Positions 1-64,000 of a DNA stretch of 64,000 bases are shown piece by piece; positions within the stretch are counted from its first letter, which is position 1; each line of letters begins with the position of its first letter. This DNA comes from Lathyrus oleraceus (Eukaryota > Streptophyta > Magnoliopsida > Fabales > Fabaceae): assembly GCF_024323335.1 (NCBI RefSeq), contig NC_066581.1:443449816-443513815 (forward strand), read 5' to 3'. The notes beneath the pieces were generated by a model that had not been told where the DNA came from, did no database searches, and was given only the letters and a program-made list of their open reading frames with translations. The position numbers and the translations under genes are program-made.

Positions 1-1219
1 TATTCTCATTTGTCTCGTACTACCATCAAGAGCTGGAAAGACTTGGCAGAGGCTTTTGTCACGCAATATCAATACAACTTGGACATGGCTCCAAATCGGA
101 CCTTGTTGCAAGGAATGTCTCAGACTTCCAAGGAAACCTTTAGAGAATATGCTCAGCATTGGAGACAGATTGTTGCGTCCGTCCAACCCCCTATGTCTGA
201 AAGGGAGATGGTGGACATGTTCATAAACACTCTTCAAGGAAATTATATTGAGAGATTTGTTGCTTGCCTGTCAATCAGCTTTGCAGAGATAGTGATTGCT
301 GGAGAAAGGATCGAGAGTCTGTTGAAGATAGGCCGAATTCAAGACAATAGTGCTTCCAACTCATCAGTTCCCAAGAAACCGTTTGCTGGTAACGGTCAGC
401 GAAGAAGAGAAGGTGAGACGAGCGTTGTATATGCCGGCAGAGGCAGGGGAAGAGGACGCCCTAATTATTATCAAGATCAAGTGGCCGCAGTCACTATTCC
501 AACGCCTGTTCCTCAACTGCAGTATCATCCGCAACATCAACCCAGGTACAACAATCAACAACAAGGAGGTAATTCGGGTCAACAGAGACCCTATCAACAA
601 CGTCCAAGGTAGGCGGACCGAGTCATTGAGCCAATCCCAATGCCTTATTCTGTATTACTTCCCAAGCTGATTGACATGAATCTGGTTACGTTGAGAACTC
701 TGGCCCCACCGGTCGATCCCAACAATCTGCCTAGAGGTTATGATGTCACCGCCAGATGTGCTTTTCACTCCAACGCACCTGGCCATACTACAGATAATTG
801 CAAGGCTCTCCAGCTAAAGGTACAAGATTTGAGAGATGCTCAGGCCATCAATTTTTCTCCGGTGCCTAATGTTATCCAAAACCCGATGCCAGCTCACAGC
901 GGGCAGAGGATTAATGTTGTTGATAATGGGGAAACTTTGAATTTGGTTTCTGATGTGGCTAATGTGAAGACTTCGCTATCGGTGGTCAAAGACCGACTCT
1001 TGAAAGGACGGATTTTCCCAGGCTGTGGGGAAGAGTGCAGAAAGTACAGAACCAACAACGGTAAACATCGAAAGTCCAACACCAGTTACAATTTACTCTG
1101 ACATCCCTCAACCGACTTTGGTTAGTCCGGTCACCATCACGGTACCAGGACCTGTTCCGTATGAGAAAGACAGCGCTATCCCGTGGCACTATGAGGCTGA
1201 TATCTACTGCCAGGGGTAG
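1..1219 (+). pseudogene. gag remnant of the first Tat/Ogre-type element
   Basis: Open frame from the window edge to 612, then the same frame from 640 to 1101, interrupted by TAG at 610-612. Capsid-like gag sequence with a SWKDLAEAF segment near residue 12 and a QFPRN/arginine-glycine-rich and glutamine-rich stretch near residues 120-200. The second segment carries a zinc-knuckle-like C-H-H-C cluster (CAFHSNAPGHTTDNC, near 755-800). The protein would coat genomic RNA in virus-like particles. After about 1100 the frame shifts and the sequence decays. The TAG lies where a glutamine-type codon is plausible, as in several other breaks of this window. Confidence 0.75.
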
Positions 1220-1321
1220 AAAGTTAACAGGGAAGACATTGACATTGGTAGCTCCGCTGTAGACAATGTTGGAGGAATTGGTGGCTTCACTCGCAGTGGA
1301 CGCCTATTTGCACCATCAACA

Positions 1322-2387
1322 TTGCGCACGAATGCTGAAGCTGAGGCAGCTGCCAAGGCTAAAGGAAAACAGGTATCCACCGAAGAGGTTACTACCGAGG
1401 AAGCTCCTCCTAAGACCGCATTCGAGAAGGAAGTGGATGAGTTTATGAGGATTATCAAGAAAAGTGACTACAAGGTAGTCGACCAGCTAAATCAGACACC
1501 CTCAAAGATCTCCATTCTCTCATTATTGATGTGCTATGAGGCACACAGAGCAGCCCCGTTGAAAGTACTGAATATGGCTTAAGTTCCCCCAGAGATAACT
1601 GTTGACCAGCTGGAGTCGGTAGTTTCGAATGTACACACTAGCCATGCGCTAGGTTTCACCGATTATGACCTAACATCTAAGGGCAGCCTTGCATATCACA
1701 ATGGAATGAAAAGGGACGGTGCTTTCCCATGTTTTGGTTGATACAGGTTCTTCTCTGAATGTTCTCCCAAAGAAAGCCTTAACGGAGTCGGATTGCGATG
1801 ACGCCACCCTGAGGGCGAGCAATTTAGTTGTAAGGGCTTTTGATGGCTCTAAGCGAGCTGTTTGTGGCGAAGTTGAGTTGCCAGTTAAGATTGGACCGCA
1901 GGTATTCAAGAGTACCTTTTATGTGATGGATATCCAGCCTGCCTATAGCTATCTGCTAGGTCGACCCTGGATTCATGTTGCCGGTGCTGTTACTTCTACT
2001 CTCCACCAGAAGCTCAAATATGGACTAGAAGGTCAGATCATCACCGTCTGTGGTGAAGAGGATATTTTTGTTAGCCACCTGTCTACATTTAAGTATGTGG
2101 AGATGGATGGCGAGATGCATGAGATGTTGTGTCAGGGCTTCGAAGCCATAAACATCAGTGAGGTCGCGCCCGAAACTGTCTTTTCACCTGAGTCTGAGAA
2201 GGTCGGGACTTCTATCTCTTCATACAAGCAAGCTGTTGAAGTGGTTAAAGCTGGTAATGCCCAAGGCTGGGGAAAATTTGTGGAGCCAATCATAAAAGAA
2301 GACATGTTTCGATTGGGGTATACTCTGGGGTATCACATGCATAACAAAGTCTTAAACTTTGACCAAGGTGTAATGACTCATCTGTAG
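1322..2387 (+). pseudogene. gag-protease junction and aspartic protease remnant
   Basis: The first part (to 1582) matches the region before protease in the outer Ogre at 43450-43620: a conserved acidic/EVDEFMRIIKKSDY block followed by the TPSKISILSLLM segment. The second part (1719-2387) is a retropepsin with the active-site triad D-T-G in VLVDTGSSLNVLP and a downstream LLGRPWIH motif typical of Ty3 proteases. The two parts are in different frames, so at least one frameshift separates them. The protease would process Gag-Pol. About 190 bp after its TAG stop hold no recognisable domain before the RT-side ORF. Confidence 0.8.
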
Positions 2388-2457
2388 GGCCAGCCATTTA
2401 GTTACATTTCGCAATTATTTTCATCATCAATAAAGGACAGCTTTTGCAAACAATTTT

Positions 2458-3528
2458 GTGTTCTCTTTCTTTCAATTATTTTTACTTTTTGAAAAACGGC
2501 AATGTTTCTTTTTCATGTTTCTTTCTCGTTTTTCTTTCCAAAAAACACCTCGTAAAACTGATCACCCGGATCTCACTGCTAACGACACTGCTATGGCCAT
2601 GTATGACTTCGACAATCCTATCTATCAAGCCAAAGAAGGGGTTGAGGAAGATTGTGAATTGCCTGAGGAGTGTGCCAGGTTGTTGAAACAGGAGGACCGA
2701 GCTATCACACCTTATCAGGAGGTGGTTGAGACCATCAACATTGGTACCGAAGACGACAAGAAAGAGATCAAGATCGGGGCCAGTCTACAGGCCGAGAGGA
2801 AAAGACCGTTGATCATGTACTTGACTGTGTTAGAAAGGTCAATGGGTTGTGTGCTCGGTCAGCATGACGAGTCAGGTCGAAAAGAGCATGCAATATACTA
2901 CCTTAGCAAAAAGTTTACCGACTGTGAACAAAGATACTCACTGCTCGAGAAAACTTGTCGCGCTTTGGCATGGGCTGCTCGCCGACTAAGACAGTATATG
3001 TTGACTCACACGACTCTATTGATATAAAAGATGGATCAAGTCAAGTATATTTTTGAAAAGCCAGCGTTTACCGGAAGGGTTGCTAGGTGGCAAATGATGC
3101 TGACAGAGTATGACATCCAATACACTTCACAAAAAGCCATCAAAGGAAGTGTCTTGTCAGACTATCTTGCCGCACAAGCGATTGATGATTACCAACCTAT
3201 GAGGTTCGACTTTCCTGATGAGGACATCATGTTTCTCAAATCGAAATATTGCGAGGAACCACTCTCGGAGGAGGGGCCTGACCCTGAATCCAAATGGATT
3301 ATGATGTTTGATGGGGCGGTCAACGTCAATGGTCGCGGAGTTGGTTCAGTGTTGATCACACCGGAGGGGGTTCATATGCCATTTTGTGCCAGAATAACTT
3401 TTCCCTCCACCAACAATGAAGCCGGACGAAGCAGAATTAGTCCGTTCTCGATACAATCAGCTAAGCCTAGTTTAGGAAAAGAGACTAGCAGCTATATGCC
3501 ATGGCCAGCTATATCAGAGACGGACTAA
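2458..3528 (+). pseudogene. RT/RNase H polyprotein remnant with RT deleted
   Basis: The frame begins with the acidic N-terminal segment that precedes RT (DFDNPIYQAKEG, then KEIKIGASL), then jumps near 2790 directly into the RT-linked RNase H (RPLIMYLTVLE, then IYYLSKKFTDCE and LAWAARRLRQYM). About 1 kb of RT, including the YVDD box, is gone, and the junction stays in frame. An in-frame TAA at 3025-3027 falls just before MDQVKYIFEKP, after which the same frame continues into the start of the second RNase H (MMFDGAVNVNGRG). That domain is cut short near 3425. No polymerase can be made from this copy. Confidence 0.8.
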
Positions 3529-3532
3529 GAGA

Positions 3533-3760
3533 GCGTTTGATCAGAAAGTGCGCCCTCGGGAGTATCGAGTCGGTGAATTGGTACTCAAAAGAATTCTTCC
3601 TCCCAACACAGATCACAGGGGTAAATGGACACCGAACAACGAGGGTCCATACGTGGTTAAAAGAGTTTTCTCTGGCGGAGCTCTGATGCTAACAACCATG
3701 GATGGCGAAGACTTCCCGTCCCCTGTCAACTCAGACGCAGTTAAAAAATACTTCGCATAA
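3533..3760 (+). pseudogene. Integrase C-terminal remnant
   Basis: The frame at 3548-3760 encodes the C-terminal domain of a Tat/Ogre integrase: YRVGELVLKRI, then KWTPNNEGPYVV and a final SDAVKKYFA before TAA. This domain binds DNA. The HHCC finger and the D-D-E catalytic core that should precede it are absent; the second RNase H runs into integrase-tail sequence around 3425-3435. The same tail ending is recognisable, in degraded form, in the minus-strand Ogre at 31735-31960. Confidence 0.8.
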
Positions 3761-4565
3761 AATAGACCCGCTGGACTGTAAAAAGAATAGTCCAGGCAAA
3801 AAAGGGGCATCCCGACGAACCAAAAAAAAAATGAAGAGGTTCAGGCAAAAATTAGGGATATAAAAATAAAAAAAAATTTACACCCGGTGAGTCGAAAACC
3901 CGAAAGGGCGGCTCAGGAAAAAAAGGGTATCCCGGTGGATTGAAAACCCAAAAGGGCGGTCCACACAAAAGTTAGGGAATAAGCGAATAACTGTGATCTG
4001 AGTTCATCCGTGTTATATCACCGTTTCATTCAATTCGACAATCTTCGAAGGTAAAAGATCGACTAATCATCCACTTCAGAAAGCAAGATGAGCAGAGCGT
4101 CTTGAGGACATATGAGCCATAGCAGAGTCGAAACTCGGTGGGACCCCGTTTCCACATTGCCATTAGGATAGTTTCTCTTGTTCAATTTATAGCGATCGCC
4201 TCTTTCCAGGGATCAGCTTCCTGATGTACTCGCCTATTCCTGGAACAAATTTTTCAACCAACAAAAGTTGAATAATTCAGTTAAAAAGCCTCTTTACTTT
4301 TCATTTATCAGTTTGTTTGCAAAAGATGTCTGAATTCTTGAGGAAACATATTGCATCTGAATGTAATGGTGGCTTTTGTAGATGAATTGCGCAGGAAAAC
4401 AATCAAAATTGCTTTGAATATGCTTAATCCAGGACGGTGAATTCAAACCGAGTAATTCCCCGGGGCATACGTGTATTTTTTGGTTACAGGTCACAGGAAC
4501 CGGATGCCAAGTCATGAATCCTCACCCCAAGCGGTTGACAAAGCCTCTCCTCTGCAGAGCAGGTT

Positions 4566-4672
4566 CCCCAGTAGAGTTGACAGTATCCAGACTGTATATC
4601 CCCAGTAGAGTTGACAGTATCCAGACTGTATATCCCCATCAGAGTCGACAGTGCCAGACTGTATCTTCCCAG
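4566..4672 (+). repeat. Three tandem 34 bp units with a hairpin each
   Basis: CCCCAGTAGAGT-type units begin at 4566, 4600 and 4634. Each holds the inverted pair ACAGT/ACTGT around a 5-6 base loop containing CCAG (first copy 4580-4595). The third copy has lost a base in the loop but keeps both arms. Confidence 0.85.
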
Positions 4673-5212
4673 CAACATCGGAGTAGTCGCATACCCAACA
4701 GAGAAGAGGGTGGTGTTCCCAGTGTTCATCTCGTCCCCAGCAGATTATTTTTTTAATAGATTTGTTTTAATACCCAGCTGAGGACGATTAGCAAGTTCAT
4801 ATCCCCAACAAAGGTCGATTCCTACGAAATTTCCCCAGGAAGTGCTTTCCTCACAAACTCTCCTCGCAGAGCCTAGCCAAGCAAAGTTTCCATAGTTGAT
4901 ACTTCCCCAGCGAGGTCAACTTTTCAAAAAAGGCTGGTTTATTTTCGGTGGCTCCCCGGTCCCGGTAGACGGATCGTTCCCCACAGAGCATTCAAGGATT
5001 GATACATCGATCCGCTCCCTACCAAAGTTGCTTCCCCAGGCAGATTTCTTTTTTCTTTTGCACCATGCATTTGCATTTGCATGCATATCAAACATACACA
5101 TAAGCTGATAAACAGGTTCTTCAAAACAGACTGAAAAATTACTTTACAACAAAAGTCATGAGATTCGGCGAGAGGATCAAGTGTGTGTGTGACTCATGAG
5201 GGTCATTTCGAA

Positions 5213-5825
5213 GATTCAGCCTGAGAATCGTTTTCTAGAGGTCCAGCCTGAGGGTCATTTCGAAGATTCAGCCAGAGAGTCGACTACGAGCGTTATTTCC
5301 CCAGCAAGCCAGCTGGAGGAATAGATTGACAGTATAACAGAAAATCAACCTACAAGAGGATCCAGCCCGCGGATCGCATTAAAAAACAAAGTCTAATCGA
5401 AGAGTCCTTATAACATGTTCTAGCCTGAAGAATATGTACGAAGCCCAAAAGTGGGATATTCTCGAAGCTGCATATCTAACATAAAGACTGTAGATTTCGA
5501 AAGAGGGTCAACCAATGCATGCCCCAGATGCGAGAACCTGATGATGGGAATTTATCATCAAAACAATCCAAATCTAGCTAGAAGATCAAAGTCAGGTCTA
5601 GCCCGAAGACCGAAAAATAGATAGATTCAGTCAGAGAATCAAAGAAAATAGATTCAGCCAGAGAATCGAAACAAAGGAGATCTAGCCAGAAGATCGACGA
5701 AGATCTAGCCAGAAGATAGAAGTCAGGTCTAGCCCGAAGACCGGAAATAGATTCAGCCAGAGAATCGAAACAAAGGAGATCTAGCCAGAAGATCGAAAAA
5801 GATCTAGCCAGAAGATCGAATAGAT
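5213..5825 (+). repeat. Hairpin array, loop AGCC(A/C/T)GA
   Basis: Many short units of the form stem - AGCC(A/C/T)GA - stem'. Visible stems include GATTC/GAATC (5213-5229), GGTCT/AGACC (5595-5611), GATCC/GGATC (5359-5375), GATCT/AGATC (several after 5670) and the 9 bp ACATGTTCT/AGAATATGT (5413-5437, one G-U). The loop is nearly constant while both arms change together. GATTC/GAGTC (5265-5281) and GGTCC/GGGTC (5240-5256) pair only if G-U pairs are allowed, which they are on the + strand, the sense strand of this element. The array becomes a regular tandem repeat after about 5620. Confidence 0.85.
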
Positions 5826-6179
5826 AATATATTTATGGTACACTTGTGTTGAAGATCATTCTTCCCCTATTGAGTTTGATTCAGGTATTTCAACTTTGTT
5901 CTGGTCTACCTGTTTCCCCTATAGAGTTTCCCTTTTCCCCAATACCTTTCCGTTTTTATTTTGATTTTGTTTTAAATTGTTAACATTTTAGTTTTTAGTC
6001 TGTTTAAAATTAAGAAAAACCATAAAATATCTCTTTCGTATACAATCACCATGTGACACTTGGCATTTGTTTTATTTTTTAAACTTTGTTAATTTGGACT
6101 ATGGAGGATGCAACACGTGGCTTTGCTTGAAGATATTTTATCTCCCTCTCACGTTTTATGGCTCAGATTTTTTCCACCT

Positions 6180-7387
6180 TGTTGATTCTAAGTGTTGGCA
6201 GCAATTTTGGTAAAACAAAGAGTGTTCACAAGATGTTATGTGTGATGTCTTAACATGAGATATCCTATGTACCTGCTGGAGTTAAAGAACATATGCAAGC
6301 AGGATTGTTTCAGAATGCCACATACAATGACAAGGCTTCGGTTATTGGTTGTACCTGCTGGAGCTTATATGGAAGACATGTTCATGCAGGGTTGTTTCAG
6401 ATGACATACACAATGTCATGGTATCTGATATGGATGTACCTGCTGGAAGTTATAAAAAGAATAATTGGATTATGCAGGATTTTTCCAGGATGTCAGACCC
6501 GATGTCATGACATCCTGTACACAGAACATTCAGTATGAATGTCTGGTGTTTGTGATTGCACAATTAATGGCAATCATTGGATGATTGAAGATATGGCTAG
6601 CTGGCACATTCAATCATGGATTACAACCAGATTTACTTATTTTCCATGGAGATCTCTACAGCTGTTATAAAAAGATTTGATTGGAAAATATATTTAGGGT
6701 TTTCATGATGTCCAATGCTTCTATAAAAAGGGACTTAGAAAACCCGTATGAACACACAACCAAGACTGAGCGAAATAGAGAGAGAGCTAGGGTTTGTGTC
6801 TGTTTTAATCGTAAGACTTGTAGGTCATTCAAGTCATCCATTGATGATTGAATTGGACTGATTTGTGGTTGTAATTTGTCACTCTAAAGCTGTTAAGCAA
6901 GAGTGTGTGTCCACTTGATCAAAGCTGTGAAGCAAGATCAAGTGTGTGTCTTCTTGATCAAAGTTGTGAAGCAAGATCAAGAGTGTGTCTTCTTGATTGA
7001 AACTGTGAAGTAAAATCAAGAGTTTGTAAATGAAAAGTAGTTTCTTTTCACAAGGGATTTTTGTTTAAGATCACTGGTGTGTGATTGTAAGGGAAGTGAG
7101 TGGGTTCTCATATCTAAGAGTGCTTAGGTAGAAGTTGCACGGGTAGAGATTAGGTGAGAAAGACTGTAACTTGTTGAAGTGTACGGATAGTCTTTGAACT
7201 AATTCTATTTTAGTGAATTTCCTTCCTGGCTTGGTAGCCCCCAGACGTAGGTGAGTTGCACCGAACTGGGTTAACAATTGCTTGTGTTATTCGCTTTACC
7301 ATTCCGTTTATTTTATCCATTATGTGTTAGCAGATATCAGTGTCGTAACATTACCTTCGACATCTTATATCTGATACCAGAATTTCA
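6180..7387 (+). repeat. 5' LTR of SIRE-type element (6180-13952)
   Basis: 1208 bp, begins TGTTGATTC and ends AATTTCA; matched by 12742-13952. U3 holds three imperfect ~83 bp repeats starting TGTACCTGCTGG (6268, 6350, 6435) and a perfect 14 bp palindrome GATGTCATGACATC (6501-6514). The transcribed part has four ~40 bp repeats of the AAGCAAGATCAAG type (6885-7025). Confidence 0.95.
6722..6730 (+). promoter_or_regulatory. TATA box in the SIRE-type 5' LTR
   Basis: TATAAAAAG about 540 bp into the LTR, conserved in the 3' LTR at 13285-13293. Transcription would start about 30 bp downstream, marking the U3/R border. Confidence 0.65.
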
Positions 7388-7389
7388 AT

Positions 7390-7401
7390 TGGTATCAGAG
7401 A
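7390..7401 (+). other. Primer binding site, initiator tRNA-Met type
   Basis: TGGTATCAGAGA starts two bases after the LTR. It differs at the last base from TGGTATCAGAGC, the usual copia site complementary to initiator tRNA-Met. Confidence 0.85.
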
Positions 7402-7454
7402 AGGCATCCTGCTCTGGTTCTGGGTGAGATCTAGGGGCAATACTTTCCGGTACA

Positions 7455-8462
7455 ATGGAAAGAGATGGAGGATCTGTTCATAGGCCACCAATCTTGGATG
7501 GTTCTAACTATGACTATTGGAAACCTCGAATGGTAGCGTTTCTAAAATCCCTTGACAACAAGGCGTGGAAAGCTGTGTTAACAGGTTGGGTACATCATGT
7601 CATTACTAAAGAAGGAGAAGCCACCACTAAGAAGCCTGAAGAACAATGGTCCAAGGAAGAGGATGATCTTGCTCTTGGAAACTCTAAAGCCTTGAATGCA
7701 ATATTCAATGGGGTGGACAAGAATATTTTCAGGCTGGTAAACAACTGTGAAATGGCCAAAGAGGCTTGGGACATTCTCAAGACCACTCATGAAGGCACCT
7801 CTAGGGTAAAGATGTCGAGACTTCAGCTGCTCACCTCCACGTTTGAAAACTTAAGAATGAAAGAAGATGAAAATATTCATGAATTCTATATGAGTATCCT
7901 TGAAATTGCCAATGCCTCTGGAGCCTTGGGGGAGAAGATGTCAGATGAAAAGTTAGTAAGAAAAATACTCAGATCACTCCCCAAGAGATTTGCTATGAAA
8001 GTAACAGCCATAGAAGAATCACAAGACATCTCAAATATGAGAGTTGACGAGCTAATTGGATCCCTCCAAACGTTTGAGATGGGAATATGTGATGGAGCTG
8101 AAAAGAAAGCCAAGAGCATAGCATTTATGTCAAACACTGAAGAGGAAGATAAGGAAGATGGTCAAGATATTGATGAAGACCTAGCAAATGAGATAGCAAT
8201 GCTGGGAAGACAGTTCAACAGACTGATAAAAAGGGTAGATGTGAGAGCAAAGGGAAATGTCAAGAACATCACATCTGACAAATCCAATAGCTTTGGTAAG
8301 AAACCAAAGTCTGAAGAAAAGCCCAAAGATGTTCAGTGCTATGAGTGCAATGGGTGTGGTCATATTAAAACTGAATGTGGGACCTACCTAGGAAACAAAA
8401 GAGGAGTCTTGTGGCCTCTTGGTCTGATGGAAGTGAAGCAGAAGAAGCCACAAACCATGTGA
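7455..8462 (+). CDS. Gag of SIRE-type copia element
   Basis: 335-codon ORF starting 54 bp after the primer site. The N-terminal part (residues 10-60) has the FDGxNYxxWK-like start seen in copia gag (here LDGSNYDYWKPRM), followed by the helical capsid-like region to about residue 215, a highly charged stretch, and a CX2CX4HX4C zinc knuckle (CYECNGCGHIKTEC, near residue 295). The last ~25 residues are out of frame: homology to the family continues in the frame of the next ORF from about 8388, so one base appears lost there. Gag forms the particle and binds RNA. Confidence 0.88.
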   Translation: MERDGGSVHRPPILDGSNYDYWKPRMVAFLKSLDNKAWKAVLTGWVHHVITKEGEATTKKPEEQWSKEEDDLALGNSKALNAIFNGVDKNIFRLVNNCEMAKEAWDILKTTHEGTSRVKMSRLQLLTSTFENLRMKEDENIHEFYMSILEIANASGALGEKMSDEKLVRKILRSLPKRFAMKVTAIEESQDISNMRVDELIGSLQTFEMGICDGAEKKAKSIAFMSNTEEEDKEDGQDIDEDLANEIAMLGRQFNRLIKRVDVRAKGNVKNITSDKSNSFGKKPKSEEKPKDVQCYECNGCGHIKTECGTYLGNKRGVLWPLGLMEVKQKKPQTM

Positions 8463-10201
8463 CTGCTTTGACAAGAAGATGGGGGTTTGAGGAAGAATCA
8501 ATTGATGATGAAAGAACCCTTAAAGAATTGTACCACAGAAGGACAAGAGTGTGCAGACAAGTTGACATCCATAAGAAAATGATAGCTCAGCTGGAAAATG
8601 AAAAGGAAGAGCTTGTGGAAACCATCTCTAAATTAAAGGTGGAAGTTGTATTCTTGAATTCCAAACTAGATGAGATGACTAAGTATGTAAGAATGCTTAA
8701 CAATGGATCTTCCATCTTAGACAAGATTCTCCAGACTAGCCAAATAACAGGAAACAAATCTGGTATTGGATTCAAGGCTGAGTACAGTTACACTGGTTGT
8801 AAACCAAAATCCAAACCTAAGTACAGCCATGTTAAAAGCAAACCTGAGATGTCACAACAGCAAAAAGGGAAGCATCAAAGATGGAAATGCCAATACTGTA
8901 GACAATTTGGCCACCTGAAGCCCTTTTGCTATAAGCTATGTGGCTATCCTGGCCCTGTTCAGTCTCAATACAAATCAAGGTCCAAGCATCACAAAACTGT
9001 CAACAAAAAGCAATGGGCTCCTAAGACAAAGGTCACAAGTCTCATAGCTCACACTTCCCTCAGAGTTTCTGCCAAAGAAGATTGGTATTTTGACAGTGGT
9101 TTCTCCAGACATATAATTGGGAACAAAAATCTGCTAACTGAACTTCATCCTCATGCCATGAGTTATGTCGCCTTTGGTGATGGTGCAAAGGGGGAAATCA
9201 AGGGAATGGGTAGGCTGGATTGCCCAGGAGTTCCTGACCTTGATGATGTCCTACTTGTTAAGGGATTAACTGCTAATCTTATAAGCATCAGTCAACTGTG
9301 TGATCAAGGTCTGAATGTAAACTTCACCAAAACTGAATGTCTGATTACTAACAGAGAAAATAAAGTAATCATGAAGGGAGTTAGGTCCAAAGATAACTGC
9401 TACATGTGGAGCTCTCAAGATACTGGATACTCTTCAATGTGTTCCTTAGCCAAAGAAGAAGAAGTAAAAATATGGCATCAAAGATTGGGCCATCTGCACC
9501 TGAAAGGTATGAAGAGAATCATATCAATTGAGGCTGTTAGAGGAATTCCCAACTTAAAGATTGATGAGGGAAAAATCTGTGGAGAATGTCAGATTGGAAA
9601 ACAAACAAGGATGTCACACCAGAAGCTCAGACATGACACGACTACCAAAGTCCTGGAACTACTTCCTATGGACTTGATGGGACCCATGCAAGTAGAAAGC
9701 CTTGGTGGGAAGAAATATGCATATGTAGTAGTAGATGATTTCTCCAGATACACCTGGATCAATTTTATAAGAGAAAAATCTGATGTATTTGAAGTCTTTA
9801 AGGAGATGTGTCTGAAACATCAAAGGGAAAAAGAAAGTCCTGTTGTCAAAATTAGAAGTGATCATGGAAAGGAGTTCGAGAACAACAAATTTGCTGAATT
9901 CTGCTCTTCAGAAGGAATTCATCATGAGTTCTCATCTCCCATCACTCCCCAACAAAATGGTGTGGTGGAAAGAAAAAATAGGACTCTACAAAAATCAGCC
10001 AGAGCTATGATTCACGCTAAGAAGTTACCCTATCACTTTTGGGCTGAAGCCATGAACACAGCCTGCTATGTCCACAACAGAGTGACATTAAAGAAAGGGA
10101 CTCCCACAACCCTTTATGAAGTCTGGAAAGGAAGAAAACCTATAGTAAAATATTTCCATGTATTTGGTAGCAAATGCTATATCTTGGCTGATCGTGAGTA
10201 A
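8375..10201 (+). pseudogene. Protease-integrase part of SIRE-type pol
   Basis: Overlaps gag by 88 nt in the -1 frame. Order: coiled-coil segment (about residues 55-110), second CX2CX4HX4C knuckle (CQYCRQFGHLKPFC, near residue 168), aspartic protease with D-S-G (WYFDSGFSRH, near 236), integrase zinc finger (WHQRLGH...CGECQIGK, near 367) and catalytic core with D (MDLMGP), D (RSDHGKEFEN) and E (GVVERKNR) all present. The frame ends at TAA 10199-10201, just after FGSKCYILADRE; the same frame resumes at once, so this is a nonsense mutation inside pol, probably of a CAA glutamine codon. Confidence 0.9.
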
Positions 10202-11827
10202 AGAAGGAAGATGGATCCCAAAAGTGATGAAGGAATATTTTTGGGCTATTCAACAAACAGCAGAGCCTACAGGGTCTTCAATTCCAGAACTAATATGTTG
10301 ATGGAATCCATAAATGTAGTGGTTGATGATCAACAGACTGAAGTCACAGACGATGTCGAGACATCTCTGAATGATTCTCCAACTGACACCTCAGACAAGA
10401 ATAAGGAAGAAGAACCACCTCAAGCTAAACCTGAAGATGACAAAATCGACAAGGGACCCTCTATCAGAATTCAGAAGGATCATCCCAAAGACCTTATAAT
10501 AGGAGACCCAGATAACGGAGTCACTACTAGATCAAAGGATGTAATCTCACATGGTTGCTTTGTGTCAAAGATTGAACCTAGAAACATCAAGGAAGCCTTG
10601 ACTGATGAGTTCTGGATCAATGCCATGCAAGAAGAGTTAGGTCAATTCAAGAGGAATGAAGTATGGGAATTGGTCCCTAGACCTGAAGGAGTGAATGTCA
10701 TAGGTACAAAGTGGGTATATAAGAATAAATTTGATGAACAAGGGGTTGTTACTAAAAACAAAGCTAGATTAGTAGCTCAAGGATATACTCAAGTTGAAGG
10801 AGTTGACTTTGATGAGACTTTTTCTCCTGTGGCTCGCCTTGATTCCATTAGATTATTGCTTGGAGTGGCATGTATTCTGAAATTTAAACTGTTTCAGATG
10901 GATGTAAAAAGTGCCTTTCTAAATGGCTACCTAAATGAAGAAGTATATGTTGAACAGCCTAAAGGCTTCACAGATCCAAATCTTCCACAACATGTGTACA
11001 AATTGAAGAAAGCCCTCTATGGGTTAAAACAAGCTCCCAGTGCCTGGTATGAGAGACTCACAGTGTTCCTCACTGACAACGGATATAGGAAAGGAGGTAT
11101 TGAAAAAACTCTGTTTGTAAAGAATGAAGGAGGGAAGCTCATGGTGGCACAAATATATGTAGATGACATTGTTTTTGGTGGGATGTCAGAACAGATGGTT
11201 GAACATTTTGTTAGACAAATGCAATATGAGTTTGAGATGAGCCTTGTTGGAGAACTGACCTACTTTCTTGGTTTACAAGTCAAACAGATGGAAGACTCTA
11301 TCTTCTTATCCCAAAGCAAGTATGCCAAGAACATTGTGAAGAAGTTTGGCATGGAGAATGCAAGCCATAAAAGAACACCTGCTCCTACACATGTAAAAAT
11401 CTCCAAATATGAAAATGGTGTCAGTGTAGATCAAAGTCTATACAGAAGCATGATAGGCAGTCTGTTATATCTCACAGCAAGCAGACCTGACATTGCATTT
11501 GCTGTTGGTGTGTGTGCTAGATATCAAGCTGAACCAAAAGTCAGTCACATAAACCAAGTAAAGAGAATACTGAAATATGTCAATGGCACTAGTGACTATG
11601 GGATGTTATATACTCATGGATCTGGCTCACTGTTGATTAGATACTGTGATGCAGACTGGGCTGGGAGTGCTGATGATAGGAAGAGCACATCAGGAGGATG
11701 TTTCTTCTTAGGGAACAATCTGATTTCATGGTTCAGCAAGAAACAGAACTGTGTATCTCTATCCACTGCTGAAGCTGAATACATAGCAGCTGGAAGTAGT
11801 TGTTCTCAACTGGTCTGGATGAAATAA
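10202..11827 (+). pseudogene. Reverse transcriptase part of SIRE-type pol
   Basis: In-frame continuation of the preceding ORF after a single TAA. It begins with the end of the integrase (EGIFLGYS), a variable acidic linker, then copia RT: WVYKNKFDEQG, KARLVAQGYTQ, MDVKSAFLNGYL, YGLKQAPSAWYERL and the catalytic box YVDDIVFGG (near residue 316). RNase H starts near DADWAGSADDRKSTSGG. A second TAA at 11825-11827 ends the frame after VWMK; the same frame continues beyond it. Apart from the stops the motifs are complete, so the loss of function is recent. Confidence 0.92.
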
Positions 11828-12106
11828 ATATTGTCTGAATACAATGTCACACAAGAAGTCATGACATTATACTGTGATAACCTGAGTGCTATAAATATTT
11901 CCAAGAATCCTATTCAGCACAGCAGGACAAAGCACATTGATATCAGGCATCACTTCACCAGAGAACTTGTGGAAGAGAAGATCATAGCACTGGAGCATGT
12001 TCCTACAGAGAGGCAATTAGCTGGCTTATTCACAAAAGCTTTGGATGCCAATCAATTTGAATGTTTAAGAGGAAAATTGGGGATATGTGTGTATGAGAAT
12101 CTATAG
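11828..12106 (+). pseudogene. RNase H C-terminal part of SIRE-type pol
   Basis: Same frame as the preceding RT segment. Contains the CDNLSAINISKNPIQHSRTKHIDIRHHF block that closes copia RNase H and the usual TKALDANQF-like end. The natural stop is TAG at 12104-12106. No env-like ORF follows. Confidence 0.9.
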
Positions 12107-12741
12107 CAATCAAAGGAGTCTGTGGTTAGTTCTCACAAAAAGAGTATGGAGTTGTGTGAGGTATGGTGTAGTGAAAGAGGTGATGGGTGTAAAGATGCTA
12201 TGAGATTTGCTCACCTTTGGTCAATTTTTACTAAAAAGAGGGAGAAGTATGTGGGGCTGGGTACTGGAGTTGTGAGATGTGTGCGGCTGAACTGGAGGAC
12301 AATTATTATTGAAAGAAGTGCACAGGTGCGAAGACAGAATGGTGTTCTGTTTACAGATTTTTACAGATGTCAAAGAGGATGTGTTGATGTTGAAGCAGAT
12401 GTCAGTATGACATTCTGGCTGGTACAGGTGTTGGAGTTACAGTAGCTGTTATATTTGATGAATGCACAGATTTAGGGGGAGAAGAAGTACCCTGGTGCAT
12501 TGTGCATTTGTGTGTCTTACTAGTTGCATCCATAACTATTAATTCTGTTGATTGTTGCACAGATTTAGGGGGAGGAGAAGTACCCTTGTGCATGTGTGTA
12601 TTACTAGTAGCCATAGCTAGTAATTGTTTTGCTTCTGCTGCTGATTAAACTACTGTTAAGTTGTTTAAACTGCTGATAGTTTGCCTTGTGAACAAAAAGG
12701 ACAGATATATGTTTTAGCCAAAATTTGCCAAAGGGGGAGTT
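12107..12741 (+). other. 3' UTR with multiplied polypurine tract
   Basis: 635 bp without a credible gene (a 107-codon ORF here has no domain). The block ACAGATTTAGGGGGAG occurs twice (about 12466 and 12558), each followed by GAAGTACCC-type text, and a terminal tract CAAAGGGGGAG sits directly before the 3' LTR. Repeated purine tracts upstream of the LTR are a described feature of Sireviruses; the terminal one should prime plus-strand synthesis. Confidence 0.8.
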
Positions 12742-13952
12742 TGTTGATTCTAAGTGTTGGCAGCAATTTTGGTAAAACAAAGAGTGTTCACAAGATGTTA
12801 TGTGTGATGTCTTAACATGAGATACCCTATGTACCTGCTGGAGTTAAAGAACATATGCAAGCAGGATTGTTTCAGAATGCCACATACAATGACAAGGCTT
12901 CTAATATTGGTTGTACCTGCTGGAGCTGATATGGAAGACATGTTCATGCAGGATTGTTACAGATGACATACATAATGTCATGGTATCTGATATGGCTGTA
13001 CCTGCTGGAAGTTATAAAAAGAATAATTGGATTATGCAGGATTTTTCTAGGATGTCAGACCCGATGTCATGACATCCTGTACACAGAACTTTCAGTATGA
13101 ATGTCTAGTGTTTTGTGATTGCACAATTAATGGAAATCATTGGATGATTGAAGATATGGCTAGCTGGCGCATTCAATCATGGATTACAACCAGATTTGCT
13201 TATTTTCCAAGGAGATCTCTACATCTGTTATAAATAGATTTGATTGGAAAATATATTTAGGGTTTTCATGATGTCCAATGCTTCTATAAAAAGGGACTTA
13301 GAAAACCTATTTGAACACACACCCAAGACACAGCGAAATAGAGAGAGAGAGCTAGGGTTTGTGTCTGTTTTAGTCGTAACACTTGTAGGTCATTCAAGTC
13401 ATCCATTGATGATTGAATTGGACTGATTTGTGGTTGTAATTTGTCACTCTAAAGCTGTTAAGCAAGACTGTGTGTCCACTTGATCAAAGATGTGAAGCAA
13501 GATCAAGTGTGTGTCTTCTTGATCAAAGCTGTGAAGCAAGATCAAGAGTGTGTCTTCTTGATTGAAACCATGAAGTAAAATCAAGAGTTTGTAATTGAAA
13601 AGTATTTTCTTTTCACAAGGGATGGTTGTTTAAGATCACTGGTGTGTGATTGTAAGGGAAATGAGTGGGTTCTCATATCTAAGAGTGCTTAGGTAGAAGT
13701 TGCACGGGTAGAGATTAGTTGAGAAAGACTGTAACTTGTTGAAGTGTACGGATAGTCTTTGAACTAATTATATTTTAGTGAATTTCCTTCCTAGCTTGGT
13801 AGCCCCCAGACGTAGGTGAGTTGCACCGAATTGGGTTAACAATTGCTTGTGTTATTCGCTTTACCATTCTGTTTATTTTATCCATTGTGTGTTAGCAGAT
13901 ATCAGTGTCGTAACATTACCTTCAACATCTTATATCTGATACCAGAATTTCA
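12742..13952 (+). repeat. 3' LTR of SIRE-type element
   Basis: 1211 bp, starts TGTTGATTC and ends AATTTCA, collinear with 6180-7387. By eye it differs at about 3% of sites plus a few 1-3 base indels. It keeps the 14 bp palindrome (13063-13076) and the TATA box (13285-13293). Confidence 0.95.
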
Positions 13953-14732
13953 CTCCCACCAACTTCTTTTCTATATGTTCACATGATATTTCTCATCTTA
14001 AAAAAATCACAAAAAAAGCAGGAAAAGTTGTTTCTATCACATAACAAACCTCTCTTCTTTTTCCTCCAACAAACACAGCTCTGATACACTATCTTCATCG
14101 CCGACGAGTTCAAAACAACTTAATCAACACCGCATCCTTCATGGACACACACAACACACATGATCCACACACTTCACCTTTATTCATTCCTCACGCGTCA
14201 TTGTGTCAAACCTAAACTGGCCACTCAACTCACCGTATACCCTCACCAACCACAACGAAAAATGAACGGCAACAACACCTAAAACATCCCATGAACCTAA
14301 CTTAAAACCTCACCCAACATTATTTTCAAACCCAAAGAAACACTATTTTTTAAACTCAAACACGGAATAACAGAACTGAGTAGCATCTTTTAGCTTGGAA
14401 ATCTAAAATGGAGCAAGAACCATCAACACTCGGAAAATGAAGAGAATCAGAAGCCACTGAGCTTGCAGGAAAACAACTGGATCTCTTCAAGGATGTGATG
14501 ATTATAGGTCACGGTCTTCAAGGTTTATCTCTACATTATTTCAATCTTTATTGCAATGCAAAAAGGATGATTTCAACTCTCCAGTTATCAATATAGCCCT
14601 ACTAAGCTAACGTTGTTTCGTAGACTCGGTCGGTATTCTCGAATCACTCGTTTTTTTTTGTTGCTATTATCTTATTGTTTATAGTTAAGTTGATCGTGTT
14701 AATCATTTTGTATTAATCATGTTGTAGGATGG
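13953..14732. other. Unassigned 780 bp between SIRE-type element and outer Ogre LTR
   Basis: CA-rich, then AT-rich sequence with no ORF or domain I can recognise. With 5961-6179 it may be the two halves of the site the SIRE-type element entered, possibly part of an LTR of the first Tat/Ogre-type element, but I cannot show that. Confidence 0.4.
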
Positions 14733-16253
14733 TGTAAGACCCTAATTTTGACCCTAAGATCCCTCATGGCATCATATCATTGCTCATTTGCATTTGCCTC
14801 AAGGATCATAGCATCTTGGCTCCTTACCCTTGGATGGGGACTTGTGTGAGTTGGTTTGAGACCACCAAGTATGGTTAAATTTTATATTATTGATTTTATT
14901 ATTTTGTTTACTAACCAAAAGCACAAAAATATGTCACTAACTTTGTTTGTTTTGAAGCTCAAGCAGTCATGTGATCCAAGGCTCCTAGGAGGCCCTTATG
15001 CCCATTAAAGTGGCCAGATGAAGATGAAAGCAAGCATGACAATGGTTCCCAAAGCTCTCAATTATCATATATTCCTCCCAAGTATCTCAATTTGTGAATT
15101 TGGTCAAGATAAACCAAAGGGCTTGAGGATTGTTTCCCAAGGAAACCCTAATTCAACTGTGCATTGATTGTGCCTTACTCATGAAGCAACCTCAACCTAT
15201 GATCAAATACAATAAAGGGAAGTTCTTTAATTCATCATTTTATTCATATATGAGCCTATTTTAGTATCCTCAATCATTCATTCATCAAGATTTGAAGTTT
15301 GGGCTTGAGAAGTTGATCAGTCAATTCATCTGACTATTTTGAAATCCACTAAGACCTAACTTTTGATGTGTTTGTCAAATGATGATGACCACAAGAGAAA
15401 TATTGTTCTTAATAACCATTTGAACAACTTTCATGTTCATCAAAATATAATTTGAAACTTGGAAGGTCATCATTCATATCAAAACATTATAGGTCATTTT
15501 GACTGAATCCCTAATTTTGGGTCAACTTCCCAAGGACCTAACTCCTTCATATTTTATAATTTTGAGGTGATACAAAGTGCTTTGGAAATTTTAAGATGTC
15601 TAATTCAATTGTTATGTTGGACAAAATTTCATAATCCTAAAACAAACACATGTGATAATACAAAACATTATAGGTCACTTTGGACCAAAGCCATTGAATC
15701 TTGAAAAAGTCCAACTTCTAGTGCCCATAAGTTTCTCATCCAAAATCCAAATGATGCAACATTTAAGTCCAAATTGATTTTATTGAAAATATATACAACT
15801 TTTATGTTGAAGGTTTTGTCATTTGAGGCTTTCATCATTGAAACAGAAGGGCTTGAAGTTGGTCCATTTTGGCAAATTTCTCAAATACATGTTTTGTACC
15901 TTGAACTTCATGACTAGTTTTCAATACTTTCTACACTCCAAATGAATTTTTGTTCAAGATAACATTTTTTCCTTATGTCAAGACCTTTCCAACCATTACT
16001 CACATGCCTATGTTTCAATTTTCCAATTGGCATTTTCGAAGAGGTGAAGTTTTATGATCATTTATGCATAACATGTTAAATCTTCTTGCACAATCCATTG
16101 CATTGCCATATGCACATCGAAACATCATTCATTAGTGTTCAGCACTCAAATGAAATTGCTTTTGGGCCTCACATGCGTCTGTACAAGCCCATGCATGGAG
16201 GACCCAAGTTCATGCACACACGAGTTTTCTACTTGCCTTGCATCAGTTATGGC

Positions 16254-16262
16254 TATAAATAG
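16254..16262 (+). promoter_or_regulatory. TATA box in outer Ogre LTR
   Basis: TATAAATAG in the context GGCTATAAATAGAATGCC, about 1.5 kb into the LTR. The only good TATA I see in a position that leaves a long U3 and a 3 kb R-U5. Confidence 0.55.
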
Positions 16263-18926
16263 AATGCCTTGCCTTGCTCATTTCTAAACCTAAAGGCGCC
16301 TGAAGCTCTGCTAAACTGATTCCCTAACCTCTCACTCAAAGGAATTCTGAATTTTTTCTTCACTTTTCAAGCTTGAATTTCAACTTCCCTGGTTGATCTT
16401 CAGCTTCTAATTCCTTAGCCTTGCTTGCTTGTTACTTCAAGACAAAGCTGCACTCAAGGATCGGATTGGATCAAGCTCTTAAAAGCTGCACTTCAAAGGT
16501 TTTCACCATAACTGTTTTGATTCGAATCACTCTTATTGTTGTGCATTGCTTGGTTTGATTGACATCTCTGAAGTCCTCATGTGAGAGACAATTGATTTGT
16601 GGTTTTAATTTTGAGAATTGGTTAAGTTCAGATTAAACACCTCATATTTCAACCTCAAATCTATTCCTCCATAAGAATCTTGAGAAGAACCTAAGGTCAC
16701 AGGGGTGATGTACATCACCCTAGCTTTCTAATGATGTAAGGATCGCGTGCTATGGTTGAGGTTTAAAAACCTACAACTGGTGGCCAGAACTGGCCTTCTC
16801 ACTGGAGAAGACGGTGGTTTCCACCACCGTCCCCACGCGTCCAAATCTTGGCCATTGGATGAATGTTTCCATATCTAATACCAACCTTTTGTTGTTATGA
16901 CTTATTTTAATTCATTGTGCCACGCCTGTGACCAAAGTGTACCATGCGCGCATGTTTCCCAACCACATGATCAACCACGTCAATTAATGAAGTGAGATCC
17001 GACGCCTGTGGATTTTTCCAATTTCTGAATTTCCATTTTATTTTCTTTTATTCCATTTTATTTTAAAAATTCATAACTTCTTTATTTGGAATCACAAAAA
17101 TATGGGACCAATTGCAAAAAATTTCTCTTAAATTCTAGTTTCTAAAAATGATTTTTAATTATTTTTGTGATTCCATTTAATATTTTTTGTGAATTATTTC
17201 ATTTCTGGTTGTTTTTAATTCATTTAAAATGCTTTTTGATATTCAAAAAATGCCAAAATATTTTCTTAACATCTTTGGATGATGATGAATCTATGAAAAA
17301 TATTCTCATCAATTTCTTAATTGATTTGAGATTTATTTGAGATTTTAGTCCAATTATGTTATTTTTGCTTCATTTCTTAATTAGTTTCTGTTTTCAAAAA
17401 ATGATGAGAAAATTTTTCAAACCTTGTTTGACCATGTTAGACTTATGATGATCCAATTGGACTTATCCAAGTTGATTTGAATTCGATTTGAAGTTTGACC
17501 TTTATTTGGTCTTTTTATTTCATGTATTATTTTAATTCCAAAAAATACCAAAAATATGTTTGACCTTTCTTGACTTCCAATCTTCATTTCACTTCTGTTT
17601 ACCATTGATTGATGTTGATTCCATTCATGTTTGATCAATGTGTTTTGGTTATGTCATTTGAATTTCAACTTTGTACATTCCATTTCCATCTTCATATTCT
17701 TCTTTTTCTTTTGACCAATGAGTTAATGATTTGTGGTTAGCCTTAACATATAAGAGGCTTAACTTGATTTTTAATTCAAGCATTTAATTATTGTAATTTA
17801 ATTTAATGCAATTTAATTTCTTGCTCATTTATTCATATTGTCTTTTCCCTTTGCTCACTTGAGCTCATGTTTATGTTTATGCAATTTTCCTTTTGCTCAC
17901 TTGAGCACATTATTGTGTATATACTATTGCCCTGTGTTTGTTTTGTTTTGTTTGTGTGAATCAATGCAAAGCGAGAAAGGACTTAGAATTAGGACCTTAC
18001 CTATGCTAAATGGAGTTTCATGAGCAACTAGGCCTCATGCCTTTAGAATGCTAAATATGTTGAAGAGCAACTAGGCCTCATGCCTTTAGAATGCTTAATC
18101 TTGAAGTTGAATTGAAAGGACCTCTATTCTGAACTCACTCTTGTCCATTCTTTCTATTGCATTGTGGAACTTTTTGATTTGTTTGTTCTTGTGTGATAGG
18201 GATCCCAAATTTGAGCTAATTAGAAGGACCATTGTCATGAGCATCCAAGATAAGAGAGACAAGTCCCATTGGAGGATCCTATAAGCTTGATTAAATATTT
18301 GCTTGATTGCTTGAGTTAATTGCTTATTGCTTGCTAAGTTCAAAGGAAAGGAGCAACTTGGATCATCTTTATGATCTCAAGAAGGGAACTCCAAGTGGTT
18401 TTATTTCTCTTCCCTCATCTTTGCATGTTAAGGATCTAGCCCTTCTCTTCTTCTCTCCACTCTAACCCAAGCGAAACTTACTTTATGCAAACATTGACTT
18501 TGTTTTCAAAAATGAGAAACCTAGGCACTATGCCTTTGACTTTTTTTTCAAACTCTTTTCATAATACTTATTTTGACTTGAACCTTAAGTCAACTTTGAC
18601 TTCTTTTTGTGAATACTTCTAATTGGTAAATACAACTCACTTCAAATTCTTTTGTGGTTCCAATGTCCATCTTTGCCAAAGCTTTTTTTCATAAACATTA
18701 GCTATTAGGTTTGAGTTATCATAGTGGTTGATGTAAACGTCACCTTATCCTTAGTGATTGGACTATAAGTCTTCCATACTTATTATAGGGTGGATCCCTC
18801 ACTAGTATGTTGAATGTCTCCTCACATGGTGGATTGTGGTTTAGGTTGAGTTTTCTCCCTTTGATAACAAAAGACCTTAAGGCTTTTGACCAATCAATTC
18901 ACCAATTTATTTTTGAGATTTTTACC

Positions 18927-18972
18927 CCGAACTACGAGGTTTTGATCCTACCTTTGTGATGGTACGTAGGCA
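18927..18972 (+). other. U5 module CCGAACTACG - hairpin - GTACGTAGGCA
   Basis: CCGAACTACG and GTACGTAGGCA flank TTGATC plus a small hairpin TACC - TTTGTGAT - GGTA (18949-18964). The same flanks, in the same sense orientation, border hairpins with unrelated stems in the U5 of the minus-strand Ogre (20912-21768). The module lies some 360 bp before the LTR end. Confidence 0.6.
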
Positions 18973-19334
18973 ATGGGTTCATCCATTCAAACAACAAAAT
19001 TCTAAATATTGTATATTCTTTTCTCATCTCCCCAATCATGTTTGCACAAATATTTTCACAAATACCAACCTACCATACAACATTTGTAAAAAGGGCTCCC
19101 TTAGAGTACTAAGGATGTTTTGGGTGCTTAAAACCTTCCCATTGCATAACCAACCCCCTTACCCAGATCTCTGACATTTTTATTAGTTTTTGATTTGATA
19201 AAACTTCTCGGTATTTGTTCGCTTTCTAACCTTTCCTTTGGATAAATAGAAGTGCGGTGGCGACTCGAATTGTATGATTTACTTTTGATTTAGTCAATAA
19301 ATCTAAAGGTAACGAATACCCCGCTACAGAAAAG

Positions 19335-19352
19335 TGGTGACTCTGCTGGGGA
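19335..19352 (+). other. Primer binding site, tRNA-Arg type (outer Ogre)
   Basis: TGGTGACTCTGCTGGGGA, one change (C to T) from the TGGCGACTCTGCTGGGGA site seen at the minus-strand Ogre. Ogre elements are known to use tRNA-Arg. Confidence 0.8.
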
Positions 19353-20255
19353 AGCAACTTTCTTAGTGGGTTTTGCCTACTTTTTGCCTTTGTTGTATTG
19401 AATGTTTATATTCTTTGTGACATATTTTTGTGCAAATTTGGGATGACAGTATTGTCTGTAATGTATGAATTGCTTGATATATATCAATTGTTTGTGTGCT
19501 TGGTGGTCTCGTGTGAGATGAGTTCTATACCCGAACTCGAGTGCACTTATGATAGCAGAATGACATAGTCTTGTTGACTTGTGTGGAGTTATTCTTTAGC
19601 AAGTTGACTTGCGCGCCCATTCACTTGGTGGACGTTATGTTGGGATCAATAATGTCACACGAGTAGACGTGGTTAGGCATTACTCTTTCCAATATATGCC
19701 TTAGAAGCCAAGGGCCTTAGATTACCTAACCCATCCTGGTCTGTTTTAGGACGTAGTGCGAAAGTCGTTCAAGTGTAAGATTTGATACGATTGTTACGCG
19801 ATACTAAACTCATAATAGTCTCTCTTGAGAATATTTTTGGAATACGAGTAGTCGTTTATCCGATAATCTCCGAAAGATGGGATGATGACTATTGGAACCT
19901 CTTTTAGAACATGATCGTCAATTTTAACCATACTACACTCCCTTTGGGTGGTTCTTAACCGAGACTCCATGCTCGTGACTTGCAACAAACCCTTGATTCG
20001 CGGTTGATCTGTTCTCGTATATCCTTAATATCAATGGAACTTGGGTGTTGATAAGGTGAAAATCATAATCCACCAAAATGGATGATTGATATTAAGGATG
20101 ACTTGATCCATCCCGTGACCTTTGTGTGGTGTGATTTGCTTGATCCTTGAGTGTGATTGTTGTATCCATGCATTCATGCATTTATACACATCCATATCAT
20201 CAACAATGAGAAAATTTTCAAGGAACTTAAGAGGTCTATTTGCAAATTTTCCGAC
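19353..20255 (+). other. 5' leader of outer Ogre
   Basis: 0.9 kb between primer site and ORF1 with no supported gene. It is homologous to the minus-strand leader at 33221-34225: both contain the GGTTCTTAACCGAGACTCC-type block and a repeated CCTTAATATCAA block near the 3' end (about 20020 and 20088). Such long structured leaders suggest internal initiation or packaging roles, which I only infer. Confidence 0.65.
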
Positions 20256-20621
20256 ATGGATAAGCAAAGAAGGAATACGAAGAAGTACAGTTTCAGACAA
20301 CCCGACTTGAAAGAGTTAAGGAGTTTGACATCCTTTGTATTAGATCCCTTTGAGTTCAAAGCTCGCCATGGGAAGCTTCTGTCAATTATTGCTACTCAGG
20401 TAGATGAAGGTTTGATGAGTGTGTTGGTGCAGTTTTATGATCCTCTGTACCGTTGCTTCACTTTTCCGGATTTCCAGCTTTTGCCTACGCTTGAGGAGTA
20501 TGCCCATCTTGTGGGTATACCTATCCTACATCAGTTGTCGTTCAGTGGCTTGGAGAGAGTTCCTTTTTCCCAAGAGATTGTTGATCGGTTGCATATAAAT
20601 GTATTTGATATTGGTGCTCAT
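20256..20621 (+). pseudogene. Ogre ORF1, N-terminal part (interrupted)
   Basis: In-frame ATG at 20256 begins MDKQRRNTKKYSF, then a compact globular sequence (FKARHGKLLSI, VLVQFYDPLYRCFTFPDFQL, EEYAHLVGIP). This matches the extra protein that Ogre elements carry before gag; its function is unknown. I chose this ATG because upstream in-frame codons lie in leader sequence that is not conserved as protein in the second Ogre. Codon 122 (CAT) is the last before the insertion; the reading frame resumes exactly at 39797 once the insert and one duplicated CTCAT are removed. Confidence 0.85.
20617..20621. repeat. Target-site duplication CTCAT (left copy)
   Basis: CTCAT directly before the LTR of the minus-strand Ogre; the perfect partner is at 39792-39796. 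Confidence 0.95.
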
Positions 20622-23600
20622 TGTCGCATCACGCGAAAAACCGGCGGGAAAAGAAAGAAACAACAGAGCCGCCACCGTGCGTTATTTATCCCAAAAGAGG
20701 GAAAGGAAACGCTCGAAGTAAACCTAGGAAAGAACATGGTCTCGCGACCAAAGAGGATGGGTTCGGGAGTCGGTTATGCGAAGGGAAGGTATTAGGCCCC
20801 CTACGCATCCGTAGTACTCTACGGGATCCACGCACAAAAGGAAGGATAAATGGTTGCTAAAACACTGCTCAAACTCACACACACTGGCTGAAAGAGACAA
20901 AAGAGACTGACTCGGCAGGATATCGAATCCTGGGCCTACTTAGTCTATCAGGCATAGACATCAGAGTCGAAGTAGTTCGGATTGGGGAAACGACACATGC
21001 TCGCTAGGATATCGTATCCTATGCATACGTATCTTCTCGGACGAGAGAAGAATCAGAGCATTCGTAGCTCGGCTGACACGCACACAAACAAACAAAGGCA
21101 AAGGCAAACATGGAGCCCGAATGCCAATCACTGGACTTACATCAGCATCCGAACCAAAACGCACACAAAGAGGCAAACGTGGAGCCCAAATGCCAATCAC
21201 TGGACTTACATTGACATCCGAACCTAAACACACACAGGAAACCAACTGCCAATCGCTGGACTTATGTCGGACTCCAACCAGAACACACACAAGGGTGGTT
21301 AAGACACAAAGGGTTGGAAAAGAAAAAGGGCGCCCGGAGAGATCAGCTCAATCTCCTGCCTACATACTTCATCTGGTATGAAGATCAGGGCGATGTAGTT
21401 CCCCTACGCAGGGACAAGGATCTAGCCTAACCAGATAACAGAGGGAGACACAACTCTAGGGAGACTACGACTCGAGCCTAGATGTTGTCATGCAAAGTCG
21501 ACCCTAAGTTAAGGTTTCTAGCTAAATGGCACAAGGGCCAACCTATCCTAGACAAGGCTTGCACAGGAAGCAAGGGTCTCGATTGCAACTAGGGCAAGAG
21601 AAAGGGGAGGTCTCGATCGCAACGAGGGCGAGAGAAAAGAAAGATCTCAATCACACAGGGGTGAGAGAAAAGAGTTAGTGTTAGTGGTTAGTCAAACTCG
21701 GCAAGACATCGCGTCTCGTGCCTACGTATCTCATATGAACATGAGAATCAGAGTTGCCGTAGTTCGGCTAAACAACTCTAAGCATGGCTCACACAGGGAG
21801 TAAGCCACACAGACTTGACTTGCACAGGAAGCAAGTCAAGCACAACCTACCTTGCACAAGGGCAAGTCTAAACTACACCTAAAGAGGCAAAGAAAACAGG
21901 CAATCACAGGAAGCACACTCTATATGCATACAAGAGGCTCACACAAGGGTTAGGCACTAGGGCCAACTGGAATAGGGTAAGTGTGCTCTTAACCTTGCCA
22001 TTGAGAGGCTAAGGTGAAGCAGATGAAAGGATGAAGTGAGGATGAGACCTCACAGCTCTTATCCCTGGCCAGGGGGAGCTAATAGACAAATGAGCATGGG
22101 TCCAGAAAGTGGGAACCCTTCTATACTCGAAGACTCTGACACTGTACACTTTGTACAAGATCTTGGGTTTGTATCCCAATGCATCAACACACAGCAGTGT
22201 GAGCAGAGGGATGACACAACAAGAGTAGTGGGGGATAGATTGCATATCCCTACCTTCCACCAATTGCCTTTTTTGAAGGACTTTCAATGTGTACAGGGAC
22301 AAGATTTAAACATACACAAACATTGCCTCTTAAGGAGGACTTCGGACAGTTTGCCCGGCCAAGTAACAGACCGGGTCTCCAGACTACATGAAGTAAAAGA
22401 GATTATACCTCAAGCAAGTTGCTAAAAAGCAAAGCAAATCAAGTTCAGAGAACTTAAGCAACTAAAGTACCTGAAAAAAGTCAAAACAATCAGCAAACAG
22501 TTCAAAAGTTTAAATCAAAAGGAATTGGTAAACAGTCAACACAGATGGTCAACTGTGCAAGGCACAAGACTCAAACACATGAGTCAAACCTACAAAACAA
22601 AAGTTAGCATGTGATAAACAATCAAGTTCAAACAAGTTTGAATGATCTTTGAGGCATTGGTGCTTAACCTGAAACAGGAACTCAATTGTAAGCTCAAAAG
22701 ACCACTAGGACTAGCCTAGGGTCAAGGATGAAAGAAAAAAGTTAAAACAGCAAAGAAAAGTCAACCAAAGTCAAGGTCAAACATTTAAGAATCAATCTCA
22801 ATTGGTCTCACATTCAAATCATGCATTATTATCATTTCATGAACATTTGAAGTCAAAGTAAGGCAAATGCAAGCTCAAAGAAGTCAATAGAATGACTTGC
22901 ATCAAAAGTCAACTCAAACAATTTCAAAAATCATCAAATAAATCACACTCAATCCTAACATCTAGCATGGTAAGCATGTCAAATTTCATGGCATTTGGAT
23001 GAGAGGAAAGCAGTCAATGAAAATCATGAAGTCAACATAATTTCAAGTAAGCACAATGAAAGTCAACAAACATGGGTCAACTTCAAAAAATCAAATCAAA
23101 TTGAAAACAGATGAGAAATGAATGAGATTAACACCAATGCAAAGCTCAAGATGTCTAGTTATCACATATGAAATTTCATGATCATACAATATGGTATGAG
23201 AATTTCCCAAATGATTTGGCAACATGTAGCACAAAAAGTCAACCATTGACTAGGCAGGGAAGAAAATTCACAATCAAATGGAAAACAGAACAATCAATTC
23301 CAGGAGAAATCACACATGAACTAGACATGTAAGGGAGGGATCATGCAAAATTTGGGGTCATTTGGATGCAAGGAAGCATGTTAACAAAAATTGGGAAAAT
23401 GCACATTCATGGTGTGACACCAAATGTAACACCTAACTTCAAAAAATCAAAGCTCACACACCACATATGATAAATGCACAAACTTTATATCAAAATGAAG
23501 GTGAATGTGTCTAGTTTCACCACGAAAAATTTCAAAACCAAAGGATGCAACATGAGTATTTCACAATTGAAATGGCAAGAGGTATCATTTTTGGTCACAT

Positions 23601-26167
23601 AACACAAACCCTAGAGCCAATTAATATCCAATGATCAGAAAGAATATTAAAAATAATGATAAAAAACTAGACATTTTCATGATCAAGATGCAAAAATTCC
23701 CACAATTTTTGGAGTTGAAATGAATTAAATATGAATTATGGAAGTTGAGTGAATAAATGGGATAACATGAACAAAAAGGATGAATCAAATGGTCAAAGTA
23801 ATTGACTGCATGGCAATTTTGCAATATAGCGCACCACTAACCAAAACGCCTGCGTTTCAAGTGGCCAAACGAAATAACCTCATTGGTTGGCTTTCAATAG
23901 AACAGTATACATGTAGGGCAAACAACAACAGCAGCCAATCGAAGCTCATCTTTCTGGGCAACATTCATGTTCATACAACCTAGGGTTTGGCTAAACAGCA
24001 TGCAATTCATCATCTTCAACATCATAACACGAATTTCAAAAGCAATAATTCACAACCAACATGGCAAATAAAAACTCATGCAGACATCAGCTAGCCACAA
24101 ACACACCTAATTTCATGCAAATTCTGGGCAGATTCAAAGGCATGAGCAACAGGGTATTATCACCTTCATCAAAATCGACCAAGAACAAATTCCCCAGAAA
24201 ACGATAACAAGCATATCAAAAGCTTTAGCAAAACAAACACAAACATAATATAACATCCATTACCATCAATCCAAGCTCACATGGAAGAATCAGACAGAAA
24301 ATCATTTGAACACCAATCTTCAAAATCAAAATACTCACTCCATACTTAACCATTTTCAACAATCTAAGGCTCTTTGGACTCAGCAAGATGTAATCTATTT
24401 AAAACATGGCACAAATAGGAGAAAAAGGAAGGTCGAATTCTTACTTGGTAGTGAAGAAAATCGAGCAACAGTGGTTGTTTGAAGGTTTTAAGCTCAAACA
24501 GATGTTCTCTTGGCCTTGCAATGATGGAGGATGAAGTATGTTAGCTCAGCAACTCTTGAGAACTTCCAAAACTCGACTTGCCATTAAAGGTCCTTGAAGA
24601 AAACAGAGCACGATCCTCACTTCCAGTTGGTATTTGCTAGTTCAAAAAGTTTCCAAATGGTGGTCAGAACATGGAGGAAGCAAGAATGCTCGAGGGTCTT
24701 TGGAGCTTTTGGTAGAAAAATGTAAATGTGCAAAAATGCAAGAATGAGAGAGTGAGGATTTCTGGCTCGATGGAGGCTGTGTCTAGGGTTGCTTTGTGCT
24801 GAAATGAAGCTTATGTACTTCTGTTTAGCATTGTTAATCCATGTGCTAAGTTGGTTTAGTTTAAAATGAATCATTTGCCATTTTGCTAATTTGCACATAA
24901 GTGGATATGGAGGGTGTATGGCTGCACGAATGGGCTTGGAAATAGGCTGCAAACAGACCTCATATTTGCTGTTTGTCATCTGTTCATGAATTGCTAACCT
25001 TGTTTTACTTGTTTCACACCATTTGCAAGAATTGCCAAGTTTGCATTTTTGGCCAAAATGATGGTATGGTAGTGGTATGTGCATGAGTTAGGGCTTGGAA
25101 CAAGTTTCAAATGTCATTCTAAACATTTCCCAATTGGCCAATTGTGTCAAAAGTGTTTAAATCAAAAAGTCAAACTTGAGTCAAACTTGATTTTTAAATG
25201 AAATAGGTCAAAAAATGCCATTTTGATTGGCAAGGTTTTGGGGCATGAAACTTATATTTTTGGAAAGAGTAGGAAAAATGTGGTTTGTAGGAAAAAACCC
25301 CACCAAATTTGGCCAAAGGAATCATGAGATATGGCCATTTGAAGTTCAAGATTTTGTGAAAATTATTTGATCATATCTTGCAAACCATTCATGGGAATTG
25401 AGACTTCTTGGACTTTTTGAAAATGGGAGAACAAGATCTTCAACTTTCATGTTGGGCAAAAATTCTTTTGAAGCTTGTATCATGATGCAAGCTGAGGATC
25501 AAGAAGTTTCCATTTTTGGCAGTTAAAATTACAGGTCCAGTTTCTATTTTGGGAAATTTTCTGATTGGCTTCAAATTCTTCAATGATGTTTATTGCCATG
25601 ACACATGAGGTCTATTAGGACATGAATAAGCTCTCTCAAACCATTTCCATCCATCAAATCCACAAAATCAACCACAGTTGACCAACTTTGACTTTCTAGG
25701 GTTTCTGACTGTCTATGCACTGACTGATGAATTCCAAACCCTAATTCCTTGAGACCTTGACTTCAAATGATGTCCCAAGTTGTATGAACTCTTGATTATT
25801 GACCATGGTGCCCAAATTCCACAAGAATGGCCACCATTCACTGCTTTGACTGATTGTTGACTTTCTAGGGTTTTTGCCTGGCTATGCATTGACTGATGAC
25901 CTCTGAGCCTTCAACCCTTGACTTGAACACTTCAAATGGACCCCCAAGACATGTGAGCATGATGGAAAAACCCTAAGGCCTTGGCTCCTTGAGAATTGTG
26001 CTTGCTTGCTTGGTTGACTGATCTCCTGATCAATTTGACCTAATTTCTTGCTTGCTTGCTCTTGAGGCAACTGGGGACAATGCAAATGCTATGCAATGTA
26101 TCATGATATGCTATGACCTAATATGAGATGATATGTACAATGATAGGTGCAAATTTGAGGTGCTACA
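20622..26167 (-). repeat. 3' LTR of inner Ogre derivative (left copy)
   Basis: 5546 bp; on the minus strand it starts TGTAGCACCTC and ends GCGATGCGACA. Nearly identical to 34246-39791 at a constant offset of 13,624. ORFs inside it recur unchanged in the other LTR and are not genes. The plus-strand left end (U5) carries four two-hairpin modules. Confidence 0.96.
20912..21768 (-). repeat. Four two-hairpin modules in U5 of inner Ogre LTR
   Basis: On the + strand each module reads: stem1-loop-stem1', G(T/G)GCCTAC, stem2-loop-stem2', ATCAGAG-like, GTAGTTCGG-like. Stem1 arms: AGGAT/ATCCT (20917-20931), AGGAT/ATCCT (21006-21020), GAGAT/ATCTC (21339-21355), AGAC/GTCT (21704-21716). Stem2 arms: GTCTAT/ATAGAC (20943-20959), CTTCTC/GAGAAG (21033-21050), CTTCAT/ATGAAG (21367-21383), TCTCAT/ATGAGA (21729-21746). 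Flanks are conserved while arms change as pairs. The other LTR has the same set 13,624 bp downstream, where they would form the 5' end region of the RNA near the primer site. Confidence 0.8.
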
Positions 26168-26180
26168 GCTGCCCCTATTC
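26168..26180 (-). other. Polypurine tract of inner Ogre derivative
   Basis: Minus strand GAATAGGGGCAGC directly before the TGTAGC start of the 3' LTR; the expected primer for plus-strand DNA synthesis. Confidence 0.8.
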
Positions 26181-26283
26181 AATCAGCTGGGAACCCGAAC
26201 GGATGATAGCAACGGCTGTCAGACTTTCAGGGTAAACAGGGATTGAATACAAAAGAACCGCAGAAATTTGCACCGACTGGATA

Positions 26284-27785
26284 TGATATAAGAAGAACCA
26301 CGTCATTTACCGATGACAACTTCAGAGAAACAAAACCATTTACCGATGGTTGAAGAACCGGAACCTTGATATTTACCGATATCAACTTCAGCGAGACCAT
26401 TTACCGATGGCGGCTGGGGAAAACAAACCTTTGAAAAACAAAACCATTTACCGATGGTTAAAGCTGGGACTTTGATATTTACCGATATCAACTTCAGCAA
26501 GACCATTTACCGATGGCTGCTGGGAAAAACAAACTTCTGAAAAACAAACCATTTACCGATGGTTAAAACTTGATATTTACCGATATCAACTTCAGCAAGA
26601 CCATTTACCGATGGCTGCTGGGAAATAATTTGATGTAGGAAGGAAACAAGACCATTTACCGATGGTGGCTTCAAAGAAACTTGACATTTACCGATGTCAA
26701 CTTAGCAAGACCATTTACCGATGGCTGCTGCAACTGAGAACTCGATATTTACCGATATCGAAGAAAACTGGGCCATTTACCGATGGCATCTCCGCTTGGG
26801 GAGGAACAAAATCTTTGTGGTGATACCAGACAAGACGTTTACCGACGACTTCTGGGGATTTTGATTTTATTAGCGAAAGAACAAAGAATGACCAGACATT
26901 TACCGATGACTGGGGTGAGACTCGATGTTTACCGACATCGAAAGATGATGTTTACCAACATCAAAAAGAATGACCAGACATTTACCGATGACTGGGGTGA
27001 GAAATTTATTGGTGAGAGACAAACAAATATTCGCAACTGGAAACCAGATAGGACATTTACAGATGACTCTACTGGGGATTTCTGGCTGGGGAAATATCAG
27101 ACATTTACCGATGACTGAAAGGAAGACTCGATGTTTACCGACACCGAGGCAATGGCGTTTACCGACACCAAAAAAGACCAGACATTTACCGATGACTGGG
27201 TGAGACTCGATGTTTACCGACACCGAAGCAATGGCGTTTACCGACACCAAAAAAGACCAGACATTTACCGATGACTGGGTGAGACTCGATGTTTACCGAC
27301 ACCGAAGCAATGGCGTTTACCGACACCAAAAAAGATGACCAGACATTTACCGATGACTGGGGTGAGAAATTTATTGGTGAGAGACAAACAAATATTCGCA
27401 ACTGGAAACCAGATAGGACATTTACAGATGACTCTACTGGGGATTTTTGTTGGGGATTATCAGACATTTATCGATGACTGAAGAAAAGACTCGATGTTTA
27501 CCGACACCGAAGCAATGGCGTTTACCGACACCAAAAAATGACCAGACATTTACCGATGACTGGGTGGAACTCGATGTTTACCGACACCGAAGCAATGGCG
27601 TTTACCGACACCAAAAAATGACCAGACATTTACCGATGACTGGGTGGAGCTCGATGTTTACCGACACCGAAACAATGGCGTTTACCGACACCAAAAAGAA
27701 TGACCAGACATTTACCAATGACTGGGTGGAGCTCGATGTTTACCGACACCGAAACAATGGTGTTTACCGACACCAAACAAAGAAA
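26284..27785 (-). repeat. Hairpin array with constant TTACCG loop (sense loop CGGUAA)
   Basis: Dozens of copies of TTTACCGA, most of them inside a perfect short inverted repeat. Arms differ but match: GTCAT/ATGAC (26302-26317), AACCAT/ATGGTT (26334-26351), TTGATAT/ATATCAA (26366-26385), TTGACAT/ATGTCAA (26681-26700), TCGATAT/ATATCGA (26742-26761), GCCAT/ATGGC (26772-26787), TCGATGT/ACATCGA (26922-26941), TGATGT/ACATCA (26946-26963), TGGTGT/ACACCA (27758-27775). From about 27126 the array turns into ~80 bp tandem units inside a ~360 bp higher-order repeat. Confidence 0.88.
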
Positions 27786-28750
27786 CACACGCGGGTGCTG
27801 ACATGACACTTACTGGTATCACAAGAACGATATCTGAGATATGTCAAAGCAAGACTGATCACTTGCTGGGAGGGTCTCACTGGGGGAGAAACAAACTTCT
27901 GTCACCATCGGGTGAGGAAATAAACCTCTGTCACCATCGGGTGAGGAGATAAACCTCTGTGGGGATAATCAAATCTGAATACTGTCGAAGCAACTGTAGC
28001 TGTTTTGCTGTGCTGATGTTGAACAAAATGACCTGCCTCTGCCGGGGATACGGTCTGATGTGGTTTTGAACACATGAATGCATATGTTTGAATTTTTCTA
28101 TGGCGTAATGCTCCATATGGGATGGAAATGCTACGCAGTTTTGAGGATGCAATGATTACTATATGCAATGCAATATGATAAGAACTCTGCGGGAGAAGTA
28201 CACAGGACGACTGTGCTGAGGAATCTTCAAGATAAATCCACTGCCGGGGGACAACAAAACAACTGCTGGGGAACCAACAATACAACTCCGCTAGGGGAAG
28301 ACAAAGCAACTCGCTGGGGAGTAAAAATGCCACTCTGCTAGGGGAAAGCAAAGGTAAACTGCTGGGGATAGCCCAATCAATCCACAAAAATTCCGCTTGG
28401 GGAAATGAAAGCTCCGCTGGGGGAAACTAAACCAGGCAACTCTCTGGTGGTAAGGCTCATACAAACCTCAGATAAAAACTATGCCTTGGGAAAATGACAG
28501 TTACTCTGCCGGGGACGACCCACACAGTTCACGAGTAGAATCAACTCAGCTGGGGATGCAGGTATCGACCTGCTACTGAAACCTGTCCAATCCACTGGTG
28601 GGATGAACTCTCCTGGAGAAATATTTCGTGAAACCCGCTCCACTCGGGGATCAAGGTCACAACAGCAAGCAAACAGGAAGGAACACCAAGGATACCGGGT
28701 TGTAGGTATGAAACGGGTGACCGACCAAAGCGTGAATTGGTTTGAATGCC
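27786..28750 (-). other. 3' UTR spacer of inner Ogre derivative
   Basis: About 1 kb without a gene. Many short blocks of the form CTGCTGGGGA / CTCTGCTAGGGG / CCGCTTGGGG recur every 30-40 bp (28190-28560), a loose degenerate tandem pattern. ORFs on the minus strand here are repeat translations. Confidence 0.6.
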
Positions 28751-28866
28751 ATAAGTACATCGACCTGATCGTCGGAAACTTCTTCGGTCTGAATACCGGA
28801 AAAAACACATAAGTACATCGACCTGATCGTCGGAAACTTCTTCGGTCTGAATACCGGAAAAATTGG
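28751..28866 (-). repeat. 58 bp tandem duplication
   Basis: The block starting ATAAGTACATCGACCTGATC occurs at 28751 and 28809 with essentially no differences, indicating a recent duplication. It contains the inverted pair CGGT/ACCG. Confidence 0.9.
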
Positions 28867-28911
28867 CCTGAGCGCCAAAGCGTGAATTGGTTTGTGTTCC
28901 AAAACACTCAA

Positions 28912-29550
28912 CATCCTGAAGAGGGCTAGAAAAGCAGTCTTGTTAAAGGATGGACATTCGATTCCATAAGGAACACGAATCTTACTCTGCTGGAGATAAC
29001 AATCGAGAGATTGACCAAAGAGTGCATGAGACATATTATCTACAGCCGTCAAAACGTAGATAATAACCTCGCATGGAAGATTATCCATAACCGGGTTGTA
29101 GGTTGTTAGATGAATAATCGACCGAAAACATCCTGAAGAGAGCAAAGGCAAACTTGTTAAAGGATGAACATCCGATTCCACAGGGAATACGAATCTTACT
29201 CTGCTGGTGATGACAATCGAAAGATTGACCAAAGAGTGCATGAGATATATTATCTATAGCCGTCAAAACGTAGATAGTAAACCTCGCATGGAAGATTATC
29301 CATAACCGGGTTGTAGGTTGTTAGATGAATAATCGACCGAAAACATCCTGAAGAGAGCAAAGGCAAACTTGTTAAAGGATGAAATATCCGATTCCGCAGG
29401 GAATACGAATCTTACTCTGCTGGTGATAACAATCGAAAGATTGACCAAAGAGCGCATGAGATATATTATCTATAGCCGTCAAAACGTAGATAATAACCTC
29501 GCATGGAAGATTATCCATAACCGGGTTGTAGGTTGTTAGATGGATAAACG
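28912..29550 (-). repeat. Three tandem ~216 bp units
   Basis: Units begin CATCCTGAAGAG at 28912, 29129 and 29344. Each contains CAATC-GA(A/G)A-GATTG, ATTATCTA...TAGATAAT and ATGGA-AGATTA-TCCAT inverted repeats. The long minus-strand ORF across it is a by-product of the repeat. Confidence 0.9.
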
Positions 29551-29728
29551 ACCGAAAAGAAGGGCATCAGGGTACCAGGAATAGGTATGCAAAAGATGAC
29601 CAATCAAAAGAGGATAAAGTTGCTAACTCGGAGCAAATACCCAAAGAGAAGGGGAAGACCCAATGGGGACAATACTGCTTGATCAAGGCAAGTAACCAAG
29701 GGGACAAGACCATTAATACCACAGAGAG

Positions 29729-30155
29729 GGGATTACATCTACCGGTTTGTAGGCAGAAAACCACGGAAAAGTGACCAGTCATCATCGGGATGAGCACAAA
29801 GGGTTAACTCCAACAAGGGGAGGAATGTGGGATTTTACAACTACCAGCTTGCGGGTAGAAAACCACAAAGATAGGACTTACAGCTACCGGTTTGTAGGTA
29901 GAGGCCACTGGAAAAGTAACCAGTCATCATCGGGATGAGCACAAAGGGTTAACTCCAACAAGGGGAGGAATGTGGGATTTTACAACTACCAGCTTGCGGG
30001 TAGAAAACCACAAAGATAGGACTTACAACTACCAGTTTGTAGGTAGAGGCCAAGAAACGGTCTGCTGAGAGACAAAGTGAGAAAAAGGATTCACAACTAC
30101 CGGGTAGCGGGTAGAAGACCGTAAAGAAAGGACTTACAGCTACCGGTTCGTAGGT
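29729..30155 (-). repeat. Hairpin repeats CTACC...GGTAG, ~145 bp higher period
   Basis: Recurring CTACC-(G/A)GYTTGYR-GGTAG blocks (for example near 29856, 29894, 30030, 30140). One copy near 29733 has CTACC/GGCAG, which pairs with G-U on the minus (sense) strand. Longer blocks starting ACCAGTCATCATCGGGATG repeat at 29774 and 29919. A related block near 28690 has ATACC/GGTAT arms around a similar loop. Confidence 0.7.
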
Positions 30156-31734
30156 AGAGGCCCACAAATTCCACTGAGGATAAGATGAATGAGTGCCGGT
30201 TAGTGAGCAACTATTCATTTATGCCCCAGGGAAGCACAGGAGACAGCCAACAGGAAGCCAATTTAGGATCGATCCAAAAAGGCAGACTGAAACAGGACTC
30301 ATCCTAATGAGGAAAGAACTCAATAGGGAAAACCCATCCCGTGTAGGGAGGGAACGGAAACAACCGTCATCCACGAGGAGGTATCTTAGTGGGGAGTGCA
30401 GAAGGAAATGGTAGACACTTTCTGCTTAAGGGGTTGGCTCTACATGGAGAGGTCAGACACACCCATATCTGCTTAAGAAAAAAATCTACTGGAGAAATCT
30501 GTATCAACAAATAGCAGGAGGTAACAATCAACAGATACACGGCAACAGCTGCAACATGAGTACCTGAATGCTATGATTATGCATGTATGTATTATACCTA
30601 AAATGTATGATGAATGCTGACAAACAGACATGCTGAACACGCAGGTCCAGGGATCAACCACCCGGTACTACTCTTTTTCCATAGGGAAGGCCAAAAACAC
30701 CAAAGAGCAAACGCGATCTGCTGGAAATCGGGATATCAAGGAACAACACCATCCTGCGGGGAGAGGAGAAGACTGCTCTGTTGGAGAGAGGAAAGTTAAA
30801 GTCTTCAATAAACACTCTGCTAGGGGAGCTGCCCCACAATAATGTCCAAAACAACAACCTTGCTGGGGATGCCCCACGATAGGGCTCAAACAGCACTCTA
30901 CTGGGGATGCCCCACAATAGAGCTAACAGGGATTTGGAGGAAGAAACTGTACTGCCGGGAACATGAAGATGAACAACTTCAAACAACACTGAATCGGGCA
31001 AATTCACTGAGGAGAGACCATATGAGGTTCTGCAGGACGAAGATACAGTCATGCTCGGGATACGAACAATTGTCTTACTTGTTGGTAATCATACCACCCT
31101 CGGGAGAGCGCTGTGGGTCTCCTAAGTACTCTTTCCATCATTGTGAAGGTTCACTTTGTTTAAGAACAATAATTTTTGAAAAATTTGTTTATTTTGAAAA
31201 CAATGATACTTTATCATTTAAAACATGCAAAATATTTGTTGAGTTAAAACAAATAAGAGTGCAAACAATTGGCTAAAAGCTCAAATTGACGTGATGGAAT
31301 GGTAGTCTGCAAAGGGCGAGACTCCATAGATCTGTACAAGTTTGAAATCGGTGATATATATTGGAGAGGGCTACATTGAACATAATGACCTTTCCTCTAC
31401 CATTCTGAATTTTCGATGTATTCAAAGCTTCAGTCGATGACGAATCGAGAACCCCTGACGGATGACAGATATGGAGCACAGTCTTGTCAAGATGCAGTTA
31501 CTTGCCCAATCCCTAATTTTTGCCTAGATTGCCCCAGTGTGAGGTGTTCAATCTAGCGGGATGAAAATTCTTTTTTTTTTCAATGTCTCTTACTTTTGCC
31601 TGGATCGCCCTTTCGGGTTTTCAATCCACCGAGACGCTCCTTTTTGCCTAAGTCGCCTTTTGGGGTGTTCGACTTAGCGAGCTTTTGATTTTTTTGTTTT
31701 TTGTAGGCGAAGTATTTCTTGACTGCATCGGAAT
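30156..31734 (-). other. 3' UTR of inner Ogre derivative, integrase-proximal part
   Basis: 1.6 kb with no supported gene. 30780-30930 has three GCCCCACRATARNGCT-type repeats. 31500-31720 contains pyrimidine-rich blocks with GCCCTTTCGGGTTTTC and CGCCTTTTGGGGTGTTC, the reverse complement of the blocks following integrase in the first Tat/Ogre-type element (3780-3980). Confidence 0.65.
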
Positions 31735-31960
31735 TCACAGGACGAGTGAACTTCTCCATCCATGGTTGTGAGTGTCGAACACTGCCTGAAGAGGCTCTTT
31801 TGACAACATATGCACGTTCATAGCTTGGAGTTCACTTGCCCCTGGAATCGGGCACGAAAGACAAGACTTTCTTGAGCACAAGGTCCCTCGGAACACACGA
31901 GGCTTGATCTTCTTGTCGAATGCTTTCATCACTCTCTGCTGATATGACTGACCACGACAC
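31735..31960 (-). pseudogene. Integrase C-terminal remnant of inner Ogre derivative
   Basis: On the minus strand the sequence reads YQQRVMKAFDKKIKPRVFR, then shifts frame and continues with integrase-tail text ending near the counterpart of NSDAVKKYFA. It corresponds to 3533-3760 of the first element. A small deletion after PRVFR breaks the frame. No catalytic residues are present. Confidence 0.75.
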
Positions 31961-32342
31961 ATGGCAGTTGATCTCTTCTTTTCGATCGAATTCAGCATCA
32001 GCCAACTTGGGACCTTGAGGGTGCTATTTCTCTTTTGTTTTTTCTTTCTTTCTTTTTCTTTTGATTTTGCTTTTGATTTTGCTTCTGGTTTCTTTTGATT
32101 TTGATTTTGATTTTGCTTTTGATTTTGCACCCTCTCTTTCTTTTCTTTTTTTTGATAATGCCCCAATTGGCTGTTCTGCTGATTCTCGAGATGCAGCTGA
32201 GTGTGATCTTCTTTTTTGCTCAAGAAGTCGGGAAATACCATCAGGAATCCCTTCAACATCATCTTCGTCCGCTTCAAATACAGGGAATTCAAAATTGGGA
32301 GATGACGTCCGATCACTATGTTCAATGGGTTTAAGAAATAAC
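31961..32342 (-). pseudogene. RT-exon start fused to low-complexity sequence
   Basis: Begins right after the candidate splice acceptor with the LKPIEH-type segment that opens the RT exon (compare 44704-44887), continues for about 45 codons of acidic linker and then enters an A-rich, lysine/serine-coding simple repeat (32040-32155, CAAAATCAAAAG-type). RT, both RNase H domains and the integrase core should follow but are absent; the integrase tail comes next. Confidence 0.7.
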
Positions 32343-32616
32343 CTGCATAATGATTTTGATATGAAAAGCTTTTTTTTTGAAAATCAAACAAGACAATCGT
32401 TAAGCAGATGAAAAGATTGCTTTTATTCTTGTTTTTTAAGGTTTTTTTGTGATCACCAATTTCATGCAAAAAGCGAAAAGGGAAAACAATTGGAAAAACA
32501 AATGTTTTAACATGAATTTATTTGAATGGAAATATCATTGCACAAAATGTTGCCAACAATGCCATCACTTCTCCTTTTGGCATGGGAGAAGGGTTTTTAA
32601 ACAAAGTGATTGTTAC
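32343..32616 (-). other. Candidate GT-AG intron of inner Ogre derivative
   Basis: Donor AGA|GTAACA at 32616 downward and acceptor ATTATGCAG|G ending at 32343, 274 bp. Splicing would replace the protease stop (GAGTAA) and join GA+G into a glutamate codon in frame with LxLKPIEH. Homologous to 44512-44703 in the outer Ogre. Ogre elements are known to carry an intron between protease and RT; these exact sites are my inference. Confidence 0.6.
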
Positions 32617-32850
32617 TCTGACTTATGAACAGCTGTAGGAACGCCCACAGTGACCCAATTGTGACAGACACCACCAGGGATGATGAAATTGTTCAAGTCC
32701 TTTGCGTCCTCTTCCAAGATAGCAGCATCCTCTTCTTTAGGTTGATCGTCAGGGATGAATCCTCCACTCTTGAACAGACCTTGCTCATTGCATGCCCCAG
32801 AACAGTAGCCAATGCCAGCCCGGGATTTAGTTAACCAGGAATAAATCCAT
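32617..32850 (-). pseudogene. Protease-tail remnant of inner Ogre derivative
   Basis: Minus strand matches 44290-44511 of the outer Ogre: SRVEDSS-type and CSRxxx text, then an acidic EED-rich stretch and IVPGGVC-type end before the candidate donor. Only the last ~75 codons of the gag-pro exon remain; the protease active site is gone. Confidence 0.7.
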
Positions 32851-33060
32851 CAACAGTACTTTGTCTGGCAAAAATCTCTCTGAATTCACAATTCTCTTGC
32901 TCAGGATGATCCATCAATCTGGCAGAGATGGCTCTGGTATAATACTGGCAAAGTGCGTCTTCAAAATAAATGAAGATCGCAGGGTCAGACCACAGGACGG
33001 GAGACCGGAACAGAACCTGCTGATGCAAATGATGCATGAAGTGTTTATGCATATGCTTGT
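32851..33060 (-). pseudogene. gag-start remnant of inner Ogre derivative
   Basis: Minus strand encodes IFIYFEDALCQYYTRA and MDHPEQENCEFRE, the counterpart of IYFEDKLTHRYNTRA and MDHLKQENRELKE at the start of gag in the outer Ogre (41145-41260). After about 25 codons of gag proper the sequence jumps to the protease tail. The frame is open upstream to 33052, which hints that translation could start before MDH. Confidence 0.75.
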
Positions 33061-33070
33061 TTTTATTTCA

Positions 33071-33220
33071 AAGGAACTCGAGGGTTTTATTTGCAAACTT
33101 TGAAATATTTAGCATTTTGATCATATATGAGAATATCTCATCAGATATATCAGGTGAAAAAATTTTCCCGGTTTTTTCATGTTTTGAAATTTTTTGCAAA
33201 TAAACTCCTTTGAGTTCCTT
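33071..33220 (-). repeat. Inverted repeat replacing ORF1
   Basis: Arms 33071-33097 (AAGGAACTCGAGG then TTTATTTGCAAA) and 33193-33220 (TTTGCAAATAAA then GAGTTCCTT) pair along ~24 of 27 positions around a 95 bp loop. It lies at the junction where the leader meets the gag-proximal sequence, with all of ORF1 missing. Confidence 0.7.
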
Positions 33221-34225
33221 GAAAATTTTCTTTTTTCTTTTGATATGGATGCAGATGAATGTATGAATGCATGGATGCAACAAACACACTCATGGATCAA
33301 GCAAAGCACGCCAAACAAAGGTCGTGGGAAAGCTCATTGTATCCCTAATATCAATCATCCATTTTGGTGGATTTAGGTTTTCACCTTATCGACACCCAAG
33401 TTCCATTGATATTAACGGTACATGAACCGGCTCAAACATCCTTAATATCAACCAGCCGCTTTGGTGGATTTTAGGTTTTACCCCTGATCCGGGATCCATT
33501 GATATTAACAATGTTTGAACGACTCAACCACGAATCATGGGTTTGTTGAGATTCACGAGCATGGAGTCTCGGTTAAGAACCACCCAAAGGGAGTGCACTA
33601 GGGTTTAAACCTGCCAAACATGTTCTATTAGAGGTTCCCATAATCATCGTTCCATCTCTCGAATATTGTCGGAGGAACGAATACTCGTATTCCAAGAATA
33701 TTCTCAAGAGAAACTCTTATGAGTGTAGTATCGCGTAACAATCGTATCAGAACTGACATCTGAACGATCTCCGCACTACGGTCCTAAAAATAGGCCAAGA
33801 TGGGTTTGGTAAACTAAGGTCCTTGGCTTCTGCGGCACATGATTGAAAGAATAATGCCTAACCACAAATAACTTGTGTGACATTATTAGTTCAACATGAC
33901 CTCCACCAAGTGAATGGTCTCGCAAGTCAACTGGCTAAGGAATACTCCACACCAGTCAACAAGACTATGCCATTCTCCTATCCTAGAGTGCACTCGAGTT
34001 CGGGTATAGAACTCATCTCACAAAGGAACACAGACAACCAGCCAGGCAGAATGAATAATGAATAAATGCAAACATTAATGCAAACAAAAAATGCAAACAA
34101 TAAATGCACATATATACAATGAATGCAATAAATAACAGCACAAAGCAACCAAAACCCTAATCCTAGAGAGCGCTAGGAGAGACTCGCTCAGGGAAGATGG
34201 ACCAGCATAGGTCAACTTCTCTATA
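33221..34225 (-). other. 5' leader of inner Ogre derivative
   Basis: 1 kb, no gene. Homologous to 19353-20220 of the outer Ogre, including the CGAGACTCCATGCTCGTGA block and two copies of TTGATATTAA-containing text with an adjacent TTTTGGTGGATT-type block (about 33340-33430 and 33440-33505). Retained in full although nearly all coding sequence was lost. Confidence 0.7.
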
Positions 34226-34243
34226 TCCCCAGCAGAGTCGCCA
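34226..34243 (-). other. Primer binding site, tRNA-Arg type (inner Ogre)
   Basis: Minus strand TGGCGACTCTGCTGGGGA, two bases from the 5' LTR (34246). It fixes the orientation of the element. Confidence 0.9.
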
Positions 34244-34245
34244 GC

Positions 34246-37200
34246 TGTCGCATCACGCGAAAAACCGGCGGGAAAAGAAAGAAACAACAGAGCCGCCACC
34301 ATGCGTTATTTATCCCAAAAGAGGGAAAGGAAACGCTCGAAGTAAACCTAGGAAAGAACATGGTCTCGCGACCAAAGAGGATGGGTTCGGGAGTCGGTTA
34401 TGCGAAGGGAAGGTATTAGGCCCCCTACGCATCCGTAGTACTCTACGGGATCCACGCACAAAAGGAAGGATAAATGGTTGCTAAAACACTGCTCAAACTC
34501 ACACACACTGGCTGAAAGAGACAAAAGAGACTGACTCGGCAGGATATCGAATCCTGGGCCTACTTAGTCTATCAGGCATAGACATCAGAGTCGAAGTAGT
34601 TCGGATTGGGGAAACGACACATGCTCGCTAGGATATCGTATCCTATGCATACGTATCTTCTCGGACGAGAGAAGAATCAGAGCATTCGTAGCTCGGCTGA
34701 CACGCACACAAACAAACAAAGGCAAAGGCAAACATGGAGCCCGAATGCCAATCACTGGACTTACATCAGCATCCGAACCAAAACGCACACAAAGAGGCAA
34801 ACGTGGAGCCCAAATGCCAATCACTGGACTTACATTGACATCCGAACCTAAACACACACAGGAAACCAACTGCCAATCGCTGGACTTATGTCGGACTCCA
34901 ACCAGAACACACACAAGGGTGGTTAAGACACAAAGGGTTGGAAAAGAAAAAGGGCGCCCGGAGAGATCAGCTCAATCTCCTGCCTACATACTTCATCTGG
35001 TATGAAGATCAGGGCGATGTAGTTCCCTTACGCAGGGACAAGGATCTAGCCTAACCAGATAACAGAGGGAGACACAACTCTAGGGAGACTACGACTCGAG
35101 CCTAGATGTTGTCATGCAAAGTCGACCCTAAGTTAAGGTTTCTAGCTAAATGGCACAAGGGCCAACCTATCCTAGACAAGGCTTGCACAGGAAGCAAGGG
35201 TCTCGATTGCAACTAGGGCAAGAGAAAGGGGAGGTCTCGATCGCAACGAGGGCGAGAGAAAAGAAAGATCTCAATCACACAGGGGTGAGAGAAAAGAGTT
35301 AGTGTTAGTGGTTAGTCAAACTCGGCAAGACATCGCGTCTCGTGCCTACGTATCTCATCTGAACATGAGAATCAGAGTTGCCGTAGTTCGGCTAAACAAC
35401 TCTAAGCATGGCTCACACAGGGAGTAAGCCACACAGACTTGACTTGCACAGGAAGCAAGTCAAGCACAACCTACCTTGCACAAGGGCAAGTCTAAACTAC
35501 ACCTAAAGAGGCAAAGCAAACAGGCAATCACAGGAAGCACACTCTATATGCATACAAGAGGCTCACACAAGGGTTAGGCACTAGGGCCAACTGGAATAGG
35601 GTAAGTGTGCTCTTAACCTTGCCATTGAGAGGCTAAGGTGAAGCAGATGAAAGAATGAAGTGAGGATGAGACCTCACAGCTCTTATCCCTGGCCAGGGGG
35701 AGCTAATAGACAAATGAGCATGGGTCCAGAAAGTGGGAACCCTTCTATACTCGAAGACTCTGACACTGTACACTTTGTACAAGATCTTGGGTTTGTATCC
35801 CAATGCATCAACACACAGCAGTGTGAGCAGAGGGATGACACAACAAGAGTAGTGGGGGATAGATTGCATATCCCTACCTTCCACCAATTGCCTTTTTTGA
35901 AGGACTTTCAATGTGTACAGGGACAAGATTTAAACATACACAAACATTGCCTCTTAAGGAGGACTTCAGACAGTTTGCCCGGCCAAGTAACAGACCGGGT
36001 CTCCAGACTACATGAAGTAAAAGAGATTATACCTCAAGCAAGTTGCTAAAAAGCAAAGCAAATCAAGTTCAGAGAACTTAAGCAACTAAAGTACCTGAAA
36101 AAAGTCAAAACAATCAGCAAACAGTTCAAAAGTTTAAATCAAAAGGAATTGGTAAACAGTCAACACAGATGGTCAACTGTGCAAGGCACAAGACTCAAAC
36201 ACATGAGTCAAACCTACAAAACAAAAGTTAGCATGTGATAAACAATCAAGTTCAAACAAGTTTGAATGATCTTTGAGGCATTGGTGCTTAACCTGAAACA
36301 GGAACTCAATTGTAAGCTCAAAAGACCACTAGGACTAGCCTAGGGTCAAGGATGAAAGAAAAAAGTTAAAACAGCAAAGAAAAGTCAACCAAAGTCAAGG
36401 TCAAACATTTAAGAATCAATCTCAATTGGTCTCACATTCAAATCATGCATTATTATCATTTCATGAACATTTGAAGTCAAAGTAAGGCAAATGCAAGCTC
36501 AAAGAAGTCAACAGAATGACTTGCATCAAAAGTCAACTCAAACAATTTCAAAAATCATCAAATAAATCACACTCAATCCTAACATCTAGCATGGTAAGCA
36601 TGTCAAATTTCATGGCATTTGGATGAGAGGAAAGCAGTCAATGAAAATCATGAAGTCAACATAATTTCAAGTAAGCACAATGAAAGTCAACAAACATGGG
36701 TCAACTTCAAAAAATCAAATCAAATTGAAAACAGATGAGAAATGAATGAGATTAACACCAATGCAAAGCTCAAGATGTCTAGTTATCACATATGAAATTT
36801 CATGATCATACAATATGGTATGAGAATTTCCCAAATGATTTGGCAACATGTAGCACAAAAAGTCAACCATTGACTAGGCAGGGAAGAAAAATCACAATCA
36901 AATGGAAAACAGCACAATCAATTCCAGGAGAAATCACACATGAACTAGACATGTAAGGGAGGGATCATGCAAAATTTGGGGTCATTTGGATGCAAGGAAG
37001 CATGTTAACAAAAATTGGGAAAATGCACATTCATGGTGTGACACCAAATGTAACACCTAACTTCAAAAAATCAAAGCTCACACACCACATATGATAAATG
37101 CACAAACTTTATATCAAAATGAAGGTGAATGTGTCTAGTTTCACCACGAAAAATTTCAAAACCAAAGGATGCAACATGAGTATTTCACAATTGAAATGGC

Positions 37201-39791
37201 AAGAGGTATCATTTTTGGTCACATAACACAAACCCTAGAGCCAATTAATATCCAATGATCAGAAAGAATATTAAAAATAATGATAAAAAACTAGACATTT
37301 TCATGATCAAGATGCAAAAATTCCCACAATTTTTGGAGTTGAAATGAATTAAATATGAATTATGGAAGTTGAGTGAATAAATGGGATAACATGAACAAAA
37401 AGGATGAATCAAATGGTCAAAGTAATTGACTGCATGGCAATTTTGTAATATAGCGCACCACTAACCAAAACGCCTGCGTTTCAAGTGGCCAAACGAAATA
37501 ACCTCGTTGGTTGGCTTTCAATAGAACAGTATACATGTAGGGCAAACAACAACAGCAGCCAATCGAAGCTCATCTTTCTGGGCAACATTCATGTTCATAC
37601 AACCTAGGGTTTGGCTAAACAGCATGCAATTCATCATCTTCAACATCATAACACGAATTTCAAAAGCAATAATTCACAACCAACATGGCAAATAAAAACT
37701 CATGCAGACATCAGCTAGCCACAAACACACCTAATTTCATGCAAATTCTGGGCAGATTCAAAGGCATGAGCAACAGGGTATTATCACCTTTATCAAAATC
37801 GACCAAGAACAAATTCCCCAGAAAACGATAACAAGCATATCAAAAGCTTTAGCAAAACAAACACAAACATAATATAACATCCATTACCATCAATCCAAGC
37901 TCACATGGAAGAATCAGACAGAAAATCATTTGAACACCAATCTTCAAAATCAAAATACTCACTCCATACTTAACCATTTTCAACAATCTAAGGCTCTTTG
38001 GACTCAGCAAGATGTAATCTATTTAAAACATGGCACGAATAGGAGAAAAAGGAAGGTCGAATTCTTACTTGGTAGTGAAGAAAATCGAGCAACAGTGGTT
38101 GTTTGAAGGTTTTAAGCTCAAACAGATGTTCTCTTGGCCTTGCAATGATGGAGGATGAAGTATGTTAGCTCAGCAACTCTTGAGAACTTCCAAAACTCGA
38201 CTTGCCATTAAAGGTCCTTGAAGAAAACAGAGCACGATCCTCACTTCCAGTTGGTATTTGCTAGTTCAAAAAGTTTCCAAATGGTGGTCAGAACATGGAG
38301 GAAGCAAGAATGCTCGAGGGTCTTTGGAGCTTTCGGTAGAAAAATGTAAATGTGCAAAAATGCAAGAATGAGAGAGTGAGGATTTCTGGCTCGATGGAGG
38401 CTGTGTCTAGGGTTGCTTTGTGCTGAAATGAAGCTTATGTACTTCTGTTTAGCATTGTTAATCCATGTGCTAAGTTGGTTTAGTTTAAAATGAATCATTT
38501 GCCATTTTGCTAATTTGCACATAAGTGGATATGGAGGGTGTATGGCTGCACGAATGGGCTTGGAAATAGGCTGCAAACAGACCTCATATTTGCTGTTTGT
38601 CATCTGTTCATGAATTGCTAACCTTGTTTTACTTGTTTCACACCATTTGCAAGAATTGCCAGGTTTGCATTTTTGGCCAAAATGATGGTATGGTAGTGGT
38701 ATGTGCATGAGTTAGGGCTTGGAACAAGTTTCAAATGTCATTCTAAACATTTCCCAATTGGCCAATTGTGTCAAAAGTGTTTAAATCAAAAAGTCAAACT
38801 TGAGTCAAACTTGATTTTTAAATGAAATAGGTCAAAAAATGTCATTTTGATTGGCAAGGTTTTGGGGCATGAAACTTATATTTTTGGAAAGAGTAGGAAA
38901 AATGTGGTTTGTAGGAAAAAACCCCACCAAATTTGGCCAAAGGAATCATGAGATATGGCCATTTGAAGTTCAAGATTTTGTGAAAATGATTTGATCATAT
39001 CTTGCAAACCATTCATGGGAATTGAGACTTCTTGGACTTTTTGAAAATGGGAGAACAATATCTTCAACTTTCATGTTGGGCAAAAATTCTTTTGAAGCTT
39101 GTATCATGATGCAAGCTGAGGATCAAGAAGTTTCCATTTTTGGCAGTTAAAATTACAGGTCCAGTTTCTATTTTGGGAAATTTTCTGATTGGCTTCAAAT
39201 TCTTCAATGATGTTGATTGCCATGACACATGAGGTCTATTAGGACATGAATAAGCTCTCTCAAACCATTTCCATCCATCAAATCCACAAAATCAACCACA
39301 GTTGACCAACTTTGACTTTCTAGGGTTTCTGACTGTCTATGCACTGACTGATGAATTCCAAACCCTAATTCCTTGAGACCTTGACTTCAAATGATGTCCC
39401 AAGTTGTATGAACTCTTGATTATTGACCATGGTGCCCAAATTCCACAAGAATGGCCACCATTCACTGCTTTGACTGATTGTTGACTTTCTAGGGTTTTTG
39501 CCTGGCTATGCATTGACTGATGACCTCTGAGCCTTCAACCCTTGACTTGAACACTTCAAATGGACCCCCAAGACATGTGAGCATGATGGAAAAACCCTAA
39601 GGCCTTGGCTCCTTGAGAATTGTGCTTGCTTGCTTGGTTGACTGATCTTCTGATCAATTTGACCTAATATCTTGCTTGCTTGCTCTTGAGGCAACTGGGG
39701 ACAATGCAAATGCTATGCAATGTATCATGATATGCTATGACCTAATATGAGATGATATGTACAATGATAGGTGCAAATTTGAGGTGCTACA
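34246..39791 (-). repeat. 5' LTR of inner Ogre derivative (right copy)
   Basis: 5546 bp, same length as 20622-26167. Visible substitutions include 34301 (G/A), 35028, 35360, 35517, 37446 and 39654; no indels seen. Contains the same U5 hairpin modules (34536-35392). As the 5' LTR it drives transcription leftward. Confidence 0.96.
38019..38028 (-). promoter_or_regulatory. Possible TATA element in inner Ogre 5' LTR
   Basis: Minus strand TTTTAAATAG, about 1.77 kb from the LTR start, a position comparable with the TATAAATAG of the outer Ogre LTR. Weak match; no experimental support in the sequence. Confidence 0.35.
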
Positions 39792-39796
39792 CTCAT

Positions 39797-40858
39797 ATGA
39801 CTACCAAAGGTGGAATTCAAGGTCTCCCATATGATTTCCTCATTGCTCAAGCTACTCTATTTGGGAAGGCCATGAGTGAGGACGCCTTTGAAGCCATATT
39901 TGTACTTCTCGTCTATGGGCTAGTGTTATTCCCCAACATCAACAACTTTATGGATGTGAATGCTATTAGGATTTTCTCTACTCTTAATCCCGTTCCTACT
40001 CTGTTGGGTGACACTTATTTCTCTTTGCATATGAGGAATGCAAAGGGTGGTGGTACCATTGTGTGCTGCTTGCCTCTGTTGTACAAGTGGTTTATTTTGC
40101 ACTTGCCATAGACGCTCGCCTTTAAGGAGAACAAAGGATGTCTACGGTGGTCCACGAGACTTATGTCTCTCACTAATGATGACATCTTTTGGTATAACCG
40201 TGTATATGATGGTGTGAAGATTACTGACTCTTGCGGTGAATTCTCCAATGTGCCTATTCTTGGTACATGTGGTGGGATTAACTACAACCCTACTTTGGCT
40301 CGTCGTCAGCTTGGGTTCCCCTTAAAGGATAAACCTAATAACATTTTGTTAGAAGGTCTGTTCTTTCAAGAGGGTAAAAATCCCCAAAACTTGAAGGGAG
40401 GGATGGTCCGCACTTGGCGCAAGATTCATAGGAAGGGAAGGAAAGAGCTTGGTCCGAAGAATTGTATTGCTTTGGTACCCTACACCTCGTGGGTGAGGAA
40501 GAGAGCTTTTGAGTACCGCATGCCCTATGATTACCCGAGACCTACACCTATGGTTATGGTTGGGCCTTCAACCCTCCCTGACCAAGGAGTAGAGGAGTTG
40601 AGAGATGAAGACCGTTCGCGTGCTTGGCTCCGTGAGCGAGAAGAGCTACTTCAGCAACTTAGAGATAAGGATGCTTTGATAGATTTTCTGGAGCATCAGG
40701 TTATCGACGAGCCTGATGATATGGTGACTTCTCTTCTTCCTCAGTCATCCTGATTTTGGAAGAGGAAGTAAGATCGACTCGCCATGGAGAAGGCAGATAT
40801 GGAGGCAGCCTATGAGAGAGAGGTGAAGAGGCTTCGTGCAGCTTATCTTCCGGTCTAG
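39797..40858 (+). pseudogene. Ogre ORF1, C-terminal part
   Basis: Resumes in frame with MTTKGGIQGLPYDFLIAQA, followed by NINNFMDVNAIRIF, HMRNAKGGGTIVCCLPLLYKWF, DSCGEFSNVPILGT and a C-terminal coiled-coil-like, E/R-rich segment (LREREELLQQLRDKDALIDFLEHQ). Total ORF1 would be about 475 codons. In-frame stops at 40109-40111 (TAG), 40751-40753 (TGA) and shortly after break it; the natural end is probably TAG 40856-40858. Function unknown; the family is confined to Ogre-like elements as far as I know. Confidence 0.85.
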
Positions 40859-41213
40859 AGAGCCTTGGACGATTGTTTCTAGGTTTCCATAGGATGTTCA
40901 TTTTTCTTCTCTCTTGTATTGTATTTGGTTACCAAGACTGTACTTCTTTGGTGTAAATTTTTTTTCCAGATATTATTGATATGAATATTCCATTATATGT
41001 CTAAAATTGATTAATATTTCCAAATATTTGCAAATAGAACTCTAAAAGTTCCTCTAATAAAAATAAATCATATGCACAAGCATTGCATGCATCATATGCA
41101 TAAGCAGGTTTTGTTCAGGGCTTCTTGATCAGTGGTCTAACTCTGTGTTCTTCATTTATTTTGAAGACAAGCTGACGCATCGGTACAACACCAGAGCAAA
41201 CTCTTCAAAGCTA
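40859..41213 (+). other. Spacer between ORF1 and gag
   Basis: 355 bp, AT-rich, no independent gene. From about 41086 the text (ATGCACAAGCATTGC, then IYFEDKLTHRYNTRA-coding) is conserved in the inner Ogre, so gag translation or its leader may begin here rather than at 41214. Confidence 0.55.
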
Positions 41214-43513
41214 ATGGATCACCTCAAACAAGAAAATAGAGAACTCAAGGAGGAAGTGGCAAGATTTACTTCCTCGATGGAGTCATTCTTGGTCGCCCAA
41301 AGCCAGTCTTCTCCAACGCCCTCAACTCCTTCCCAGAGGATGGTCATTTCAGAGGTAGCTTCCTCTACCATGCTTGCTGCTAGTGCTCATTTTGCTCCAT
41401 CTGCTATGCCAGTCGGGTTTCCCTGGGGGATGCCCGCTAATTTTGTTCCAGAGGGTCTCGCCCCTACATTTTCTTCTCTGCCGGCATCTAGCCCGGTCCT
41501 TGCTGTGCCACCTGCAATTATGCATACTTTGCCGAGAGTTGATGACACCATTTATCACTCTGAGCCGTCTGAGGGCCCAGATGTGTACGAGAAAATGGAT
41601 ACTATGAATGACCAATTCCTTGAGTTGCACAAGGAACTGAAAATTCTCAGAGGGAAGGACCTCTTCGGTAAATCTGCTGCTGAGTTGTGCCTCATGCCAA
41701 ATGTCAAGATTCCCATCAAATTCAAAGTACCTGACTTTGAAAAGTACAAGGGAAACACTTTCCCTCTCAACCATCTTGTGATGTACGCACGCAAGATGTC
41801 AACTCAGACCGACAACGATCGACTCCTGATCCACTACTTCCAGGACAGCCTATCCGGTGCCGCATTGAGATGGTACATGGGTCTGGATAGTGCGAACATC
41901 CGCTCCTTCAACGACCTTAGAGAAGATTTCGTCAAGCAGTACAAGTACAACGTTGATATGGCTCCCGATAGGGACCAACTGAGGGCTATGTCCCAGAAGG
42001 AGAAGGAAACATTTAGGAGTACGCCCAAAGGTGGCGTGAATTGGCTGCACAGATTGTGCCCTTGCTCGAAGAGAAAGAAATGACGAAGTTCTTCTTAATA
42101 ACTTTAAGCTCTTTCTACTACGAGCGGATGATCGCTAGTGCTCCCTCTGACTTCACCGAGATGGTGAACATAGGGATGCAACTAGAGGAAGGAGTTCGAG
42201 AAGGACGTCTGACCCGGGATGAAGGCTCTTCTACCAAACCTTATGGGGTGTTTGCCAAGAAGAAAGATGGAGAGGCACATGCCGTGTCCTCCCATATTAA
42301 ACAAAGAAGACCCTCTGTGAAGAGGAAGACTGTGCGTCCCGCCAGTAACCAGCACCAGGTGGCCCATATAGAGCCTGCATTTAGGGGAAATCAACATTAG
42401 CAGCATCAGAACCTGCAACAACAACATCAACAACAATAACAACATCGTCCGCAACAGCAGGCCTACCAACCTCGAAACAACAACAATACTAGCACTAGCT
42501 ATGATAGGAAGAGGGTCACTTTTGATTTGATTCCCATGACTTATGAAGAGCTATATCCTTCATTGATTGAAAGGAAGCTGATCACTCCACGTGACCCACC
42601 TGCTATACCAACCAACCCTCAGTGGTGGTACAAGCCCGAGCTTCACTGTGTTTATCATTCTGGTGCTCCCAGACATGATATGGAGAACTGTTATCCTCTC
42701 AAGACCAAGGTTCAAGACCTTGTTAGAAGTGGTATTTTGTTTTTTGAGGACGTAGGTCCTAATGTTAAGAAAAACCCATTGCCCGAGCATGGGAAGGCTG
42801 CAGTTAACATGATTCAGGGTTGTCCTGGCAAGTACAAGGTCCGGTATGTTAGCCATATCAGACAATCTTTGGTCGACATGCATAGACTGTTATATGGATA
42901 AAGTCACTATGAGCATGACCATGACAGCTGCCGTTTATGCACTATCAATGAGAGAGGATGTCGCCAAGTCAGGAAAGATATCCAAGAGATGCTGGATCAA
43001 GGTGTGATAGAGATACTTCAGAATCGTGAGGAGGATGAAGTTAATGTTATATCCCCTGTATTCAGACTGCCCGAACCTGTTGTCGTCAGATATGATGGCA
43101 GCAAGAAGGTCTCTCCTACTCTCGTTATCAAGCCAGCTGGCCTTGTGCCTTACTCTTCAGACAGAGCTGTTCCCTACAGATATAACGCGGTTGCATTAGA
43201 AGATGGGAAGGAGGTGCCTTTGCCCTCCACTTCTGTTACAAGTATTTTTGATGTCAGTGGTTTGACCCACAGTGGTCATGTATTCTCTGCGCCGCAGAAA
43301 CCCCAGGTTGACATTAGAAGAACTGATGTTGTTGATAATTCTGCCACCCCTGTGGGGACTTCTTCTTCTTCTCCGAATCCGGCACTTGCTGTTGACAAAC
43401 CTGTCGTTGTTGTTAGAGCTCCTGTCCTTGTTGGCCAGAATGGCATGTTGAAAGAGGACTGTGATGAGATGTTGAGGCTCATCAAAAGGAGTGAGTATAA
43501 TGTTGTAGATTAG
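41214..43513 (+). pseudogene. gag of outer Ogre
   Basis: Starts MDHLKQENRELKEEVARF (coiled coil), then a proline/alanine-rich linker, the retrotransposon gag core (KVPDFEKYKGNTFPLNHLVMYARKM, LRWYMGLD, FVKQYKYNVDMAPDRDQL), a glutamine/asparagine-rich stretch and a zinc-knuckle-like CVYHSGAPRHDMENC (near 42648). A one-base shift near 42020 and stops at 42398 (TAG), 42437 (TAA), 42899 (TAA) and 43511 (TAG) break it; all later segments stay in one frame. Most stops are one C-to-T change from glutamine codons. Gag would bind the genomic RNA. Confidence 0.85.
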
Positions 43514-44511
43514 TTGCTTCAAACTCCATCAAAGATATCTGTTTTGTCTTTGTTGATGAACTCCAAGCCACACCGTGAAGCTTTGCAAAGGGTGCTGGAC
43601 GTGGCATACGTAGATCACGATGTCACAATAGAACAGTTTGATAGCATTGTTGCAAACATTACTGCTTGTAACAACCTGAGCTTTTGCGATGCCGATCTTC
43701 CCGAGGAGGGAAAAGACCATAATTTGGCTCTACACATTTCAATGAACTGCAAGGACGATGCCTTGTCTAATGTGCTGGTAGACACAGGATCATCGCTAAA
43801 TGTGTTGCCAAAATCCACTTTGGCGAAAGTTTCATACCAGGGGCCTCCCATGAGGCAGGGTGGAGTGGTTGTGAAGGCTTTTGATAGATCCAGGAAAACT
43901 GTGATTGGCGAGGTTGAGCTCCCAATCAAGATAGGACCTAGTGATTTCCATATCACTTTTCAGGTCATGGATATCCACCCATCATATAGTTGTTTGCTAG
44001 GCAAACCATGGATTCACGAGGCAGGCGTTGTGACATCCACCCTGCACCAAAAGTTAAAGTTCGTTAAGAATAAGAAGTTGGTGGTGGTAGGGGGAGAGAA
44101 GGCTCTCTTGGTAAGCCATTTGTCCTCCTTTTCTTACGTAGATGTCGAGGATGAGGTTGGGACTCCGTTCCAAGCCTTATCTATTGTTGAGCCGTTAAAG
44201 AAAGGAACTTCTTCATTTGCGTCCTACAATGATGCGAAGTTGGCCATTGAGCATGGCGCAACTACTGGTTTAGGACAAATGATCAAGCTGTAAGACAATA
44301 AATCTCGGGCTGGCATAAGGTACTCTTCAGGCACTTTCAATGAGTGTGGTTTGTTCCAGAGTGGTGGTTTCATCCACACGATCGAAGACCAAGAGGCTGC
44401 TGCTGTAATGGAAGATGATGCAGAGGAAGATTCTGGTAACTTTGTCATCCTTGGAGGAGTCTGCAATAATGGGGTCGCTGTTGATGTTCCAACAATTGTC
44501 CATAAGTCCAC
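43514..44511 (+). pseudogene. Aspartic protease and end of gag-pro exon, outer Ogre
   Basis: Same frame as the last gag segment. Retropepsin core with D-T-G in VLVDTGSSLNVLPKS (43775-43815), FQVMDIHPSYSCLLGKPWIH and SFSYVDVEDEV. A TAA at 44291-44293 interrupts it, after which the frame continues through an acidic tail to a stop overlapping the candidate splice donor at 44512. Related to 1719-2387 of the first element. Confidence 0.85.
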
Positions 44512-44703
44512 GTAATGTGTTCATTCAATACTTTCATGTTAAATGTTTGTTTTTCCAAATTATTTTCACTTTTTGCTTTTTTGCATGAAATTGGTGGTCA
44601 CCAAAAAACCCAAAAAATAGAATAAAATCAATCTTTTCATCTGCATAGTGATTTTCTTTGCTTGAATTCTAAAATCTCTTTTATATCCAAAATCATTATG
44701 CAG
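44512..44703 (+). other. Candidate GT-AG intron of outer Ogre, pro/RT junction
   Basis: 192 bp, starts GTAATG and ends ATTATGCAG. It covers the stop of the gag-pro exon (ACGTAA) and several stops after it. Removing it joins AC+G to a threonine codon and then LIKPIEHND in the frame of the RT exon. The homologous positions in the inner Ogre also give GTAACA...ATTATGCAG and a restored frame. Ogre introns at this place are established; precise borders are inferred. Confidence 0.6.
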
Positions 44704-44916
44704 GTTGATCAAACCCATTGAACATAATGATCCAACATCATCTCCCAACTTTAAGCTCCCTGTATTTGAGGCTGAAAAAGATGATGTTGAAGAGATTCCT
44801 AATGAGATTACTCGTCTGCTTGAGCACGAAGAGAAGATCATTCAGCCACATCTTGAGAATCTGGAAATAGTTAACTTAGGGTCATGAGGATTGTATTCGT
44901 GAGGTGAAGATTGGGG
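44704..44916 (+). pseudogene. Start of RT exon, outer Ogre (interrupted)
   Basis: LIKPIEHNDPTSSPNF, an acidic linker (EAEKDDVEEIPNEI) and LLEHEEKIIQPH, the segment that precedes RT in Ogre. A one-base change in the G run near 44878 shifts the frame; the other frame then reads EDCIREVKIG up to the insertion point. It resumes as ALLEESVKKG at 62343. Confidence 0.8.
44912..44916. repeat. Target-site duplication TGGGG (left copy)
   Basis: TGGGG before the SIRE-type element; the perfect partner is at 62338-62342. Confidence 0.9.
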
Positions 44917-45855
44917 TGAAGGTGAGAAAAACTAGAAAGGGGAGTTTGAATTGTTTTGGAAAATAAAGGCTTTTTCAAAAAATAAGAACACACCGAATTT
45001 TATACTGGTTCCCTTATAACACAAAGCTACTCCAGTCCACCCGGCCAAGGTGATTTCGCCTTCAAAAAGGACTTAATCCACTAATCTTGAAAGATTAACA
45101 CAACCAAACGTCTAAGAGAGTGATCTCTTAGTCCTCTCAAGTATACAGACTACATAGAGTCACTAGAGGAACAAAAGCAATTTAGCAATAATAGATTTGT
45201 AATCGAGAGTGCTTCTAAAGGTAAGCAAATATTACAGCAGAATAAACAAGTAAGTGTTTTCACGTATGAGCAGCAGCTCGTGAAAAACTGAGAGAGAATG
45301 TAAAGAATTTTTCTGTGCGTTGTTGTGTGTCTCTCACTGAAGTATGTTGTCCTTTATATAGTGGTGAAAGGACCGTTGGAGTGATGACAGAATATTGTCC
45401 TTTGATGAGCATTCAATGTCATTACTTCTGTGTTTCTTGCCATGATTAATTTGTCTCCCTGAATAACTTGTTCCCAAATATACTTTCTTTCCATTTGAGG
45501 AAGTTATTTACATTACTCTTTCTGGATTGGAGAATCTTCATCAGAGTCTATGTTGTCTCGGAGTTTCTATGACAACTGGAGATGCGTTGGGGTTACGTCA
45601 GAGATTCTAGTATTATGTTGTCCTGTTTTGCTCAGAGTCAGAACTTCTGGAGCGCACTTCTTCTTCAGATGCTTCTGATCTTCTAATACTTTGTATCTGA
45701 TCAGAGTTTGTATCTGATAAATCGATCAGATTCCTTTGTAGGTGTTCAAAGTCCTGCACACTTAGAGAATTTTCGTTAGGGTGCCATTTTTGGTTTCATC
45801 CTTTGTTATCATCAAAATCCTGGAATTATATTGTAGAACTAATCTTGTTCTTACA
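44917..45855 (-). repeat. 3' LTR of minus-strand SIRE-type element
   Basis: 939 bp. Compared with the other LTR it lacks 57 bp between two AGAGCTTCTG repeats (single copy at 45600; the other LTR has copies at 62025 and 62082), and has 4 extra bases near 45250. A TATA-like CACTATATAAAGG lies on the minus strand at 45352-45364. Confidence 0.93.
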
Positions 45856-45871
45856 ATCTCCCCCTTTTTGA
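45856..45871 (-). other. Polypurine tract of minus-strand SIRE-type element
   Basis: Minus strand AAAAAGGGGGAGAT adjoining the 3' LTR. A further CTCAGGGGGAG copy lies 75-85 bp away (45945-45955), in line with the multiplied tracts of Sireviruses. Confidence 0.8.
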
Positions 45872-46164
45872 TGATGAAAAAACAATCTTACTTAAGAGAT
45901 GAAACATTTAGAGATAAGAATTAATCAGATCAGATAGAGGTGAGCTCCCCCTGAGATAAGCCTGGGAGTTCAGAAGTTCTTACCGGAGTTTCCATGATAT
46001 GATGTTTCTAGATACTCTTCTGCAAATTTCTAAGTAAAAAAGGATTAGAACCATTTTAAAATAATGTATGTAGAGTACTGAAGGATTTAGATATGTTTTC
46101 ATCAGAGTTGTTTTTATTTCTCCCTTTTTTTGTCAGAATAAAAAAGACTTAGCAAAATAAAGGA

Positions 46165-46255
<91 letters not shown>

Positions 46256-46413
46256 GATAGAAAACACAAACAGCAGAAAGCAAGAACAAATATAATCAGA
46301 ACGCAACAAGCAAATCAGCAAAGGAAAATCCTAGGTGCCTAAGGGTTTGGAGGTAGAGGCATCCTCTGAAGCAGCTGGGTCAGCAGATTCTGAATGTTGA
46401 CGTTGACTGAATC
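45872..46413 (-). other. 3' UTR with (AT)n microsatellite
   Basis: 0.54 kb without a gene. An uninterrupted AT run of about 82 bases (46171-46252, ~41 units) dominates; its length suggests recent slippage. Confidence 0.85.
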
Positions 46414-47618
46414 CTATTGATCCAATCTAGCTCGGACTTCCTTCTGCTCCTTTTGAAGATCTTCAAGAGTCTTGAGAACTAGAGGGACAAAGGTGGAAGA
46501 TTCCCCCTGAGTCAGAGCATCCGGTTCTACCCTGCTGGCAGATTCTTCAGCACGACGAGCTTCAGCTTCAGCAGCGGCTTTAATTTTAGCTTCAGCAGTA
46601 GCTTTTGCTTCAGCTTCAGCAGCAACATCAACAACATCAGCTAGAGCTTTAACTTCAGCTTCCTTAATCCATTGCATTTCCTCTTGCTTTGCTTTTTCTT
46701 CTGCTTCCTTTTTGGCTTGCTCCTCAGCTTCTCTGGCTAAGCTCTCTTGTAGTCTTACTTCAGCATCTCTGATGAAGTCATCTCTGACTTTCTCAGAGAG
46801 GCTCTTCAGTTTGAAGGCTTCAGAGGTCATCCAGCCAATAACTCTATTCTAGTGTGTCCTAACAGCTGAAGGATCATCACTGATACCAGAGTTGATGGTC
46901 AGAGACTTGACCTTGTCAACTGAGGCTCCTGCAAACAACATTATTGCTTCTTCTAGGGTTGGCAGGGTGTTTTGCGGTTCAGAGGGTGAAGCTGGAGAAG
47001 TGGGAGGGCTTAGGTTGAGAGTTTGTGGTTCAGCGAATGTGTTTGGTGGGGGTGTGTTAGAGGTAATTGGTTCAGAAGGTTGAAGGTCAGATGGTGTTGG
47101 GTTTGGTTTTTCTGCGGGTGGTAAAGTGACTTCAAGTTCAGGTGGGGTTTGTGTTGGTTGTTGTGAGGCTAGAGCACGAGTTTGAAGTTGGGCCAGAGTG
47201 GGAGATGAAGGGTCAGAGTGTTCTGTATCTGTGGAAATATTGTAGTAGGGGGTGATTCTGGGGAAGAAGATGAAGAGGTGGTTTCATTCAGCATTTCTGC
47301 GTCAGAAAGAGGTAAGGTGGTGGTGGCAAGGATAAATTTCTAGGATGGTTGATGAGATGTTCTGGTGGTTGAAGGAGAGGTTTCTGAGTGGGTGTAGATA
47401 GTTGTTGGTTGAGGAATAGAAGAAGCAATGGACTGTGTTCGTGCAGAAGGAGCAAGAGAAACATACTTACCAGAAGGCTCATGCAGAGGTGCTGGAGGTC
47501 TAGATCCGGAGGATTCTCCTAGTCTTGCCTTCTTCGCTTGTCTCGCCTTTTCAGAGGGTCCTCGTGGATGTTTCATGAAGTTTGGAGAAGTATTTGGTAG
47601 ATCGCTTAGGTTGAAGTC
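46414..47618 (-). pseudogene. C-terminal part of env-like ORF, decayed
   Basis: Two readable pieces. 47576-47340 is in frame with the upstream ORF: PSEKARQAKKARLGESSGSR then a Ser/Thr/Pro-rich stretch, ended by TAG. 46830-46414 is in another frame and forms a long alanine/glutamate/lysine coiled coil (EEQAKKEAEEKAKQEE, AEAEAKATAEAKIKAAAEAEA). Between them the text is proline/threonine-rich but frameshifted. A proline-rich part followed by a coiled coil is typical of the SIRE env-like protein C-terminus. Confidence 0.75.
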
Positions 47619-48680
47619 TCATATATCCACTCCTTCTTTCATTAGATTATCCAGATATAAAAGGATTACATCTCGGGGGTCTTCCTTTGAGAACAGATAA
47701 AGTACATGGGGAATCTCCCTCTGATCTTTTAGAGCTTCCCAGGAGGTGTCCAGAGTAGGTTTGAATTTGACCTGATCCAGAATCCCCATGCTCTTCAGAT
47801 TTTTGGCGTTGAGAGGTTTTCTAGTGTCGATAATCACATCTTCCATGAGTTTGAGCTTTAACTGGTGGTCCACCAGGCGACTTTCAATCAGAACGTCATA
47901 GATTAGCCTTCCCAGAGGAATGTAATTTCTGGGCTTCATGTTGTTTCTTGTATCTCGTATAGAGTCTCTGAGATACTTGAAGAGAAGTGCTGGAAGGCAG
48001 AGCTTTAGACCCTTGTGGATGCAATACAGAATGCACTTATGGTTTGTGTTGATGTAGTCTGAGGAGTTTGACGTTGGGTGATGATAGATTGTACCCAGAA
48101 TGATCTTCAGCCAAACACGAAGGTTCTGATGTAGCTCCTTATTCTTGGAGGGGTTGCCTTCTGCGTCCTGCTTGAAGATTGTTGGGTTAATCTCTTGGGA
48201 CATGTATTTTGCCCTAGGATTGATGTTGTAGATTCTTCTGCCTCCATCTTTTTCCATGCCCAGAAGAGCAGCAATGGACTTCTCAGTTATCACTATTTTG
48301 ACTCCCAGAACATAGGAGACAATGAAGTGATCATCAGCATCAGCGAATCTCCAGAATTCCTTCACTAGATTTGTGTAAACTGGACCATACAAGCGCTTGA
48401 AATAATTTCCCCAACCTTGATTTCTGAGTTCATCTGTGAGGTCAATGCAGTTTCTACGCATGTTGTCAAAATCCACCAAGGATTCACATAAAACTTCCAG
48501 CTTCTCAAATGGCGTTGCAAGATTGAAGTGAGGCTCACAATCAAGAATGTGAGGCTCTTTGTATATGGGAGTAGTGACTACGCCGGTAACCACTGGGTTT
48601 GGGTTGCTTGAACTTGGAGCTTGTTCGCTTGAATCCATCTGTTGAGAGAAGTTGTACACAGCTTGTTGTTGAGCATCCAT
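47619..48680 (-). CDS. Env-like protein of SIRE-type element, N-terminal domain
   Basis: Start chosen at MDAQQQAVYNF (48680) because the 35 upstream in-frame codons look like non-coding leader; the open frame reaches 48785. A 354-codon piece with GWGNYFKRLYGPVYTNLVKEFW, YVLGVKIVITEKSIAALLGM and IPLGRLIYDVLIES. This resembles the domain annotated as putative plant transposon protein, found in SIRE env-like ORFs. I see no clear transmembrane helix or signal peptide in it, so an envelope role is unproven. It ends at TGA 47619-47621 with the same frame continuing, so the full product was longer. Confidence 0.75.
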   Translation of the reverse strand: MDAQQQAVYNFSQQMDSSEQAPSSSNPNPVVTGVVTTPIYKEPHILDCEPHFNLATPFEKLEVLCESLVDFDNMRRNCIDLTDELRNQGWGNYFKRLYGPVYTNLVKEFWRFADADDHFIVSYVLGVKIVITEKSIAALLGMEKDGGRRIYNINPRAKYMSQEINPTIFKQDAEGNPSKNKELHQNLRVWLKIILGTIYHHPTSNSSDYINTNHKCILYCIHKGLKLCLPALLFKYLRDSIRDTRNNMKPRNYIPLGRLIYDVLIESRLVDHQLKLKLMEDVIIDTRKPLNAKNLKSMGILDQVKFKPTLDTSWEALKDQREIPHVLYLFSKEDPRDVILLYLDNLMKEGVDI

Positions 48681-48785
48681 GATGTTGTTGAAAACTGGGA
48701 TGAAGATGAAGAATGCTGCAGGAATGCCTTGAGAGAGCTTGAGCTTGCAGAGGTTTATGAGTGCGTGATAGTGAAAAGTGTGCAA

Positions 48786-49175
48786 TGTGTGAAATGAATG
48801 TGTTTAAATACCCAAATTAGGGCGCATGCAAAACGACACATAAAACAGAGTTTAGCACAAAAACCAAGTAACCACGTTTAGGGGGAAAAATGATTACAGC
48901 TCATTAATGATGTCTAATCCCAACAGCCAGTACACTGCTCGAGGAGATATCAAGAGATTGTTCCTTGATTACTGCTAGACAGCTGTCTAGCAGTTCCAAG
49001 GTCAGACGCAAGGTACTCCACGTGTTTGCTTTATCTCATCTTCAGGAATACCAAAGGATTGGTTCCTAGAGATTTCTAACTCAGATAACTTCTAACTTGG
49101 TAGGAGTATCAGAGTCAGAGGCAGAAACCATTGTGTTTACATTAGAATCTCATTTTACAACTTCAGAGGCACATA
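48786..49175 (-). other. Spacer between pol and env-like ORF
   Basis: 390 bp with no ORF or repeat that I recognise. It would hold whatever signal gives access to the env-like ORF. Confidence 0.5.
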
Positions 49176-49629
49176 TTATTCAGGGCAATTTTGAATGTTC
49201 AGATTCTTTAGGATGAAGAGGAATCTATCTTCAGCTAAGGGTTTAGTAAATATGTCAGCCCATTGATGATCAGTATCAATGAATTTCAATGTTACTACCC
49301 CTTTCTGAACATAGTTTCTGATAAAGTGATGTTTTATTTCTATGTGCTTAGCTCTGGAGTGTAAAATGGGATTCTTGCTTAAACAAATGGCAGCAGTATT
49401 ATCACAAAAGATAGGAATGTTACTCTCGAAGATTTGCAGATCCTCTAACTGATTTTTCATCTAGAGCATCTGAGTAGTGCATAGTGATGCTGAGATGTAT
49501 TCCGCTTATGCAGTGGACAGGGCTATGGTTTATTGTCTTTTGCTGGCCCAGGATATCAGATTGTTTCCCAAGAGCTGACAATTTCCAGATGTTCTTTTTT
49601 GTTCCATTTTGTCTCCTGCGTAATCTGCA
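49176..49629 (-). pseudogene. RNase H of minus-strand SIRE-type element
   Basis: The clear piece (49460-49176) reads IPIFCDNTAAICLSKNPILHSRAKHIEIKHHFIRNYV and DIFTKPLAEDRF, the end of copia RNase H. The N-terminal half (49629-49461) is recognisable as TSGNCQLLG and AEYISAS text but carries several stops and a frame change. Confidence 0.85.
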
Positions 49630-51066
49630 TCACAAAAAACCAGATAGTCTATACTCTGATGTTTTCTCATACATCATGCCCAGATTAGGAGTTCCTTTCA
49701 GATATTTGAGAATTCTCTTAATTGCTGTTAAGTGAGTTTCTCTAGGATCTGATTGGAATCTGGCACAGAGACAAACACTAAATAGAATATCAGGGCGAGT
49801 AGCAGTTAGATAGAGAAGGGAGCCTATCATACCACGATAGAGCTTCTGATAAACCTTTTTACTGACTTCTTCTTTTTCAAGAATGCAGGTTGGATGCATG
49901 AGTGTCTTTACAGAATTGCATTCACCCATATCGAATTTCTTCAGAATGTCTTTTATGTATTTACTTTGATGAACGTACGTGACTTCTGAAGTTTGATTTA
50001 TTTGAATTCCTAGAAAGAACTTTAGTTCTTGCATTAAGCTCATTTCAAATTCTACCTGCATTATCTCAGAGAATTCTTGACATACAGAGGCGTTAGCTGA
50101 ACCAAAAATGATATCATCAACGTATATCTGGCATATCATGAGATCATTGTTAAGGTTTTTACAGAAGAGTGTGGAGTCAACTTTCCCTCTAATAAAATCA
50201 TGTTCCAGAAGAAAATTACTTAATCGTTCATACCAAGCTCTGGGAGCTTGTTTAAGTCCACATAAAGATTTCTTAAGTTTAAAAACATTTTCTGGATAAT
50301 TCGAATTTTCAAAACCTGGAGGTTGGTTGACATACACTTCTTCTGATATATAACCATTTAGGAATGCGCTCTTGACATCCATTTGATACAATTTGATAGA
50401 ATGATTTATAGCGAATGATACAAGTAAGCGAATACATTCTAACCTGGCGATTGGAGCAAAGGTTTCATTGTAGTCAATACCTTCTTGTTGACTGTATCCT
50501 TGAGCCACCAGTCGAGCTTTGTTTCTGACAACTTTTCCTTTCTCATTCAGCTTGTTTCTGAATACCCATCTGGTTCCGATAACCTGAGTGCCTTTGGGCT
50601 TATGAACAAGATCCCAGACGTCGTTCTTTGTGAATTGATCTAGCTCTTCTTGCAAGGCTACAACCCAGTCACTATCTTGAAGTGCCTCATCACAGGAAGT
50701 AGGCTCGATCAGAGATACTAGTCCCAGAAGAGTTTCTTCAGGAGTCTTAAAGGTAGACCTAGTTCGGATAGGTTCGTCCTTATTTCCCAGAATCAACTCT
50801 TCAGATATGTTGAAGCGACTTTTAGCTTTCTTTGGGATTGCTGGGGCGTTAGTTCCTTCTGAGGTTTGAATGGAAGTTACTTCTGGAGCTTTAATCTTCT
50901 CGTCAGATCCTGCAAGAGAGATCTCCAAATCTGCAAGTTTCTCAACCAGCTTTGACTTTTCAGGGTCAAGCTTATCATCAAATCTGACATGAATTGATTC
51001 TTCCATAATTTTGGTTTCTGTATGGTATACTCTGTAGCCTTTAGAGCGTTCTGAGTATCCTAACAT
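49630..51066 (-). pseudogene. Reverse transcriptase of minus-strand SIRE-type element
   Basis: 478 uninterrupted codons. Starts at the end of integrase (MLGYSERSKGYRVY), a variable linker, then RT: TRWVFRNKLNEKG, KARLVAQGYSQQEGIDY, MDVKSAFLNGYISEEVYV, LCGLKQAPRAWYERL and YVDDIIFGS (near residue 318). LYLTATRPDILFSV and AIKRILKYLKGT lead into RNase H, where the frame ends. The catalytic box is intact. Confidence 0.92.
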
Positions 51067-52266
51067 AATACCTTTTTGTGCTTTGGAATCAAACTTGTTC
51101 AGATGTTCTTTAGTATTTAAAATAAAACAGGAACATCAAAAAGGATGAAAATATGAAATGTTTGGTTTTCTTCCTTTACACAGTTCATAGGGAATCTTCT
51201 CTAGAATAGGTCTTATGGAGATTCTATTCTGAATGTAACGCGCTGTATTTACAGCTTCGGCCCAAAAGTGCTTAGCCAAATTTGTTTCATTGATCATGGT
51301 TCTGGCCATCTCTTGGAGTGTCCTATTCTTCCTCTATACAACTCCTTTTTGTTGTGGATTTCTAGGGCAGGAGAAATCATGGGATATTCCATTAGAGTCA
51401 AATAGTTCCTCAAAAAATTTATTTTCAAATTCCCCACCATGATCACTTCTGACTCTGATGATTTTAGAGTCAAATTCGTTTTGCACTTTGGAGCAGAAGC
51501 TAGTGAATACAGAGTGAGACTCACTCTTGTGCTTTAGGAATTTTACCCATGTCCAGCGACTGAAATCATCAACAATGACTAGTCCATACTTCTTTCCATT
51601 GACTGATGCTGTTTTCACAGGACCAAATAAATCAATGTGAAGAAGTTCCAGAGGCTTAGAGGTAGAAACAATATTTTTTTTTTTGAAAGATGTTTTTGAA
51701 AATTTTCCTTTCTGACATGCTTCACACAGAGCATCTGAAGAAAACTTCAGCTTAGGTATGCCTCTGACTAACTCGAGCTTATTTAGCTGAGATAATTTTA
51801 TCATGCTAATGTGGCCCAAGCGTCTATGCCATACCCATTGCTCTTCAAGAACAGACATCAGACATTTCACATTTTGTTCTTTTAAATCAGAAATATTTAT
51901 ATTATAAATATTGTTTTTCCTCTTGCCAGTGAATAGGACAGAACCATTGTTTTGATTTATGGCTTTACATGTTTTTTGATTAAAGATTACATCATAACCG
52001 TTATCACTTAATTGACTTATTGATAGCAAATTATGAATTAATCCTTCTACATATAACACATCAGATATAGAGGGAAGAGTACGATTACCAATAGTTCCAG
52101 AGCCTCTGGTCCTTCCTTTCTGATCTCCTCCAAAGCCTACGAATCCAGCATCTTTAAGTTCCAGGCTTTGAAACATAGACTTTCTTCCCGTCATATGTCG
52201 TGAGCATCCAGAGTCCAGGTACCATGACTGGTGTTTTAACTCTGCTGCATAGGATATCTGCAACAT
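51067..52266 (-). pseudogene. Protease-integrase of minus-strand SIRE-type element
   Basis: 52266-51334 is open: protease WYLDSGCSRHMTG (D-S-G), the pre-integrase finger (VWHRRLGHISMIKL...CEACQKGK), then integrase with D in LLHIDLFGP and D in RVRSDHGGEFEN. The frame stops at TAG 51336-51334, which occupies the position of the catalytic glutamate (PQQKGVV, stop, RKNRTLQ). A TGA follows further on within HPF-CSCFILN. The remaining integrase text is readable up to the RT ORF. Confidence 0.88.
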
Positions 52267-52791
52267 AAATAATCTTATCCTTTGGTACCCAGAGTCTTTT
52301 GGGTTCTTTGTGATGAGTTTTCCCAGAGCTTCTTAACACTTTGGGTTTTCTAGCATTATTAAATTGTTGCTCTTGTGTGTGTGTATAGTGATATGAAAAT
52401 GGAGATTTAGGTTGGTCGTTAATAGAAGTTTTATCTTCACTAGGATCATACCCAATTCCTCTTCTATTGTTCTAACTGATTCCATAAATCATGGATGCCA
52501 TTATACTCCTCCCTATCCCATTTTTCAGAAACTTTTGAAACGCTTTTTCATATTTATAAATTATTGTGTTTGAAGTTTGTGGAGCTTGAGATAACGCTTC
52601 TTCATGTTTTGAGCAATTTTTCTTTGTTGCATCTCTTTCTAATGTCAAAGTTCTATTTTCATCTTTTAGTTATGAAATGGTTATCTCAAGTTTGCCACAT
52701 TCTTCTAATGTTACTTCAAGAACGCCTTTTATAGCTTTAAATTTTTGTTTTAGTTTCTGATATGAGCTGAGAGTTTCAGACAAACATGATT
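52267..52791 (-). pseudogene. gag-protease linker with coiled coil
   Basis: 52882-52670 continues the gag product in a shifted frame: ALMATTSKNTSDEGS, then SELSRSDLESCLSETLSSYQKLKQKFKAIK, a coiled-coil segment typical of SIRE after the knuckle. Stops follow near 52670 and 52475; RSSGKTHHKEPKRLWVPKDK just before the protease is readable at 52339-52280. Confidence 0.7.
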
Positions 52792-53961
52792 CTAGGTCAG
52801 ATCGAGAGAGTTCAGAAAATACCTCTTTTGATTCAGATCCTTCATCTGAAGTGTTCTTGGATGTGGTAGCCATGAGTGCCACATTAGCCTGTTCATCAGA
52901 GTCTGATTCTGAGAGTCAGATTCGCTGTCATCCCAGGTAGCCATCAGTCCCTTTTTGGTTCTGACGGAATTTTTCTTGGAGTTCTCTTTTCTGGAACTGT
53001 CTTTCTTTAACTTGGGACATTCGTTCCTGTAGTGACCTGTTTCTTTACATTCATAACAAGTAACATCTTTGTTAGTTTTACCTTTTGAGGTTGAGTCTGA
53101 TCGGTCCCCTCTGGGTCTTGGTCTCCTGAAGTTATTATTTCTCTTTCTCCAGAGTTGTTTTACTCTTTTGGTCAGGAGGGATAATTCTTCCTCATCGTCA
53201 GAATCTTCCAGTTCAAAGTCACCAGCATCTTCTGTTTCGGCCTGGAAGGCTTTGTTTCTGTCAGACTTGCGCCTTTCAGATCTGGACTTTAATGCTACAG
53301 ACTTTATCTTCTTTTGAGGCTCATCTTCCTCCAATTCTATCTCATGACTTCTGAGTGAACTGACAAGCTCTTCAAGGCTGATGTTGCTCAGATCCTTTGA
53401 TAGTTTTAAGGCTGTGACCATGGGTCTCCACTTCTTTGGCAAGCTTTTGACTATCTTTTTGACATGGTATGCAGTTGTGTATCCTTTGTCTAGCACTTTG
53501 AGACCTGCAATAAGAGTTTGGAATCTAGAAAACATTACCTCTACAACTTCATCATCCTCCATTTTGAAGGCTTCATATTTCTGGATTAGAGCCAGGGCCT
53601 TTGTTTCTTTGACCTGAGAGTTTCCTTCATGAGTCATCCTCAGGGAGTCGAGTATATCTTTAGCTGTTTCCCTGTTGGTGATTTTTTCATACTCATTGTA
53701 AGATATGGCATTGAGAAGTATCGTTTTGGATTTGTGATGATTCTTGAATTCGCGCTTCTGATCATCTGACATTTTACTTCTGGGAACGGCAACACCAGCA
53801 TCTGTTACGGGAGGTTTGTATCCATCTGTGACAATGTCCCAGAGATCAGCGTCATAGCCTAGAAAGAAACTTTCAATTCTATCTTTCCAGTAATCGAATT
53901 TCTCTCCATCAAAGACTGGAGGCTTAGCATTGTAATTGTCTCTTTCATAGGTGTGGGCCAT
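52792..53961 (-). CDS. Gag of minus-strand SIRE-type element
   Basis: 389-codon ORF starting 70 bp after the primer site. N-terminus KPPVFDGEKFDYWKDRIESF, the helical copia gag core with ETKALALIQKYEAFKM and SLPKKWRPMVTAL, an acidic patch (ELEDSDDEEELS), an arginine-rich patch and a CX2CX4HX4C knuckle (CYECKETGHYRNEC, near residue 302). The last ~35 residues are out of frame: homology to the family moves to the frame of 52882-52670 near the SDSQNQ repeat. Confidence 0.88.
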   Translation of the reverse strand: MAHTYERDNYNAKPPVFDGEKFDYWKDRIESFFLGYDADLWDIVTDGYKPPVTDAGVAVPRSKMSDDQKREFKNHHKSKTILLNAISYNEYEKITNRETAKDILDSLRMTHEGNSQVKETKALALIQKYEAFKMEDDEVVEVMFSRFQTLIAGLKVLDKGYTTAYHVKKIVKSLPKKWRPMVTALKLSKDLSNISLEELVSSLRSHEIELEEDEPQKKIKSVALKSRSERRKSDRNKAFQAETEDAGDFELEDSDDEEELSLLTKRVKQLWRKRNNNFRRPRPRGDRSDSTSKGKTNKDVTCYECKETGHYRNECPKLKKDSSRKENSKKNSVRTKKGLMATWDDSESDSQNQTLMNRLMWHSWLPHPRTLQMKDLNQKRYFLNSLDLT

Positions 53962-54029
53962 AGTTTTTCTCGTTCTGGATCTCTCTACATTGTTAAGTGT
54001 TTGATTAGAAAATCAATAACAGAGCCGAA

Positions 54030-54041
54030 GCTCTGATACCA
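54030..54041 (-). other. Primer binding site, initiator tRNA-Met type
   Basis: Minus strand TGGTATCAGAGC, two bases from the LTR at 54044. Confidence 0.9.
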
Positions 54042-54043
54042 AC

Positions 54044-54493
54044 TGAAGGTGAGAAAAACAAGAAAGGGGGGTTTGAATTGTTTTGGAAAATAAAGGCTTT
54101 TTCAAAAAATAAGAACACACAGAATTTTATACTAGTTTGCTTATAAGACAAAGCTACTCCAGTCCACCCGACCAAGGTGATTTCGCCTTCAAAAAGGACT
54201 TAATCCACTAATCTTGAAAGATTAATACAACCAAACGTCTAAGAGAGTGATCTCTTAGTCCTCTCAAGTATACAGACTATGCAGAGTCACTTGAGGAACA
54301 AAAGCAATTTATCAATAATAGATTTATAATCGAGAGTGCTTCTAAAGGTAAGAAAATATTACAGCAGAATAAACAAGTGTTTTCACGTATGAGCAACAGC
54401 TCATGAAAAACAGAGACAGAATGTAAAGAATTTTTCTGTGCGTTGTTGTGTGTCTCTCACTAAAGTATGTTATCTTTTATAAAGTGGTGAAAG
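54044..54493 (-). repeat. 5' LTR of minus-strand SIRE-type element, inner part
   Basis: 450 bp matching 44917-45365, with about 25 differences by eye. Interrupted after GGTGAAAG by the copia at 54494. A TATA-like CTTTATAAAAG lies on the minus strand near 54475-54486. Confidence 0.9.
54489..54493. repeat. Target-site duplication GAAAG (left copy)
   Basis: GAAAG before the nested copia; the perfect partner is at 61791-61795. Confidence 0.92.
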
Positions 54494-55867
54494 TGAAGGA
54501 GAATTGCCATCCAAGACGCAGCGGAATTTAAATATTTCTCCATTTAGTGATCCTTACGAATGGGCATGATCAGTGATAGAATCGTTACCTCTTGTGGCGA
54601 TTCAAACCTTTGGTGCAGATCTCTGATAATGATCAAAACCTTTGATACAGATCCACGGGGCGATCACGAACGTTGAACGATGAGAACGTCTCTACTCAGT
54701 CCACACGAACGGATTCTTTCAATCGCAGTGCTAGCTGTTATGAATGAAGGCTTTGAGTGAGAGAAAGAGGAAAACAAAATTCCAAGTCTCTACTTGAATT
54801 TCTGTCTGAGTGGATTAGAGTGACAATGCTTCTACCCAAGGGGTTCTATTTATAGAACCACTTGTGTGGGCTTCAAGCTAAAAAGCCCACTTAAGTGTAT
54901 TTTGGCCCATATCTTATAATATGCCCAAAATCACTTAAGTATTTGGTACCTTACCATATTTCGTCTCCCACTTAAGTGCACCGTACCTTACGGTGTTCCT
55001 TAGTTACTCTATCTCTCATCAATCCGTCCTTTGTGTGTGACCCTATAGGTTATCGCGGCGTTGGAAATTATATTAAATCACGCATTTAACATAATAAATA
55101 GTGAGCGGTATCTAGCAACACATCACTGCTACCCAAGTCATGAAAATGTCATGTGATCTGACAAAACGTCCTGTGATAATAATTATGTGTATAATTACCC
55201 CTTTTCCCTTATGTCTATATTGAACACAAGGTATAGACCGTGTCACCCTTGTCCAGTTCAATATTGGGCCCATAGACATTTATCCTGTTACGCAGGATTG
55301 GCAAATTCCATCTAGGACACTCATGTCCCTCAGCATGCTTCGTGGAGTACCCATCAACTGTCTTTTGGTTATCCAATTACGGACAATGTTGGATCAGCAA
55401 TAAAGCACTCGACTCTACATCTAGGATCCATAGTGGTTTCAGGTCGAAGAGTGGTATACACTATTATCACCATGAGAATAACTTATGACACTTTACATAA
55501 CTTTCTATATAGTATTCTCATAGCGGGTCAATCCGGTATAAATATTACTCCTAATATTCATACCTATGTTTAAGACTTGATAACTCTTTATCCATGATCC
55601 ATGAGATGTGATCATCAGTCTACAAACATAATAGTCTTAATGCATTAATGTTATCCCACTTCACATTAAAGCTCGACTACGGATACTTTAAGAACAGTGC
55701 CCTTATGTTTAATGTGTTCTCATGATTAAGTCACACTTAATACATTAAACGGACTATCTATTCTAGGGACTTTATTAATCAACCATAATAAAGAAAATGC
55801 CTTTTATTATTAATAAATAATTCGATACAAGTACCAAAAGTATTGGCCTCTAGGGCTTACACCAACA
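54494..55867 (-). repeat. 3' LTR of nested copia
   Basis: 1374 bp. Retains 66 bp (54717-54782) missing from the other LTR. GGTTCTAT-TT-ATAGAACC (54842-54859) is an almost perfect palindrome; its minus strand contains TATAAATAG, a good TATA box. Confidence 0.94.
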
Positions 55868-55881
55868 ATCTCCCACTAGCA
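55868..55881 (-). other. Polypurine tract of nested copia
   Basis: Minus strand GCTAGTGGGAGAT adjacent to the 3' LTR; a weak but correctly placed tract. Confidence 0.7.
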
Positions 55882-56256
55882 CTAGAGCCAATTAGACATA
55901 CCCCGTATGCCCATTGATCTAGTATGGCCATCATGCTTCTGCTGCGCAAGAGGCTTTGTCAGTGGGTCAACTATATTGTCAAGTGTAGGTACTTTACATA
56001 TTTTTGCACAACGCCTAAGTATGTGTTTGGATCGTTGGTGAGACCTAGGCTCCTTAGCTTGTGCGATAACACCATTGTTATCAATATATAGACCAATGGG
56101 ATCCACAATGCTAGGGACTATGCCAAGTTTATTGATCCAAACAGCTTCCTTTGCTGCACTTAAGGCAGCAATATACTCGGCCTCAGTTGTAGAATCAGCA
56201 ACTGCATCTTGCGTTGAACTTTTCAAGCTCACAGTGCCTCCATTTAAGCAAAACAC
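55882..56256 (-). pseudogene. RNase H remnant of nested copia
   Basis: Reads SLKSSTQDAVADSTTEAEYIAALSAAKEAVWI, LYIDNNGVIAQAKEPRSHQRSKHI and DNIVDPLTKPLAQQKHDGH. The family motif is complete except for a deletion of about a dozen residues after SKHILRR and a few residues before LGIVPS. The domain would degrade the RNA template. Confidence 0.85.
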
Positions 56257-56320
56257 ATAACCAGATTGGAATCATTCATATTAAAGCATCTCAGCACTTT
56301 GTCTATGTATGTACTCTGAC

Positions 56321-56620
56321 TTAGGCCAAGCAGTTTTGTGATCTATCTCTATAGATTCTAATTCCTAATATATAGGCTGCTTCACCTAGGTCCTTCATAG
56401 AAAAGCATTTCCCCAACCAAGACATTACTTGTTGCAAGGTAGGGATATCGATTCCAATGAGTAATATGTCATCTACATATAATACCAGGAATACGATCAT
56501 GCTCCCACTAACCTTCTTGTAGACACAAGTCTCATCTTCGTTCTTGATGAATCCATACAGTTTTACTGTTTCATCAAAATGAAGATTCCATGAGTAGGTC
56601 ACAGGCTCATCTTGATCCAT
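56321..56620 (-). pseudogene. RT C-terminal remnant of nested copia
   Basis: Contains FDETVKLYGFIKNEDETCVYKK, the catalytic box LYVDDILLIG and WLGKCFSMKDLGEAAYILGI. The N-terminal half of RT (the AFLNG region) is deleted; the start in this frame lies right at the deletion. Confidence 0.85.
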
Positions 56621-57350
56621 GAGTAATACATCACCTTGATCAGATATCCATATATCTCAGGTAGGTGACGTATCCTGCCTGACCTACGCTGGTCTTGTTC
56701 TATTTGAGCAGGTTGCTCTTACACAACTACTTGTGTTTCCTGCTCTAATTCCTCCATAGGTGTATCGATACTTTGTGATTCTTGAATTTCTTCAAGTTCT
56801 ACTTTCCTCCCACTGATTCCTTTGGAAATAAAATCCCTTTCTAGGAAAACTCAAGTTCGAGCGACAAACACTTTGCCCTCAGAAGGATTGTAGAAATAAT
56901 ATCCTCTTGTTTCTTTAGGATACCCCACAAATAAGCATTTGTCAGATTTGGGCTCAAGCTTAGTTGAAATTTGTCGTTTCACATAAACTTCGCAACCCCA
57001 AATCTTCATGTAAGACATATGTGGTCTCTTACCACTCCATATCTCATATGGTGTCTTTTCAACCTTTTGGATGGAACACGGTTAAGTGTGTAAGCTGATG
57101 TCAATGGTGTATGTCCTCAAAAGGAGTTTGGAAGATTGGTGTGACTCATCATGGATCGGACCATGTCCAACAGAGTTCGATTTCTTCTCTCAGATACACC
57201 CTTCCATTGGGATGTGCCAGGAGGAGTAAGTTGGGATAGGATCCCACACTCTTTCAGATGGTCATCAAACTCTAAGATTAAATACTCACTACTTCGATCT
57301 GATCGAAGAGTTTTAATATTCTTACCTAGTTGGTTTTAACTCGTTAGGTT
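56621..57350 (-). pseudogene. Integrase and integrase-RT linker fragments, nested copia
   Basis: Minus strand of 57310-57120 encodes RSDRSSEYL, CGILSQLTPPGTSQ and RRNRTLLDMVRSMM: the second D and the E region of integrase. Then AYTLNRVPSKR (57110-57060), YGVVRDHICLT-type text and a KCLSLELEF-type linker, all with stops. The integrase finger and first catalytic D are deleted between this and the gag-protease ORF. Confidence 0.75.
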
Positions 57351-58616
57351 TCACCCTTTTGTATTAATGTTATTAATAGGCATTTCAAGATCAAGGACAT
57401 ACAGTCCATTGTTCATTTGTGCAGTAGCATAGAATATATCATTCAAATAAATTGAGCAACAATTGTTCTTTATTATAAATGAAAAACCAAACTTGTCCAA
57501 ACAAGAAACGAAAATAATATTCCTACTAATTGCAGGTACATAATAACAGTCCTCTAACTGAATTATTAAACCATTAGGTAAAGTCAATACAAAAGTTCCT
57601 ACGGCTAAAGCAGCAACCTTTTCTCCATAGCCAACTCGTTGGTCGACTTTACCTTTTGCCAAATCTCTACTCCTTTTTAGTTCTTGCACATTTGTACAAA
57701 TGTGAGAACTGCATCCAGTATCTAATACCCATGATGCAGAAGTAGATAAATTAATAACAAAAATACCTGAAGTTGAAGTCTCTACTCCATTCTTCTTATC
57801 TTCCAGGTACTTTGGGCAGTTCCTCTTCCAGTGTCCGGTCTTACCGCAATGGAAGCAGGTGCCTTCTTTTGCTATGCCTCCACTAGGCTTCAAAGCAGCA
57901 GTGGATTTGGGATTGGCAACGTCCTTCCCCTTCCCCTTATCACTCTTCTTAGTGGGCCTTTTATTCTGTCTCTTTCCATTTCCGATCATCAGAATGGACT
58001 TCCCTTTTGACTTCAGATTCTGCTCGGAAGTTCTTAACATGGCGAGCAGTTCATGAAGAGATTTGTCCATATCAATCATATTGAAATTTAGGACAAATTG
58101 ACTGAAACTATCTGGCAACGATTGCAAGATCAAATCAGTTGCAAGTTCCTTTTCGAGGGGAAAACCCAATCTCTCAAGGTTTTCCGCATACCCAATCATC
58201 TTGAGTACATGGGGACCTACAGGGGCTCCCTCAGCTAACTTGCTTTGAAAAAGGGCTTTTGAAACTTCAAACCTCTCATGCCTTGCTTGCTCTTGATAGA
58301 GCAACTTCAGGTGTTCGATCATATCGAACGCCGACATGTTCTCATGTTGCTTTTGCAATTCTGAGTTCATGGTAGCCAGCATGAGACAAGCAGTTTCATT
58401 GGCATCATCGACATGCTTCTTATAAGCATCTCTTTCTGCCTTAGGTGCAGAACTAGGAGGTTCCTCTTCAGGAACAGGTGTCTCCAAGACATACAGCTTT
58501 TTATCATGTTTGAGGACAATCCTCAGGTTTCGGTGCCAATCCAGAAAATTTGTCCCAGACAATTTTTCCTTATCAAGGATTGATCGCAGGATGTTGTTAG
58601 AGGTGTTTGCTGTCAT
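57351..58616 (-). CDS. Gag-protease of nested copia (truncated polyprotein)
   Basis: 421 codons from ATG 58616. Gag start ILDKEKLSGTNFLDWHRNLRIVLKHDKKLYVLE, UBN2-like helical core (ACLMLATMNSELQKQHEN, RFEVSKALFQSKLAEG, LATDLILQSLPDSF), basic KKSDKGKGKD patch, CX2CX4HX4C knuckle (CFHCGKTGHWKRNC, near residue 255) and protease with WVLDTGCSSHI (D-T-G, near residue 296) plus the LPNGLIIQLEDCYYVPAI strand. The frame runs out at the deletion into integrase. This is the best preserved ORF of the element and could still give Gag. Confidence 0.88.
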   Translation of the reverse strand: MTANTSNNILRSILDKEKLSGTNFLDWHRNLRIVLKHDKKLYVLETPVPEEEPPSSAPKAERDAYKKHVDDANETACLMLATMNSELQKQHENMSAFDMIEHLKLLYQEQARHERFEVSKALFQSKLAEGAPVGPHVLKMIGYAENLERLGFPLEKELATDLILQSLPDSFSQFVLNFNMIDMDKSLHELLAMLRTSEQNLKSKGKSILMIGNGKRQNKRPTKKSDKGKGKDVANPKSTAALKPSGGIAKEGTCFHCGKTGHWKRNCPKYLEDKKNGVETSTSGIFVINLSTSASWVLDTGCSSHICTNVQELKRSRDLAKGKVDQRVGYGEKVAALAVGTFVLTLPNGLIIQLEDCYYVPAISRNIIFVSCLDKFGFSFIIKNNCCSIYLNDIFYATAQMNNGLYVLDLEMPINNINTKG

Positions 58617-58964
58617 GGTAATCTACATAAGGATTAATGAAAATATAAGTATCATTGACATATTCAATTAGGCCTTTAATTAAATATGCTCCCACTATTT
58701 TACTCAAAACAAATGACCCTCATCATCTGATTCGGAAAATCCCGTTGGAAGATTTTCTAGTGGGTCGAGATCCATATTTCACTTCGTTCTAAGTCCGCGT
58801 AGGCGGATTACACAAAACTAGGTTATTTAGGTAGGAACTCCTTCCAATTGTATCTCATACAACTCTCGAAAATTTCAATTGGGTGAATAACTCCTTATTC
58901 CAATCCATCATATGGATTATTCCCAACTCTTGCTTCTAAACATATATAAGAAAATTATAATCAA

Positions 58965-59276
58965 GTTTGACTCATCGTTTTAGCAGTTGGATATTACAAT
59001 TATCCCATCGCACCTTAACTAATACAAAACATGCACCTCGCGTAGGCGAAACCTACACTATTCGATACCAGTCTTGATGAGTGCTAAAACTTGGAAAGCA
59101 AACATATATAATATTCTCATAATTTGTTTAGTTAAGTTTGACCCATTGTTTTAACAGTTAGATATTACAATTATCCCATCGCACCTTACTAATATATAGA
59201 TCATGCACCTCGCGTAGGCGAAACCTACATTATCCATTACTAGTCTTGATGAGTGTTAAAACTTGGAAAGCATAAA
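58965..59276 (-). repeat. 171 bp tandem duplication
   Basis: Copies start GTTTGACTCATCG (58965) and GTTTGACCCATTG (59136) and share GGATATTACAATTATCCC-type, GCACCTCGCGTAGGCGAAAC and CTTGATGAGTG blocks, with about 10% differences. Confidence 0.9.
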
Positions 59277-59821
59277 CTTAATATTTAATTTGGGGGAATT
59301 GCAATTTTTCTGATCTCATCGGCTTGTTTATCATATAAACCGTCTCTCACATGCATCAACATACATTCACATGCATCAACATACATACAAACAAAATGAA
59401 ACAGTTATGGCCCCTAGCGCAATTGTTCTCCCAAGCCAATGAGAGAACCTAAGCTAACCTAACAACGATCTAAGCTTCTCCAAGCAAGATCTTCAAGGTT
59501 GTCCTCCTTTGGCACTGACTTCTTTGCTTTTTTCATATCATTACATTACATGAAAGAAAATCATTTTACATACGAGAGAGTGAGATGAGAAAAGAAGTTA
59601 CATTTGGGAGATTAAGAGAGAGGCACGACACGCAGGTCGTATTTTAAAAACCCAAAACAAAACAAAGGAAAACTAAGGCCATAACCGATCACCACAAGAC
59701 AATAATTAACACTTTATTATTATTATTATTATTAATTCCTTTAATTAATTAAAATCAAATTAAATTTCGACGATCGATCACACTACGCAGAGTTAGCCAG
59801 GGGTCCGCTGCCCGGACAGCG

Positions 59822-60057
59822 GGAAACCGGTTAACACTGTTTGAAAATGTCTTGGAAAACTGTTTTCCGCCTTGCGTTAACCGGTTAACCAAATGCGTTA
59901 ACCGGTTAACACTGTTTGAAAATCTCAAAAATTTTATTTCGCATTCTGTTAACCGGTTAACCATATGCGTTAACCGGTTAACACTGTTCCAAAAATGTTT
60001 AGAAGGCTGTGTTCAGTTTCTCGTTAACCGGTTAACCATACACGTTAACCGGTTAAC
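59822..60057 (-). repeat. Paired GTTAACCGGTTAAC palindromes, 21 bp spacing
   Basis: Six perfect 14 bp palindromes start at 59876, 59897, 59948, 59969, 60023 and 60044: three pairs, each exactly 21 bp start to start. A degenerate copy at 59822-59835 fits as the second member of a fourth pair. The underlying tandem unit is 72-75 bp. Each palindrome contains CGGTTA on both strands, a match to the CNGTTR consensus of plant MYB factors. Confidence 0.92.
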
Positions 60058-60468
60058 ACTGTTCGGAAAAGTGTTTAGAACGCACAACTCTTGTGCAGTC
60101 AAACCCCAATCGCATAACTCTCTGACAACACAACCCTTGTGCCGTCACTAACCCTGATGCACCAATTTCAGACCGTCAAACACATCTCGATTGTTAATTC
60201 AGTATGATTGATCAACACGTCATTGCTTCACCATACTAATGTCGGATCAAGAAGCAAACAACCACTGATCGCTCAAAGGAAAACAATCATTGAGGGTTTG
60301 AATGAACGAAACGAGAACACTATATCATATATAATGTATTTTGCATCAGGATTACATATATCACATATATGTAACATGATCGATCTCAATTTAACCTTTG
60401 AGTCATTCTGTCTTTAATCATATTATTACAGAACAAAAACAGTTATCAGATTCATGGTTTCGTAAGTG

Positions 60469-60480
60469 GCTCTGATACCA
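60469..60480 (-). other. Primer binding site, initiator tRNA-Met type
   Basis: Minus strand TGGTATCAGAGC, one base from the LTR at 60482. Confidence 0.9.
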
Positions 60481-60481
60481 C

Positions 60482-61790
60482 TGAAGGAGAATTGCCATCC
60501 AAGGCGGAGCGGAATTTAAAAATTTCTCCATTTAGTGATCCTTACGAATGGGCATGATCAGTGATAGAATCGTTACCTCTTGTGGCGATTCAAACCTTTG
60601 GTGCAGATCTCTGATAATGATCAAAACCTTTGATACAGATCCACGGGGCGATCACGAACATTGAACGATGACAACGTCTCTACTCAGTCCACATGAACGG
60701 ATTCCAAGTCTCTACTTGAATTTCTGTCTGAGTGGATTGGAGTGACAATGCTTCTACCCAAGGGGTTCTATTTATAGAACCACTTGTGTGGGCTTCAAGC
60801 TAAAAAGCCCACTTAAGTGTATTTTGGCCCATATCTTATAATATGCCCAAAATCACTTAAGTATTTGGTACCTTACCATATTTCGTCTCCCACTTAAGTG
60901 CACCATACCTTACGGTGTTCCTTAGTTACTCTATCTCTCATCAATCCGTCCTTTGTGTGTGACCCTATAGGTTATCGCGGCGTTGGCAATTATATTAAAA
61001 CACGCATTTAACATAATAAACAGTGAGCGGTATCTAGCAACACATCACTGCTACCCAAGTCACGAAAATGTCATGTGATCTGACAAAACCTCCTGTGATA
61101 ATAATTATGTGTATAATTACCCCTTTGCCCTTATGTCTATATTGAACACAAGGTATAGACCGTGTCACCCTTGTCCAGTTCAATATTAGGCCCATAGACA
61201 TTTATCATGTTACGCAGGATTGGCAAATTCCATCTAGGACACTCATGTCCCTCAGCATGCTTCGTGGAGTACCCATCAACTGTCTTTATGGTTATCGAGT
61301 TATGGACAATGTTGGATCAGCAATAAAGCACTCGACTCTACAACTAGGATCCATAGTGGTTTCAGGTCGAAGAATGGTATACACTATTATCACCATGAGA
61401 ATAACTTATGACACTTTGCATAACTTTCTATATAATATTCTCATAGCGGGTCAATCCGGTATAAATATTACTCCTAATATTCATACCTATGTTTAAGACT
61501 TGATAACTCTTTATCCATGATCCATGAGATGTGATCATCAGTCTACAAACATAATAGTCTTAATGCTTTAATGTTATCCCACTTCACATTAAAGCTCGAC
61601 TACGGATACTTTAAGAACAATGCCCTTATGTTTAATGTGTTCTCATGATTAAGTCACACTTAATACATTAAACGGACTATCTATTCTAGGGACTTTATTA
61701 ATCAACCATAATAAAGAAAATTCCTTTTATTATTAATAAATAATTCGATACAAGTACCAACAGTATTGGCCTCAAGGGCTTACACCAACA
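60482..61790 (-). repeat. 5' LTR of nested copia
   Basis: 1309 bp. Lacks 66 bp relative to 54494-55867; the junction is at ATTC 60701-60704. Keeps the palindromic TATA region (60764-60781). Confidence 0.94.
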
Positions 61791-61795
61791 GAAAG

Positions 61796-62337
61796 GACCG
61801 TTAGAGTGATGCCAGAATATTGACCTTTGATGAGCATTCAATATCATTACTTCTGTGTTTCTTGCCATAACCCTATTGTCTCCCTGAATAACTTCTTTCC
61901 AAATGTACTTTCTTTCCATTTGAGGAAGTTATTACCGTTACTCTTTCTGGATTGGAGAATCTTCATCAGAGTTTATGTTGTCTCGGAGTTTCTATGACAA
62001 CTGGAGATGCGTTGAGGTTACGTCAGAGCTTCTGAGAGTACTGGTGTTTTAGATCATCAGAACTGAGTCCAGTGGAAGTTTAGAGCTTCTGGTATTCTGC
62101 TGTCCTGTTTTGCTCAGAGTCAGAACTTCTAGAGCGCACTTCTTCTTCAGATGCTTCTGATCTTCTAATACTTTGTATCTGATCAGACTTTGTATCTGAT
62201 AAATCGATCAGATTCCTTTGTAGCTGTTCAAAGTCCTGCACACGTAGAGAATTTTCGTTAGGGTGCCATTTTTGGTTTCATCCTTTGTTATCATCAAAAT
62301 CCTGGAATTATATTGTAGAACTAATCTTGTTCTTACA
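61796..62337 (-). repeat. 5' LTR of minus-strand SIRE-type element, outer part
   Basis: 542 bp that continue 54044-54493 once the nested copia and one GAAAG copy are removed. Contains both AGAGCTTCTG repeats (62025, 62082) of which the other LTR keeps one. Confidence 0.9.
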
Positions 62338-62342
62338 TGGGG

Positions 62343-63888
62343 CACTCCTGGAAGAGTCTGTTAAGAAGGGGTTGATTGAGTTGCTACGAGAATATGTCGA
62401 CGTCTTTTCCTGGTCATATGAAGAGATGGTTGGTCTGGATACTGATATCGTGCAACATTTCTTGCCTTTGAAGCCTGAGTGCGTGCCTGTAAAGAAGAAG
62501 CTCGGAAGAACTCATCCTGATATGGTAGTGAAGATTAAAGAAGAAGTTCATAAGCAAATTGATGTGGGGTTTCTGGTGACTTCTACATATCCTCAATGGG
62601 TGGCCAATATTGTGCCCATGCCCAAGAAAGATGGAAAAGTCTGAATGAGTGTGGACTATCGAGACTTGAATAAAGTTTGTCCGAAAGAGGATTTTCCTCT
62701 ACCACATATTGATATGTTGGTAGATAATACAGCTAAGTTCAATGTCTTCTCATTTATGGACAGATTTTCCGGATATAATCAGATTAAAATGGCACCCGAG
62801 GATATGGAGAAGACAACATTCATCACACCTTGGGGAACATTTTGTTATCGAGTGATGCCCTTCGGTTTGAAGAACCCCGGAGCCACGTATCAACGAGCTA
62901 TGACTACCTTGTTTCATGATATGATGCACAAGGAGATCGAGGTATATGTTGATGATATGATTGTGAAGTCGAGAACGGAAGTTGAGCATGTAGAGTACTT
63001 GTTGAAGCTTTTTCAGCGTTTGAGGAAGTACAAACTCCGCCTAAATCCGAAAAAGTGTACATTTGTAGTCCGTTCCGGCAAGTTATTGGGCTTTATTGTC
63101 AATGAAAGAGGTATTGAAGTTGATCCTGCCAAGGTCAAAGCAATACAAGAGATGCCTGCTCCCAAAACTAAGAAGCAAGTCCGAGGTTTTCTCGGCCGCT
63201 TGAATTATATTTCCAGATTTATATCCCACATGACTGCCACATGTGCGCCTATACTCAAGCTCCTCCAGAAAGATCAGCGTCATGATTGGACCGAGGATTG
63301 CCAGAAGGCCTTTGACAGTATCAAAGAGTATCTGTCCGAGCCTCCGATTCTGTCTTCGCCTGTTGAAGGGAGACCCTTGATTATGTACTTGACTGTTCTT
63401 GAAGACTCTATGGGTTGTGTATTCGGTCAACAAGATGAATCAGGGAAGAAAGAGTATGCTATCTACTACCTGAGTAAGAAGTTCACTGATTGTGAGTCTC
63501 GATACTCAATGCTTGAGAAGACATGTTGTGCTTTGGCTTGGGCTGCTAAGCGTTTACGCCTGTATATGTTGAATCATACCACTTGGTTGATATCCAAAAT
63601 GGATCCAATCAAGTATATCTTTGAGAAGCCTGCTTTAACTGGGAGGATTGCCCGATGGAAGATGCTGTTGTATGAGTATGATATTGAGTATCTAGCTCAG
63701 AAAGCTATTAAAGGTAGTATCTTGGCTGACCACTTGGCACATCAATCAATTGAGGATTATCAGTCTGTTTAGTACGACTTCTCTGATGAGGAGATTCTGT
63801 ATTTGAAAATGAAAGATTGCGATGAGCCAACGCTTGATGAAGGGCCCGAGCCTGGTTCTCGATGGAGCATGGTGTTTGATGGTGCTGT
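62343..63888 (+). pseudogene. RT and RNase H of outer Ogre (continued)
   Basis: Continues the RT exon: ALLEESVKKGLIELL, VFSWSYEEMVGLD, KKLGRTHPDM, then RT proper with VDYRDLNKVCPKEDFPLP, FSFMDRFSGYNQIKM, CYRVMPFGLKNPGATYQRAM and the box EVYVDDMIVKSR (near 62940). The RT-linked RNase H follows (RPLIMYLTVLE, IYYLSKKFTDCE, LAWAAKRLRLYM). A TGA at 62642-62644 replaces the residue before MSVDYRD, and TAG at 63770 another before YDFSDEE. The second RNase H starts at WSMVFDGAV and is cut at once by the LTR at 63889. Confidence 0.9.
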
Positions 63889-64000
63889 TGTAGCAGGGTA
63901 TTCGTTACCTTTAGATTTATTGACTAAATCAAAAGTAAATTATACAATTTGAGTCGTCACCGCACTTCTATTTATCCAAGGGAAAGGTTAGAAAGCAAAT
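63889..64000 (-). mobile_element. Ogre LTR, minus strand, runs out of the window
   Basis: Plus strand TGTAGCAGGGTATTCG onward is the reverse complement of the end of the outer Ogre LTR (19220-19328), about 92-95% alike by eye. It interrupts the second RNase H of the outer Ogre, so it is a separate insertion of the same family: full element or solo LTR cannot be told. Confidence 0.88.

Follow-up and report, generated by a model that had tools for sequence, protein, structure and literature searches.

The 64,000-nucleotide stretch of pea (Lathyrus oleraceus) DNA analysed here, referred to below as the window, contains at 26284..27785 on the minus strand an array of 44 hairpin units in which one sense loop, CGGUAA closed by U-A, is carried on stems of 5-7 pairs that differ from unit to unit. 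The host of this array, array 1, is a minus-strand LTR element of Tat/Ogre type, and the array is in its 3′ UTR. A second array, array 2, is at 5197..5820 on the plus strand within the 3′ UTR of a further element of that lineage, and has 14 hairpin units with covarying 5-bp stems and a different loop, AGCCNGA/C. Judged from sequence, the array probably acts in cis within the RNA, as a many-copy element of the transcripts' 3′ UTR whose hairpins present a fixed, recognised loop.

The sense 8-mer UCGGUAAA, with at most one mismatch, picks out the 44 units of array 1, and the exact loop CGGUAA is present in 39 of them, among which there are 16 distinct arm pairs. Counted on both strands, the whole window has 49 occurrences of TTTACCRA, against 5.0 expected and a top value of 11 in 100 shuffles. 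An earlier note on this DNA had proposed a constant-loop hairpin array at 26284..27785, and the array is real: over seven positions the 16 arm pairs match on average at 6.06, against 4.54 with the arms permuted, and none of 20,000 permutations goes above 5.69. Every stem named in that note is found in the array. It described the stems as perfect, with 5-7 bp, but over the inner five pairs only 14 of the 44 units are all Watson-Crick; 17 need G.U pairs and 13 carry one U.U at the fourth pair, the mismatch borne by the commonest unit, CAGUCAU/AUGUCUG. With G.U and this one recurrent U.U admitted, the inner five positions pair in the sense RNA in all 44 window units, and A.C is found there in none of them on the sense strand. 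The G.U pairs exist in the sense (minus) strand alone, the opposite strand reading A.C. The proposed bounds enclose the 44 units, but the array extends further, to a diverged unit at 27803..27822 (minus strand), GTGATAC CAGTAA GTGTCAT, with C-G as its closing pair and pairing at 7/7 positions if G.U is admitted, which brings the total to about 45 hairpins. Near the arrays of the 30 loci compared below, this unit has 18 identical occurrences and a one-base variant of it has 4.

Both TTACCG and TTACCA had been put forward as loops. The first, CGGUAA in the sense RNA, is the loop of the 39 units above; the second, UGGUAA, alters the CpG within the loop, as CAGUAA does, and both are more readily seen as products of cytosine decay than as a separate type of loop. 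One-mismatch loops near the arrays of the 30 loci (L001-L030) are CAGUAA (46), CUGUAA (33), CGAUAA (9) and UGGUAA (5), and nearly all units with such loops retain at least four of the five inner pairs. In a local folding model 38 of the 44 units are predicted to form with probability > 0.5 in the sense orientation, and 39 of the 44 in antisense, so that folding energy alone picks no strand. No Rfam match at gathering score was obtained in 20000-40000 or 3700-6200, and the best scores there were far below it. Loop-loop kissing with the element's own RNA was considered and is unlikely, because the window element's sense strand nowhere contains UUACCG, the sequence complementary to the loop. Array 1 as a set of protein-coding repeats was rejected, as unit spacings of 79, 80 and 82 would shift the frame. 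The period at 27098-27777, 79-82 bp, is near that of the pea tandem repeat TR-3, whose monomer is given as 82 in a table of PMC2206039, the comparison being one of period.

The element that hosts array 1 was delimited by self-alignment, with a 3′ LTR at 20622..26167 and a 5′ LTR at 34246..39791, both on the minus strand and 5546 bp long, and 99.62% identical to one another (21 mismatches, no gaps). The target site duplication, ATGAG in minus-strand reading, is at 20617..20621 and 39792..39796. A purine-rich tract, AATAGGGGCAGC, adjoins the 3′ LTR at 26168..26179 (minus strand) and is by position the PPT; array 1, in sense orientation, ends about 120 bases short of it. The putative primer binding site, TGGCGACTCTGCTGGGG, on the internal side of the 5′ LTR at 34227..34243 (minus strand), is likewise assigned by position only. 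When the frames of a fuller copy, L041, were used in tblastn, the sole coding trace detected within the window copy was an integrase C-terminus remnant at 31706..31995 (minus strand, 50-54% identity), and neither gag nor RT was detected. Because this remnant is the only coding trace, the 3′ UTR would span about 31705 to 26168, and the window copy is a non-autonomous derivative, its coding domains being reduced to that piece. The near-identity of the LTRs suggests recent movement of this gag-less element. Elsewhere in its long non-coding 3′ UTR there are tandem repeats at 28247-28368, 28750-28862 and 28910-29558, with periods of 23-47, 58 and 215 bp. Tandem repeats at 27888-27945 and 29718-30052 also hold CACC-ATCG-GGTG and CATC-ATCG-GGATG, short hairpins that apparently make up a further covarying pair.

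A search of the 3.795 Gb genome gave 4580 array candidates, of which 40 were scored, and an array match was found at all 40. Genome-wide, a three-core pattern has 14,518 matches against 8 for its reversed control. The comparison set for array 1 is 30 fetched loci, for 12 of which the 10-kb upstream flanks were read: three have full-length gag and pol similarity, five have gag fragments only, and four are without a gag match at E 1e-10. Two of the three fullest copies, L033 and L041, have long open frames, and the third, L037, is interrupted. Upstream of the array in L033 and L041 a gag-protease frame is followed by a separate RT-RH-RH-INT frame, and the domain order in their pol frames is RT_RNaseH, then RVT_3, then Integrase_H2C2 and rve. 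The array and the LTR start are common to the window element and the array loci adjoining gag-pol copies, and the array is retained in copies without gag-pol, namely the window copy and those whose flanks have gag fragments only or lack a gag match. According to the main text of PMC6317226, a second RNase H between RH and integrase is the mark of Ogre and Retand among Tat elements, and L041 and L033 have such a domain (aRH) at that place. The gag-protease frame standing apart from the RT-RH-INT frame, with tandem repeats in the 3′ UTR, is the Tat/Ogre layout. By these features the array 1 family is assigned to the Tat lineage of Ty3-type LTR retrotransposons, the second RNase H fitting Ogre or Retand. 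The earlier placing of the array in an Ogre 3′ UTR is thus borne out by RNase H order, PPT and LTRs as far as a 3′ UTR of the Tat/Ogre lineage, but the domain order fits Ogre and its sister Retand alike. The name Ogre, taken over from that note, presumably fits pea elements. Pieces of a third, more diverged family, with gag 32-36% and RT 76% identical to L041, are at 41166-44365 and 62339-63889; they are apparently split by other elements, and the 3′ UTR is beyond the window. Two fetches aimed at that 3′ UTR landed in other, nested sequence, free of such arrays.

The 30 loci yielded 954 exact-loop units that reduce to 91 distinct 20-mers, 42 of which are present in at least two loci. Units with a loop other than CGGUAA were dropped before the covariation and network counts, so loop invariance in these sets is by construction. 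Among the 42 distinct units the covariation score is 0.644, against 0.269 with shuffled arms (sd 0.025; 0 of 500 shuffles reach it) and at most 0.181 with slid partners; 84.7% of cells are paired compared with 63.4% after shuffling, and six of the seven pairs vary on both sides. The claim that both arms change yet match around a fixed loop is upheld by this, as covariation and the percentage paired exceed the arm-shuffled and slid controls. A substitute for the covariation test which the earlier note had called for, with units from other copies aligned on the loop and set against shuffles, comes out in favour by that score, but two measures robust to relatedness are level with shuffles: pairs changed on both sides number 6 against 6.0, and further pair types 16 against 16.3, both being near their ceiling in array 1. 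Independent covariation events are few, and the units of array 1 are tandem relatives. Between homologous units across copies A-U, G.U and G-C substitute for each other; one pair of one aligned unit, for instance, is G.U in 19 copies, A-U in 8 and G-C in 2. Columns with fewer than five exact loops were left out of one aligned-copy set, and those with fewer than 15 sequences were left out of the per-site variant rates given below. Of the inner unit-positions, 200 were compared between loci: at 17 of them two or three standard pairs segregate, every such pair being present in two loci or more, and 11 carry non-standard pairs that recur in at least two loci, made up of nine standing U.U, a U.C and an A.G, with no A.C.

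Changes private to one locus are presumed to be mostly post-insertion and so usable as a neutral yardstick, whereas shared changes would have gone through replication. In aligned columns of array 1 where Watson-Crick is the majority state, 14 private changes go to G.U, 13 to A.C and 18 to others; the corresponding shared changes are 7 to G.U, 3 to A.C and 4 to others, with 5 double changes to another Watson-Crick pair, and there are 11 shared changes from G.U to Watson-Crick. All three shared A.C variants are at the outer pairs, 6-7. A network of the 18 shared inner arm pairs has seven G.U steps, no A.C steps, three same-pair doubles and six steps involving other mismatches, and private changes in the network are 5 from Watson-Crick to G.U and 11 to A.C. 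The array 1 spacers lean the opposite way, with 50 G.U-type against 81 A.C-type shared changes. Pair-breaking changes are rarer among the shared, at 7 with 31 private ones, whereas pair-keeping changes number 23 shared and 24 private; shared variants per site are 0.042 in the loop, 0.100 in the inner stem and 0.345 in the spacer. The p-values for these contrasts, 0.005 (Fisher) for shared 7:0 against private 5:11 in G.U:A.C, 0.006 for pair-breaking and 0.0003 for loop against spacer, are optimistic because the units were picked by their loop, which somewhat favours loop conservation, and tandem units share history.

Because shared inner changes pass via G.U and not A.C, while private ones show both, the sequence comparison favours selection on the sense RNA of array 1. 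The suggestion in the earlier note of selection on structure is supported by the contrast between shared and private changes and by the low shared change in loops relative to spacers, but not by the relatedness-robust measures; the loop-binding protein or RNA-RNA contact that it named as the possible agent is conjectural. Genome-wide, with a second core nearby, the second pair has the A-U form 72,135 times and shows no G.U excess, the G.U form being found 849 times and the A.C form 956 times; reversed-pattern controls gave 5 (A-U), 3 (G.U) and 19 (A.C). Such a lack of G.U excess is expected if most copies decay neutrally, and does not count as support.

Array 2, absent from the earlier note, is the strongest extension of its covarying-hairpin claim. 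Its units include GAUCU AGCCAGA AGAUC, GAUUC AGCCAGA GAAUC, GGUCU AGCCCGA AGACC and GAUCC AGCCCGC GGAUC. Broken pieces of the gag, protease, RNase H and integrase C-terminus of its element were found at 1..3757 (plus strand) by tblastn of the L041 frames, with identities to L041 of 48-51% for gag, 70% for the protease part and 65-83% for pol pieces; the greater part of RT and the integrase core is missing from what was found there. The RNase H and integrase pieces of the two families are 80-83% identical. A Copia-type element with LTRs about 96% identical is at 6179-13952, beside or inside the array 2 element, and at 4565-4672 (plus strand), in the same 3′ UTR as array 2, three 34-bp repeats have ACAGU ... 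ACUGU arms round AUCCAG or GCCAG.

Twelve fetched copies of array 2 contain 275 units, whose inner five pairs hold 80 G.U cells and 9 A.C. For the 20 distinct shared units from these loci covariation is 0.598 against 0.343 shuffled (sd 0.038; 0 of 500), slid controls reach at most 0.189, and 97.9% of cells are paired compared with 86.2% after shuffling. Here the relatedness-robust measures are weakly above shuffles, with 3 against 2.0 pairs changed on both sides (reached by 125 of 500) and 9 against 7.4 further pair types (reached by 10 of 500). The network of shared steps, from which the arm type CAGCA with its stem shifted by one base was excluded, has eight G.U, one A.C, two others and two same-pair doubles. 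As G.U:A.C is 8 to 1 among private and shared changes alike, array 2 yields no shared-private contrast, and that contrast comes from array 1 alone. Its spacers are approximately balanced between G.U-type and A.C-type changes (shared 21 to 19, private 79 to 62). Four of the 14 units are predicted to fold with probability > 0.5, and the loop complement, TC.GGCT, is absent from window positions 1-6178.

Perfect stems of at least 6 bp number 11 in array 1 against 1.3 in shuffled sequence, and 21 against 8.6 in the LTR, with no excess in 27860-30900 (1 against 2.5). Stems of 5 bp number 14 against 2.8 in array 2, 51 against 29.5 in the LTR and 34 against 19.7 in 30901-34245, and since the LTR and 30901-34245 exceed shuffles too, part of the hairpin excess is not peculiar to the arrays. 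A scan for constant-loop arrays over 184 kb (the window and 12 flanks) gave array 1, array 2 and one cluster with a 4-base loop at 54787-56346, which is scattered and was taken for chance; the same scan of three Markov controls of the same length gave no matches, and a stricter version gave array 1 alone. Tandem repeats with the self-complementary word GTTAACCGGTTAAC are found at 59825-60080 and at 142-340 of another fetched locus, L057, where, in contrast to arrays 1 and 2, the arms are constant and enclose a 7-base loop that is nearly so.

Each unit would be a short hairpin that displays a fixed loop, U[CGGUAA]A in the array 1 family and AGCCNGA in the related family. The loop would be the part recognised and the stem would have only to pair, so that both arms could drift together via G.U intermediates as the units are multiplied by tandem duplication. 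A loop-binding factor might then select or retain genomic RNA through avidity for the repeated sites, the many copies providing both this avidity and tolerance of loss. Because the window element, without gag and RT, seems to have moved recently and keeps its array, the array is likely to be a tag that works in cis and is read by its loop, with packaging as a possible purpose; this would explain both retention of the array and movement in an element lacking these genes. The 3′-end position, the presence in both gag-pol-bearing and gag-less copies and the near-identical LTRs fit a cis-acting signal. Packaging or trafficking with the element's own Gag as the loop-binding step can be put forward tentatively; Gag is a conjectural loop reader, and Pfam shows no zinc knuckle in the gag-protease frames of L033 and L041.

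Arms could also be kept complementary with no function at all, if reverse transcriptase or template-switching in replication copied one arm from the other (quasipalindrome correction). Perfect palindromes such as TTGATAT/ATATCAA are indeed frequent and same-pair double changes are seen, three in array 1 and two in array 2; yet correction gives strand-blind Watson-Crick palindromes, and 17 of the 44 units hold sense G.U at the inner five pairs where none holds A.C. The shared inner steps of array 1 likewise include G.U and not A.C, and arm copying, which also leaves the far lower change of the loop compared with the spacers unexplained, is unlikely. The strand asymmetry bears equally on the idea of a DNA-level feature, whether inverted repeats bound as DNA, cruciforms or nascent satellite DNA. 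Ogre 3′ UTR repeats seed satellites in Lathyrus, according to the main text of PMC7004042, and the 79-82 bp period at 27098-27777 is satellite-like. Selection on DNA is strand-symmetric, however, and the inner stems of array 1 show sense-strand G.U and not A.C. Inverted-repeat protein sites usually have conserved arms, and a conserved spacer with free arms reverses this arrangement; a DNA-level role is given a very low probability.

A role as weak U1 snRNP sites, protecting the very long transcript against premature polyadenylation or serving as splicing decoys, is suggested by the loop CGGUAA(A), which we take to resemble a 5′ splice site (G/GUAA, the stroke marking the splice point) complementary to U1, loop and closing base reading G/GUAAA in 39 of the 44 window units. 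The array 2 loop, AGCCNGA, is without GU, and a covarying stem would not be an expected requirement for U1 binding, so this too is very improbable. Alternatively the pairing might only be inherited, a few ancestral hairpins having been duplicated and the covariation being left over by chance from old divergence, without constraint today. Relatedness by itself can lift sequences above shuffles even where no structure exists; in array 1 the shared inner arm pairs number only 18, the units spread by tandem duplication, and the relatedness-robust measures do not exceed shuffles. Slid controls keep the relatedness and nevertheless fall to at most 0.181, though structure read off the same sequences tends to win such a comparison; moreover, pair-breaking changes are under-represented among shared variants, and a second family repeats the design with a different loop. 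Inherited pairing is the least probable of these accounts, with only a slight chance of sufficing.

Beyond the preferred reading of a cis-acting RNA element with a recognised loop, a broader and more doubtful proposal is that Ogre-type 3′ UTR arrays constitute a family-specific RNA address code, in which the loop would be the address, read by the element's own Gag or a captured host protein, and stems and spacers would be free to change and so outrun small-RNA silencing. If so, turnover of loops among families that are related and alike in pol would account for 3′ UTRs that are hypervariable yet kept, and for the continued mobility of gag-less copies. Should each of two families maintain fixed-loop structured RNA arrays, then repeats supposed to be by-products would be functional RNA, the loop sequence would provide a handle on RNA selection by plant Ty3-type elements and on the mobilisation of their gag-less relatives, and some plant satellites may descend from RNA signals.

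Hypervariable tandem repeats in the 3′ UTRs of Tat/Ogre LTR retrotransposons were reportedly described by Macas in 2009. Like arrays 1 and 2, such repeats lie between pol and the 3′ LTR in the same lineage, with tandem units that differ between families; they have been described as by-products and satellite seeds, whereas arrays 1 and 2 conserve a fixed-loop RNA hairpin with covarying stems. In the main text of PMC7004042, where Ogre elements are put at 45% of the L. sativus genome, the repeats are ascribed to illegitimate recombination or strand transfer, with no mention of hairpins, palindromes or stems. The main text of PMC6317226 has no mention of hairpins or secondary structure, and that of PMC2206039 none of hairpins, palindromes, inverted repeats or secondary structure. 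In the open-licence literature no report of covarying hairpins in Tat/Ogre 3′ UTRs was found, so that while tandem repeats there are already known, the fixed-loop covarying hairpins within them appear to be new.

For Ty3, PMC4974528 reports that localisation and packaging of the RNA relied on sequences in UTR or POL, internal sequences being dispensable when the proteins were supplied in trans. Array 1 resembles the Ty3, Ty1 and retroviral psi signals in its apparently cis-acting nature and in being kept in gag-less copies. Retroviral packaging signals consist of a single structured element or a small number of them, located for the most part close to the 5′ end, whereas array 1 has some 45 near-equivalent hairpins at the 3′ end, and Gag binding here is putative. 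Xist A repeats and phage operator arrays share with the arrays here tandem hairpins with a constant recognised part; in those systems, which are not plant mobile-element 3′ UTRs, the stem sequence is largely conserved too, and it is in their covarying stems that the pea arrays differ.
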